From: a virus
Reading direction: 5' to 3' (one strand)
Length of the DNA: 46,813 nucleotides
Virus record (IMG/VR): IMGVR_UViG_3300050132_000140
Coordinates: 1-46,813 of that record
The notes below the pieces were generated by a model. That model saw nothing but the letters and a program-made list of their open reading frames with translations. It searched no databases and was not told the origin of the DNA. The position numbers and the translations under genes are program-made. Positions within the stretch are counted from its first letter, which is position 1. Every line of letters starts with the position of its first letter. This document shows positions 1 through 46,813 of this stretch, in pieces.

Positions 1-337
1 GTGGCCGCCGACCTGTGGCCTGTGTTCGTGGCGGCGGACCTGTCGCCTGTGTTCGTGGCGGCGGAACTGTCGCCTGTGTTCGTGGCGGCGGAACTGTTGC
101 CTGTGTTCGTGGCGGCGGACCTGTAGCCTGTGTTCGTGGCGGCGGAACTGTCGCCTGTGTTCGTGGCGGCGGACCTGTCGCCTGTGTTCGTGGCGGCGGA
201 ACTGTAGCCTGTGTTCGTGGCGGCGGACCTGTTGCCTGTGTTCGTGGCGGCGGAACTGTCGCCTGTGTTCGTGGCGGCGGAACTGTCGCCTGTGTTCGTG
301 GCGGCGGACCTGTAGCCTGTGTTCGTGGCGGGTGCTT
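1..337 (-). repeat. 27-bp coding tandem repeat, about 12 copies
   Basis: The unit is 27 bp and the copies are base-identical except at two positions. On the coding strand these are the first base of an NAC codon (TAC, GAC, AAC or CAC) and the third base of an AGK codon (AGG or AGT). In translation order the variable pairs are YR, DS, DS, NR, YS, DR, DS, YR, NS, DS, DR, HR. The copy at the window edge also carries synonymous changes, so it looks older. Confidence 0.95.
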
Positions 338-680
338 TTGTGAAGTCAACCTTATCAAGAATGAACTTCACGCCAAGACTGCACAGCGCGGTTAACGATA
401 GCTCTGCGCCGATGTGCAGCGTTTTCGCCACTCGCTTGCTATCTGACTCGGTTTGATCGCTTACGCCATCAGCGTCCACTTCGGCGTAGCGTCCGGTGTT
501 AGGTGGGTAATATCCAATCGCGTCGAGCGGGTTTTCGACAAAATGGAATCCCTGTTTACAGAGGTTAGCTGTGCCGGTGTGGGTGTAGGATTTACCTGCT
601 TCGTATTGAAATTTGACACCATCTTTCGGTGTGCAGGTAAAATCCTGGTTGAATCCTTTATACCCCTTCATCGTTGACAT
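1..680 (-). CDS. DUF7666-type phage protein with nonapeptide repeat tail (partial)
   Basis: This leftward gene starts at ATG 680 and stays open to the window edge, so its C-terminus is missing. A strong AAGGAAGG ribosome site lies 6 nt upstream, inside the end of the preceding gene. The first ~113 residues (MSTMKGYKGFNQDF..., then CKQGFHFVENPLDAIGYYP and RYAEVDADG, then a KVxxIGAELSL-like segment) match the phage DUF7666 domain as I know it. After it come 12 copies of a nine-residue unit, SAATNTG followed by two variable residues (D/N/Y/H, then R/S). Such repeat tails are known behind this domain, and their function is unknown. The gene is last in the visible leftward operon. The frame was read by hand from the reverse complement and contains no stop. 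A shadow frame on the other strand is also open because of the repeat. Confidence 0.85.
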   Translation of the reverse strand, partial: MSTMKGYKGFNQDFTCTPKDGVKFQYEAGKSYTHTGTANLCKQGFHFVENPLDAIGYYPPNTGRYAEVDADGVSDQTESDSKRVAKTLHIGAELSLTALCSLGVKFILDKVDFTKAPATNTGYRSAATNTGDSSAATNTGDSSAATNTGNRSAATNTGYSSAATNTGDRSAATNTGDSSAATNTGYRSAATNTGNSSAATNTGDSSAATNTGDRSAATNTGHRSAA

Positions 681-683
681 GTC

Positions 684-980
684 TTACCTTCCTTCTGCTT
701 TTTCGATGACGGCGCGGACGTTCGGCGGAACAATGAGACGCGCAAACTCGATCTGCACGACTAGAGCCTTGAGCTGTGTGAGAAGTTCAGGCGCAGCGGC
801 AATCAGGGCAAGGTTCCCCGTCATTTCAGCCGACAATCGTTTATTGAGGCGGGTCGATTCTTCAGTTAAACCGCACCACTTAGTAGTTCCAGCAAGGCAA
901 ATCTGCACTTCCTCGCCAGTCTCCCATTTAGCGGTTACGGTGTGCTCATGTGCAGTCCACGGTCCCGTTGTGTGTTCCAT
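684..980 (-). CDS. small phage protein of unknown function
   Basis: 98 residues. It starts at ATG 980 with an AAGGGAAG ribosome site about 8 nt upstream and ends 3 nt before the DUF7666 gene. The segment around residues 55-70 (GNLALIAAAPELLTQLKAL) resembles the NARLIAAAPELL motif common in short phage early proteins, followed by a helical C-terminus. No catalytic motif is seen. It is the first gene after the putative promoter at 1011-1039, so it probably shares a transcript with the DUF7666 gene. Confidence 0.75.
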   Translation of the reverse strand: MEHTTGPWTAHEHTVTAKWETGEEVQICLAGTTKWCGLTEESTRLNKRLSAEMTGNLALIAAAPELLTQLKALVVQIEFARLIVPPNVRAVIEKAEGR

Positions 981-1010
981 GATGTTATCTTCCCTTTCCG
1001 TACCGTAATT

Positions 1011-1039
1011 AGGTTAGACTCTCCAACTTTGATAGTCAA
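1011..1039 (-). promoter_or_regulatory. putative sigma70-like leftward promoter
   Basis: On the minus strand TTGACT (1034-1039) is separated by 17 nt from TAACCT (1011-1016), giving a predicted start near 1004 and a short leader to ATG 980. The -35 context GCACTTGAC is repeated in the candidate promoter at 7548-7577. This is pattern matching only. Confidence 0.5.
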
Positions 1040-1064
1040 GTGCTAAATTGGTGATTATGTCGAT

Positions 1065-1277
1065 TTAGTCCATGCATGGACAGTTTTTCATCTTTCTTGC
1101 CTCGGCGTGCCCGATATCCCTGAGCCTTGCCTTCCGCTGTCGCTTCGAGTCGGGGTGGGTGATGCCGTACCCCTTCAATGCCTGCTGGAGTGCGTACACG
1201 AGGGCTCCAGTAAGTGAGTTGCGGTATTGGTAGTTGAGTGAGAACCTTCGCTCCCATAGATCACGGTTGTGTCTCAT
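1065..1277 (-). CDS. small basic phage protein, unknown
   Basis: 70 residues, starting at ATG 1277 with an AGGGGAGA site 8 nt upstream. Its stop codon abuts the palindrome, which encodes the last residues (NCPCMD). The C-terminal half is rich in Lys and Arg (HPDSKRQRKARLRD). An overlapping alternative frame (1036-1257) has no ribosome site and was not chosen. The start lies 3 nt after the stop of the small membrane protein gene, consistent with an operon. Function unknown. Confidence 0.6.
   Translation of the reverse strand: MRHNRDLWERRFSLNYQYRNSLTGALVYALQQALKGYGITHPDSKRQRKARLRDIGHAEARKMKNCPCMD
1068..1081. promoter_or_regulatory. 14-bp palindrome GTCCATGCATGGAC, copy 1
   Basis: A perfect 14-bp palindrome. 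It covers the last codons of the 1065-1277 gene and lies about 30 bp upstream of the -35 box of the leftward promoter at 1011-1039. The same 14 bases occur at 3192, 7883 and 14244, and with one mismatch at 46793. The flanks are not conserved, which suggests a protein-binding site with exactly this core. Confidence 0.8.
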
Positions 1278-1279
1278 GG

Positions 1280-1420
1280 CTAGAATCTCCCCTGGTACTG
1301 CGTCTTGTGGAAGCCTGTTTCCTGTTCTTTGTCATCGGCTCGGATAATCATGTAAACCAGTGTCCAGACGATGACGGCGGCGATTGCGAACCGTAAAGCT
1401 TTCTTGAGTGTAGCTTTCAT
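1280..1420 (-). CDS. 46-residue single-pass membrane protein
   Basis: Read by hand: ATG 1420 to TAG 1280, preceded by GAGGG 3-4 nt upstream. The product has a basic N-terminus (MKATLKKALR), one hydrophobic segment at about residues 10-27 (FAIAAVIVWTLVYMII), then a charged tail (RADDKEQETGF...). This fits a small inner-membrane protein with its N-terminus inside. It is packed 2 nt from the next gene. Function unknown. Confidence 0.65.
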   Translation of the reverse strand: MKATLKKALRFAIAAVIVWTLVYMIIRADDKEQETGFHKTQYQGRF

Positions 1421-1501
1421 GTTCCCTCACTTTTGCCTCGGCGGTCCTTTGGATATCCGCCTGGGGGTTTACCGGCGCGGTGCTCTGCGCCGTCCATCGC
1501 C

Positions 1502-1951
1502 TCATGCTGTTAAGAGTGGAGTTTCAATGGAGACTTTGACGGCTGACTGTCCGCGTACTTTGCGCGTCTTGATGCGTCCCTCGGCGGCAGCTTTGCGCCA
1601 ATCGTAGTTTACTTCTTCGCGTGCTTTCCGCGCTGCATCGGCCTGCGCGTGGTAGGCTGCACAAAGCAACCAGTAACGCCCGTTGGAGTCCAGCGCGGCG
1701 AGCGAGTCCAGTACCGTCTTCTTCCAGCCAAACTCAATGCGGCTCTCGCCTGCGCCGTGGCGCACAAGCAGAAATACCCTTCCACGTTCGGCGGCGACGC
1801 GAAAATGATACGAGTGTGAATCAAGGCCATTTCCGCAACGCCCCGGCTCGTCGTAGAGAAGTTCTTCACCCTCGGCAACCGTGGGCGGGAAAAGGTGAGT
1901 CCGGTAATCTCCGTCTGTTCCGTTGATCGTTGGCTTTCCGCAGCAACACAT
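1502..1951 (-). CDS. Cys-rich N-terminus phage protein, unknown
   Basis: 149 residues beginning MCCCGKPTINGTDGDY. The cysteine-rich start followed by KPTING is similar to short phage proteins that open with a metal-binding-like CxCG motif. The centre (SYHFRVAAERGRVFLLVRHG) looks beta-rich. The C-terminal part (residues ~105-140) is helical and strongly charged. AGGA lies only 2-3 nt from the ATG, and the gene begins 4 nt after the stop of the upstream 1956-2129 gene. No enzymatic motif is recognised. Confidence 0.7.
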   Translation of the reverse strand: MCCCGKPTINGTDGDYRTHLFPPTVAEGEELLYDEPGRCGNGLDSHSYHFRVAAERGRVFLLVRHGAGESRIEFGWKKTVLDSLAALDSNGRYWLLCAAYHAQADAARKAREEVNYDWRKAAAEGRIKTRKVRGQSAVKVSIETPLLTA

Positions 1952-1955
1952 TTTC

Positions 1956-2129
1956 CTACTCGATTCCGGCGCGGCGTAGCGCGTCTTTTCTGGTGTAACC
2001 TTCGATGGTTACGGTCTTGCGCTTAGGCTTCGCGCCAAAGGCTTTCACTTCGAGCATGGTTGGATTCGTGAGTACTTCAACGGTAAACTTCCGCATAGGT
2101 AATCGTGGCGTCTGTGTGTTCGTTGTCAT
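1956..2129 (-). CDS. small phage protein ending in YTRKDALRRAGIE
   Basis: 57 residues from ATG 2129 (MTTNTQTPRLPMRKF...). The ATG overlaps the stop of the upstream gene as TAATG, and AAGGAAAGG sits just upstream, so I prefer it to the longer version starting at 2162. Two predicted strands (KFTVEVLTN, RKTVTIEGYT) and a short helix ending DALRRAGIE resemble small phage proteins that share this C-terminal pattern. No known function. Confidence 0.7.
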   Translation of the reverse strand: MTTNTQTPRLPMRKFTVEVLTNPTMLEVKAFGAKPKRKTVTIEGYTRKDALRRAGIE

Positions 2130-2341
2130 TAAGTAACCTTTCCTTTCCCTACTGAAATCCAATCACTCACGTAGGCGCTATAGCCATACATGGGATAGCG
2201 AATATTGAAAATGCGGAACGGATGCGATTCATCCCAGCGAATTCCGACTGTATTGTAGCGGGGAGAATACGCGAATTCAGCATCATTGATTGACTGGTTC
2301 TCTTTTAATCTCGCGTTTGCCTCTGCTTGTGCGTCGAACAT
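2129..2341 (-). CDS. small phage protein, unknown
   Basis: 70 residues, ATG 2341 to TAA 2129, with AAGGAAAGG 7 nt upstream. It has an N-terminal charged helix (DAQAEANARLKENQS) and a beta-rich, tyrosine-rich C-terminal half (YNTVGIRWDESHPF...YPMYGYSAYV). It is translationally coupled by TAATG to the following gene. Its leader contains a 25-bp element shared with the leader of the 2432-2788 gene. Confidence 0.65.
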   Translation of the reverse strand: MFDAQAEANARLKENQSINDAEFAYSPRYNTVGIRWDESHPFRIFNIRYPMYGYSAYVSDWISVGKGKVT

Positions 2342-2357
2342 TCAACTTTCCTTTCCT

Positions 2358-2382
2358 TGCCTTGGCGTAAAACCTGATAACC
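2358..2382 (-). repeat. leader repeat, copy A
   Basis: On the minus strand this reads as a TATCA-RR-TTTTACGCC-RAGGCA element. It matches positions 2813-2836 with a few substitutions and one indel. Both copies lie 15-35 nt upstream of a start codon in the same operon. Confidence 0.5.
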
Positions 2383-2388
2383 TCAAAC

Positions 2389-2415
2389 GCGGGCGAGAAT
2401 GCAAGGTTCGCCCGC
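2389..2415 (-). other. intercistronic hairpin
   Basis: GCGGGCGA (2389-2396) is the exact reverse complement of TCGCCCGC (2408-2415), with an 11-nt loop. It lies 17 bp downstream of the stop of the 2432-2788 gene. There is no T tract, so processing or attenuation is as likely as termination. Confidence 0.5.
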
Positions 2416-2431
2416 CTATGCCGTATCAGGG

Positions 2432-2788
2432 TTACAGCCCGTCAATGATTTTGGCTTGCCGTAGCAGTTCGGCGCGGAGTGCTTCCAGCATCGCGGGCCA
2501 TTCTCCGGGATGATCTATCGCGCAAGCGCAAGCGGTGGATGCGAGCACGCCAATGTTAAACCTGCTTACCAGTGTTTGCGCGGTGCGCTGCTTTGGTGTT
2601 GCGCCATCGCATCCGAATTCCGTTGCATACTGCTCGCAGTTGGCGAGGAGTTCTGCCTTGGTCGCATAGTGTGCGCCTACCTGGGCGGGCGTGTCGGTGA
2701 GGTCTACGAAACTCCAGCAACCGGGTTCGATCTGCCAGAATCCCAATTCCTTAAATCGCGTCTTGTGAATGATCGGTAATTGCATCAT
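2432..2788 (-). CDS. phage protein, unknown
   Basis: 118 residues starting MMQLPIIHKTRFKELGFWQIEPGCWSF. The N-terminal ~30 residues look like a compact beta unit with aromatic residues. The middle is a charged helix (KAELLANCEQYATEF). The C-terminus (GEWPAMLEALRAELLRQAKIIDGL) is an amphipathic helix, possibly for dimerisation. AAAGGA lies about 10 nt upstream, and the leader carries the second copy of the shared 25-bp element. No family recognised. Confidence 0.65.
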   Translation of the reverse strand: MMQLPIIHKTRFKELGFWQIEPGCWSFVDLTDTPAQVGAHYATKAELLANCEQYATEFGCDGATPKQRTAQTLVSRFNIGVLASTACACAIDHPGEWPAMLEALRAELLRQAKIIDGL

Positions 2789-2812
2789 CGCTAAAGTCCT
2801 TTCAGTGTGTTC

Positions 2813-2836
2813 TGCCTCGGCGTAAAATTTGATACC
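2813..2836 (-). repeat. leader repeat, copy B
   Basis: Second copy of the element at 2358-2382 (TTTTACGCCGAGGCA core on the minus strand), 25-48 nt upstream of the 2432-2788 gene. It could be a promoter-associated site or an mRNA leader element. Confidence 0.5.
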
Positions 2837-2880
2837 GGTTTCGGGGCCGTCCTGGTCGGGCGGTCGCCGGGTGGCCGGGG

Positions 2881-3108
2881 TTATGCGCTGGCCTTCCCGG
2901 ATTGTTCGCGCAGTGCGTCTAATTTCTGTTTGATCTCTCGAATGTGTTCATCCAATAAGACCGGGCTTCCTCTTCTGCGCCAATCCTGTAGGTGTTCAAT
3001 AGCGGATTGCATCTCCGTAACAGCATTTGCAAGATGTTCTCTTGCGGCGTCATAGTTCCATCCTGAGCGGTTTAGAACAGTGTCCTGTTCGTTATCGTCG
3101 TGCGTCAT
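2881..3108 (-). CDS. small helical phage protein
   Basis: 75 residues (MTHDDNEQDTVLNRSGWNYD...). Residues ~20-70 form one long predicted amphipathic helix broken at GSPV (REHLANAVTEMQSAIEHLQ, then DEHIREIKQKLDALREQ). This looks like a helical hairpin or coiled-coil. GAAAGG lies 7 nt before the ATG. Function unknown. It follows the VWA gene after a 96-nt gap that holds the second palindrome. Confidence 0.65.
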   Translation of the reverse strand: MTHDDNEQDTVLNRSGWNYDAAREHLANAVTEMQSAIEHLQDWRRRGSPVLLDEHIREIKQKLDALREQSGKASA

Positions 3109-3191
3109 CGTCTAACCTTTCTGCCCCTTGCCAGTTCCTTAGAACCTGGGGCCGTTCCTGTTTGCCCGCTAACCTTGCGGCTCGGGCTGGT

Positions 3192-3205
3192 GTCCATGCA
3201 TGGAC
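3192..3205. promoter_or_regulatory. 14-bp palindrome GTCCATGCATGGAC, copy 2
   Basis: Identical core to the other copies. Its last base is shared with the TAG stop of the VWA gene, so it sits exactly at the gene's 3' end and 84 nt upstream of the next start. No clear sigma70 promoter is visible in that gap. Confidence 0.8.
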
Positions 3206-4398
3206 TAATCGGTGATGGCTAGTACCTCGCCAAACGGTACGCGGGTGGTCCGTCCGTCTGTCACCCAAATAACAGGTACTTCGCAAGATTCGGGGAACTG
3301 ACCAAATCCGTCAGTGATATAAATCAAGCAAGCGGGTGTGATCTCTTGATTTTCTACCGCGTGACATACCGGGACAAAGCTAGTTCCTCCGAATCCTGCC
3401 GGGTTCCACTCCAACGGCTCGCCTTTGTAAAACTCATCTACGCGGGCGATTTCTGAATCCGCATAGTAAACGGTCGTCTTCGTGGGCTGACACTCGGCTA
3501 TGATTTGTTCGATTTCTGCCTTGGCCGCGTCCAGCGCGTGAGTATCCATCGACCCTGACGTATCGCAAGCAATTGCGATTTCTCCGAGTTCCTGTGACTC
3601 CAGCGAGGGCAAATATAACCCTTGCGCGATGTATCGCCGGTTCGGTTGCTTCCAACTAAAATCACTGGCGGCGTAGGTCTGCACAAATCGGCGGAGTGCC
3701 GATTTCCAATCAATCCGTGGCTTAACTGCCTCTGCTGCGAAGCGGGCCATTCCTCCGGGTAGCTTACCCTGGGCGCGTGCCTGGAGTGCTGCCTGCTGCG
3801 TAGCTTGCTGCCAATCTGCTTCGCTGGGTGCCGGTTCGCCGTCTTCGTCTGCGGTCGTCGGTGCGTCTCTTACCTCGCCTTGCGGGTCGGGTTCGCCGTC
3901 GCCGTCGCCGTCCTGCGGTTGGCCGTTGTCGTCCTGGTCCTGGTCCTGGCCGTCGCCGGGTTCCTGCTGGTTCTGGTCGTCGCCGTCGTCTTGCGGCGCG
4001 GGTTCGGGCAAGCGGGAATAAATCCACTCGGCTGACTTTCCTACTTCATCGCCGGTGGGCATCATGCAATCTTTGGGTAGGGTAAAGCCAGCGTCAATCA
4101 GTAGACCATTAATCGCTTTGTCTGCTGCCACGTTAAATTTTTTGTGGTCGCGTGCATCTCTCCGCCATGGATGACCAGCGGCACAATGCATTACTTCGTG
4201 AGCCAATAGCGCGACCGTCTGAGCGTGGCTGAGAGAGTCAATGAACTTGGGATTGTAGCCTAAACTGCGGCCATCTACCCAAGCGGCGTTTGTGGTTTTG
4301 TCTTCCTCAAGGCGAAGACCTAACACGAGAGAACCAAAAAAAACTTGGTCCAATACTAGGGATGTGCGGGCGCTGATCAATTTGTCTTTAGCACTCAT
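3205..4398 (-). CDS. DUF2201-like metallopeptidase/VWA protein
   Basis: 397 residues. The N-terminal third carries an HExxH zinc-protease-like motif (HEVMHCAAGH, H67/E68/H71). Residues ~131-195 are an extremely acidic Asp/Gln/Gly linker. The C-terminal third is a von Willebrand A domain with an intact MIDAS start, CDTSGSM (D279, S281, S283). This layout is typical of DUF2201-type proteins encoded beside MoxR ATPases. In other MoxR-VWA pairs the ATPase remodels or loads metal into a client through the VWA protein; the phage client is unknown. It lies downstream of the DUF3150-like and MoxR genes in one operon, and the stop abuts a palindrome. Confidence 0.85.
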   Translation of the reverse strand: MSAKDKLISARTSLVLDQVFFGSLVLGLRLEEDKTTNAAWVDGRSLGYNPKFIDSLSHAQTVALLAHEVMHCAAGHPWRRDARDHKKFNVAADKAINGLLIDAGFTLPKDCMMPTGDEVGKSAEWIYSRLPEPAPQDDGDDQNQQEPGDGQDQDQDDNGQPQDGDGDGEPDPQGEVRDAPTTADEDGEPAPSEADWQQATQQAALQARAQGKLPGGMARFAAEAVKPRIDWKSALRRFVQTYAASDFSWKQPNRRYIAQGLYLPSLESQELGEIAIACDTSGSMDTHALDAAKAEIEQIIAECQPTKTTVYYADSEIARVDEFYKGEPLEWNPAGFGGTSFVPVCHAVENQEITPACLIYITDGFGQFPESCEVPVIWVTDGRTTRVPFGEVLAITD

Positions 4399-4414
4399 CT
4401 TTTAGCCTCATCGG

Positions 4415-4454
4415 TGCCAGTATCACTGGCAGACGCGGGCGGACTGCCCCGCGT
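4415..4454 (-). other. two adjacent intercistronic hairpins
   Basis: TGCCAGT/ACTGGCA (4415-4431, 3-nt loop) is followed one base later by ACGCGGG/CCCGCGT (4433-4454, 8-nt loop). Both stems are perfect 7-bp pairs in the 62-nt gap between the DUF3150-like and VWA genes. No T tract follows, so mRNA processing or differential expression is likelier than full termination. Confidence 0.5.
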
Positions 4455-4460
4455 TTCGGC

Positions 4461-5342
4461 CTAGTTTGCCGCTGATACCTCGGGATACAAGCCGCGCATG
4501 GCGTTCATAAGTGCGGCGGTTTCGTCGGCTACATGCTGCCGGGTGCGGTCGTCTTTCCGTAGCGTTTCGGGTTCATTGTTCAGGGCCAAACGTTCTAGGC
4601 TCTGTCGGATGTCTTCCAGGTGGGAGTCTTCACCGATATTCAAGCGGGTTAGCACGTCGCAAAGTTCGCGGGCGTTCGTGACCAGCGTATCCCGGAAGAT
4701 TGCATCTGGGTCGGATAGCTTCTCATGCATCTTCTGAATGCAAGTGTACAGGCGTTGTACTGCGTCTGCCTGGGCCTCTTTGAGTGCGCTTGTAACCTTG
4801 TCTTCACACGATTTTGCAAGCTGGTCAATCTCTGCCTGTCCGAGAGATACGCGGAAATCTTCGCCGCGTGGCATCGGCTTAAAGTCGGCGGCAAGGGCAT
4901 ATTTCCGTCTTAGCTGGCTGATCGTTGGGAATTCCTCTTCCGACAGTAGCCCATTGCGGGTGCGCATCGCGGTCTCTTTCATGGCCGGATAGTCTGCGAT
5001 GAACGTTTCCAGCTTTGCTTCATACTCCTGCGTGCTCTTGCGAATCATGGTGGCGTATTCCATATAGTTAGCTACGGGAAGGAGTCTCCAGCCATCATCA
5101 GACCAAGCAAGCGTGTTTTTGTAATGCTCCTGGCGGACGTTGGCAAGGAATGAGTTAAGCTCTGCGTGGGTGGTCTGGCCTTTCAAGAGCAAGCTTTTGT
5201 TGTACCTGCCTGCGTCTTCGCTGGTCGCGTGCTTGTCGGCTACTTCCTTGCTGATTTTGGCGTCATACTTCTTAGCTGCCCAACATGAGATATTGAGAGA
5301 GACTAGCAGGGCGCGGGTGTGTACGTCATAGCGTGGTGTCAT
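4461..5342 (-). CDS. DUF3150-like partner of MoxR/VWA
   Basis: 293 residues from ATG 5342 (MTPRYDVHTRALLVSLNISC), chosen because AAGGTTAGG precedes it and it follows the MoxR stop by 4 nt; the track-like longer version would overlap MoxR. Recognisable conserved blocks are SCWAAKKYDAKISKEVADKH, DAGRYNKSLL, WSDDGWRLLPVANYMEY and SDPDAIFRDTLVTNARELC. These are shared with phage proteins found beside MoxR and VWA genes, which I associate with DUF3150. The fold appears mostly helical with coiled-coil stretches. It is presumably part of the same complex as the ATPase and VWA protein; the biochemical role is unknown. Confidence 0.75.
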   Translation of the reverse strand: MTPRYDVHTRALLVSLNISCWAAKKYDAKISKEVADKHATSEDAGRYNKSLLLKGQTTHAELNSFLANVRQEHYKNTLAWSDDGWRLLPVANYMEYATMIRKSTQEYEAKLETFIADYPAMKETAMRTRNGLLSEEEFPTISQLRRKYALAADFKPMPRGEDFRVSLGQAEIDQLAKSCEDKVTSALKEAQADAVQRLYTCIQKMHEKLSDPDAIFRDTLVTNARELCDVLTRLNIGEDSHLEDIRQSLERLALNNEPETLRKDDRTRQHVADETAALMNAMRGLYPEVSAAN

Positions 5343-5346
5343 TGTC

Positions 5347-7506
5347 CTAACCTTCCTGGCCGGATATAAGGGCTCCAAGCGGGCCACAAGCTAACTTAAT
5401 GAATGCGTCTGAGTGGGTGAGAGTGGAGTTACGGCGAACTGCATCACGGAGCGTGAGTGCTGCAAACTCGCCTTTACCTTCGGTCGTCATCCGTTCGACA
5501 TAGGCGGCAATTCTGCTCAGGTTCTTATCGTTTGCTTTACAGGCGAGGGCACAACTTACTGCATAAAGCTCTGCCGGTTTGCTGGGGATCGGTGAGCCTT
5601 TCGGGTCAAGTAGAATCTGATCAACCGATACCAGCGCGGAAGCTAGCTTCCTAAAGGCGAGATATTCGGTTGCGGCGCCTTGGCCTACTGCGCCCGTTAG
5701 TGCTTCGGCTTCGAGTGCTGCCGGAAGCTGTAGGGCCTCAAGCTTGGCGAGTGACGCCCAAGTGCGCGGGCATGGTGAGTTGGTCATGTCCTGGCTGGGC
5801 TGGAAGTTGCTTAGCAGGTCTGGCCGGAAGCGTAGGAAAGCAATGAGGGTGCTCTGAATCCCATGATTGATTGCCCAGAGACACCAATCGTCAATGTCTG
5901 GAGTGAGCTCCACAATTGCTGAGAATCGGCTCTTAACGGGTTCCAGAATGCCAGACACTCCAGCGCGGTCTGTCCTGCGGTTCGTCGCAGCTACAAATGA
6001 GACACAATCGGGAAGGATGTGACCATTGACGCGACGAGCAAGTAGCAGTTGCATGCAGTTGTGAACCACACAATTGGCAGCCGTGTAAGTATGGCTATTC
6101 TCTACCTCGATGTTAAAAACGTCGCAATCGACAGCGGACGCCTCGGCAGAAACTACGCGAGTCCATATTTTTCCTGCGTGCTCAAAAGACCAAGATACGC
6201 TGCGTTTAGGCTCGAACTCTTCGCCTAGAGATTGCATAAGGCGTTTCTCTGAGCATTGCAAGTGATAAGAAACGCGCGTATTGCACTCTTTTCCGTGGAA
6301 TATCGCCTTTCCGCCTCCTCGCATTTTTAATGTTCCAAGTGAGCCATAACGCGTTAAAAGGGACTGAGTTTGCAGGGCGAGAGTCCGGCTAACAGTATTC
6401 CACTGAAGGCCGCGAACTGTGCCATGATCGCGCATTAGTGCTCCATCGGTAGCCAAATAACCGCGCAGGAAAGATGAAACGATGTTAATGTCTGAGTGAG
6501 TGATAATCCAACTAGGGATGCGCTTGTTCCATGACCGATTTCCGCATTGAGTTACAAGCCATTGCCCGAAAGAAACATCATGGAAACCAATACAGTGATG
6601 TCCCTTGCGCTTACGGGAGTATATAGTTCCATCAATAACAACGGAAATCAGGTACTTGAGCCGGTCTTGAATCTCGGGCCAAGCGTCGTCTAAAGCAAAC
6701 TCGATGGCCTGCACGGCTTTGTGCTGAACGAACCATCCATCTCCGACATAAAAACCGATTAGTTCGGCTAATTCTTCAGTAACCTGAACAGAACGGCGAA
6801 TCTGGCCTATCTCGCTAAACGTAATTTCCGGTTCGCTCCATATACCTTGCGGAATGGGAACTGCAACCCAATCGCCGCTTTTGATTTCTTTTGCGTCCAT
6901 CCACGTTGGGTCACCGATCTTTTCGCTTACGATCGCGTATCCATCCGATTCAGTTTTACGATATTTACGTTTTCGACCTGAGCTAACAAGGAACGGATGA
7001 TCAGGAGTCGATTCAATGGGGAGTAGGCCAACAGCCTTGATGGTAATCATTCCCTGCGCCGTGCGCTTGAACGTCTCTGTAACTTGCTGAAATATGCCAT
7101 TTTCATCCATGACCATGTCTCCAACGGCGACTGTAGCTATATCCTTAACGCCATCATTACATAGTACAGGGGTATGAGATGGGAAGCAAGCTGCCTGGAC
7201 TGCTGGGGATGCTTGTCCGAGGTCGTCAAGCAACCAAACGGTTGTTGCGGTCGCGGTCAACGCTGCGTGGAATTCTCCAAAGGGTAGAAAGCGGGCGCTG
7301 TCTTTGCTCGCGTCTGGCCATGGTAGGCCCTTAAAGTCTGTCGGGTCGGATACTGCCGGGTGAGAGATGATAAGCGCGGCTCCTGCGGCTTGTGCTGCCT
7401 GGGCCACGATATCTGATTTGCCTATGCCGGGTGCGCCGGTAATCAATATTGGCATGTTCGCCGGTATCGTGCGGCTGAGTAGGTGCGATAGGTGCTTAGC
7501 TTTCAT
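5347..7506 (-). CDS. MoxR-type AAA+ ATPase interrupted by an intein
   Basis: 719-residue precursor. Residues 1-106 are the ATPase N-terminal part with Walker A GAPGIGKS (24-31) and Walker B VWLLDDLGQA (D94, D95). The intein occupies residues 107-483. The ATPase resumes at C484 (CMQLLLARRVNGHILPD), with sensor-like VAATNRRTDRAGV and the rest of the AAA lid. Splicing would give a 342-residue protein. AAGGTAAGGG precedes the ATG. It is the first gene of the leftward operon, followed by the DUF3150-like and VWA partners, so the three likely form a chaperone-like remodelling module. The intein sits within the AAA core, a conserved site where removal is required for function. Confidence 0.92.
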   Translation of the reverse strand: MKAKHLSHLLSRTIPANMPILITGAPGIGKSDIVAQAAQAAGAALIISHPAVSDPTDFKGLPWPDASKDSARFLPFGEFHAALTATATTVWLLDDLGQASPAVQAACFPSHTPVLCNDGVKDIATVAVGDMVMDENGIFQQVTETFKRTAQGMITIKAVGLLPIESTPDHPFLVSSGRKRKYRKTESDGYAIVSEKIGDPTWMDAKEIKSGDWVAVPIPQGIWSEPEITFSEIGQIRRSVQVTEELAELIGFYVGDGWFVQHKAVQAIEFALDDAWPEIQDRLKYLISVVIDGTIYSRKRKGHHCIGFHDVSFGQWLVTQCGNRSWNKRIPSWIITHSDINIVSSFLRGYLATDGALMRDHGTVRGLQWNTVSRTLALQTQSLLTRYGSLGTLKMRGGGKAIFHGKECNTRVSYHLQCSEKRLMQSLGEEFEPKRSVSWSFEHAGKIWTRVVSAEASAVDCDVFNIEVENSHTYTAANCVVHNCMQLLLARRVNGHILPDCVSFVAATNRRTDRAGVSGILEPVKSRFSAIVELTPDIDDWCLWAINHGIQSTLIAFLRFRPDLLSNFQPSQDMTNSPCPRTWASLAKLEALQLPAALEAEALTGAVGQGAATEYLAFRKLASALVSVDQILLDPKGSPIPSKPAELYAVSCALACKANDKNLSRIAAYVERMTTEGKGEFAALTLRDAVRRNSTLTHSDAFIKLACGPLGALISGQEG
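6058..7188 (-). mobile_element. 377-residue intein with LAGLIDADG endonuclease
   Basis: The intein begins at Cys107 (block A CFPSHTPVL) and contains block B TPDHPFL. It has two DOD motifs, LIGFYVGDGW (residues 249-258) and LRGYLATDGAL (356-366, with D364). It ends with block F CDVFNIEVENSHTYTAANC and block G VVHN, followed by Cys484 as the +1 nucleophile. Splice residues Cys1, His/Asn at the end and Cys+1 are all present, and both endonuclease aspartates are intact. Splicing and homing therefore both look possible. Base composition is more AT-rich than the flanking extein, consistent with acquisition. Confidence 0.95.
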
Positions 7507-7547
7507 GCGTCCCTTACCTTTCTATGTACAGCGCGGATTGTCTGAGT

Positions 7548-7577
7548 AGATTGGTCCTTATGCTCGTACTCTGTCAA
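7548..7577 (-). promoter_or_regulatory. putative promoter of the leftward operon
   Basis: Minus strand TTGACA (7572-7577), 18 nt, CAATCT (7548-7553), about 40 nt upstream of ATG 7506. The -10 is weak, but the -35 context GCACTTGAC is shared with the promoter candidate at 1011-1039. The same 134-bp interval must also serve the rightward 7641 gene. Confidence 0.4.
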
Positions 7578-7640
7578 GTGCCGTATTGATCTATTTAGAC
7601 ACACTACAACTAAGATATAGATAACAAAGGGAAAAAATAC

Positions 7641-8108
7641 ATGGCAATAGACGTGCTTACAGGTGGTCACTTTGGGAGTTATGGCGGCGATTCTGGCGGG
7701 CGTGCTGGTCCTGGCGCTGCCTCCATTGTGTTACATTGGGTCATGTCCTCGGTAACGATCACTCTTCGGCTGTCCTCTGATCTGCTCGCCCGCGTCGATG
7801 CTGCGGCGCTGGCCGTCGATCTAAAGCGCAATTCGTACCTAGTCCAACTCCTGCAAAGTAATGTACCTGTGTTGCTGTCCGAGTCCATGCATGGACAGAT
7901 TGAACCCTCGCCGGTGCCGGATGCTGGGGAAGCCTTCGACCGTGCGCGCTCTGCTCGCACCCTGGCCGGATCGGTGCCGGGTGTCGTGGTCGCCGTCGAT
8001 CTGCCTGCAGTCCGCCGTGCTCACTGTCCGGTGTGCCATGGTGTGCTGGTGGACTGGTCGTCGACCGTTCGCCGTTGCCCGAACTGCCGCGTCAACTATC
8101 CACGGTGA
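7641..8108 (+). CDS. ribbon-helix-helix/zinc-ribbon regulator
   Basis: 155 residues as called from ATG 7641, which has AAGGG about 9 nt upstream. An internal ATG at 7743 (MSSVTITLRLSSDLLARVD) would start exactly at the domain but has only TTGGG before it. Residues ~35-75 form a CopG/Arc-like ribbon-helix-helix (VTITLRLSSDLL, then helix with RNSYLVQLLQ). The C-terminus is a zinc ribbon (CPVCHG...RCPNCRVNYP). It is likely a DNA-binding regulator, transcribed divergently from the MoxR operon and a candidate to control it. The third palindrome lies inside its linker. Confidence 0.7.
   Translation: MAIDVLTGGHFGSYGGDSGGRAGPGAASIVLHWVMSSVTITLRLSSDLLARVDAAALAVDLKRNSYLVQLLQSNVPVLLSESMHGQIEPSPVPDAGEAFDRARSARTLAGSVPGVVVAVDLPAVRRAHCPVCHGVLVDWSSTVRRCPNCRVNYPR
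7883..7896. promoter_or_regulatory. 14-bp palindrome GTCCATGCATGGAC, copy 3
   Basis: The same core, here inside the coding sequence of the ribbon-helix-helix/zinc-ribbon gene, where it encodes SMHG of the interdomain linker. It is the only copy clearly internal to a gene. Confidence 0.75.
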
Positions 8109-8350
8109 GAATCTGCCGTGCTGGTGGTCCACCGCATCCCCAGCGGGCGCTCATATCGTGCTGTAGGGTGCCAAAATCAGCCGGAACGGGATAGTTCATA
8201 GCCTTCGTCTCTAATAAGCTCCCATTCTCTACTCTGCTCTGGTCTTCGGGTTTGCTCTGGGTTTGCTCTTTCCGCTCGCGTCACACCTAACCCGTTAAAC
8301 CCTCATGCTTTGCCGTACCTCTCGAATGCCTGACGGCATCTCTTCACCCT

Positions 8351-8415
8351 GTGTTACATCTGCTTTGTGTTACATCTCGCCGTGCTCGTTAGGCACAGGT
8401 GTCCTGTGTTACATC
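8351..8415 (+). repeat. three copies of GTGTTACATC
   Basis: Exact 10-mers at 8351-8360, 8367-8376 and 8406-8415; a nine-base version (GTGTTACAT) lies at 7728-7736 just upstream of the internal ATG 7743. Direct repeats of this kind fit ribbon-helix-helix operators, but no protein assignment is possible from sequence. Confidence 0.6.
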
Positions 8416-8629
8416 CTGCTGACCGTGCCCAATCGTCACAGCCTAGCGCCGCGCATCCTTCGCGCCATCTCGCCGACTATCCTTTATATAGATCACATCG
8501 CGCCATCTTGCCGGATCCCTGCCGACCGTTCGCCGGTGCCGCGCCATAGCTCCAGACTCGCCGCGCTTCGTCGTCATCTCGCCAGTGCCCGTTGTCGCCG
8601 TGATCCTGCCGGAAGACCTCGCCGTGCTG

Positions 8630-8657
8630 CTCGCGACAACCATCTCGCGACAACCAT
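8630..8657 (+). repeat. 14-bp tandem repeat, two copies
   Basis: CTCGCGACAACCAT occurs twice head to tail (8630-8643, 8644-8657) within the CTCGCC-rich region. Function unknown. Confidence 0.8.
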
Positions 8658-9114
8658 CTCGCCGTGCTACTCCTCGCCGGTGTCACCGTGCCGCTCGCCG
8701 TGCTCGAGTCTCGCCGTCGTCATCGCCGTGCGTCTACTCACCATCGTCAATCCTTCACCGTACTACTCGACCGTCACCACGTCACCGTCGCACTCGTCCG
8801 CTGGTCTCAATCCTTCGCCGTGCTGCACCCTTGCTACCGTTTGTCTATTCCGATAGAGCGCGACACATAGCGCCGTCATCCGCTTCACCGCGTATCGGTC
8901 GCCATTCCTGCCATGCTGGAGTACGTCCGAGACACTACCAGCGCCTCTCAAGCCAATTGTGGCCCCCGATTTGTGCCCGAATCCTTATATAAAGGTAGAA
9001 ACCCGGTCACACCCTTGTTTATGAGCTATAAGCAAGGGCTGTATCCCGTTGCATCCCGGTAGCCTCTCCCTCCCGGTACACTTGCCCGCGTCCCTCCCTT
9101 CCTCCCGCCATGCC

Positions 9115-9182
9115 TGCCTTGCCCCGCACGCGGGCCCTGCCTTGCCCCGCACGCGGGCCCTGCCTTGCCCCGCACGCGGGCC
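9115..9182 (+). repeat. 23-bp GC-rich tandem repeat, three copies, hairpin-forming
   Basis: Units at 9115-9137, 9138-9160 and 9161-9182 (the last nearly complete) are identical. Each contains CCCGCACGCGGG, an inverted repeat able to form a short GC hairpin. The three hairpins are phased at 23 bp. Confidence 0.9.
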
Positions 9183-9329
9183 AAGGGGTGGCCCTCCAAT
9201 CGGGCGGCGCTTTCTATCTTGAAGCTGTTCCGACACGTTTCTCTCGGTTTGACTCCGCACTATTATGCTAATCGGCGTAGCTTTTAAAATCTGGCTAGTT
9301 TTGAATTTCAATCTGTTCTGCGTTTTCAT

Positions 9330-9351
9330 AATTCAACAAGTGTGTTGAATT
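9330..9351. promoter_or_regulatory. 22-bp inverted repeat, candidate operator
   Basis: AATTCAACA (9330-9338) and TGTTGAATT (9343-9351) are perfect inverted arms around AGTG. A second small palindrome, TTGAA-T-TTCAA, is at 9301-9311. The position, 35-50 bp upstream of the extended -10 at 9383, suits a regulator. An AT-rich terminator is a weaker alternative. Confidence 0.5.
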
Positions 9352-9382
9352 TGCTTTTCCCCATGATTTCAATGTTCTGCAA

Positions 9383-9391
9383 TGGTATAGA
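9383..9391 (+). promoter_or_regulatory. putative extended -10 promoter (TGG-TATAGA)
   Basis: TGGTATAGA fits an extended -10 element. No good -35 is visible 17 nt upstream. The predicted start (~9398) falls just before the 9-bp repeat array, so the array would form the 5' end of the early transcript. Confidence 0.35.
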
Positions 9392-9401
9392 GTATGGGTT
9401 A

Positions 9402-9527
9402 TTGGGTACAGATGACACATGATACGCATTAGACACTTGATTTCCTTTGGAACATTGTGGTACCTTGATTACGTTGGACACAGTGGACACATTAAACACA
9501 AGGGAAACATTGGACATGGTGGACATA
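9402..9527 (+). repeat. 9-bp phased repeat array before the RHH gene
   Basis: Fourteen consecutive 9-bp units related to TTGGACACA. The best are 9429 TTAGACACT, 9474 TTGGACACA, 9483 GTGGACACA, 9492 TTAAACACA, 9510 TTGGACATG and 9519 GTGGACATA; those at 9438, 9456 and 9465 are poor. The array ends at the first codons of the ribbon-helix-helix gene. From TTG 9447 it is also open in that gene's frame, encoding LDT/VDT/LNT tripeptides. It could be a tandem operator for the downstream protein or iterons. Confidence 0.65.
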
Positions 9528-10100
9528 AAGATACGGAATGTACCAGATGACTTACTCTGGCAAATCAAGATGGATGCGATGACTCACCACATGACGCTTC
9601 GGCAATGGGTACTCTTTGTGCTAGGTGGGGGCGATGGGGCTACTGTTTACATTGCCCCCGGAGCAACGGCACCCGGCCAGGTGGATTTTGGAGCCCAAGG
9701 GAAGCCTGAAAAAAATCGGCGTGCGGCTTCGCCGCCTACAGTGGTTACGAAGTCTCGTCAGAGTGGCGCTACCATCTCGACTCTGAAGACCATGAGGAAG
9801 GGACCGACGTCCCTCATTGCAGACCGTTCCTTGGAACTCGGCATCCCGGCAGAGATCATGGGCCTTCAGCCTACGGTCGCGGACACCTACGGCGGAATCG
9901 CTCGCGGCGCTGGGCCGGGACTTCCTCCCGATCCCGATACTACTTCGTGGACCGAGGCGCAATGGGATGACTACTACGAAACTCACCGCATCGACCCGTC
10001 CACAGGCGGTCAGTATCCAAACAAAGAGTTCTGCCCACTGCGGGAATCGGACTCCTGCAACCGCTATAATACGGGCGGTCACTGTCTGAGGTGCCGATGA
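9516..10100 (+). CDS. ribbon-helix-helix protein with Cys-rich C-terminus
   Basis: 194 residues from ATG 9516. An in-frame TTG at 9447 would add a repeat-encoded 23 residues and is less likely. Residues 2-38 (VDIKIRNVPDDLLWQIKMDA, then a second helix RQWVLFVL) form an Arc/CopG-type DNA-binding fold. The centre is basic and disordered. The C-terminus is a possible metal site, FCPLRESDSC...GGHCLRC. It is the first gene of a run with ATGA and TAATG overlaps. The 9-bp array directly upstream makes autoregulation an obvious hypothesis. AGGG lies 11 nt upstream, a somewhat long spacing. Confidence 0.7.
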   Translation: MVDIKIRNVPDDLLWQIKMDAMTHHMTLRQWVLFVLGGGDGATVYIAPGATAPGQVDFGAQGKPEKNRRAASPPTVVTKSRQSGATISTLKTMRKGPTSLIADRSLELGIPAEIMGLQPTVADTYGGIARGAGPGLPPDPDTTSWTEAQWDDYYETHRIDPSTGGQYPNKEFCPLRESDSCNRYNTGGHCLRCR

Positions 10101-10291
10101 CTCCTACTCTTAAACCCGGTGCGATCCCGCGCTCTTGTCCTGAGTACCCCGAGCCGCATCTTTACCACTATGAGTTTCCGCCGATTCCGCTTGCAAGTGG
10201 AGGCGTTAGGCCGGGGTTCGATATCAACTTTGAATCCCTACCCGCCGTCGTCACTCCTTGTCCCTATCAGGACTGGCAGACAACCCCATGA
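10097..10291 (+). CDS. small Pro-rich phage protein
   Basis: 64 residues from ATG 10097, overlapping the preceding stop as ATGA, with GAGGTG just upstream. The sequence is proline-rich and aromatic (CPEYPEPHLYHYEFPPIPLA) and has two cysteines. No family recognised. It is translationally coupled to both neighbours. Confidence 0.6.
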   Translation: MTPTLKPGAIPRSCPEYPEPHLYHYEFPPIPLASGGVRPGFDINFESLPAVVTPCPYQDWQTTP

Positions 10292-10524
10292 CCTTCTACC
10301 AGCGCGATGGCGCAAGCGACGAACAGGCGGGCACCGGTAGCATCACACGCCGAATCGTTCACCACACCGAGAGAGTGGAAACCAAGGCTATCCCTCATAT
10401 GCTCGGCCAGGGGATGAACCACATGGCTAAACATGATGTCGTCTCCGGGAACTGCAAGAAGTCAAAGCATACCCAGTGCTTCAACCTCAACTGCACTTGC
10501 GAGTGCCACGGAAAGGTAAAATGA
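10288..10524 (+). CDS. small protein with C-terminal Cys/His cluster
   Basis: 78 residues from ATG 10288, again an ATGA overlap. The C-terminus CKKSKHTQCFNLNCTCECHG has five cysteines and two histidines, suggesting a compact zinc site. The N-terminal part is polar, with an HHTERVETKAIPHMLGQGM segment. It is likely a nucleic-acid- or protein-binding early protein; the function is unknown. Confidence 0.6.
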   Translation: MTFYQRDGASDEQAGTGSITRRIVHHTERVETKAIPHMLGQGMNHMAKHDVVSGNCKKSKHTQCFNLNCTCECHGKVK

Positions 10525-10697
10525 ATATCCCAATTCTTCCACTGAAATGTGCCGCGTCCTTCCTCATAATTGTCGTGGCCTGCATTTGCCTGTCTGACCG
10601 CGACCCTCGGAAAACTCCTGCTGTCGTCGCCCTCGCAGGAATTCTCTCGTTCTTCGGCTGTATCTCATGTATCATCTGGGCGGTGTTCGCGCTATGA
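10521..10697 (+). CDS. 58-residue two-pass membrane protein
   Basis: ATG 10521 overlaps the previous stop (ATGA). Two hydrophobic segments, about residues 7-24 (LKCAASFLIIVVACICL) and 33-58 (AVVALAGILSFFGCISCII...), are separated by a charged loop SDRDPRKTP. This is a small inner-membrane protein with holin-like topology. However, it lies in the early run, far from the endolysin, so superinfection exclusion or another membrane role is equally possible. Confidence 0.65.
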   Translation: MNIPILPLKCAASFLIIVVACICLSDRDPRKTPAVVALAGILSFFGCISCIIWAVFAL

Positions 10698-10954
10698 CAA
10701 TGAAGCGCCGATTGATCCCAAAGCCCTCCGATCACAGAGCGAATTCGAATCAGTCGATCCCCGCCTTCTCTATCGAGATCGTCTTGAACGACCGCTACAA
10801 GCAGGCTCCGCCATTCACCGAGGACGACATTCGCCGCACCGGGCTCTCAAAGGATGTTTTTGGAATCCTGCACGATCTCGCTTACCATCATGATGGCCGC
10901 GACGTGTGGGACTATGTGAAGCGAGCGCAAGCCGCGCTCAGGAAGGAAAAGTAA
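10694..10954 (+). CDS. phage protein, unknown
   Basis: 86 residues from ATG 10694 (ATGA overlap). The N-terminus is basic (MTMKRRLIPKPSDHR). The middle, FSIEIVLNDRYKQAPPFTEDD, is followed by two helices (LSKDVFGILHDLAYHHDGRD, WDYVKRAQAALRKEK). No catalytic motif. It is coupled by TAATG to the J-domain-like gene downstream. Confidence 0.6.
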   Translation: MTMKRRLIPKPSDHRANSNQSIPAFSIEIVLNDRYKQAPPFTEDDIRRTGLSKDVFGILHDLAYHHDGRDVWDYVKRAQAALRKEK

Positions 10955-11538
10955 TGGTTGAAGCCTACCCGTTATGGTGGCCTGAAGGTTGGAAACGGAC
11001 AGAGCGATATCGTCGTCAGTCGTCGCGATTCAAAACCGGATTCGCCGTTTCCCGCGATCTATTGCTAGACGAAATTCGAAGGCTCGGCGGTCGTCAAGTC
11101 GTGTTGTCCACAAATATCCCACTTCGGAACGATGGACTTCCGTATGCCAGCGCGAAAGAACCGGAAGATTCCGGCGTGGCCGTCTACTTCCAATACAAAA
11201 ACAAACCGATGTGCTTCGCCTGCGACCGCTATATCTACACCAAAGAAAACATCCATGCCGTCGCAAAGACGATTGAAGCTCTACGTGGAATCGAACGCTG
11301 GGGAGCTTCCGACATGATGGAACGCGCCTTCACCGGATTTATGGCGCTCCCAGAAAAAGCATCGCAACCATGGAGAGAGATTCTGGGAAGCATCCCAGTC
11401 ACACTTGACGCTATCGAATCTCGCTTCCGAGAACTGGCAAAGCAACATCACTCAGACATTCCAGGCGGGAATGATGAGAAGATGCGAGAGTTGCTTTCGG
11501 CCCGAGACGCCGCAAAACTTGAACTGAGGAAACCGTAA
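10954..11538 (+). CDS. phage J-domain-like protein
   Basis: 194 residues. The middle contains CFACDRYIYTKENIHAVAKT followed by IEALRGIERWGASDMMERAF, a combination characteristic of a widespread phage family annotated as J-domain-containing. The C-terminal ~45 residues (LDAIESRFRELAKQHHSD..., then MRELLSARDAAKLEL) resemble helices II-III of a DnaJ J-domain. The diagnostic HPD is replaced by HSD, so Hsp70 stimulation is doubtful. It may recruit a host chaperone or a replication factor. Coupled by TAATG on both sides. Confidence 0.75.
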   Translation: MVEAYPLWWPEGWKRTERYRRQSSRFKTGFAVSRDLLLDEIRRLGGRQVVLSTNIPLRNDGLPYASAKEPEDSGVAVYFQYKNKPMCFACDRYIYTKENIHAVAKTIEALRGIERWGASDMMERAFTGFMALPEKASQPWREILGSIPVTLDAIESRFRELAKQHHSDIPGGNDEKMRELLSARDAAKLELRKP

Positions 11539-11858
11539 TGCAAACCGATCTGATCCGTACCGAAATTGAGCACTACAAAATCAAGCTCCGTGCTGGCGAG
11601 CACGGTCCACTCCTCGGCCCTCGCCAAACTGGGCGCACTACCGCCATAATGGAGTACGCTCACGAACTTGTCCACGCGGGGTATCGCGTCATAATCGTGT
11701 GCTTCAACTCCAACGCCGCCGAACATGGGATGAGAGATTACGCCCTGCGCTTCCCCGGCCACAACGATAACCCCGTCGTCTTTGTGCGCGAAGACGATAT
11801 TGATCTTGGCCGAATTCTTCGCGGAAAGAGTTCCATCCTGTTGTACGATACACGCTAA
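11538..11858 (+). CDS. minimal P-loop protein
   Basis: 106 residues with a Walker A-like GPRQTGRTT at about 27-35, helix TAIMEYAHELV, strand RVIIVCF and a possible Walker B at the very end (SILLYDTR). Only the first part of a RecA/terminase-like fold is present. The motif is close to the PRQTG of this phage's TerL. It could be a reduced NTPase or a truncated one. Coupled to the J-domain-like gene by TAATG. Confidence 0.6.
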   Translation: MQTDLIRTEIEHYKIKLRAGEHGPLLGPRQTGRTTAIMEYAHELVHAGYRVIIVCFNSNAAEHGMRDYALRFPGHNDNPVVFVREDDIDLGRILRGKSSILLYDTR

Positions 11859-11869
11859 GGGAGTAGGAG

Positions 11870-12043
11870 ATGTCGAAGCACTACACCAAAAACACCGTTG
11901 AGGTATCGGTCTATTGCTCGACGTGCAACAAAAACACGCCTCACTACGTTTTTGATAAGCGGCTCGGACGTTGCAAGAATGAACACCCCCATCCCGAGCC
12001 CATGAAAAAGGTAGAAGACAAGCAAGAGAAATTCCCATTTTAA
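11870..12043 (+). CDS. 57-residue zinc-finger-like protein
   Basis: Read by hand, ATG 11870 to TAA 12041-12043, with GGAGTAGGAG immediately upstream. The product MSKHYTKNTVEVSVYCSTCN... has CSTC, a third Cys in GRCKNEHPHP and nearby histidines, consistent with a half-ribbon or CCCH site. The C-terminus is charged. Function unknown. Confidence 0.6.
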   Translation: MSKHYTKNTVEVSVYCSTCNKNTPHYVFDKRLGRCKNEHPHPEPMKKVEDKQEKFPF

Positions 12044-12048
12044 TATTG

Positions 12049-12073
12049 TTTTACGCTCCCTTGCGGAGTAAAA
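12049..12073 (+). other. intergenic hairpin
   Basis: TTTTAC-GC-TCC pairs with GGA-GTAAAA around CTTGC, with a two-base bulge. It lies 6 bp after the previous stop and 23 bp before the next start. No downstream T tract, so a leader or processing structure is possible. Confidence 0.35.
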
Positions 12074-12095
12074 TCGAACTCGAAAGGGGTACACA

Positions 12096-12254
12096 ATGGC
12101 AAATACAAGCACCGGGTTAGGCCGTATCGCCTGTCAGAAGGTCTCGCAATTCCTCGAAGCAATTCCCCATCCTGATTCCGATCAGGTACGGCGCTTCGCC
12201 GTCCAGAACGGGCTGTCGAAAGAGCACGTCGAGAAGCTGGTACGGGAGAGCTAA
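12096..12254 (+). CDS. 52-residue helical protein
   Basis: Read by hand, ATG 12096 to TAA 12252-12254, AAAGGGG 7-8 nt upstream. MANTSTGLGRIACQKVSQFL... continues EAIPHPDSDQVRRFAVQNGL and KEHVEKLVRES. Two or three helices, resembling an HTH-like or dimerisation module. It precedes the 12256 gene by one base. Confidence 0.6.
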   Translation: MANTSTGLGRIACQKVSQFLEAIPHPDSDQVRRFAVQNGLSKEHVEKLVRES

Positions 12255-12255
12255 C

Positions 12256-13461
12256 GTGAGCCAGTCCGATTTCAATAAGTTCTCGGCAGACATAATAAAT
12301 GCGGCGTATGATGCGATGTCGCAGAAGATCATGAACGACATGGTTAATTCGGTCTTCGGCGTCAATGTGATTCCAAATCCGCGTGGCATGTACTCAGTAA
12401 AAGGATTCATGGAGTCCCTAGCTATGCCCGATGAATGCTTGCCTCCGGTCGAGACCTTCGTTGGGCATGTTCCGGCATGGCGCTGGTGGAAGGTTGTGCA
12501 AGGCCCACACGACACAATCCGCCTGGGAAGTACCGGCATAGACGACTTCGTTTGGGAGTGGGGCGAGAACCTCGCTACCTACATGGGGGACGATGAAAAA
12601 GAACCTATCACTCTCGAAAACGCAGTTGGCTTCCACGCCTTTAAGGAAGACGGCATTACGCAGATGGGCGGTGATGTTTTTGGCCGGGTCGCCCTCTACG
12701 GTGATGTGGCCGAGCATGAGTTAGGCTACCGGGCGGAAAAGGCCCGCATCCTCGATCTGTGGTGCGCTCCTATCTTCTGGGACAAGATGCAGCACATTCC
12801 CAAAGTACGCGGTACCTTCAGCTTCAGCTTCGAACCAGAAATCGCTTTTGCCATTCTGGATCAAGATGGCAAGCCTTATCGTAAGGGAGAGAGTACATGG
12901 CTTTTATTGGAAACCCTCAACGCATTAGGAAGTTCGAACCCCTCGGATTCCCAGACGATCCGCCTTCGCCTCAAGAACAGCCCGAAAGCCCAGGCGTACC
13001 AGTGGACGTACCCGAATCTGTACCCGAGTCCATTCCATCAGACGTTCTTTTATGCCGATCTCCCGCTGCGCGTGATGCCGGATGGGAAGTACGAGAACTC
13101 GTGCCTCTACGCGGCTCCCGAAGATAAGAAGATCATCTTGCCGGAAGGTAAGTATTGCCCGACGTGCGGTAAAAGAATTTGCGATGATGAGGTCGTGGTG
13201 GTCTCGCACGATTATCCGCAAGGCGACATGACCATCGCCGTGCTTGATGGCACCTTCAAGCTCATCGAGAAGACTACTCACCTCAAATGCGATCTGCGCG
13301 ATACGCAATATTGGCACATGGGAGTGGACACCGCTGCCCATGATGACCAGATAGACACCATCGGCTATCCAACCGCAGCATTGGCAGAGAGCTATTTCAC
13401 TAACTTCCGACCTCTTCCCCGTCAGTTTATTTCTACGGGATGGATGTCGGGAACGGTGTAA
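12256..13461 (+). CDS. 401-residue phage protein, unknown, with Cys motif
   Basis: GTG start at 12256 with GGGAGAG 5 nt upstream. The sequence is soluble and mixed alpha/beta. An N-terminal ~60 residues (FNKFSADIINAAYDAMSQKI) are helical. The middle (GDVAEHELGYRAEKARILDL, IFWDKMQHIPKVRGTFSFS) and the C-terminal half include KYCPTCGKRICDDE (residues ~299-312), a possible zinc knuckle. The third codon position is strongly GC-biased throughout this frame, supporting one continuous gene. An out-of-frame ORF (12897-13127) with a good ribosome site overlaps it. No family recognised. Confidence 0.65.
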   Translation: MSQSDFNKFSADIINAAYDAMSQKIMNDMVNSVFGVNVIPNPRGMYSVKGFMESLAMPDECLPPVETFVGHVPAWRWWKVVQGPHDTIRLGSTGIDDFVWEWGENLATYMGDDEKEPITLENAVGFHAFKEDGITQMGGDVFGRVALYGDVAEHELGYRAEKARILDLWCAPIFWDKMQHIPKVRGTFSFSFEPEIAFAILDQDGKPYRKGESTWLLLETLNALGSSNPSDSQTIRLRLKNSPKAQAYQWTYPNLYPSPFHQTFFYADLPLRVMPDGKYENSCLYAAPEDKKIILPEGKYCPTCGKRICDDEVVVVSHDYPQGDMTIAVLDGTFKLIEKTTHLKCDLRDTQYWHMGVDTAAHDDQIDTIGYPTAALAESYFTNFRPLPRQFISTGWMSGTV

Positions 13462-13470
13462 ACTACCCTC

Positions 13471-13659
13471 ATGGACCTCATAAAATGTCGTACCTGTGGG
13501 CACATCATCGTAGTACATGCCGGGGAAGTTCAAGGGGAGTCCGCGAGCCGTGGGCGATGCAGTGGATGCGAGACCTTAATCGAGCTTGAAATCCACATCG
13601 TCGTCCCCTCTCCTCTCACCGAAGCTAAACTGAAAATCCTTCGAAACCAGAATAGGTGA
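13471..13659 (+). CDS. zinc-ribbon protein
   Basis: 62 residues. Two CxxC knuckles (CRTCGH at 6-11, CSGC at ~30-33) about 20 residues apart make a complete zinc ribbon, followed by a short helix (TEAKLKILRNQN). The ribosome site is weak. Probably a small DNA- or RNA-binding or protein-interaction module; function unknown. Confidence 0.65.
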   Translation: MDLIKCRTCGHIIVVHAGEVQGESASRGRCSGCETLIELEIHIVVPSPLTEAKLKILRNQNR

Positions 13660-13668
13660 TGGTACAAT
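13660..13668 (+). promoter_or_regulatory. possible extended -10 (TGGTACAAT)
   Basis: TGG-TACAAT lies 7 bp before ATG 13675. GGTACAATG recurs at 29253-29261 as the -10 of the promoter candidate before an HNH gene. No clear -35, so low confidence. Confidence 0.25.
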
Positions 13669-13674
13669 GTCGGC

Positions 13675-13908
13675 ATGAAGGTAGACCCTGCCATAGAACT
13701 TGAACGGAAACGCAAACTCGTTATCTTGCAAGACGTTGTGTGCTCCAAATACGCTCATCAGCAACACCCTGAATTATCCGAACACAATCTCATTCTCTCG
13801 ACGGCAGACACCTTCATAAACGACGGGAAACCTTGCACTTGCCAGGAGTGCCTTGCCATGACTGAGGCACGGCTGCATCTCTTCCCAGACGGGATACCAA
13901 TCGAGTGA
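13675..13908 (+). CDS. small phage protein with CxCxxC motif
   Basis: 77 residues. The N-terminal helix DPAIELERKRKLVILQDVV is followed by HQQHPELSEHNLILSTADTF and a Cys motif KPCTCQECLAM. No family recognised. It ends in a GTGA overlap with the next gene. Confidence 0.6.
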   Translation: MKVDPAIELERKRKLVILQDVVCSKYAHQQHPELSEHNLILSTADTFINDGKPCTCQECLAMTEARLHLFPDGIPIE

Positions 13909-14237
13909 TTGCCGACACCATACGAACCAACTTGGAATTGAGGGCAAAAGTACCTCCAGATGCCATGCGCCAGCACGCGGCCTTTAGAATCGAGGAGCGA
14001 TATCATATTCGCCCGACCAAGTGGCTCATCTATCGAATTGAACGCCTGATTCAACAGAGGCACCACTTCGCTACCAAGATTTGCAACCAGTACCTCGCCC
14101 GGTCTATTTGGGCAGTAACCATCAGAGATCACATTTTGTACGTGGTATACGATGACTTTAGTAATGCTTTAGTAACCGCTCTTGATCCGTCTTACGAAAT
14201 CATCGTGAAGTGGAAGGAAAAGCAAGGCATCGAGTAG
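13905..14237 (+). CDS. phage protein, unknown
   Basis: 110 residues with a GTG start overlapping the previous stop. The N-terminal half is helical and basic (RIEERYHIRPTKWLIYRIE, RLIQQRHHFATKICN). The C-terminal half is three or four beta strands (RSIWAVTIRDHILYVVYDD, ALVTALDPSYEIIVKW). This helix-then-sheet order and the IRDHILYVVYDD strand superficially recall RelE-like or nuclease-inhibitor folds. No catalytic residues can be assigned. The stop is 7 bp before a palindrome. Confidence 0.6.
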   Translation: MIADTIRTNLELRAKVPPDAMRQHAAFRIEERYHIRPTKWLIYRIERLIQQRHHFATKICNQYLARSIWAVTIRDHILYVVYDDFSNALVTALDPSYEIIVKWKEKQGIE

Positions 14238-14243
14238 CTTCTT

Positions 14244-14257
14244 GTCCATGCATGGAC
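14244..14257. promoter_or_regulatory. 14-bp palindrome GTCCATGCATGGAC, copy 4
   Basis: Identical core, in the 53-bp gap between the 13905-14237 gene and the late gene at 14291. It marks the boundary between the early/middle block and the virion genes. No sigma70 promoter is obvious downstream of it. Confidence 0.8.
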
Positions 14258-14290
14258 TGTCGGATACACTTTAGACTTTGGAGGTTTCCT

Positions 14291-17200
14291 GTGCGCCGTC
14301 GATTCGTAATTCCTATTTTCCTCTTGCTCGCCTCAGTCGCCTTCGCGCAGCCGACTATTTCGACCCTGGCCGTGACCTATAATCAGAATGCGACCGCGAC
14401 GATTACATGGACGACAAGCACGCCTGCCACCACGCAGCTTCTTTATGGGGTTGGAGTCGCCCCAAACCAGAAGACGAACGCGGTCGCTACGCTCGCCACG
14501 GCGCATTCAATCACGCTTTCGGGGCTGTCCTCGGCCTACGTTTACAACTACCAGGCTATCTCGACCGATGGCGGCGGAAACACTACTACTTCGGCAGTGC
14601 AATCCTTCGAATCTTGTTCGGGGACCGGCTACACCGTTGTTTCAGGGACACTCAATAATTACTACGAGTACGGCACCTATGCGCTTACTTTGACGAATCC
14701 AAGCGGAAGCAGCGTCACGCCTTCCGTTTGCGGCGTTCCGATCCCAACTACGTTCTCAGGAACGCTCACGGGCGGGCCATCCTTCAGTACCAATATCCCC
14801 GACAACCTCAAGATGGTTCCCTCCCCGTCGCAATGGAGTGTAACTGTGACCGGCATCGATGGGTCCATTGGAAGCTCCACAAACCCAATCACGATTGCCG
14901 GAACGTCGATGGATATCAGTACGATCCTTCAAGCGGCCACATCGAACGACTTGATTCATGTTTGGTTCTCACCTTCGATGGGGATTTTCTATCCTCCATT
15001 TACGGGGGGAGCAGCGACATGGGGTGCGATTGGAGGCGTAATCGGAGATCAAATAGACCTGCAATCAGCACTTAACGCAAAAATGGGAAACACGGCGTCG
15101 GCGGTCGCAGCGGCCATCCAAACACAGACAGGCTGCACGACGGCGGGTTACGTTTGGGTTCCACAGTCGAACACTTGTGTAGCACAGAGTGGCAGTTCCT
15201 TCAACCCTGCCTCTCCCGGCAACATCGGCACGACGACGCCAGGGCAGGTGTATGCAACAAACCTAGCGGCGCAAAGTGCCTTGTTTCAAAGCGGCCCCGA
15301 AAGATGTATCGAATACTTCTTAACCTTCGCGATGGCTGGAGACTACGGGCAGGCGATCAATGCCGCGAACGCCTTTGCTTCGCTGACTACACCTAGCACT
15401 ATGAAGGCGTGCGTTTTCGGGGACCACACGATCTCCACGCCAGCCGTAATTAATCGTCCAATAGTTCTAAAGATGCACGGGTCTCGTTTGATTCCGCAGG
15501 CAGCACTCGGATCAACTCCGGTCGGTATCACCAACGCAACGGTGACAGCGGGTAGCACCACGATAGCGGTATCTAGCACTTCAGGATTATTGGTAAATCA
15601 GGCAGTTGGCGGGCTCGGCATTACCTCTGGTTCGTACATTTCGGCAATCGGAAGCGGTACAATCACCCTTTCTTTGATGCCGTCACTCATAGTCAATGGC
15701 TTCGTAACCTCGGGCAGCAACCAGTTCACGAACACAAGTTCGTTGGCAGGAGTAGCGGTTGGGCAAGGTGTGGCTGGATACGGAATCCCCGGCAGCACGA
15801 CGATCAGCAGCATCAACTATGCAATGCAGATTCTAACCCTATCGAACACGGCGAACGCCACGTCGTTCTGTCCTCCCGGTTCGGGCGCTACGGTAGCGTG
15901 CCCAAGTTCGATCTCGATCTCTTCGGGAACATGGACCGTTCCAACATTGACTGCGGCGAAGGTGACGCCTGTTCTTACCTTTGCTTACAATCCCGCCGCT
16001 CTTCAGAATGAGTATAACCAGAATATTCACATGGGAATGTCTGGGGTTTGGATTGATGACACAAGCGTTCGCGGAATTCAAGGACTTCAAGGAGTTCAGA
16101 TTTACGGACAGGATCATTTCGTCTCGTACGATCTATTGATAGACGACATCAACGGATCAGGCTTGGTGATTTCGGGAAACTCTCCCGACTCGGCGTTCCC
16201 TCACGGAATCGTCCGCGAGTCGGCGTTCTTTAATACCCGTATCCAAAACTCTGGTAGCAATACGACGGCACAACCTTCGATTGCGGTTATCAGTTCGACG
16301 TGCCGAAATAATTCCGCGTGCGACGAAGTGAATCAGGTTGGATTTACCCAGGGCGAGATTGCCACGGGATTTGGTGAGTCACTCACGGTTGGAACCTACA
16401 ATTCTTCGCATATCAACTTCACTGGCCCGCGCTCAATCTTCTTTAATGAGAATTTCCAGATCGAAGGTGGCCAGTATCAAACCGGATATTCCCGAACGCA
16501 CGCCCAGTTTGATCTTGTCCACATCATCCAAGGTGACGACATCTACCTGAACGGAGCAGAACTAAACGGAGGGGGATATGGTAAGGCCGTGGTGCGGGTC
16601 GATCAAGGTAATGTCCTTTCGATCTCCAACACGCGCATTCAGAGCGGGGCTATTACGCAGACCTACACGGTCAGTCTCACGAACGGAAGTAAGAACGTCA
16701 CTCTGATAAGCAGTAGCGACGGCAACGGTTTTGTGACGGACGGAACTTGGAATGGGATTGGTGCGTTGGCAGTTGACGGAACAGCCTGCGTAACGATTGC
16801 TCCCTGCTCGGTTTACCTAGACCCGTCGAACGGAGTTCCGTCCGCAAGCACGCTCCTACTGGCTACCGCTTACCCGGGAATCACAAATCTCACGACAGCG
16901 ACCCTCCAGATGCCGGTGGCCGGATATATTATCAACATGACGGGTGCTCTGGGATGGCTGAATACTTCGAACTCTGTAATGGAAGTTAGCACAAATCAAC
17001 TCCTTGGAATCACGTCGAGTCCGCGAGCCTTTTACGTTGGTTCCGGATACCAGGCAAGCGTTCCGAAGGGAATGCAGTTAACTTATACCGGGATGAATAT
17101 TCCTGTTTTGACGGCAAACTCTGTTACGTCGAATACCCTCAATACCTCTGGGAAAGTCACCGCGTCGAACATCGGGAACTATGGTTTCCAACTCACACCA

Positions 17201-17674
17201 TCATCCGATTCTTATCAGGTCGAGTTATATGGAACAAATGCGGCGGGTTCCACTGTTCCGTGGCAGATTTCTAATACCGGAATCTCTAATTGGTCTATTG
17301 TGCAGATTGGTGGCCAAACAGTCCTTAACTCGAACCTTACCGGATACCACGGCAACGCCAGTGGAACGAAGGTGCAGCTTAGCGACAACACCGGCACTAG
17401 CCAGCCAGCATTCTTCGATGCAAATGGTAATTTGAGTGCTACAGCAGCTTACAGAAAACTTCTCGCCAATTGTGGCACCCTTAGCGCTACCGCAGCGGTC
17501 AGCGACTCGCTCACCTGCGCGTGGGTGACAAGTTCAAGCGCATGTACGGTGACACCGATTTCAGCGACCACGCCTGTGTGGACCTATGCTTCGCCGGGAA
17601 CGGGAAGCGTAACGGTTTACCATGTTGCAACCGCCATCACAAACGCCTACTCGATTGCGTGCTCTGCCAATTAA
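14291..17674 (+). CDS. secreted-looking FN3/beta-helix tail protein
   Basis: 1,127 residues from GTG 14291, chosen because GGAGG lies 7 nt upstream and it begins a signal peptide: RRR, hydrophobic core FVIPIFLLLASV, cleavage after AFA-19. Next comes a fibronectin-III-like domain (about 20-115: TATITWTTSTPATTQLLYG, SGLSSAYVYNYQAIST). It continues with Thr/Ser/Gly-rich beta sequence. From ~370 there is a pectate-lyase-like region (VINRPIVLKMHGSRLIP, IYGQDHFVSYDLLIDDINGS). Then repeated beta strands and a C-terminal beta domain (ATTPVWTYASPGTGSVTVYH). It could be a tailspike or depolymerase. A Sec signal is odd for a virion protein. It opens the late operon, just before the endolysin. Confidence 0.75.
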   Translation: MRRRFVIPIFLLLASVAFAQPTISTLAVTYNQNATATITWTTSTPATTQLLYGVGVAPNQKTNAVATLATAHSITLSGLSSAYVYNYQAISTDGGGNTTTSAVQSFESCSGTGYTVVSGTLNNYYEYGTYALTLTNPSGSSVTPSVCGVPIPTTFSGTLTGGPSFSTNIPDNLKMVPSPSQWSVTVTGIDGSIGSSTNPITIAGTSMDISTILQAATSNDLIHVWFSPSMGIFYPPFTGGAATWGAIGGVIGDQIDLQSALNAKMGNTASAVAAAIQTQTGCTTAGYVWVPQSNTCVAQSGSSFNPASPGNIGTTTPGQVYATNLAAQSALFQSGPERCIEYFLTFAMAGDYGQAINAANAFASLTTPSTMKACVFGDHTISTPAVINRPIVLKMHGSRLIPQAALGSTPVGITNATVTAGSTTIAVSSTSGLLVNQAVGGLGITSGSYISAIGSGTITLSLMPSLIVNGFVTSGSNQFTNTSSLAGVAVGQGVAGYGIPGSTTISSINYAMQILTLSNTANATSFCPPGSGATVACPSSISISSGTWTVPTLTAAKVTPVLTFAYNPAALQNEYNQNIHMGMSGVWIDDTSVRGIQGLQGVQIYGQDHFVSYDLLIDDINGSGLVISGNSPDSAFPHGIVRESAFFNTRIQNSGSNTTAQPSIAVISSTCRNNSACDEVNQVGFTQGEIATGFGESLTVGTYNSSHINFTGPRSIFFNENFQIEGGQYQTGYSRTHAQFDLVHIIQGDDIYLNGAELNGGGYGKAVVRVDQGNVLSISNTRIQSGAITQTYTVSLTNGSKNVTLISSSDGNGFVTDGTWNGIGALAVDGTACVTIAPCSVYLDPSNGVPSASTLLLATAYPGITNLTTATLQMPVAGYIINMTGALGWLNTSNSVMEVSTNQLLGITSSPRAFYVGSGYQASVPKGMQLTYTGMNIPVLTANSVTSNTLNTSGKVTASNIGNYGFQLTPSSDSYQVELYGTNAAGSTVPWQISNTGISNWSIVQIGGQTVLNSNLTGYHGNASGTKVQLSDNTGTSQPAFFDANGNLSATAAYRKLLANCGTLSATAAVSDSLTCAWVTSSSACTVTPISATTPVWTYASPGTGSVTVYHVATAITNAYSIACSAN

Positions 17675-17684
17675 GGAGACCTAT

Positions 17685-18209
17685 TTGGCTATTTTTCTTG
17701 CTTCATTTAATTACACGATGGACTCAGAAGATGCGAGCCGTTCTGGAATCGTGACATCCGAACCACTCGGGGGGAAAGCTCGGTTTGGATTAAACTCCAT
17801 CGCTCACCCTGAGTTACCAAAGGAGTTTTGGACGATGCCAGCGGCAGATGCTTTGGTGATCGCTGAAAAGGAGTACCGCGTTTGGTACTGGAACCCGTGC
17901 AACTTGGACGCCTGCGTTGAACAGCACCTCGCCAATAAAATCTTCGACGACGCATTCTGGATGGGAGTAGGAAGGGCCGGGAGATGGGCGCAAATGGCGT
18001 TGAACACAGTCATTGAGGATGTTCTCCTCACGGTCGATGGAGTACTTGGGCCGAAGAGTTGGGAAGCGTTGAATTGCGTCGAATCCCTTTCACTGCGAAC
18101 TGCGATGGTGGACTTGGTTGTGGCTCAAGTTCGTGAGTCTGCCGCCAATAATCCGGCTATCGCGATCATCAAAGATTCATTGCTCGCACGAGCTAAAAAA
18201 CTAGGGTAA
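17685..18209 (+). CDS. endolysin, GH108-type muramidase
   Basis: 174 residues. I choose TTG 17685 because AAGGAG (17673-17678) sits 6 nt upstream; no better start exists. The pattern FNYTMDSEDASRSGIVTSEP...GKARFGLNSIAHP, then FWMGVGRAGRWAQMALN and VDGVLGPKSWEALN, matches the glycoside hydrolase 108 catalytic domain and its C-terminal peptidoglycan-binding extension. The catalytic Glu is probably E15 in DSEDAS; the usual WEGG context is altered. It should cleave peptidoglycan glycan strands. No N-terminal export signal is clear, so a holin is expected; the membrane protein at 18433 is the nearest candidate. Confidence 0.8.
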   Translation: MAIFLASFNYTMDSEDASRSGIVTSEPLGGKARFGLNSIAHPELPKEFWTMPAADALVIAEKEYRVWYWNPCNLDACVEQHLANKIFDDAFWMGVGRAGRWAQMALNTVIEDVLLTVDGVLGPKSWEALNCVESLSLRTAMVDLVVAQVRESAANNPAIAIIKDSLLARAKKLG

Positions 18210-18222
18210 GGAGCGGATAGGT

Positions 18223-18432
18223 ATGCCACAAAACATTTTATTCAGTACCGTCGATGTTCTTGCCATGCTGAAGCAGAGGCAGGGTGTCAGAGATCAAAAC
18301 ACATTCGCGCAAGAGATCGGAATTTCTTTCCAACTCTTGAGCGACATTTATCGCGGCACTCGGAATCCCGGTCAGCAGGTATTGAGATATCTTGACTTGG
18401 AAAAGATGGTCGCTTACCGAAAGAGGCGTTAA
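18223..18432 (+). CDS. XRE-like HTH protein
   Basis: 69 residues, AAGGAG 11 nt upstream of ATG 18223. A helix-turn-helix is visible: DVLAMLKQRQGV, NTFAQEIGISFQLLSDIYRG, then NPGQQVLRYLDLEK. This is the Cro/CI fold reduced to its DNA-binding core. It sits inside the lysis cassette and may regulate late genes. The dyad-symmetric 14-bp sites in the genome suit a dimer of such a protein, but that link is speculative. Confidence 0.7.
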   Translation: MPQNILFSTVDVLAMLKQRQGVRDQNTFAQEIGISFQLLSDIYRGTRNPGQQVLRYLDLEKMVAYRKRR

Positions 18433-18924
18433 GTGAACACACTTGGGATCGTAATGCTATCCTTGTTTGTTGGAGTCTTTTTGGTCGTTCTGCTTGGGGC
18501 TCTCGGGGTTTCTATCTGGGCCGCGTACCAGGCGCGAAAAGCCGTCCTTGTCCATGCCGGGACTATGGAGCGAATTCTCGCAGAGATGACGCAGCAGACG
18601 GCGGCATCGAAGGGCGCATTCACGGCGATCAAACAGGAGATGAAAATACTTCTGGAAGGGCATCAGGCAATTATTGCAGCCACGGTGAAGGCCATCAACG
18701 CTGATTCCTTAGAGATTGCTTCACTGAAGATCGTCAACGCCTGTAAACGCATGGAGCAGGCTGTAGCGACCCTCACAACTTTAGTTTACGCTAAGGATAC
18801 AGTACAGGAGATTGGACTTGCCTCGGACGAAGCAGCCCCAACAGGAGCGACAATCTACGGGCGTAGCACTGGTGCTCGCCAAGACGAAGAAGCCGAAGTC
18901 GAGTTCGAAACCACGGAGCCCTAA
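18433..18924 (+). CDS. membrane-anchored coiled-coil protein, lysis cassette
   Basis: 163 residues, GTG start directly after the HTH gene stop. There is one N-terminal transmembrane segment (LGIVMLSLFVGVFLVVLL and on to ~28). A long helical region (ARKAVLVHAGTMERILAEM, AFTAIKQEMKILLEGHQ) follows, with a second helical stretch and an acidic C-terminus. The topology fits an inner-membrane spanin-like protein or a pinholin relative. Its place after the endolysin supports a lysis role, but no outer-membrane partner is seen. It overlaps TerS by about 107 bp. Confidence 0.6.
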   Translation: MNTLGIVMLSLFVGVFLVVLLGALGVSIWAAYQARKAVLVHAGTMERILAEMTQQTAASKGAFTAIKQEMKILLEGHQAIIAATVKAINADSLEIASLKIVNACKRMEQAVATLTTLVYAKDTVQEIGLASDEAAPTGATIYGRSTGARQDEEAEVEFETTEP

Positions 18925-19507
18925 TCGGCAGGACCGGGTTGCGTGGTATCTCTGGACACACGACATGCCCGTGGAGCAGATTGCCGCTCGTCACAACATG
19001 TCAGTGGAGGCGGTCAATGCCGGGTTGCAGCGCATGGAGGCGCACCGAAGTCTCTGTTCGAATGAGTTATTCGACATGGAAGTAAACGCGATGCTCATGG
19101 GCCACATGGGACAAATCAGTAAGGTCATCGGAGAAGGTCTTAAGGCGCAAATCGTCATCACCGGCAAAGACCCAGAGGACGGGAAGACGAAAGTGATTTT
19201 CCGAACTCCTGATACAGCGACTCGCTTCAAGGCTATTGAAGAGGCACGAAAGCTCAACGAACTCACGCGCCCGAAGGGGCCGGGAGTGGCTGTCAACATC
19301 CAGAACAATAACAATCAGAACAACACTACGGCGACAGGGAGAAGCTACGAAGATGTGTTGAGGGCAGCGCGAGACCGGCGCGGCTTAGCAAATGAAGAGG
19401 CCATCAAGGATGCGGCCTATGAGGACGTGGACGAGACAGAGGAAGATGACGAAGAGCTAGAAGGCGACGACTGCGATGAAAGTACCACGCAAGAACATAG
19501 CTCTTAA
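18818..19507 (+). CDS. terminase small subunit-like protein
   Basis: 229 residues. I choose TTG 18818 because AGGAG (18806-18810) is 7 nt upstream; the start lies inside the preceding gene. The N-terminus is basic. An HTH (MPVEQIAARHNMSVEAVNAG, then LQRMEAHR) at ~50-75 and a helical centre (RFKAIEEARKLNELTRP) are followed by an Asn-rich linker and a very acidic tail (EDVDETEEDDEELEGDD). This order, directly upstream of and overlapping TerL, fits a TerS that binds packaging DNA and recruits TerL. Confidence 0.7.
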   Translation: MPRTKQPQQERQSTGVALVLAKTKKPKSSSKPRSPNRQDRVAWYLWTHDMPVEQIAARHNMSVEAVNAGLQRMEAHRSLCSNELFDMEVNAMLMGHMGQISKVIGEGLKAQIVITGKDPEDGKTKVIFRTPDTATRFKAIEEARKLNELTRPKGPGVAVNIQNNNNQNNTTATGRSYEDVLRAARDRRGLANEEAIKDAAYEDVDETEEDDEELEGDDCDESTTQEHSS

Positions 19508-21620
19508 CGATGCCATCGAATTACTCGATCAGCACTTGATCCTCTGTAATAACGATATCCCGGTTGCGTGGGAAAAAGCTCCTCAAGACTATCTCGATTT
19601 CATCGCGGAAGAAGTCGAGAACTGCCTCGACATGCGGTACTACCTCGAAAACTATCACTGCATCACAGATGAGACAAGAAACGTCAAGACGATGTATCCC
19701 TATTGGGATCATCAAGAGATCGTTCAAGACGCGATTGATAAAGATTTTGCAGAGGATGGTTTCTGTAAGCGTATTGTTCTTAAACCACGACAGACAGGGC
19801 TGACCGTATGGACTTGCGGCGCGATGCTGTGGCGTACCATCCTGTTTCCAAACTCCTACACACTAGAGGTAGCTCAAGACGTAGGAACGCAGTTCGATAT
19901 TTTTAAGCGTATGTTTGCGTCTTACAATCTCCTCCCGTGGTGGTTGAAGCCGGAATTTCAATTCAAGCAAGAGGGTGAATACATTGAATTCCAGCGGAAG
20001 GATGCAACCACGAGACTTGTCTCGCCAGGGTTGTCCTCGATTTTGCAATTTACTAACTCAGTCAAAGGATCGGGCGTTGCGATTGGGAAAACCGTACTAA
20101 ACCTGCATATGTCGGAGGTGTCGCGCTACGCCAGTAGTGAAGTCTACACGGCAGACATTGAGCCTTCTATGAACGCTCCGAATATGTTTGGCATTGCCGA
20201 GAGCACAGCGTTCGGTCGTGAAGGTCTCTACTACAACATGTGGCGCGGGTCGGTTGATGATGAGAACGGCTGGAAGCCTCTATTCATTCCCGTCTACAAA
20301 GTGAAGAAGTATTCGCTTCCGACTCCGAAGAAGTTCTCCCTCAATGAGGAAGAGAAGAAGGTCAACGATCGAGTCCATGCCGAGACTGGCTACCAAATCA
20401 CAGATAGCTTCTGGCAGTGGCGGCGCATTCGTGTGCGTGGAGCTATCCGTAACTCAGGCGGACCTTGGACGCATTACGAGTGCTACCCAATCACCCCAGA
20501 TGAAGCGTTCCAGTCTTCCGGCCTGTGCGCCTTTGATCGCAACTCGCTTCACGAGCAGAGCATCACGAACGTCTGTAAACCTCTTTGGGCAGGGGAGATT
20601 TCCCTTGTCAGTGTCGAGAATCGACAAATAAGTTTAGACGCGATTCGAGAAGTGGGCGACAAGGAAACTCTCCAGCATCGCAAGAAAACGAACAAGGATC
20701 GGCTCTACATCTGGGAGATGCCGGAACAAGGCCAATCCTACTACGTGGCGGCTGACACTGGGCAAGGCGTCGAAGGAAGCGATTTCTCGGTTGCGGAAGT
20801 TTATCGTGCCGGGAAGGGACGTGAGCCAGATGCTCAGGTAGCTGAGTGGTGGGGCTTCATTACTCCAAAGTTCTTTGCACGTATCGTTGCCGCGCTTGGC
20901 CTCATGTACAACGATTCCGAGATAGCGTCTGAATATCAAGGTCCAGGAATCACGACTGGCGATGCGCTGGTTTCAGACCTCTCTTATCCGAACCTCTACC
21001 GGCCACAGCACAAGGACCGCATCACGCACCAGATGTCGAACTACTTGCATTGGGTGACGAACGTAAAAACTCGTGATCAAATTATTGCTGCGATGAACGA
21101 AGCTCTACTTGAAAAGAGCGTGGTGCTTCGCAGCGAAGACCTGATTGATGAAATGCGGGATTTCGGATCGTTCGACGGTGGGAAGATTCAAGGGCAAGGA
21201 AATAATGATGACGGTGTGATGTCTGCGAATATAGGCATCTACTGCCTGCGAGAGACACTCGCCGGGGTAAAAAATTCCTCGACCGCATCGGCAGTTCACA
21301 CGGGCGGCGACCCTGCCGTTTATGGCGTTTACGATGGGCTTATGCGGCAAAGGGCGCTGTGTCACAGTATAGAAGAGGCTCATCGGATGATTTCCGGCAA
21401 GCCTGGTTGGAAGGTTCAACCGATCATGATCTGCAAAGCAAATACGCCATACTCGCTGGTACATGATGGGAATGGAGCAGAGGCTGATCTCCATTATAAG
21501 CACAATATGCCTTCCGATCAGATACTCCCAGAGGTGGTTCATGCCTATCGCGCCACAATGGCGGAACTAAAGGCTGCAGTTGCCGGAATTACTGGGGAAG
21601 ATGATGGGAGCGAGTGGTAG
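19476..21620 (+). CDS. terL: terminase large subunit
   Basis: 714 residues, overlapping TerS by 32 bp. The ATPase domain has a deviant Walker A, KPRQTGLT (103-110), strand TLEVAQDVGTQ, and a Walker B-like LNLHMSEVSRY. The nuclease domain shows the first acidic residue in YYVAADTGQGVEGSDFS (about residue 426) and later acidic residues near NNDDGVMSANIGIYC (about 576). It pumps DNA into the procapsid through the portal and cuts concatemers. The length is normal for TerL proteins of this type. An HNH gene is inserted just downstream. Confidence 0.93.
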   Translation: MKVPRKNIALNDAIELLDQHLILCNNDIPVAWEKAPQDYLDFIAEEVENCLDMRYYLENYHCITDETRNVKTMYPYWDHQEIVQDAIDKDFAEDGFCKRIVLKPRQTGLTVWTCGAMLWRTILFPNSYTLEVAQDVGTQFDIFKRMFASYNLLPWWLKPEFQFKQEGEYIEFQRKDATTRLVSPGLSSILQFTNSVKGSGVAIGKTVLNLHMSEVSRYASSEVYTADIEPSMNAPNMFGIAESTAFGREGLYYNMWRGSVDDENGWKPLFIPVYKVKKYSLPTPKKFSLNEEEKKVNDRVHAETGYQITDSFWQWRRIRVRGAIRNSGGPWTHYECYPITPDEAFQSSGLCAFDRNSLHEQSITNVCKPLWAGEISLVSVENRQISLDAIREVGDKETLQHRKKTNKDRLYIWEMPEQGQSYYVAADTGQGVEGSDFSVAEVYRAGKGREPDAQVAEWWGFITPKFFARIVAALGLMYNDSEIASEYQGPGITTGDALVSDLSYPNLYRPQHKDRITHQMSNYLHWVTNVKTRDQIIAAMNEALLEKSVVLRSEDLIDEMRDFGSFDGGKIQGQGNNDDGVMSANIGIYCLRETLAGVKNSSTASAVHTGGDPAVYGVYDGLMRQRALCHSIEEAHRMISGKPGWKVQPIMICKANTPYSLVHDGNGAEADLHYKHNMPSDQILPEVVHAYRATMAELKAAVAGITGEDDGSEW

Positions 21621-21705
21621 GTCATGGCGCGTTTCGGGATGTAGGGGTATTATGGAGATGTCAGACGTTTGCGCGTCGGACAAGCCTACTCGCCTAGGAG
21701 CGAAT

Positions 21706-22440
21706 ATGACATCTCCACAGACTGATTATCGCACACTCCGCACCTCTAAATTCCAAACCTCTAATCCAGAAGTCATTTTACGATATCCCAATCGTTATGA
21801 TGTATGCCCTAATTGCGGCGGGCCAAAAGGAAAAAGGAATCGTACTTGCGCCGCGTGTTGGGAACCGCTACGGTTGAAAATCGAGCAACCATTGGACCCT
21901 GCTATAAAATATATCGCTCTAACTTGTGGGTACTTTGCTGTTATTGACGCCGAAGACTTCGCTGTTGTTAATCAGTATACTTGGTTCGCTCATATAGCAC
22001 GCCGAAAGGATGGAGAGATAATAGCAGTTTACGCGGCATGTGGAATCAAGTCAGAAGATGGCCGCTCGCACACCGTAAAACTTCATCGGTTTATTATGAA
22101 AGTGTCTGATCCTAAAATCGAAGTCGATCACTGGGACCATAATGGCCTAAATTGTCGGCGCTACAATCTTCGAGTTACAGATAGATCGGGGAATATTTTT
22201 AACCGAAGGATTAGGCGAGATAATTCGAGCGGGTTTAAGGGAGTCCGGCAACGTACAGGGTATCAACGATGGAAGGCAATGATAGGAGTCGAGAAAAGGC
22301 GTATATATCTTGGAGATTTTGCGTCAGCCATTGAAGCCGCCCGCGCTTACGATGTTGCCGCGCTACAATATCATAAGGAATTTGCTTTGACGAATGTGAT
22401 GCTGGGGCTGCTGCCCCCACTGGAGATAAATAATGGCTGA
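21706..22440 (+). CDS. HNH homing endonuclease with AP2 domain, copy 1
   Basis: 244 residues from ATG 21706, which has AGGAG 6 nt upstream; upstream in-frame codons lack a ribosome site. An N-terminal zinc ribbon (CPNCGG...TCAACW) is followed by the HNH core (KLHRFIMK, EVDHWDHNGLNCRRYNLR) and an AP2 DNA-binding domain (SGFKGVRQRTGYQRWKAMIG, YLGDFASAIEAARAYD). It is a free-standing mobile endonuclease between TerL and the next late gene. It is more AT-rich than its neighbours. Two related genes lie at 29322 and 36958. Its stop overlaps the next gene's start. Confidence 0.9.
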   Translation: MTSPQTDYRTLRTSKFQTSNPEVILRYPNRYDVCPNCGGPKGKRNRTCAACWEPLRLKIEQPLDPAIKYIALTCGYFAVIDAEDFAVVNQYTWFAHIARRKDGEIIAVYAACGIKSEDGRSHTVKLHRFIMKVSDPKIEVDHWDHNGLNCRRYNLRVTDRSGNIFNRRIRRDNSSGFKGVRQRTGYQRWKAMIGVEKRRIYLGDFASAIEAARAYDVAALQYHKEFALTNVMLGLLPPLEINNG

Positions 22441-22906
22441 TAGATCGTATATTTACTGCCCTCGCTGTGAAGCTGCGAGCGTGAAGATGGAACTGGTACG
22501 AGAGATGACGGAATTCAAATGCGCGAACGGGCATTCCTTCGTGTACTCTCAATTGACCGAAGCAACGAAGATTCCCTTGGCCTTCATGGAGAAACCGAAC
22601 GTGGGCGACACCAAAGCAGAATTTTTCGTAAACGCTGAAATCTTAGCGAAGTTCCGCGCTAAATATCCAAATCAAGGCAACTCCACCGTCAATTCCATTC
22701 TCGCCCTCTTTCTTGACGATGACCTCGTAGTGATCGACGGCAAGCAAGCCCGCGAGATGAAGAAGTTGGGCATCAAGAACGGTGCTGAGATGCTTTCGGC
22801 GGCGCAGAACAACGCAACGCTCGAAGGGGAAAACAACGATCTCAAGAGCAAACTGGAGTTCATTCGCACGATGTTTAAGGGCGCAGATGTAGAAAGTCCT
22901 ATCTAG
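22433..22906 (+). CDS. zinc-ribbon phage protein upstream of portal
   Basis: 157 residues. The N-terminal ribbon has CPRC and a second half around FKCANGHSF. The middle (AEFFVNAEILAKFRAKYPNQ, VNSILALFLDDD) looks like a small DNA- or protein-binding fold with a possible RHH character. The C-terminus is a helical coil (NATLEGENNDLKSKLEFIRT). GGAG lies 8-9 nt upstream of ATG 22433. Possibly a packaging accessory; not identified. Confidence 0.6.
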   Translation: MADRSYIYCPRCEAASVKMELVREMTEFKCANGHSFVYSQLTEATKIPLAFMEKPNVGDTKAEFFVNAEILAKFRAKYPNQGNSTVNSILALFLDDDLVVIDGKQAREMKKLGIKNGAEMLSAAQNNATLEGENNDLKSKLEFIRTMFKGADVESPI

Positions 22907-22945
22907 GTTATGGCCCTTTCTTGCGCTCTGCTATAAAATCGGGTC

Positions 22946-24739
22946 GTGACTATACTTGGCGAGCGGCCCGAGCTTCAATTAGAGCAAGAGGTTATTGAGT
23001 GGACTGAAAGTGTCTATTCTGAAGCAGAACAAGAGTTGTTCGACTCGCCTGATACGAAACTTGTGACCAAGTTAATCGACTTTATTGAAGGTCGCCAGTG
23101 GTCAAACAAGGCTCGCTTCGGTCGCTCCCGCCCGGTTTCCAACAAACTCTTCAAGCAGTTCATCGAAACGGTAGGACTCCTCACCGACATCCAGCCGGAT
23201 TTCGCTGTCACGTTCAACGACAAACTGGGCGGGTACTCAGAACTCGAAAAACTCCTCAATCGCATGATTGGGGATTGGGCTCTCTCGTCTGAGTTCGAGA
23301 TGGAACTCACGCAGACTGTCATCTACGGTCTGATTCATACCGGGTTCGCGAAGGTGCAATGGAACGGCGCTCTCTGCAACGGGATCGGTGACAATGAGTA
23401 CGAAACGTACTCTCCTGTAAACTTGATGCAGATTGGCGCGGTTCGTCATCTCCAGGATGCCGAGTGCGTGATCGGTCGCAAAGCGGTAACACTTCCGTAT
23501 CTCGTTCGACGGTACGGCAAGGTAGCTGAGCAGGTGCGTCCAGACTTCCGTATGAATGATATTGGCGGGGAGATGCAGCGGCCCGGTCGCATTGGAAAAG
23601 GGCAATGGGCATCACTCTCTCCGGTACTGAAGAAGTTACTTGGCGAAGAGTCCGCTCCTGTGCGTTCGAAGTATCCGCGCACGATGCTCAAAGAATTCTG
23701 GATGAAGGATGACGCCGTTTGGAACGGGCGCGAGAGCATCATCGTTGGCGATGAACTCTGTAACTGGTCCTATCGCGTAGAGCCTGGAATGAAGCTATAT
23801 CCGCGTGGCCGGGTAGTCATCACCGCAGGCGGCAAGGTGCTGGAAGACAATCCAAATCCATACTGGCATGGAAAGTTCCCATTCGCGCAGTATCGCCCAT
23901 ATCGAGTGCCGTGGAAGTTCGCGGGACTTTCCATTTTGGAGCCCCAGGCCGCGATGCAGAACATCATCAACCGGATTTCTGGCGGGATCATGGACATGAT
24001 TAAGTCTGCCATTGATCCAACACTGGTAGCGCAGAAGGGTGCGCTCTCGCAGAGCGATTGGGACTCGATTGATCCGGGTGCCCCAGGCGGCAAGATCGGC
24101 CACAATAATAACTTCCAGCCTCCAAAGTTCCAGAATACGAAAGACCTCCCTGCTTACGTGATGCAGATGAAAAACGATATTGAGCGCGACATGAGCGAAA
24201 CCTCTGGCGCGGCGGCAATGTCGCAGTTGATGCAGAAGAAGCAGGTTCCGAGCGGTGACTCGCTGGACACGATTATGAACAGCCGGTCAACTCCGATTCG
24301 GCTCGCCGGTCGTTCGCTCGCGTCGTTTATGATCGAGGTAGGAAGTATGGTCACAGCAAACACGCTTCAGTTCTCCAACTCCGATCATCGCATTGCAAAA
24401 TACGGCGCAGAGGGAATCACCTCGCACGACTGCACTCCGATCTACGGAAACTTCATTCGTACAGGGATGGAGCCGGAAGAGTTCGTCAAACAAGCGAACT
24501 TTGGGATTAGCAAAGGAACCCTGCTTGCGCTGGATGGTCAAGAGGATATCCAAGTCGCATTCGCATTGCGAAAGGTTCACGATATCTCTCGTCGCGGCCT
24601 ATTCCGTATCATCGGTCGCCACAAGCATACCAACTTCGACATTGATCAGAATGACGCTGAGTTGCTTGAGGAAGCGTTGGTGCAGGCAAAGATTGGCGCG
24701 GCGGTTGGGGGCGGCGCAAAACCTCACGGGAAGAAATAA
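22946..24739 (+). CDS. portal protein
   Basis: 597 residues, GTG start. Features: acidic N-terminal helix, FIEGRQWSNKARFGRSRPVSNKLF-like entry, DIQPDFAVTF, conserved NLMQIGAVRHLQDAEC, wing-region PYRVPWKFAGLSILEPQAAM, and the stem/clip region QNIINRISGGIMDMIKSA. This composition and the position after TerL and before scaffold and capsid genes fit the portal of short-tailed phages. It forms the dodecameric ring through which DNA passes. Residues 384-395 (IGHNNNFQPPKF) recur exactly in the 58-residue protein at 36748. No strong ribosome site is seen before GTG. Confidence 0.85.
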   Translation: MTILGERPELQLEQEVIEWTESVYSEAEQELFDSPDTKLVTKLIDFIEGRQWSNKARFGRSRPVSNKLFKQFIETVGLLTDIQPDFAVTFNDKLGGYSELEKLLNRMIGDWALSSEFEMELTQTVIYGLIHTGFAKVQWNGALCNGIGDNEYETYSPVNLMQIGAVRHLQDAECVIGRKAVTLPYLVRRYGKVAEQVRPDFRMNDIGGEMQRPGRIGKGQWASLSPVLKKLLGEESAPVRSKYPRTMLKEFWMKDDAVWNGRESIIVGDELCNWSYRVEPGMKLYPRGRVVITAGGKVLEDNPNPYWHGKFPFAQYRPYRVPWKFAGLSILEPQAAMQNIINRISGGIMDMIKSAIDPTLVAQKGALSQSDWDSIDPGAPGGKIGHNNNFQPPKFQNTKDLPAYVMQMKNDIERDMSETSGAAAMSQLMQKKQVPSGDSLDTIMNSRSTPIRLAGRSLASFMIEVGSMVTANTLQFSNSDHRIAKYGAEGITSHDCTPIYGNFIRTGMEPEEFVKQANFGISKGTLLALDGQEDIQVAFALRKVHDISRRGLFRIIGRHKHTNFDIDQNDAELLEEALVQAKIGAAVGGGAKPHGKK

Positions 24740-24755
24740 AACATGCTTTGGGTAC

Positions 24756-24783
24756 TTGACCTTTTGTAACAACGGTTCAGAAT
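24756..24783 (+). promoter_or_regulatory. putative promoter for the capsid gene block
   Basis: TTGACC (24756-24761), 16 nt, CAGAAT (24778-24783), 80 bp before the small basic peptide gene. The ACTTGAC context resembles the leftward promoter candidates. It could boost capsid-gene expression. Confidence 0.4.
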
Positions 24784-24862
24784 AGAAATCGAGGGTAGTT
24801 ATTTTAACCCTGACCGGAGTGCAGGCTCCGTTAACAAACCGTGATCCGCGAGGAGAAAAGAT

Positions 24863-24946
24863 ATGGCCCGCAAAATGGGAAAGAAACACGTTGGCAAGCG
24901 TCATGGCAAGCGTGCCGCGAAGCGCGTTGCAAAGCGCGTGAAGTAG
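24863..24946 (+). CDS. 27-residue protamine-like basic peptide
   Basis: Read by hand: ATG 24863 to TAG 24944-24946, preceded by AGGAGAAAA 2 nt upstream. The peptide starts MARKMGKKHVGKRHGKRAAK and consists almost only of K, R, H, A, G and V; about half its residues are basic. It sits between portal and scaffold/capsid genes, flanked by a promoter candidate and a strong hairpin. A role in neutralising DNA or RNA or as a capsid-internal peptide is possible. It is too short for any family call. Confidence 0.6.
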   Translation: MARKMGKKHVGKRHGKRAAKRVAKRVK

Positions 24947-24965
24947 TCAGGAACCCAACCATTAA

Positions 24966-24991
24966 CGATGGGGAGCTTAGGCTCCCCATCG
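24966..24991 (+). other. strong hairpin, 11-bp stem, TTAG loop
   Basis: CGATGGGGAGC and GCTCCCCATCG are perfect arms around TTAG. It lies 19 bp after the basic-peptide stop and 22 bp before the next GTG. No T tract follows, so an intrinsic terminator is incomplete; RNase processing or mRNA stabilisation is plausible. Confidence 0.7.
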
Positions 24992-25013
24992 CAACATCCG
25001 AGGAGCAATTCCC

Positions 25014-25202
25014 GTGACCAAGATTAACAAGAGCATTACCTCGAATACGTTTGGCGAAGACGTTGTGCAGCCGACGATCAAACTCAACAAAGGGACGATG
25101 ACTGTTGTCGGGGCGATGGTGAACGACAGGCCGATTCCCGAGCGTGGTTTCAGCGTTAACGTGAAGACCGGTCATCCAGTGACCCCTTCGGACAAAAGGT
25201 AG
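25014..25202 (+). CDS. small late protein, unknown
   Basis: 62 residues with GTG start and AGGAG 8-9 nt upstream. It is beta-rich: NTFGEDVVQPTIKLNKGTMT, VVGAMVNDRPIPERGFSVNV. No charged cluster or metal motif. Located in the head-gene block, perhaps a minor head protein. Confidence 0.6.
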   Translation: MTKINKSITSNTFGEDVVQPTIKLNKGTMTVVGAMVNDRPIPERGFSVNVKTGHPVTPSDKR

Positions 25203-25205
25203 CCA

Positions 25206-25565
25206 ATGCCGCCGACCTCTGCGCCTCCGAGCTTCTATAGCAACATCGCCGCGATGGGTCAAGGTGGTGCGCCGTCAATGGGCAAAAAGCCTGGACCGGA
25301 TGGCAAAAATGACGACGCGGAACTGATGCAGGCGTTCTCCGGGATTTTCAAAGTCTTCGAAAAAATCAAGAAACTCAAGCCGGAAGCTGGTCCAAAACTT
25401 CAGCCCGCCTACGATGCGATTAAATCAGTCATCGTGGATGTGTTAAAGAAAGACCCGAAGGAAGTCGAGCCCGCGCCTGAAACATCTGCGCCGCCCACGC
25501 CTCCTGCCGGTAATGAACCTCCGCCTCCGCCTGCTGATGGTGGGGACGAATCGCACACGGCTTAG
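25206..25565 (+). CDS. head-block protein with Pro-rich C-terminus
   Basis: 119 residues. The N-terminus is flexible (MPPTSAPPSFYSNIAAMGQG). A helical core is at ~40-85 (AELMQAFSGIFKVFEKIKKL, YDAIKSVIVDVLKKDPKEVE). The last 30 residues are rich in Pro. The Pro-rich tail could act as an assembly linker. It lies immediately before the scaffold-like gene, suggesting an assembly role. Confidence 0.6.
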   Translation: MPPTSAPPSFYSNIAAMGQGGAPSMGKKPGPDGKNDDAELMQAFSGIFKVFEKIKKLKPEAGPKLQPAYDAIKSVIVDVLKKDPKEVEPAPETSAPPTPPAGNEPPPPPADGGDESHTA

Positions 25566-25584
25566 GCCGGGAAGGTAAAGACAG

Positions 25585-26298
25585 ATGGCGTTACTGGACG
25601 ATTTGGAAGGTATCCTTGGGAAAGACGCAATCGACAAGATTAAGGCCGATCCGCGTGTGAGTCAGCGAGCGATCAAGGCAGATGAATTGTTAGGGTACTA
25701 TGACGGCGATGAGCCGACCGCGCCGCCAGCCAAAGTTGAACCGAAGGTGGAGCCGGTAAAAGTTACCAGTCTAGGCATGGACATGGCAGCATTGCTGGCC
25801 GGGATCGACAAGTCTCTGGATGCGAAGTTGGGCACCATCGGGAAAACGATTGACGACAAGATTGATGCAGCGGTTAAGACTCGCGGAGCCGAACTTGCAG
25901 GGAACGCTTCCAGTATCGCCCTGCGGAACGCTGATGAATTGAACCGTGTGTATCGCCGTCACGAAAAAGATTTTGGCGAGGATTTCGACTCGACCGCGTT
26001 CAATACCTTCGTAGAGACTCAGAAGAAGGCGGGGCGAGGTTTCAACTCCGTCACTGAAGCCTACGAAGCGATGACCGCCGACAAGCGCACTGACAAGACA
26101 GTTGAGGAGCGCGTCCGAGAGCAGTTGAAGACGCGAAGTTCCGCGCAGAATGTTCCAGGTGTTACCCCTCCGTCTGTCAAGAGCCCGCTGGGAGTTTTCA
26201 TGGCTCGCGGCAAGGCGGAAGGTGGAGCGGATACAGCAGTAAGCAAGGCGGCTGCGATGCTGGCAGCGCGGCGAGCTTCGCACGCCAACGCCGAATAG
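25585..26298 (+). CDS. capsid scaffold-like protein
   Basis: 237 residues, highly charged and mostly helical, with a Pro/Lys/Glu linker at ~48-60, long amphipathic helices (IDKSLDAKLGTIGKTIDDKI, RNADELNRVYRRHEKDFGED) and a basic Ala-rich C-terminus (AAAMLAARRASHANAE). Basic C-terminal ends of scaffolds bind the capsid protein. The position directly upstream of the major capsid gene supports the call. No protease motif is visible. Confidence 0.7.
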   Translation: MALLDDLEGILGKDAIDKIKADPRVSQRAIKADELLGYYDGDEPTAPPAKVEPKVEPVKVTSLGMDMAALLAGIDKSLDAKLGTIGKTIDDKIDAAVKTRGAELAGNASSIALRNADELNRVYRRHEKDFGEDFDSTAFNTFVETQKKAGRGFNSVTEAYEAMTADKRTDKTVEERVREQLKTRSSAQNVPGVTPPSVKSPLGVFMARGKAEGGADTAVSKAAAMLAARRASHANAE

Positions 26299-26369
26299 GA
26301 AGTAACCCGTAAGGCAAGGTACGGTACGGAAAGGCAAGTTTGATTCGGCCTCGTGCCACAGGAGATTTT

Positions 26370-27338
26370 ATGCCTCTGCCTTATGGAGATATTAGTGCAG
26401 TCACCGTCGCAGAAATCGTGCCGAACATCGTTGACAATTATTACAAGGTGTCTCCGACATTCGCATTGATCTTCAAGGGTGACACGGTGCGGCCCTTCCC
26501 TGGAGGCACGCAGATTCAGCAGCCTATCCAGTATGCGCCGTTAAAGGCTGGTCCGTTCGCTGCTGGTTCGACGTTCGATATCAGCTACGTGAACACCGAT
26601 ACGGCCATGACGTTTTTGGTGAAGTTCTACTACGCAAACGTGACCATCCAGGGCACGCAATTGCCAATCAATCGCGGCGATAACGCGGTGATGAGCTTCA
26701 TCGAAGAGAAGATGGTGAATGGCTCTCAGGCACTTGCTGCGGCACTTGCAGCCGACCTCTACGGAGACGGCCAGGGAACGGTAACGTCCCAGATCGCGCT
26801 CGACGGCCTGCTTGCCGCCTACGATGATGGCACGAACTATCCGTCTTACGGCGGACTGTCGCGTGCGGCTATCGGTTCCGGCGCGAACACCGGCATCAAC
26901 GGGTACTACCTGAACGTGGCTGGCCCGATATCGATCCCAACGCTTCAGAAGGCGTATGGACAAGCAACCTTCGGGAATCGTCAACCGAACCTGATTGCGA
27001 CCACGCAGGTTGTCTACAATTCGCTGTATAACAAAATGGTTCCCGCGCAGCGCGTGATGGATACCACCAGCGACTTGTTCTCCATCGGATTCCAGGCGCT
27101 TCGCTTTAACAATCAGCGATTGGTTGTCGATCACTATTGTCCTGCCGGATATATCTTCGGCATGAACACCGACTTCCTGAACGCGCACATCTCCGAGCAG
27201 GAATTGTTTGGCTTCGGCTTCACCGGCTTCAAGGAACTTCCGAACTCGGTTGACGCGGCTGGACAGCTTTGTTTCGGCGGAAACATCGTGACGAGCGCAC
27301 CGCGCTTGGGCTTCATCTGTGCAGGCGTAACCGCCTAG
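26370..27338 (+). CDS. major capsid protein
   Basis: 322 residues from ATG 26370 (MPLPYGDISAVTVAEIVPNI). AGGAG lies 4-6 nt upstream, better than the longer start at 26340. Its pattern fits HK97-fold capsid proteins of podovirus type: N-arm helix VTVAEIVPNIVDNYYKVSPT, E-loop-like strands, P-domain helix EEKMVNGSQALAAALAADLY, and later FNNQRLVVDHYCPAGYIFGM and TDFLNAHISEQELFGFGFTG. The location after scaffold and the strong hairpin just downstream support high-level expression. Confidence 0.88.
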   Translation: MPLPYGDISAVTVAEIVPNIVDNYYKVSPTFALIFKGDTVRPFPGGTQIQQPIQYAPLKAGPFAAGSTFDISYVNTDTAMTFLVKFYYANVTIQGTQLPINRGDNAVMSFIEEKMVNGSQALAAALAADLYGDGQGTVTSQIALDGLLAAYDDGTNYPSYGGLSRAAIGSGANTGINGYYLNVAGPISIPTLQKAYGQATFGNRQPNLIATTQVVYNSLYNKMVPAQRVMDTTSDLFSIGFQALRFNNQRLVVDHYCPAGYIFGMNTDFLNAHISEQELFGFGFTGFKELPNSVDAAGQLCFGGNIVTSAPRLGFICAGVTA

Positions 27339-27345
27339 AGGGATT

Positions 27346-27372
27346 TCAGGGGTGGATAACCTCCACCCCTGA
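27346..27372 (+). terminator. 10-bp hairpin after the capsid gene
   Basis: TCAGGGGTGG and CCACCCCTGA pair perfectly around a 7-nt loop, 7 bp after the capsid stop. No T tract, so it may protect the 3' end or only partly terminate. Hairpins at this place are common in phages. Confidence 0.5.
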
Positions 27373-27410
27373 GTACAAAAGTTACCGCCCAATCGGGCAG
27401 GGAGAAGAAT

Positions 27411-28013
27411 ATGGCGCTACTTGATTATCCAGTTTTCTCGGGAACCAATGCATACAACAGCATTGATACCTACGTTTCGACGCTCCCGAATGGCGGCGGT
27501 CTTGTACAGCCCGGTATCGCGGCCAAGATGCCGATTACCCCAGCTCTGGCGAACGTCAAGGGGCAGGGCGCTCCGCTGGTTCTGCGTTATATCCGGTTCA
27601 ACTCGACCGCGAATCCCGCCATTGGCGCGGCTCCCGGCCCGGTGTACTGGACGGATGCCACGTTTACCACAGTGAGTGGCGTCTCGACGGAGAGCGTCGG
27701 CGGTGTGAATATGATCGCCGGTTGCTTGCTCATCAATACCACGAATTATCCGGGATCACTGACCGGCGCAGCCCTGGCGACCGCACTGAATGGTAACTAC
27801 TGCTGGATCGCGGTGGCTGGATATGTTGCTGGCGTGACAAGCCCTGCCTCGATTGTGGCCGGTGATACCCTGATTGGCGCGGCGACCAACTTTACTTTGG
27901 CTCGCATTGCGGCTGGCTCGCAGCTCACCAACACTATGTTTGCCCGTGCATTGTCAACGGTTTCCGCCAACATTGCCGATATGTTGATCGGTGGATTCGA
28001 CTGGGAGTTCTAA
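27411..28013 (+). CDS. structural protein after capsid, possible decoration
   Basis: 200 residues, low charge, Ala/Gly/Thr-rich, beta-strand-like (GAPLVLRYIRFNSTANPAIG, GNYCWIAVAGYVAGVTSPAS). GGGAGAAGA is just upstream of the ATG. The location right after the major capsid protein and the composition suggest a decoration or head-associated protein. No family recognised. Confidence 0.6.
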   Translation: MALLDYPVFSGTNAYNSIDTYVSTLPNGGGLVQPGIAAKMPITPALANVKGQGAPLVLRYIRFNSTANPAIGAAPGPVYWTDATFTTVSGVSTESVGGVNMIAGCLLINTTNYPGSLTGAALATALNGNYCWIAVAGYVAGVTSPASIVAGDTLIGAATNFTLARIAAGSQLTNTMFARALSTVSANIADMLIGGFDWEF

Positions 28014-28016
28014 GCC

Positions 28017-29189
28017 ATGTCTCTGACTATCACAGAAGTTGCTGACAGCGCAATGGTTCTTGGCCCGTCGAATAACGTTCGGACGTACCAGCTTACGCCG
28101 GGTGTGTCCGATTACGTGACTGGCGGATACCCGATTACTGCCGCGCAACTTGGGATGACGCGCCTCTACGGAGCGCACATCATCGCCAAGAATTCGTCTG
28201 GACTGCCGTATGGCACGGGGATCGCGTTTCCTTCTTCGTCTTTTGGGACGACCCCGACTCCTGCGACTTCGATCAATTTGTCTATCACGCAGCAAGGTGG
28301 CGGTGGCGTTGGATTGCCACTCACGACTGGCGCGGTTGCGACTGCGACTTTGAGCGCATTGACGACCAACGTCGCTACTGTGACCGCCGCAAACACGTTC
28401 CTTCCGGGGCAGTTCGTTGCCCTTCAGGGAGCGGCCAACGCGGGATTTGCTGACTTGAACGGTCTGATCGTCCAGGTCATCACGGCCTCTGCGACTGGAT
28501 TCACGTTCAACTACACTCACGCTAACGTGGCCTCGGGCGCAGACGTTGCGCTTACCGCGACCCAGATTACGGCTGCGACCGGCCCGTTGAATTCCGGCAC
28601 CGCCATTGCATCTACGAACTCAGCGCTGACGACGAATGTCGCCACGATCACGATTGCGAACACGTTCCAACCGGGGCAGTTCGTCGTCCTTCAGGGCTTC
28701 ACAAACCTTTTGGCGACGGCCTTCAATGGCTACATCGTGGAGGTTATCACCGCCACGGCGACGGGATTTACCTTCAACTTCAACCATGCGAACATCGCCA
28801 GCGCCGCCGATACTGGCACTGCTGCTTTGGTTGTAGCTCCTGGCAACGCTCCGATTACAGTTGGAAGGCCGTCTTCGATCTCGAACACGGCTCTCACGTC
28901 CAACGTCGTTTCTCTGACTTCGAACCAGCAGTTGTTTGCTGGACAAGTAGTGATCGTCCAGGGATTGACGGCAGGCGCAGCACTGAATGGGCAACTCTTG
29001 CAAGTCATCTCGACCGGGCTCACAAACGCTCTGTTCGAGGCGAACATCAAGAACGCGAATATCGGCACTGCCGCTGATATCGGCGTAGCACTCCCGCTCG
29101 TCGCTGGACCTTCGACGGCTATGAGTGAAGTGCCAGCCGGAACCAACTTGAGCGGCCTGAATCTGTTCTTGGAAGTTCGCGGGTACTAA
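28017..29189 (+). CDS. structural protein with three 89-residue repeats
   Basis: 390 residues. After an N-terminal domain (residues 1-110) come three repeats starting at 114, 203 and 292, exactly 89 residues apart. Each holds ALTTNVATVT or a variant, then PGQFVxLQG, NGxIVEVITA, TGFTFNxxHANIAS and AADxG. The repeats are beta-rich, Ig-like modules of a fibre or capsid decoration. The start overlaps nothing but follows the previous stop by 3 nt. The third repeat is the most diverged. Confidence 0.7.
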   Translation: MSLTITEVADSAMVLGPSNNVRTYQLTPGVSDYVTGGYPITAAQLGMTRLYGAHIIAKNSSGLPYGTGIAFPSSSFGTTPTPATSINLSITQQGGGGVGLPLTTGAVATATLSALTTNVATVTAANTFLPGQFVALQGAANAGFADLNGLIVQVITASATGFTFNYTHANVASGADVALTATQITAATGPLNSGTAIASTNSALTTNVATITIANTFQPGQFVVLQGFTNLLATAFNGYIVEVITATATGFTFNFNHANIASAADTGTAALVVAPGNAPITVGRPSSISNTALTSNVVSLTSNQQLFAGQVVIVQGLTAGAALNGQLLQVISTGLTNALFEANIKNANIGTAADIGVALPLVAGPSTAMSEVPAGTNLSGLNLFLEVRGY

Positions 29190-29213
29190 CGGCTAAGACC
29201 GTGAAGTGATATT

Positions 29214-29240
29214 TGGGGTCAAGCTAACCGCTTGGCCCTA
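29214..29240 (+). terminator. intrinsic terminator with T-rich tail
   Basis: TGGGGTCAAGC and GCTTGGCCCTA form an 11-bp stem including two G-U pairs around TAACC, followed by TTGTTCTTT. Of all hairpins in the window this is the only one with a proper T-rich run. It ends the structural gene at 29189 and separates it from the HNH insertion. Confidence 0.65.
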
Positions 29241-29260
29241 TTGTTCTTTAGAGGTACAAT
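29232..29260 (+). promoter_or_regulatory. putative promoter of HNH gene 2
   Basis: TTGGCC (29232-29237), 17 nt, TACAAT (29255-29260), about 60 bp before ATG 29322. The -35 lies inside the terminator stem. It suggests the mobile gene brings its own promoter. Confidence 0.45.
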
Positions 29261-29321
29261 GAAAGGGAAGCCGAGGCAGCAACCCCGGCTTATATGACAT
29301 AACCTCTTCGGGAGAGAGATC

Positions 29322-29990
29322 ATGGCAACCCCTAAAAAAGTATACGATACGTATGCGTATTATCACAATGAATGTCCGCAGTGTGGAGGCAGTAAAAATA
29401 AGTATGCCAAAACGTGTAGAACGTGCAAAGAGGCTAGGCCGATCATTGTACAACCCGACGATCAAACTATCCGTTTCATCGCGCTAACACAAGGGCAGAA
29501 AACGGTCGTTTTGGTAGAACATTATAAATGGCTCGCGCAATGGAAATGGTCGGCATTGTGGAACCCAGATATCCAAGGATATTATGCGGTACGAAATCTA
29601 CCAAGAATTGACGGTAAGCGGAGTGGGTTTGCCTTGATGCATCGGGTAATACTTGGATTAGAATCTGGGGATGTGCGCCAAGGAGATCATATAAACCATG
29701 ATACCCTCGATAACCGACTGGGGTTTAATTTAAGAATTGCGACTCCTTCGCAAAATTCACAAAACCAGAGGCTTAGGAGTGACAATATCTCTGGGGTAGC
29801 TGGTGTTAGTTGGGATGCAAATAGAAGAAAATGGCACGTATCTATTACCGTAGATAAAAGAGTAATTCACTTGGGGCGGTTTGATTCTTTTGAACTAGCT
29901 GTGCAAGTAAGAAGGGAAGCCGTTATTCAGCATCATGGGAATTTTGCATGTGAGGGTAAACAGTGCCAATCATTCCAAATAGCGCAATAG
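29322..29990 (+). CDS. HNH homing endonuclease with AP2 domain, copy 2
   Basis: 222 residues, GAGAGA upstream of ATG. Zinc ribbon (CPQCGGSKNKYAKTCRTC), then HNH core (LMHRVILGLE, QGDHINHDTLDNRLGFNLR, NSQNQRLR) and an AP2 domain (ISGVAGVSWDANRRKWHVSI, HLGRFDSFELAVQVRREAV). Same domain order as copies 1 and 3. It has its own promoter candidate and terminator upstream. It overlaps the next gene by 28 bp, and the first ~20 codons of that gene are AT-rich like the HNH gene. The element may therefore have supplied the new 5' end. Confidence 0.9.
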   Translation: MATPKKVYDTYAYYHNECPQCGGSKNKYAKTCRTCKEARPIIVQPDDQTIRFIALTQGQKTVVLVEHYKWLAQWKWSALWNPDIQGYYAVRNLPRIDGKRSGFALMHRVILGLESGDVRQGDHINHDTLDNRLGFNLRIATPSQNSQNQRLRSDNISGVAGVSWDANRRKWHVSITVDKRVIHLGRFDSFELAVQVRREAVIQHHGNFACEGKQCQSFQIAQ

Positions 29991-30961
29991 TAAATGAGGT
30001 TTTACCAATCCAGAATGGACAAACTCCATTCGTGCAACAGATGAACTTCGGCGCGATGATTGGGTCTGTTTTGGCCTGGAACCCTGATGCTACCGCAATG
30101 GCTCCTGTGTTTTTGAATGATGCGCTACGGAAGGTGCTCGACCGGCGCACGTGGTATGGTTTGTTCACAAAAGCTCAAGTCTGTGTCCCCGCAGCCGTAG
30201 TCGGCGGAACCGCGACCGTGACCAACGGCAGCAACCTTGTGAGAGGGGTCGGAACCGCTTGGACAAATTCGGCGGTCGGAATGCAATTTCGGCAAGGGTA
30301 CAATGCTCCCATCTACACGATCACGGCGGTTGATACTGTGAATCAAGTCCTCACACTGGAGATGCCGTGGGGTGGTCCTAGCCTCAGTGCGGGCTATTAT
30401 ATCGTCAAATACTACTATTCCTTTCCGAATGTGAAGTACATCAAGACGATGGTGAACACCATCATGGGGTTCAAGTTTCGGCTGAATCTTACTCAGGATT
30501 TCTTGAACGCGAAAGACCCGTGGCGAGCGATGGGTGGAAACTTCTCATGGGGAATTGCCCCTATGCCTACCGACCCCTATGGAAACTACGTTTTCGAATT
30601 GTACCCAGCCTCATGGACGGTACAGGCGTTCCCTGTTTTGATGTACACACAGCCAAGCAATCTTGTGAAGGACACCGATACACTTCCGCCTTATATTCGA
30701 TGCGATGTTCTTATCAAGGAAGCAATTTCTCAGGTGCTCGTATGGCGCGGAGCAAAGAATAACCAGTTCTATGATGCCGGTGAGTCGCAACGGAAGCACG
30801 CGGAGTTCGAAGCGGAACTTAATCACATGGCGCAAGCTGATGAAAATCTCTATAGAACTGATACAATTTACAAGGATGACGGCCTCCCGTATTACGAACC
30901 TGGGGGCGGATTTTGGGATGCTACGCACGCTGTCATGGCGGGCGATGACGGAGGCTGGTAA
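29963..30961 (+). CDS. head-tail adaptor-like structural protein
   Basis: 332 residues, GTG start with GAGGG about 7 nt upstream, inside the HNH gene. A beta domain at ~78-145 (TATVTNGSNLVRGVGTAWTN, PIYTITAVDTVNQVLTLEMP) is a module seen in phage adaptor and tail-accessory proteins. The C-terminal half (WTVQAFPVLMYTQP, PPYIRCDVLIKEAISQVLVW, RGAKNNQFYDAGESQRKHAE) resembles connector helices. Likely part of the head-tail interface; the exact ring is uncertain. Confidence 0.6.
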   Translation: MPIIPNSAIVNEVLPIQNGQTPFVQQMNFGAMIGSVLAWNPDATAMAPVFLNDALRKVLDRRTWYGLFTKAQVCVPAAVVGGTATVTNGSNLVRGVGTAWTNSAVGMQFRQGYNAPIYTITAVDTVNQVLTLEMPWGGPSLSAGYYIVKYYYSFPNVKYIKTMVNTIMGFKFRLNLTQDFLNAKDPWRAMGGNFSWGIAPMPTDPYGNYVFELYPASWTVQAFPVLMYTQPSNLVKDTDTLPPYIRCDVLIKEAISQVLVWRGAKNNQFYDAGESQRKHAEFEAELNHMAQADENLYRTDTIYKDDGLPYYEPGGGFWDATHAVMAGDDGGW

Positions 30962-31315
30962 GTGGCTCAGAAATGCGAACGATGTGGCGATACCGTATAT
31001 CGGGTGAAACTTCAAACCAATGGCGAATGGGTTGGCGAAGATTGTGGGTGCCTTCGAACGAAGGTCATCGCGGACACGAACAATCCATTTAGTGAGATGG
31101 TTATTGAGCACGTTCACGACGAATACGGCAAGCCAATCCGGGTCACATCTCTTCGCCAGTTAAACGCCGCCGAACATCGCTACGGTTTTGCCAGCGTGGT
31201 AGCAAACATGGATGCTGCGAACGTCGATACACCGCCACAGCAGAGACGCATGGAAGTGGCTGACATGTACAAGTGGAAATTCAATCGGAGAGAAGCTGAT
31301 GCCCATAAAAGGTAG
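30962..31315 (+). CDS. small zinc-binding late protein
   Basis: 117 residues, GTG start immediately after the previous stop. The N-terminus MAQKCERCGDTVYRVKLQTN with a following CGC makes a zinc-knuckle pair. The rest contains VIEHVHDEYGKPIRVTSLRQ and a basic C-terminus. Function unknown; probably virion assembly given its place. It overlaps the next gene by 17 bp. Confidence 0.6.
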   Translation: MAQKCERCGDTVYRVKLQTNGEWVGEDCGCLRTKVIADTNNPFSEMVIEHVHDEYGKPIRVTSLRQLNAAEHRYGFASVVANMDAANVDTPPQQRRMEVADMYKWKFNRREADAHKR

Positions 31316-31637
31316 AAGTAAGGGAAGCGACCCGTCTGATCGTGTTCTCGGGCAGAATCAACGCTTGGTTAATGGTGGAGTGGTTTCGATCCCAGTCAAC
31401 TCGCATTGCTCGACCGGGAACTTCTATGTGGACCGTGCTCGTGTCTCTCAGGTGGATAAAACCGATTGGACCGGAGAGACCTATCGCGAGTATCAGGAGC
31501 CCGCGTCGATCATGGACAATGCGCGACAGAGTATGGGCGAGATGTCGGCCTGCTCCAGTTTCCAGGATCGCACGCATAAAGCGCGGCGGGCGCGGGATGA
31601 GCGGAAGAAACGACTTATGAATCGAGGAGACGAGTAA
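31299..31637 (+). CDS. small late protein, unknown
   Basis: 112 residues from ATG 31299 with GGAGAGAA 4-5 nt upstream, overlapping the previous gene. The N-terminus is basic (MPIKGRSKGSDPSDRVLGQN). The middle (STGNFYVDRARVSQVDKTDW) and a very charged C-terminus (DRTHKARRARDERKKRL) follow. Unknown. Confidence 0.6.
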   Translation: MPIKGRSKGSDPSDRVLGQNQRLVNGGVVSIPVNSHCSTGNFYVDRARVSQVDKTDWTGETYREYQEPASIMDNARQSMGEMSACSSFQDRTHKARRARDERKKRLMNRGDE

Positions 31638-31639
31638 TC

Positions 31640-32254
31640 ATGGCATTCCGCACGTTCGGCTCGACATTCAAGGTGGCATCCACAACTGTTCCTCAGCCGT
31701 TGGCTGGATCATGGGTAACAGCAGGGTTGGATGGCCCTGCCAAGAACCCAATTACGCTCACGCTCGGCACGGCTACGTCATCGGGTAACGATGCAGCCAA
31801 CATCTTTCGCCCTGGCGATCAGGCGTGGTTAATCAATGCAGATGGCACCAATCCTGAGCCCGTGCTGATCTCTTCGGTCCTAAACAACACTTTGATCCTC
31901 GGACAGCAAAATGTGGGCGCAGTAGTTGGCGGGATCAATCCCGTGACAATCTATCAGCACGCTTCCGGGGGAATCGGAACCGGCACATTCATCTTGCTGC
32001 AAATGAACTTCAATAACATGTATGTCACGTTGGAAGATGGCGCGACTGGACAGTGGTTGTATCTTGGCAACGCCTGGAATATGACGGCCACTTCCCATCG
32101 TATCTCGAAGCTCGCCAAAGTCGCGGCGAACGTGATGCCATATTTCTACAGCGCGTCGGAATCCTCGCCCGCGAATCCGTTCTCTTCAAGCGAACTTTGG
32201 ACGTTGGGGACGACGGTCGCTGATACCTATAACGTCAGTTTGTGCGTGGTCTAA
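31640..32254 (+). CDS. beta-rich structural protein
   Basis: 204 residues (MAFRTFGSTFKVASTTVPQP). Strand-rich and low in charge, with an OB- or Ig-like feel (PITLTLGTATSSGNDAANIF, GDQAWLINADGTNPEPVLIS). It ends with a segment (HRISKLAKVAANVMPYFYSA) that looks amphipathic. Located between adaptor and fibre-like genes; probably a virion protein. Confidence 0.6.
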   Translation: MAFRTFGSTFKVASTTVPQPLAGSWVTAGLDGPAKNPITLTLGTATSSGNDAANIFRPGDQAWLINADGTNPEPVLISSVLNNTLILGQQNVGAVVGGINPVTIYQHASGGIGTGTFILLQMNFNNMYVTLEDGATGQWLYLGNAWNMTATSHRISKLAKVAANVMPYFYSASESSPANPFSSSELWTLGTTVADTYNVSLCVV

Positions 32255-32264
32255 GGTGGAGCCG

Positions 32265-33047
32265 ATGAGACTTCTACGATTGTTGCTATGTGTCTTGCTG
32301 ATGTCAACGTTGGCTCTAGCGCAAGGACAAGGGACAGGTGGTGGGCCAAGCGGCGGAAGCGGTGGCGGCACTACCACGAACGCTCTAACCTTCAACAACG
32401 GAGGCTCCGGTGCAGCATCCGGGGCCACGTTTGACGGGTCAGTAGCGCAGACGGTGAGCACTAACACGATTGGGGCGCTACCCGCAAATGGCGCGACCAG
32501 TACGGGATCAGGAGCGTCCAATGTGGTGATGTTTCCGGGAACCCTCTCGGCAGGCACGTCGGTAACTGCACCATCAGTCGTTTCGACAGCCACAACTGGC
32601 ACGCCGCCGTTTACGGTTTCCAGTACAACGGTCGTTCCGAATCTCCACGTTGCGAGCTCAGACGCGCTCTCCGCCACGTCAGGATTACCCGCAGCGGCGA
32701 AGGTACGCTCCGTGTCTGCCGCAATTGGTGAGACTGGCACGGCGGCGACTGCGCTGACCGCAGGGACGCAGATTATCCACACGGCTCGCAACTCTACGGG
32801 CGCAATGTTGACGCTCACGGCAGTGTACTGCTTGCAGGATGCGGGAGCTTCGACGGTGGCGGTTGCCGATAGCTCTGGCAATCAACTTCTGAGCGCGACT
32901 ACACAGACCCCAGCGGCGGGAACGACGTTCACCGCGCTCACACTCAACGGAACTCCGACATTGGCATCCGGCGCTTCTCTTATCTGGACCTTCACGGCAG
33001 ACGGCACGAGCAAGGAAGTGAGTTACCAAGCGGATTGGACACTGTGA
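32265..33047 (+). CDS. signal-peptide-bearing fibre-like protein
   Basis: 260 residues from ATG 32265 (GGTGGAG upstream). A classic Sec signal (MRLLRLLLCVLLMSTLALA, cleavage after residue 19) is followed by a Gly/Ser-rich linker and a phage-fibre-like segment TNALTFNNGGSGAASGATFD. The remainder is a beta-rich domain (LTLTAVYCLQDAGASTVAVA, ASLIWTFTADGTSKEVSYQA). Combined with the next gene by a TGATG overlap. A fibre protein with an export signal is unusual; a secreted or periplasmic role should be considered. Confidence 0.65.
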   Translation: MRLLRLLLCVLLMSTLALAQGQGTGGGPSGGSGGGTTTNALTFNNGGSGAASGATFDGSVAQTVSTNTIGALPANGATSTGSGASNVVMFPGTLSAGTSVTAPSVVSTATTGTPPFTVSSTTVVPNLHVASSDALSATSGLPAAAKVRSVSAAIGETGTAATALTAGTQIIHTARNSTGAMLTLTAVYCLQDAGASTVAVADSSGNQLLSATTQTPAAGTTFTALTLNGTPTLASGASLIWTFTADGTSKEVSYQADWTL

Positions 33048-35710
33048 TGAGACGACTACTTGCAACCTTCGCTCTGCTGCTATGCTCCTCGCTGGCGTGG
33101 GCCACGGTTCGCACCTCGAACACTTCTACCACCGGAAATCTTAGTGACGGAACCAAATGGGTGGGCGGCGTGGCTCCAAGTTGCGCAGGAACAGATGCAA
33201 TTGTGGTCGCATCTGGCGCGACGATCACGATTGACTCAGGGGCGGCATTGGCTGGCACGCTGACGCTCACGCAGGTTGCGGTCGGCACCTACAGCGGCGG
33301 CATCCTTCCGGTGACGTACTCATATTCGAGCTATTCTGGCGTGATTCCTGTTCCGGGAACGGCGTTGACGTTCTCAGGCTTTGCCAATGCAGGTAACAAC
33401 GTAGTCGCTCCTCTGGTGACGATCTCAGGCGGGGCAAGTGGAACGCTGACGATCAACTACCCGACGAACTACTCCGACTTCGGCATCTGGCCGGTGAATG
33501 AAACACATGCCGGGAGCGCGGCTGGATCGTACTGCGCTCTTGGGGCCAGCACTCCGGCAACTACGAGCTACGTGACAGCGGTAGCCAACCCAAGCGGAAC
33601 TTCATTCAGTGGCGCTTGCACGGTTGCATTTAGCGGGGGCGGCGGTGGTATAGGAGCAACAGCCACATGCTCCATCTCAGGTGGCTCAATCTCGACTACG
33701 CTCACCTATGGCGGCAACTGGTACACCTCGGCACCAACGGCTACTTACACATGCACTGGCTGCTCAAGCACCACGTCGCCATCAGTCACAATGAGCGCGA
33801 CCGGGACAGCGGCGGCGATGGTAACAGGCGTCCTGAAAACCGCGACAGGTGTGACGTTCGTTGCTCGCGGCGACGTGACGAATAACCTCGCCTCCGGTTC
33901 GGGGGCAAGCTGGTTTGTGCTGAATGTTGGATCAGCTTTCGCCTTCGATTCCAGCAATGCTGCCTCTCCCACCACAACGCGGTACAGTATGCAGAATTCG
34001 GCGAGTAATGCTCAATATAGAGCGTTCGATTCGACTGCCTGTACGGCGTCTCCCTTTTGCGTGGTCACGTCTGTGATGAACAACGGAGCCTTAGCGGGAG
34101 TCACGACAGCTTATGGAGCACCAGCGGGTTTTGCTTCTGGAAACGCTTTTAAAGCGACATATACAGCCTTCTCTTTTATCGGAGACGCGCTTGTGCCATT
34201 TTCAACGATAGGAGATAACGACGTTGTCCCCTGGATTGCGACCTACAGCACCTTCGACAACTGTGGTGTGGCGGGATTTGCAAATGGAGGGAATCTCGGG
34301 ACAAATGAAGTTGTACAACATAACCATAACGTCCACACCAATTCGCTCGGATCATCCCCATTCTGGTTGACCTCACCGACTGCACTTGGTACAGGAGCAC
34401 GAGAAGTCCTCGGCAACGTGTTCGACAAAGCTCCGGCTGGGACTGCGTCGGTCGCTGCATGGAAAGGTGTGACTATTTCAGGTAACTACCTAAATCGAGG
34501 GATTTCGCTGACACCCGCAGTGGTTGCTGGGTTTAGCAATAATCTCTGGCGCATGGGAAACGTGAGTACGGATACCGGCAACCTTTCAAACAGCATCTCG
34601 TCCAGCTATATCTATCTCGATACGGACACGACGAGCAATCCGCATTACTTCGCAAATTCAACTGGCACCGGAAATTTTGTGCTCAATAAGATCATCGTCG
34701 GAACGAGTGGAACGGCATCGGGGGATTCGGGAGAATGGCTGGTCGGCCCTATTGCTAACGGGTCATCCTATAGCATTACCAACTCAGTGCAGATGTGCGA
34801 CCCGTCTGGAGTGGGGTCTAGCGAACTCATCTCCACCGAAGGCACGACGACCGGGACGTGGACGCTGACGCACAACACCATTTGTGGAGGTTACGGGGCG
34901 GCTGGCGCGGTCCAATTAATGGAGTCTGGCCTTACCGCAGCCGGAATTGTGACTTTTCAGGACAACCTCGTTTTCAATCTGTCTCCCGCTGCATGGTTCA
35001 AGCTGGAGTGTACAGGGTCGTCCTGCACAAACGGGACCATGACAGCGGATGTGTGCGCTTCCTCGGCAGCGTGCGATTATAACGGCTCCTTTAACCTCAC
35101 GCCTAAAACACAAGCGTCCTGTACAAGCTGCACAAATCAGGCAAAGTCATACGCCGCAAAATGGACCGCACAGACACCGGGAGCGCATGACGTTGACGAC
35201 CAGAGTCCAGCGTTCCTCGCCTCTGGCTGGGCAAGTAACCACTTTCAGAAGGTGGAGAACTTTGACCGCCTCTACCTTGGCCCCAAAAGCCTAATTTCGT
35301 CGGGGCAAGCCTCGCCGTCAGCATGGGCATCTGGAACCTACTCGTTGAACGCTTTTGTGAGTCACTCCTATTCCACGATGTACAACAGCGAGACATTCAA
35401 CTTCCGCTGCATTGTGGCAAGTTGCACGCTAGAGCCGGGAGTACCGGGCACATCCTGGCGCTCACAGTGGGAGTGGGCGTCACTCTATCAGTTGCGCATC
35501 CTCACGGCAGCACAGACCTTAATTACCGATGCGACTATCGGCTGCGGATCGGGCTGCTCCGCAATTCAGGCACTTAATGCTTGGACGCTGGCGGGATTGG
35601 CACCGACCAACGCTTTGTTCAAGGGTAAAGCACACGATGGTAGCGACATCGGCGCGGTGCCCGTGGTGCTGCTGAGTAGCCCGAGGCAGCGTGCAGGGTG
35701 GAGTTGGTAA
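33047..35710 (+). CDS. signal-peptide-bearing beta-helix protein
   Basis: 887 residues from ATG 33047, overlapping the preceding stop (TGATG). Signal peptide MRRLLATFALLLCSSLAWA, cleavage after residue 19. The N-terminal region (WVGGVAPSCAGTDAIVVASG, ATITIDSGAALAGTLTLTQ) is a beta-helix entry. The middle contains many short strand-turn repeats with asparagine (STFDNCGVAGFANGGNLGTN, NNLWRMGNVSTD). The C-terminus has cysteines (CGSGCSAIQALNAWTLAGLA). Right-handed beta-helix tailspikes and polysaccharide lyases look like this. No catalytic site can be named. Confidence 0.65.
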   Translation: MRRLLATFALLLCSSLAWATVRTSNTSTTGNLSDGTKWVGGVAPSCAGTDAIVVASGATITIDSGAALAGTLTLTQVAVGTYSGGILPVTYSYSSYSGVIPVPGTALTFSGFANAGNNVVAPLVTISGGASGTLTINYPTNYSDFGIWPVNETHAGSAAGSYCALGASTPATTSYVTAVANPSGTSFSGACTVAFSGGGGGIGATATCSISGGSISTTLTYGGNWYTSAPTATYTCTGCSSTTSPSVTMSATGTAAAMVTGVLKTATGVTFVARGDVTNNLASGSGASWFVLNVGSAFAFDSSNAASPTTTRYSMQNSASNAQYRAFDSTACTASPFCVVTSVMNNGALAGVTTAYGAPAGFASGNAFKATYTAFSFIGDALVPFSTIGDNDVVPWIATYSTFDNCGVAGFANGGNLGTNEVVQHNHNVHTNSLGSSPFWLTSPTALGTGAREVLGNVFDKAPAGTASVAAWKGVTISGNYLNRGISLTPAVVAGFSNNLWRMGNVSTDTGNLSNSISSSYIYLDTDTTSNPHYFANSTGTGNFVLNKIIVGTSGTASGDSGEWLVGPIANGSSYSITNSVQMCDPSGVGSSELISTEGTTTGTWTLTHNTICGGYGAAGAVQLMESGLTAAGIVTFQDNLVFNLSPAAWFKLECTGSSCTNGTMTADVCASSAACDYNGSFNLTPKTQASCTSCTNQAKSYAAKWTAQTPGAHDVDDQSPAFLASGWASNHFQKVENFDRLYLGPKSLISSGQASPSAWASGTYSLNAFVSHSYSTMYNSETFNFRCIVASCTLEPGVPGTSWRSQWEWASLYQLRILTAAQTLITDATIGCGSGCSAIQALNAWTLAGLAPTNALFKGKAHDGSDIGAVPVVLLSSPRQRAGWSW

Positions 35711-35779
35711 CGTTGATAGATGCACGACAGTAGCAGCTTTGCGTGTTTTCAGACGTTTTAGATTCCAAGGTGAGAAATA

Positions 35780-36475
35780 ATGCCAGCAATTGCAAGTTTA
35801 ATCCCGACCGTCCTTGACCACGTTGAGGAAACTAATCCTCCCATCTGGGTCACAATGATGGAGGTCCAGGCGGCTATCGCAGAAGCAATCAACGATGCGA
35901 TGCTAATGGTGGGACGCCCTACGCAGATTGTCGATCAGCCGTACAAGATCACTCCAAATCTTACGTGGCAACCGATGCCTGCCGGGATGATCGCTATCAC
36001 AGACATTCAGGGACCGTCATCGAAGCTCTGGAAGTACACGCTGCGGGATATGGACTACACGCAAACCTATTGGGACTCAGCCTGGGAAAAAGATGTTGCC
36101 GATGTCAGCAAGGGGCAATTCCCTCGCGTATGGTTCCCGATAGGCTTTACCCTCTTCGGAATTTATCCACAAGCAAGTTTACCGATCACGGTGACTCTGA
36201 CTGGCATTGCAGTTCCCGTGAGCGGCGCGTGGCCTTATACTGGGAATGAACCAATTCCGTTTCACGATGAATTCTTTAATGCTATCGAAGAGTATGCCGC
36301 GCATTACTTGCGGTTCAAAGAAGGCGGGAACGAGTTCTCTGAAAGTTTCAAACTGCTGAAGTCCTACATCGCGTCGATGAAGAAGATGACAGAGATCGAA
36401 GATCGGCGCGATGGATACCTTTTTGGGACTGGCTTCGGAGTCAAAACCGGAGTCAATCCACCAACTTTCAGATAG
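35780..36475 (+). CDS. head-tail adaptor-like protein
   Basis: 231 residues (GGTGAG upstream). Helical N-terminus (PPIWVTMMEVQAAIAEAIND, MLMVGRPTQI). Mid-strands are followed by helices EFFNAIEEYAAHYLRFKEGG and KLLKSYIASMKKMTEIEDRR. The same helix-strand-helix plan is common in podovirus adaptor and gatekeeper proteins. Probably part of the tail-ring stack together with 29963 and 37805. Confidence 0.6.
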   Translation: MPAIASLIPTVLDHVEETNPPIWVTMMEVQAAIAEAINDAMLMVGRPTQIVDQPYKITPNLTWQPMPAGMIAITDIQGPSSKLWKYTLRDMDYTQTYWDSAWEKDVADVSKGQFPRVWFPIGFTLFGIYPQASLPITVTLTGIAVPVSGAWPYTGNEPIPFHDEFFNAIEEYAAHYLRFKEGGNEFSESFKLLKSYIASMKKMTEIEDRRDGYLFGTGFGVKTGVNPPTFR

Positions 36476-36484
36476 GAGCGAGTA

Positions 36485-36748
36485 ATGACACTTGACGAAT
36501 TACGTGGAGAAGTTCGACCGTGTACTTGTGACCCGCAAGGGGATTTGGCCTGTACGATGTGCCGTGGCAGGAACTTCGTAGCCCAGTGTCTTGGTTGTAA
36601 CGGCAAGGGGCAGACGGAAGAGAAGATGGCCGGGGGACCAGGGCAGATGCTTTCCACTTGCAACATCTGCGGCGGGACTGGCACGCTGCCCGCGACGAAG
36701 GCGCAGTACGAAGCTCAAGAAGCGAAGAAAGAAGAGGTGAAAGCGTAA
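36485..36748 (+). CDS. DnaJ-type zinc-finger-like protein
   Basis: 87 residues. Motifs CTMCRGRN, CLGCNGKGQ and CNICGGTGT follow the CxxCxGxG pattern of the DnaJ cysteine-rich domain, here without a J-domain. It could be a chaperone-like assembly factor or simply a zinc-binding connector. The stop overlaps the following ATG (TAATG). Confidence 0.7.
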   Translation: MTLDELRGEVRPCTCDPQGDLACTMCRGRNFVAQCLGCNGKGQTEEKMAGGPGQMLSTCNICGGTGTLPATKAQYEAQEAKKEEVKA

Positions 36749-36924
36749 TGAAAAGACCACTGATTGTGATGACTCACCAAAAAGGAACCTTATCTCTGAA
36801 TGAGGTTGAAGAGATCAAGAAAGAATTAAACAATTTCGGCATCGATTGCCTCGCTATCGGCCACAACAACAACTTCCAGCCGCCGAAGTTCAGTGAGTTC
36901 TATCAGCCCGATAACGAGTCGTAG
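36748..36924 (+). CDS. 58-residue protein containing a portal-identical peptide
   Basis: ATG 36748 (TAATG overlap). Strand RPLIVMTHQKG, helix SLNEVEEIKKELNNFGIDCL, then residues 37-48 IGHNNNFQPPKF and an acidic end. The 12-residue peptide is identical to portal residues 384-395, and the four nucleotide differences between the two copies are all synonymous. The first part is like short phage proteins with a beta-alpha-beta pattern. Possibly it competes with or mimics the portal segment. Confidence 0.65.
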   Translation: MKRPLIVMTHQKGTLSLNEVEEIKKELNNFGIDCLAIGHNNNFQPPKFSEFYQPDNES

Positions 36925-36969
36925 ATGGCAAACCCCGGTGTTGGACAGAGAGCCGATTCAGGGCCTTGA
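36925..36969 (+). pseudogene. remnant start of the adaptor gene split by HNH 3
   Basis: ATG 36925 follows the preceding TAG directly and encodes MANPGVGQRADSGP before a stop. The functional gene starts at 37805 with MANPGIGLRTALDV. The two 5' ends share MANPGxGxR, with different codons at most positions. I interpret this as the original 5' end, orphaned when the HNH element entered with a diverged copy of the gene's start. Confidence 0.6.
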
Positions 36970-37728
36970 GATCACACCAAAAACCTTCGTCAACTTATCT
37001 ATCAACATTGTCGGCAGTGAGTTTGGAGTTTCTAGCGGGAAGTTGAATGTTCCAAACTCACTACCCCACAACCACAGCACTGCGGAATCTCTTATCTTTG
37101 CTGCTTCAATTAGATCAGAGTATCGGCCCAAGGATGCGCGTTTGTGATTATCCCGAATGCTAGCTTCATATTTACCGCTTTTTACGCGATGAACTCCGAT
37201 GAATCCAGTTATTGAATCCTTCCTTAGTCGTTGATTATGTGCGTTCTGCTTAGGGGTACAGATACGAAGGTTGCTTTTTCGGTTATCGAGTCCGTTTTTA
37301 TTAATATGATCGACATCGAGCGATGGATCGGTAACATCGAGGATCATCCGTGCCATATGAATTGTCTGTCGGATGCCATTTATTTTTCCCTTAGTTTGTG
37401 CGTATTTTGTGCGAGTTAATGGGTCAAGCAAATTCCATGCCCATTGAGAGAGAAACTCATACTCTTCAGCATCAACTAAGGTATACTCCCAACCAGATAG
37501 AGGAATTCTTCTACAGCGCTCGCCTTGAACTATATAAAAACACTCGTCAATCGGGGGCCTACCGTTAGCTATCTGGCATCCACGACATTGATTGGCTTGT
37601 CTTCCCTTTAAGCCGCCACACTGCGGACAAGTATTTAAATTACATCTCTGTTTTGTTGTATATGATTCAGGTGTCGAAAATCTTAAGGGTGGGGTATACT
37701 GAGAATGGTGTAATTGGGTGCTGTTCAT
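36958..37728 (-). CDS. HNH homing endonuclease with AP2 domain, copy 3 (reverse)
   Basis: 256 residues on the minus strand from ATG 37728, with AGGAG and AGGG upstream. The domain order is a zinc ribbon (CPQCGGLKGRQANQCRGC), HNH core (HMARMILDVTDPSLDVDHIN, NGLDNRKSNLRICTPKQN) and AP2 (GFIGVHRVKSGKYEASIRDN, SLGRYSDLIEAAKIRDSAV). It is the only gene on this strand in the late region. AT-rich relative to neighbours. It lies across the start of the adaptor gene: an orphan start lies beyond its 3' end and a second start beyond its 5' end. Confidence 0.9.
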   Translation of the reverse strand: MNSTQLHHSQYTPPLRFSTPESYTTKQRCNLNTCPQCGGLKGRQANQCRGCQIANGRPPIDECFYIVQGERCRRIPLSGWEYTLVDAEEYEFLSQWAWNLLDPLTRTKYAQTKGKINGIRQTIHMARMILDVTDPSLDVDHINKNGLDNRKSNLRICTPKQNAHNQRLRKDSITGFIGVHRVKSGKYEASIRDNHKRASLGRYSDLIEAAKIRDSAVLWLWGSEFGTFNFPLETPNSLPTMLIDKLTKVFGVISRP

Positions 37729-37804
37729 GATTTCCCTACTCCTAATAGGGTATGTGCTGCCTGATTGCACCATATTATTATCTCATAAGGGTGCAGACGA
37801 AGCA

Positions 37805-38680
37805 ATGGCGAATCCAGGTATAGGTCTTAGGACTGCCCTAGACGTGTTATTGGAAGCCTCGCTTCAGATGGCACAGCCCGTGGTCTGGACCTCGATCACG
37901 GCTCCAGTTATTACGGGAACCAACTCTGTCACCGTTGGATCAATCTCAAACATGTATATAGGTGCTCAGGTTGTGGTCGGCTTCGGCACTGCAAACGTTG
38001 AAGCCGTCACTATCTCTGTAGTAGGAGCAGGAGCCTTTACCGCGACCTTTTCGAACTCCCATGCCAGCGGAGAAGCGGTCACTGGCTCGACGTTTGCCAG
38101 CCAAGCAGCGACCGATCCGATTTTTACGACGAACGAGTTGTTGAGGTACTTGAGTTGCGCTCAGAACGAGTTTCTGTCGAAAGTAGCGTGTGTCTTTGGA
38201 GTCTTCAACCAGACGATTGCAATCAATGAACTCTACCAGGCTACGCCGCCGACCGCTATCGAGATCAACCACATTTCCTGCCAAGGGATTCGCCTATACG
38301 AATTGACGCAAACGGAACTCACGATGCGGAATCGAAACTGGAAGGTGGAGACGCTTCTCACCCCGACCGCATTCTTTGAGGACCGGACAGGACTTTATAA
38401 GTGGGGAGTAAATGGAATTCCGCGTTCGAATTTCCCATGTGAGATTCTGGCAAGCATAAGGGACAGCGACTCGCTCACGCTTCTTGATGGGTTCGCTATC
38501 CCGGATATTCTCGTCCACTTTTTGAAGTACAAAATCATGCAGGATTGCTACAGCAAAGACGGCGTGATGACCGACCCACAGCGGGCTGCATACTGCGGCG
38601 AGAGGTTTGATCGTGGGATAGCAGCAACGCAGCGATGGCTTGATGCGACTGGAGCAACAAAAGGTATGAAGCGGCCTTAA
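37805..38680 (+). CDS. adaptor-like structural protein downstream of HNH 3
   Basis: 291 residues from ATG 37805 (MANPGIGLRTALDVLLEASL). The ribosome site is poor because the 5' region came with the HNH element. It contains a beta module (TSITAPVITGTNSVTVGSIS, GAQVVVGFGTANVEAVTISV) and helical parts (NELLRYLSCAQNEFLSKVAC). The C-terminal HFLKYKIMQDCYSKDGVMTD, YCGERFDRGIAATQRWLDAT resembles tail-adaptor helices. Probably a ring or knob component. The first ~20 codons are AT-rich. Confidence 0.65.
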   Translation: MANPGIGLRTALDVLLEASLQMAQPVVWTSITAPVITGTNSVTVGSISNMYIGAQVVVGFGTANVEAVTISVVGAGAFTATFSNSHASGEAVTGSTFASQAATDPIFTTNELLRYLSCAQNEFLSKVACVFGVFNQTIAINELYQATPPTAIEINHISCQGIRLYELTQTELTMRNRNWKVETLLTPTAFFEDRTGLYKWGVNGIPRSNFPCEILASIRDSDSLTLLDGFAIPDILVHFLKYKIMQDCYSKDGVMTDPQRAAYCGERFDRGIAATQRWLDATGATKGMKRP

Positions 38681-38700
38681 CACTATGGTAAACTTCCTTC

Positions 38701-46813: not shown

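Follow-up and report, generated by a model that had tools for sequence, protein, structure and literature searches.

Why should a phage encode the same twelve-residue peptide twice, once in its portal protein and once in a protein of only 58 amino acids? We analyzed this question in an IMG/VR virus record of 46.8 kb, the whole of which is referred to below as the window. The peptide, IGHNNNFQPPKF, was found at residues 384-395 of the portal protein (24095-24130, plus strand) and at residues 37-48 of the 58-aa protein (36856-36891, plus strand), exactly where a sequence-only reading had placed it. The two 36-nt stretches are identical at 32 of 36 nucleotides, and codon comparison bore out the further claim of that reading that the four differences (AAT/AAC, AAT/AAC, CCT/CCG, and CCA/CCG) are all synonymous; each falls in a third position. 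The match has sharp ends at codon boundaries, and the flanks have no similarity. A degenerate pattern of the peptide matched within the window only at these two sites, and a shortened form of the pattern was absent from the IMG/VR contigs. The antisense frames of the two genes also have 12 residues in common; this adds no information, since the sense and antisense wobble positions fall on the same nucleotides. Across 44 related loci, each 10-22 kb long, the longest exact peptide common to the portal and any other ORF was only 5-6 aa; chance was therefore refuted as the explanation for the 12-aa match between the portal and the small protein of the window.

The shared peptide in the predicted portal clip

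The portal protein has a P22/SU10-type fold and is 597 aa long, with a GTG start (22946-24739, plus strand). It matched the PHROG portal families (E 2.7e-14) and Pfam SU10_portal (E 7.8e-14, above the cut-off). Because a sequence search of solved structures gave no portal, a fold comparison was needed, and the AF2 model of the protein, built with 19 relatives (mean pLDDT 74), matched the solved portals of N4, SU10, Pan3, and P22 in Foldseek. The profile match and the portal fold with its stem-clip-stem order identify 22946-24739 as an SU10/P22-type portal. The predicted stem helices occupy residues 331-356 and 403-418, and the predicted clip domain, taken from the AF2 secondary structure and the stem-clip-stem order seen in T7 and YonE, occupies residues 357-402 (24014-24151, plus strand). 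Since the shared peptide falls between the two helices, it was assigned to the clip, which answers the earlier question of whether this segment of the portal lies in the clip or in the stem. In SU10 the adaptor attaches at the portal clip (PMC9509320), in T7 the clip binds the adaptor and its strands make contacts between subunits (PMC6702177), and in HK97 the large terminase docks at the clip (PMC10359639). The portal copy of the peptide is thus predicted from the model to sit in the docking surface for adaptor and terminase.

The peptide belongs to a motif that is conserved in the family. All 55 portals of loci L003-L057 carry a 13-residue form, typically [ILM]xYNNNxP+xPEF, with a consensus like GGK[IL]xYNNNxP+xPEF, whereas the 12-residue form was found in the window portal alone. 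The departures from the family motif (His for Tyr, one residue fewer, F-Q, and K) are common to the window portal and the 58-aa protein. Window-specific residues account for 14.6% of the scored portal positions overall, but for 10 of the 19 scored at portal residues 384-402. The head-to-tail adaptor of the window also differs from its relatives: an alignment showed that it carries an extra run (about DVSKGQFPRV) that is missing in 13 related adaptors. Judged from these sequences, the clip and the adaptor look as if their interface had been rebuilt in the window, and the pairing of the two changes is a coincidence in one lineage (n=1). Two contigs binned as Acidobacteriota (L157 and L158) carry relatives of this portal, a hint at the host.

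The gene, the fold, and the relatives of the small protein

The gene for the 58-aa protein lies at 36748-36924 on the plus strand; its start overlaps the preceding stop (TAATG), and an RBS-like AGAGGTG stands upstream. Two genes upstream in the same gene run is the adaptor gene (35780-36475, plus strand), which matched Pfam SU10_adaptor (PF24175, E 3.1e-7) with 31.5 bits against a cut-off of 27 and thus encodes an SU10-type adaptor. Between them is a gene for a small CxxC zinc-finger-like protein of 87 aa (36485-36748, plus strand; weak DnaJ_CXXCXGXG match below the cut-off), whose stop overlaps the start of the 58-aa frame. This zinc-finger-like gene stands after the adaptor gene in most relatives, and in several of them, including L070, L074, and L083, the neck gene follows it directly with no small gene between, which makes the small gene an insertion in the window. 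Downstream, an HNH homing-type endonuclease gene (36958-37773, minus strand; PHROG 99 HNH, E 4.1e-32; Pfam HNH_3) has been inserted beside the small gene, ahead of a gene for a neck or head structural protein (37805-38680, plus strand; PHROG 399 structural protein, E 7.6e-5). The HNH insertion left behind a duplicated, truncated start of this neck gene (MANPGVGQRA..., 36925-36954, plus strand), so that MANPGVGQR on one side and the intact MANPGIGLR at 37805 on the other flank the endonuclease gene. Two more ORFs, at 21580-22440 and 29322-29990, resemble the HNH insertion gene and are inserted between late genes.

AF2 modeled the 58-aa protein as beta(5-12)-alpha(17-29)-beta(33-39) followed by a flexible tail of low confidence. 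The shared peptide extends from the end of strand 2 into this tail, a placement that a short linear motif would be expected to have. The protein had no match in Pfam or in PHROG, even at E values up to 10, and could be placed in no described small phage protein family of these two collections, and a search of 50,697 phage records gave no convincing match. Close copies of the protein or its peptide in IMG/VR and the phage records were limited to one genome, G018. A DNA pattern for YxNNxx[RQ..]PPDF matched three times in IMG/VR, twice in unrelated proteins and once in G018. Among 297 Acidobacteriota genomes, one matched, at the threshold (E 0.0095) and inside a 392-aa frame.

A homologue search covering the 26 records that hold related portals found the same single relative, G018 (the record of locus L040), with 29% identity over residues 5-52 (E 2.2e-4 in that genome). 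A profile of the window and G018 small proteins then found a third homologue, in G017. At the place that corresponds to the window peptide, the G018 protein has VLYGNNAVRPPDF, while the motif of its own portal reads MMYNNNTPREPSF; the G018 tail agrees with the portal of locus L004 at 7 of 12 positions and with its own portal at 6 of 12. The tail of the G017 homologue, IPYGSGSSTPRIE, has no portal motif. In their N-terminal parts alone, the three proteins gave shuffle P values of 1e-4 (window-G018), below 5e-5 (G018-G017), and 0.08 (window-G017); none of these parts reached a significant database E-value, and window-G018 was the top phmmer rank but with E 6.4. The data thus point to a putative small-protein family that may share the beta-alpha-beta body, with a portal-clip-like tail in the window and G018 and without it in G017. 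Both the family and the mimicry rest on few members, two that bear the motif and one that does not, and the N-terminal homology of the window and G018 proteins is weak.

We then scored the tails against a profile of 19 distinct portal motifs from which the window was left out, scanning 1.66 million non-portal ORF positions of related contigs. Without gaps, the G018 tail was the top score at 21.5 bits, and the next was 14.3. With one gap allowed, an ORF of G017 (L101:15679-16008) that has IQYVNKTPTPKF near its start scored 21.4 bits against the portal clip motif, above the 20.5 bits of the window 58-aa protein against the motif of the other portals; the gapped score alone was therefore not counted as evidence, and the G017 ORF may be either chance or another mimic. 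The peptide is rich in Asn and Pro, and this ORF reached a similar score, so that chance, or a generic convergence among loops rich in these residues, might be suspected behind the resemblance in general. This explanation is hardly credible, given the 12-aa identity against the low background reported above and the G018 tail as an independent top match without gaps.

The sequence-only reading had proposed to look for co-variation of the two peptides in related phages. The window portal and small protein deviate alike from the family, and the G018 tail is portal-like; strict co-variation, however, is not demonstrable from two motif-bearing members, one of which matches its own portal at only half of the positions.

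Conservation or copying of the peptide

A peptide present twice in one genome may be the trace of a segment duplicated from the portal gene into the small gene, or in the opposite direction, with no present role. The restriction of the match to 36 nt with abrupt ends fits such an event, and the adjacent HNH insertion marks recombination at this spot. However, two independent encodings of the peptide with the codon usage of the phage agree at 29.5 +/- 1.7 of 36 nt, and at least 32 agree with P = 0.11. Because codon usage alone gives 32/36, the DNA identity does not imply recent copying; as the sole cause, recent DNA copying was rejected as unnecessary, and with it the need for the recent recombination event that the earlier reading had offered as its alternative.

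The substitutions also speak against an inert copy. The portal and small-protein stretches differ at 4 of 6.3 synonymous sites, and with the portal kept constant and the small copy free to drift neutrally, four synonymous changes with zero replacements would have P = 0.008. Though the sample is four changes, this value speaks for a conserved peptide in the small protein rather than for an inert copy of recent date. In addition, the portal-like motif of the G018 homologue stands at the same place in the protein and is no copy of the portal motif of that phage. No family member with a conserved mimic tail was found beyond G018. Taken together, we consider an inert copy unlikely. The earlier proposal that the peptide is selected in both proteins thus holds in so far as the peptide appears to be kept at the protein level, but the observation that all changes are synonymous is, by itself, moderate evidence for selection on the small copy. 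On these sequence comparisons, it is likely that the small protein mimics the portal at the protein level.

Possible roles of the small protein

What might a small protein do with a portal clip motif? Like the clip domains of SU10 gp6, T7 gp8, and P22 gp1, the window portal holds its peptide between stem helices and within a conserved family motif; the small protein, unlike them, carries the motif on an unrelated 58-aa beta-alpha-beta body with no portal fold. As the proteins that naturally bind the clip, adaptors and large terminases would be the likely targets of a mimic; the small protein differs from them in that it resembles the clip itself. In the reading that we prefer, and to which we give somewhat less than an even chance, the 58-aa protein has an accessory function: it presents a mimic of the clip motif on its flexible tail, and this tail would dock at the usual site of the clip and so compete against the portal for a partner of the clip. 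The gene neighbourhood makes the head-to-tail adaptor the first candidate and the most likely partner: the small protein might hold free adaptor subunits until the filled portal, with its twelve clips, outcompetes it. The large terminase, encoded at 19476-21620, would be the second candidate. An adaptor-specific role is weakened by G018, in which about 24 kb separate the small gene from the adaptor gene.

The clip location, the conservation of the peptide, and the portal-like motif in G018 all fit the suggestion of the sequence-only reading that the tiny protein may occupy the site of a portal partner. That suggestion fares less well with the G017 homologue, which has no motif, and with the absence of the small gene from most relatives. 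This absence means that the small protein is not an essential portal partner and is not required for assembly. The same absence bears on a structural role in the neck, in which the small protein would bind the portal or the adaptor in the virion and complete the clip interface. The small gene does sit between the adaptor and neck genes, and clip strands of T7 make inter-subunit contacts (PMC6702177), but most relatives have the same portal, adaptor, and neck genes without it, and we regard this role as quite unlikely.

The place of the small gene differs in each of the three phages. This accessory and mobile distribution, with a motif that targets a conserved assembly surface, would also be expected of a weapon or guard against related phages, in which the mimic would prevent packaging, or the joining of tails, in co-infecting relatives with the same adaptor or terminase surface. 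The mimic of the window, however, is identical to its own portal; relatives with the 13-residue form should be affected no more strongly in their assembly than the phage itself, which makes this use of the protein improbable.

The chief rival to competition for a clip partner is an anti-defence decoy, because SpbK and EcAvs4 contact the portal clip and Nip is a phage counter-defence. As a decoy, a small monomeric mimic of the clip would occupy a clip sensor without presenting the activating ring. Bacterial sensors do recognise this region: SpbK detects the clip of the portal YonE, and the contacts of EcAvs4 include the stem and the wing as well as the clip. Counter-defence against SpbK exists in Nip of phage phi3T (PMC11984713), like the small protein in the decoy reading a phage-encoded accessory protein in a system centred on the portal clip, and the small gene looks accessory, with a presence in few relatives, a different place in each of three phages, and an HNH neighbour in the window. 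But Nip is a protein of 279 aa that binds the TIR effector domain of SpbK and is not a mimic, with no portal mimicry reported for it (PMC11984713). The modeled SpbK contact is the clip helix and not the segment that matches the shared peptide, the host is only guessed from the Acidobacteriota contigs with portal relatives, and the small gene of the window lies within a late structural run. A decoy is therefore fairly unlikely.

Stated so that it covers both competition and decoy, the proposal is that tiny phage proteins of a mobile family imitate the docking tip of the portal, each in a form matched to the portal of its own phage, and either time neck assembly or blind host clip sensors; we would put its chances at about even. 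At the clip the packaging motor gives way to the tail, and bacterial immune sensors recognise the clip as well. If competition for a clip partner is correct, the phage itself would supply, in its imitation of the clip, a natural peptide with which this exchange could be probed and perhaps inhibited; alternatively, the imitation would be a counter-defence that works by mimicry of the own portal of the phage. The literature that we searched, which consisted of open-licence papers, gave no prior description of a portal-clip mimic.

Several repeats were also observed elsewhere in the window. At the left end of the record (1-378), a 27-bp tandem repeat that encodes PVFVAAELS-type units is present in nine overlapping register copies, and exact short tandem repeats lie at 9113-9182 (23 bp) and 44878-44919 (11 bp). 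A near-palindrome, AGTCCATGCATGGACAG, has dispersed copies at 1057-1083, 7872-7898, and 46782-46808 and is a possible operator or control site.

Follow-up and report, generated by a model that had tools for sequence, protein, structure and literature searches.

Two starts of one structural gene on either side of an antisense HNH gene in a phage genome: a probable product of one-sided homing

A gene that appears to open in two places raises the question of how the second opening arose and which of the two the phage lineage originally possessed. In the stretch of DNA analysed here (the window), a 46.8-kb virus record, the intact structural gene opens at 37805 with the residues MANPGIGLRT, on the far side of an antisense HNH gene, and another start resembling that of the same gene (the orphan) is present on the near side. 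An initial annotation of this DNA had placed the intact gene, beginning MANPGIGLR, beyond the 5' end of the HNH gene, and this was found to be correct. The features of the region are as follows.

35780-36475, plus strand: SU10-adaptor-like protein, the upstream neighbour
36485-36748, plus strand: CxxC-rich protein of 87 aa; most relatives have a homologue upstream of their structural gene
36748-36924, plus strand: 58-codon gene, directly 5' of the orphan start, with a portal-like segment
36925-36951, plus strand: orphan start, nine codons reading MANPGVGQR, with the second highest profile score in the window
36952-36957, no strand: junction zone between codon 9 of the orphan and the HNH stop codon at 36958
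36958-37728, minus strand: HNH gene of 256 aa, with an HNH_3 domain, a zinc-ribbon-like N-terminus (CPQCG..CRGC) and a weak AP2-like C-terminal part
37729-37785, minus strand: HNH gene leader, containing a -10-like GATAAT at 37777-37782 and predicted hairpins
37787-37804, plus strand: short leader of the structural gene, aagggtgcagacgaagca
37805-37831, plus strand: putative replacement start, nine codons reading MANPGIGLR
37805-38680, plus strand: complete structural gene, head-tail connector-like, 291 aa, with the family-conserved residues present
38701-42066, plus strand: large downstream structural gene, its order kept in relatives

The two starts were compared with a profile constructed from residues 1-9 of the structural protein in 21 relatives, from which the window itself was excluded. 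When all 3602 possible starts in the window were ranked by this profile, the highest scores were those of the starts at 37805 (20.0) and 36925 (19.1), followed by a score of 7.4, and in 60 first-order Markov genomes that served as a control the maximum was 14.4 and the mean 8.1. The resemblance of both starts to the structural-gene family is far beyond chance, and the orphan is a genuine family start. Its ATG follows, with a gap of 0 nt, the TAG that ends the 58-codon gene (36748-36924), and both the coordinates and the reading reported for it earlier are accurate. The open frame runs on from the orphan to 36969 (36925-36969 reads MANPGVGQRADSGP*), and its likeness to the gene family stops after codon 9.

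The product of the intact gene had earlier been called an adaptor. A weak match of this protein to phrog_399, annotated as 'structural protein' (7.6e-5), agrees with a structural role, whereas the SU10-adaptor match in this region belongs to the 35780-36475 gene, and the more specific name is a guess from position. An internal segment that is common to most of the aligned relatives after about residue 161 is absent from the structural protein of the window, and it is also lacking in one relative, L085.

Within codons 2-9, the orphan and the downstream copy share 15 of 24 bases and differ at the other nine, in agreement with the earlier statement that the two starts use different codons. Seven of these differences are at third positions, so that 7/8 third positions have changed versus 2/16 first and second positions (Fisher p=0.0007). 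In view of this bias, both copies have diverged as working, protein-coding gene starts, and divergence under such protein constraint fits an origin in two phage lineages, which is not the case for a duplicate made in place. Target duplications accompany many insertions, and an insertion that copied the local start, with the two copies drifting apart later, could on this ground be considered. However, a functionless stump would not hold its amino acids while seven of eight third positions change, and homing is not expected to produce target duplications; hence we regard this account as extremely improbable. In comparisons with the starts of other phages, which involve a short fragment and distant relatives, the orphan shares 9-18 bases and the downstream copy 9-19, and the two window starts differ from each other as much as they do from the starts of other phages. 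A start region derived from a diverged relative would fit the downstream copy best.

If the two starts stem from different lineages, it is necessary to consider which of them was resident. The successive genes leading up to the orphan are separated by 9 nt, -1 nt, and 0 nt, and due to this tight packing the orphan is taken to be the lineage's own start. This points to the downstream copy as the newcomer and to the orphan as a remnant of the resident structural-gene start. In the reverse direction, the downstream start would be the resident one, and a block containing the orphan stump, and perhaps also the 58-codon gene, would have arrived together with the HNH gene. As no counterpart of the 58-codon gene was detected in the loci of any of the relatives, this small gene could indeed belong to a foreign block. 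The reverse direction nevertheless appears very unlikely, as the donor would have had to undergo a comparable insertion beforehand, the tight junctions (an overlap of 1 nt followed by 0 nt) have a native appearance, and the GC content at third codon positions (GC3) of the 58-codon gene (0.63) is also native-like. With the orphan taken as resident, the absence of the 58-codon gene from the relatives would explain why homology was lacking on the left side of the break.

Part of the portal protein encoded in the window itself (24023-24130) is similar to the 58-codon gene. A segment of 36 nt (IGHNNNFQPPKF) is shared by the two with 89% identity, all four differences being synonymous, and the portals of the relatives differ from that of the window in this stretch.

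The downstream copy had also been described as AT-rich like the HNH gene, and this part of the earlier argument is weak. The GC content is 47% over the first 30 nt of the downstream copy, compared with 60% in the orphan and 43% across the HNH gene, and in the structural gene GC or AT endings are distributed such that 4/12 of the first 12 codons end in G or C versus 0.59 of the remainder (p=0.06); other 16-codon stretches of this gene are equally low in GC3. Base composition was rejected as proof of foreign origin, the difference not being significant. The GC3 values are 0.59 for the body of the structural gene, 0.56-0.63 for its neighbours, 0.39 for the HNH gene and 0.63 for the 58-codon gene, and tetranucleotide use is similar to the left and right of the junction.

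These values bear on two further explanations. The first is that the HNH gene was imported in a single recombination that also covered the entire structural gene and possibly further sequence; the left joint would then have fallen by chance in codon 9-10 and the second start would be that of the imported gene and no repair patch. Such an exchange would give the same sequence, HNH-type nuclease genes have been reported at the boundaries of genetic exchange in phages (PMC10448857), and the relatives, with structural proteins less than 50% identical to that of the window, are too distant for the imported length to be read from them. On the other hand, the gene body is like its neighbours and unlike the HNH gene in GC3, and tetranucleotide use is alike on the two sides, each of these being a weak test; overall, import of the entire gene in this manner seems unlikely. 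The second is that an assembler joined two related phages of one sample at or near the end of the HNH gene, a concern that attaches to a virus record of the IMG/VR kind. A chimera of this sort is highly improbable, as the gene order of the family is kept across the joint, the composition of its two sides is indistinguishable, and the stretches that the two starts share are too short to have led an assembler astray.

With the structural protein by itself, the upstream protein or the large downstream protein as query, no close relative was retrieved from the searched records, which may omit ones very close to the window. The capsid protein gave 79 loci, to which more were added by aligning the structural protein across the family. 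The comparison of starts is based upon 26 related records, some of which are near-identical to each other. In all of them (26/26) the structural gene is uninterrupted and has one family-type start; up to 1500 nt upstream of it no second start scores above 11.7, and within 400 nt before it none (0/26) has an HNH match. Of the outcomes that, according to the initial annotation, would speak against its reading, neither uninterrupted genes lacking a start of this type at the orphan's position nor a downstream start ancestral in all was encountered, as far as such distant relatives tell. The earlier proposal of a start region from a diverged relative is partly sustained, by the third-position divergence and the single starts in relatives, whereas its argument from composition fails. 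A degenerate search for further family starts gave 10 stretches, all on contigs already in the relative set, and 396 sampled genomes from the phylum of one acidobacterial relative contained one true relative, which was already known. At the first codon of the structural gene, where one would look for a start codon, ATC, ATT, TGC or AAG is found in five records (L031 at 12029, L017 at 17416, L016 at 20226, L131 at 3992 and L122 at 3992).

The product of the HNH gene shows similarity to HNH_3 (PF13392; 26.7 bits, above the cut-off of 24.8) and to phrog_99 (E=3.6e-32). Its AP2 score of 14.7 bits is below the cut-off of 33.3, with weak matches to plant AP2/ERF chains, and its nearest relatives share about 40% identity with it, and this over only a part of their length. 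No searched record places the HNH gene upstream of the structural gene, and a donor of it was not found among them. A group I or group II intron in the insertion was rejected, as the Rfam search at a relaxed threshold detected none and gave a single weak match, to a miRNA. Within the HNH gene, in its 3' part, there is a 15-nt inverted repeat (37013-37065; 93% complementary, 23-nt loop).

HNH genes are present at other junctions of the same cassette in six of the 26 related records. Five of these, all on the minus strand (L008 12702-13187, L016 19111-19800, L087 1932-2528, L092 1929-2504 and L017 18521-18976), have their 3' end near the stop of the upstream gene and a leader before the next gene, and no stump was seen beside them by eye. 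The leaders of these five genes and that at 37729-37785 in the window contain a -10-like motif and, after it, a possible hairpin, a pattern recognized by eye and from single-sequence folds without controls. The window has two more HNH genes (21709-22440 and 29322-29990), and no flanking duplicate of a neighbouring gene's start was found at either. A flank-to-flank comparison at other HNH genes gave no convincing second stump: the best score was 37, versus 40 for the gene considered here, and the rest were at most 34; the match scoring 37 is a long, repetitive-looking alignment.

Taken together, a free-standing HNH gene of the homing type has probably entered a phage structural gene at its start by one-sided homing. 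In a donor phage, the HNH gene would have been located just upstream of the donor's own version of the structural gene, and its protein would have cut the recipient gene near codons 9-10, the site being deduced from where the stump ends. On the gene side, repair by copying of the donor would have brought in the HNH gene, the short leader and the start codons, and these start codons would have been joined in frame with the rest of the recipient gene. On the other side, the 58-codon gene of the recipient would have offered little homology, and the broken end would have been joined directly to the end of the HNH gene, such that the first nine codons of the recipient stay as a dead stump and the structural gene remains complete. 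The direction, the donor, the cut site, the one-sided repair and a working product of the mended gene are all things that we infer from the arrangement of the sequences, and the imported tract may extend into the structural gene, or even include the whole of it. In phage T4, homing with one-sided homology leads to illegitimate repair at microhomologies (PMC2988022), and the illegitimate joints formed in this way by T4 introns are of the kind proposed for the window (PMC2988022).

Comparable events have been described in other systems. In fungal mitochondria, mobile ORFs for endonucleases are known from atp6 of Allomyces and from atp6, atp9, cox2, and nad3 of Glomus (PMC3630166). As proposed for the window, the endonuclease gene brings with it a foreign gene piece, and the resident piece is displaced and left as a stump (PMC3630166). 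The two pieces of Glomus atp6 are 63.5% identical in DNA and 91% in protein (PMC3630166), compared with 15/24 shared bases for the starts in the window. The fungal ORFs, however, replace the 3' end of a gene and encode LAGLIDADG or GIY-YIG enzymes (PMC3630166), whereas the end affected in the window is the 5' one, with an HNH gene lying on the opposite strand, and the genome is that of a phage. Mitochondrial introns of Tremella are likewise mobile elements with a homologous piece of the host gene, which can replace the native one (PMC7315562), although these are predicted introns of fungal mitochondria (PMC7315562) and the region in the window is without an intron signature. Among phages, mobA and mobE of T4 are free-standing HNH genes located between conserved phage genes, as in the window (PMC2988022). 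The described insertions of mobE and mobA split genes into separate coding regions whose products assemble (PMC2988022); unlike these split targets, the window has one complete gene and a dead stump. In the literature searched, of which coverage was incomplete, no phage case of this kind turned up. Replacement of gene ends is thus known from fungal mitochondria, and its 5'-end version by a free-standing phage HNH gene looks like a new one.

A broader and more tentative suggestion, which we consider possible but rather doubtful, is that phage HNH genes of this type regularly carry with them the leader of the gene behind them together with its opening codons, so that insertion into a start repairs itself. 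If such regular co-travel is true, the joint is visible here only because one side lacked homology. The locus itself records in legible form how a selfish endonuclease gene could insert into a conserved phage gene and yet leave it intact, by bringing along its own version of the end that it breaks. The stump marks the probable cut region, which makes the cut site directly testable, and a search for similar stumps in other phages may show how often homing has swapped the ends of genes.
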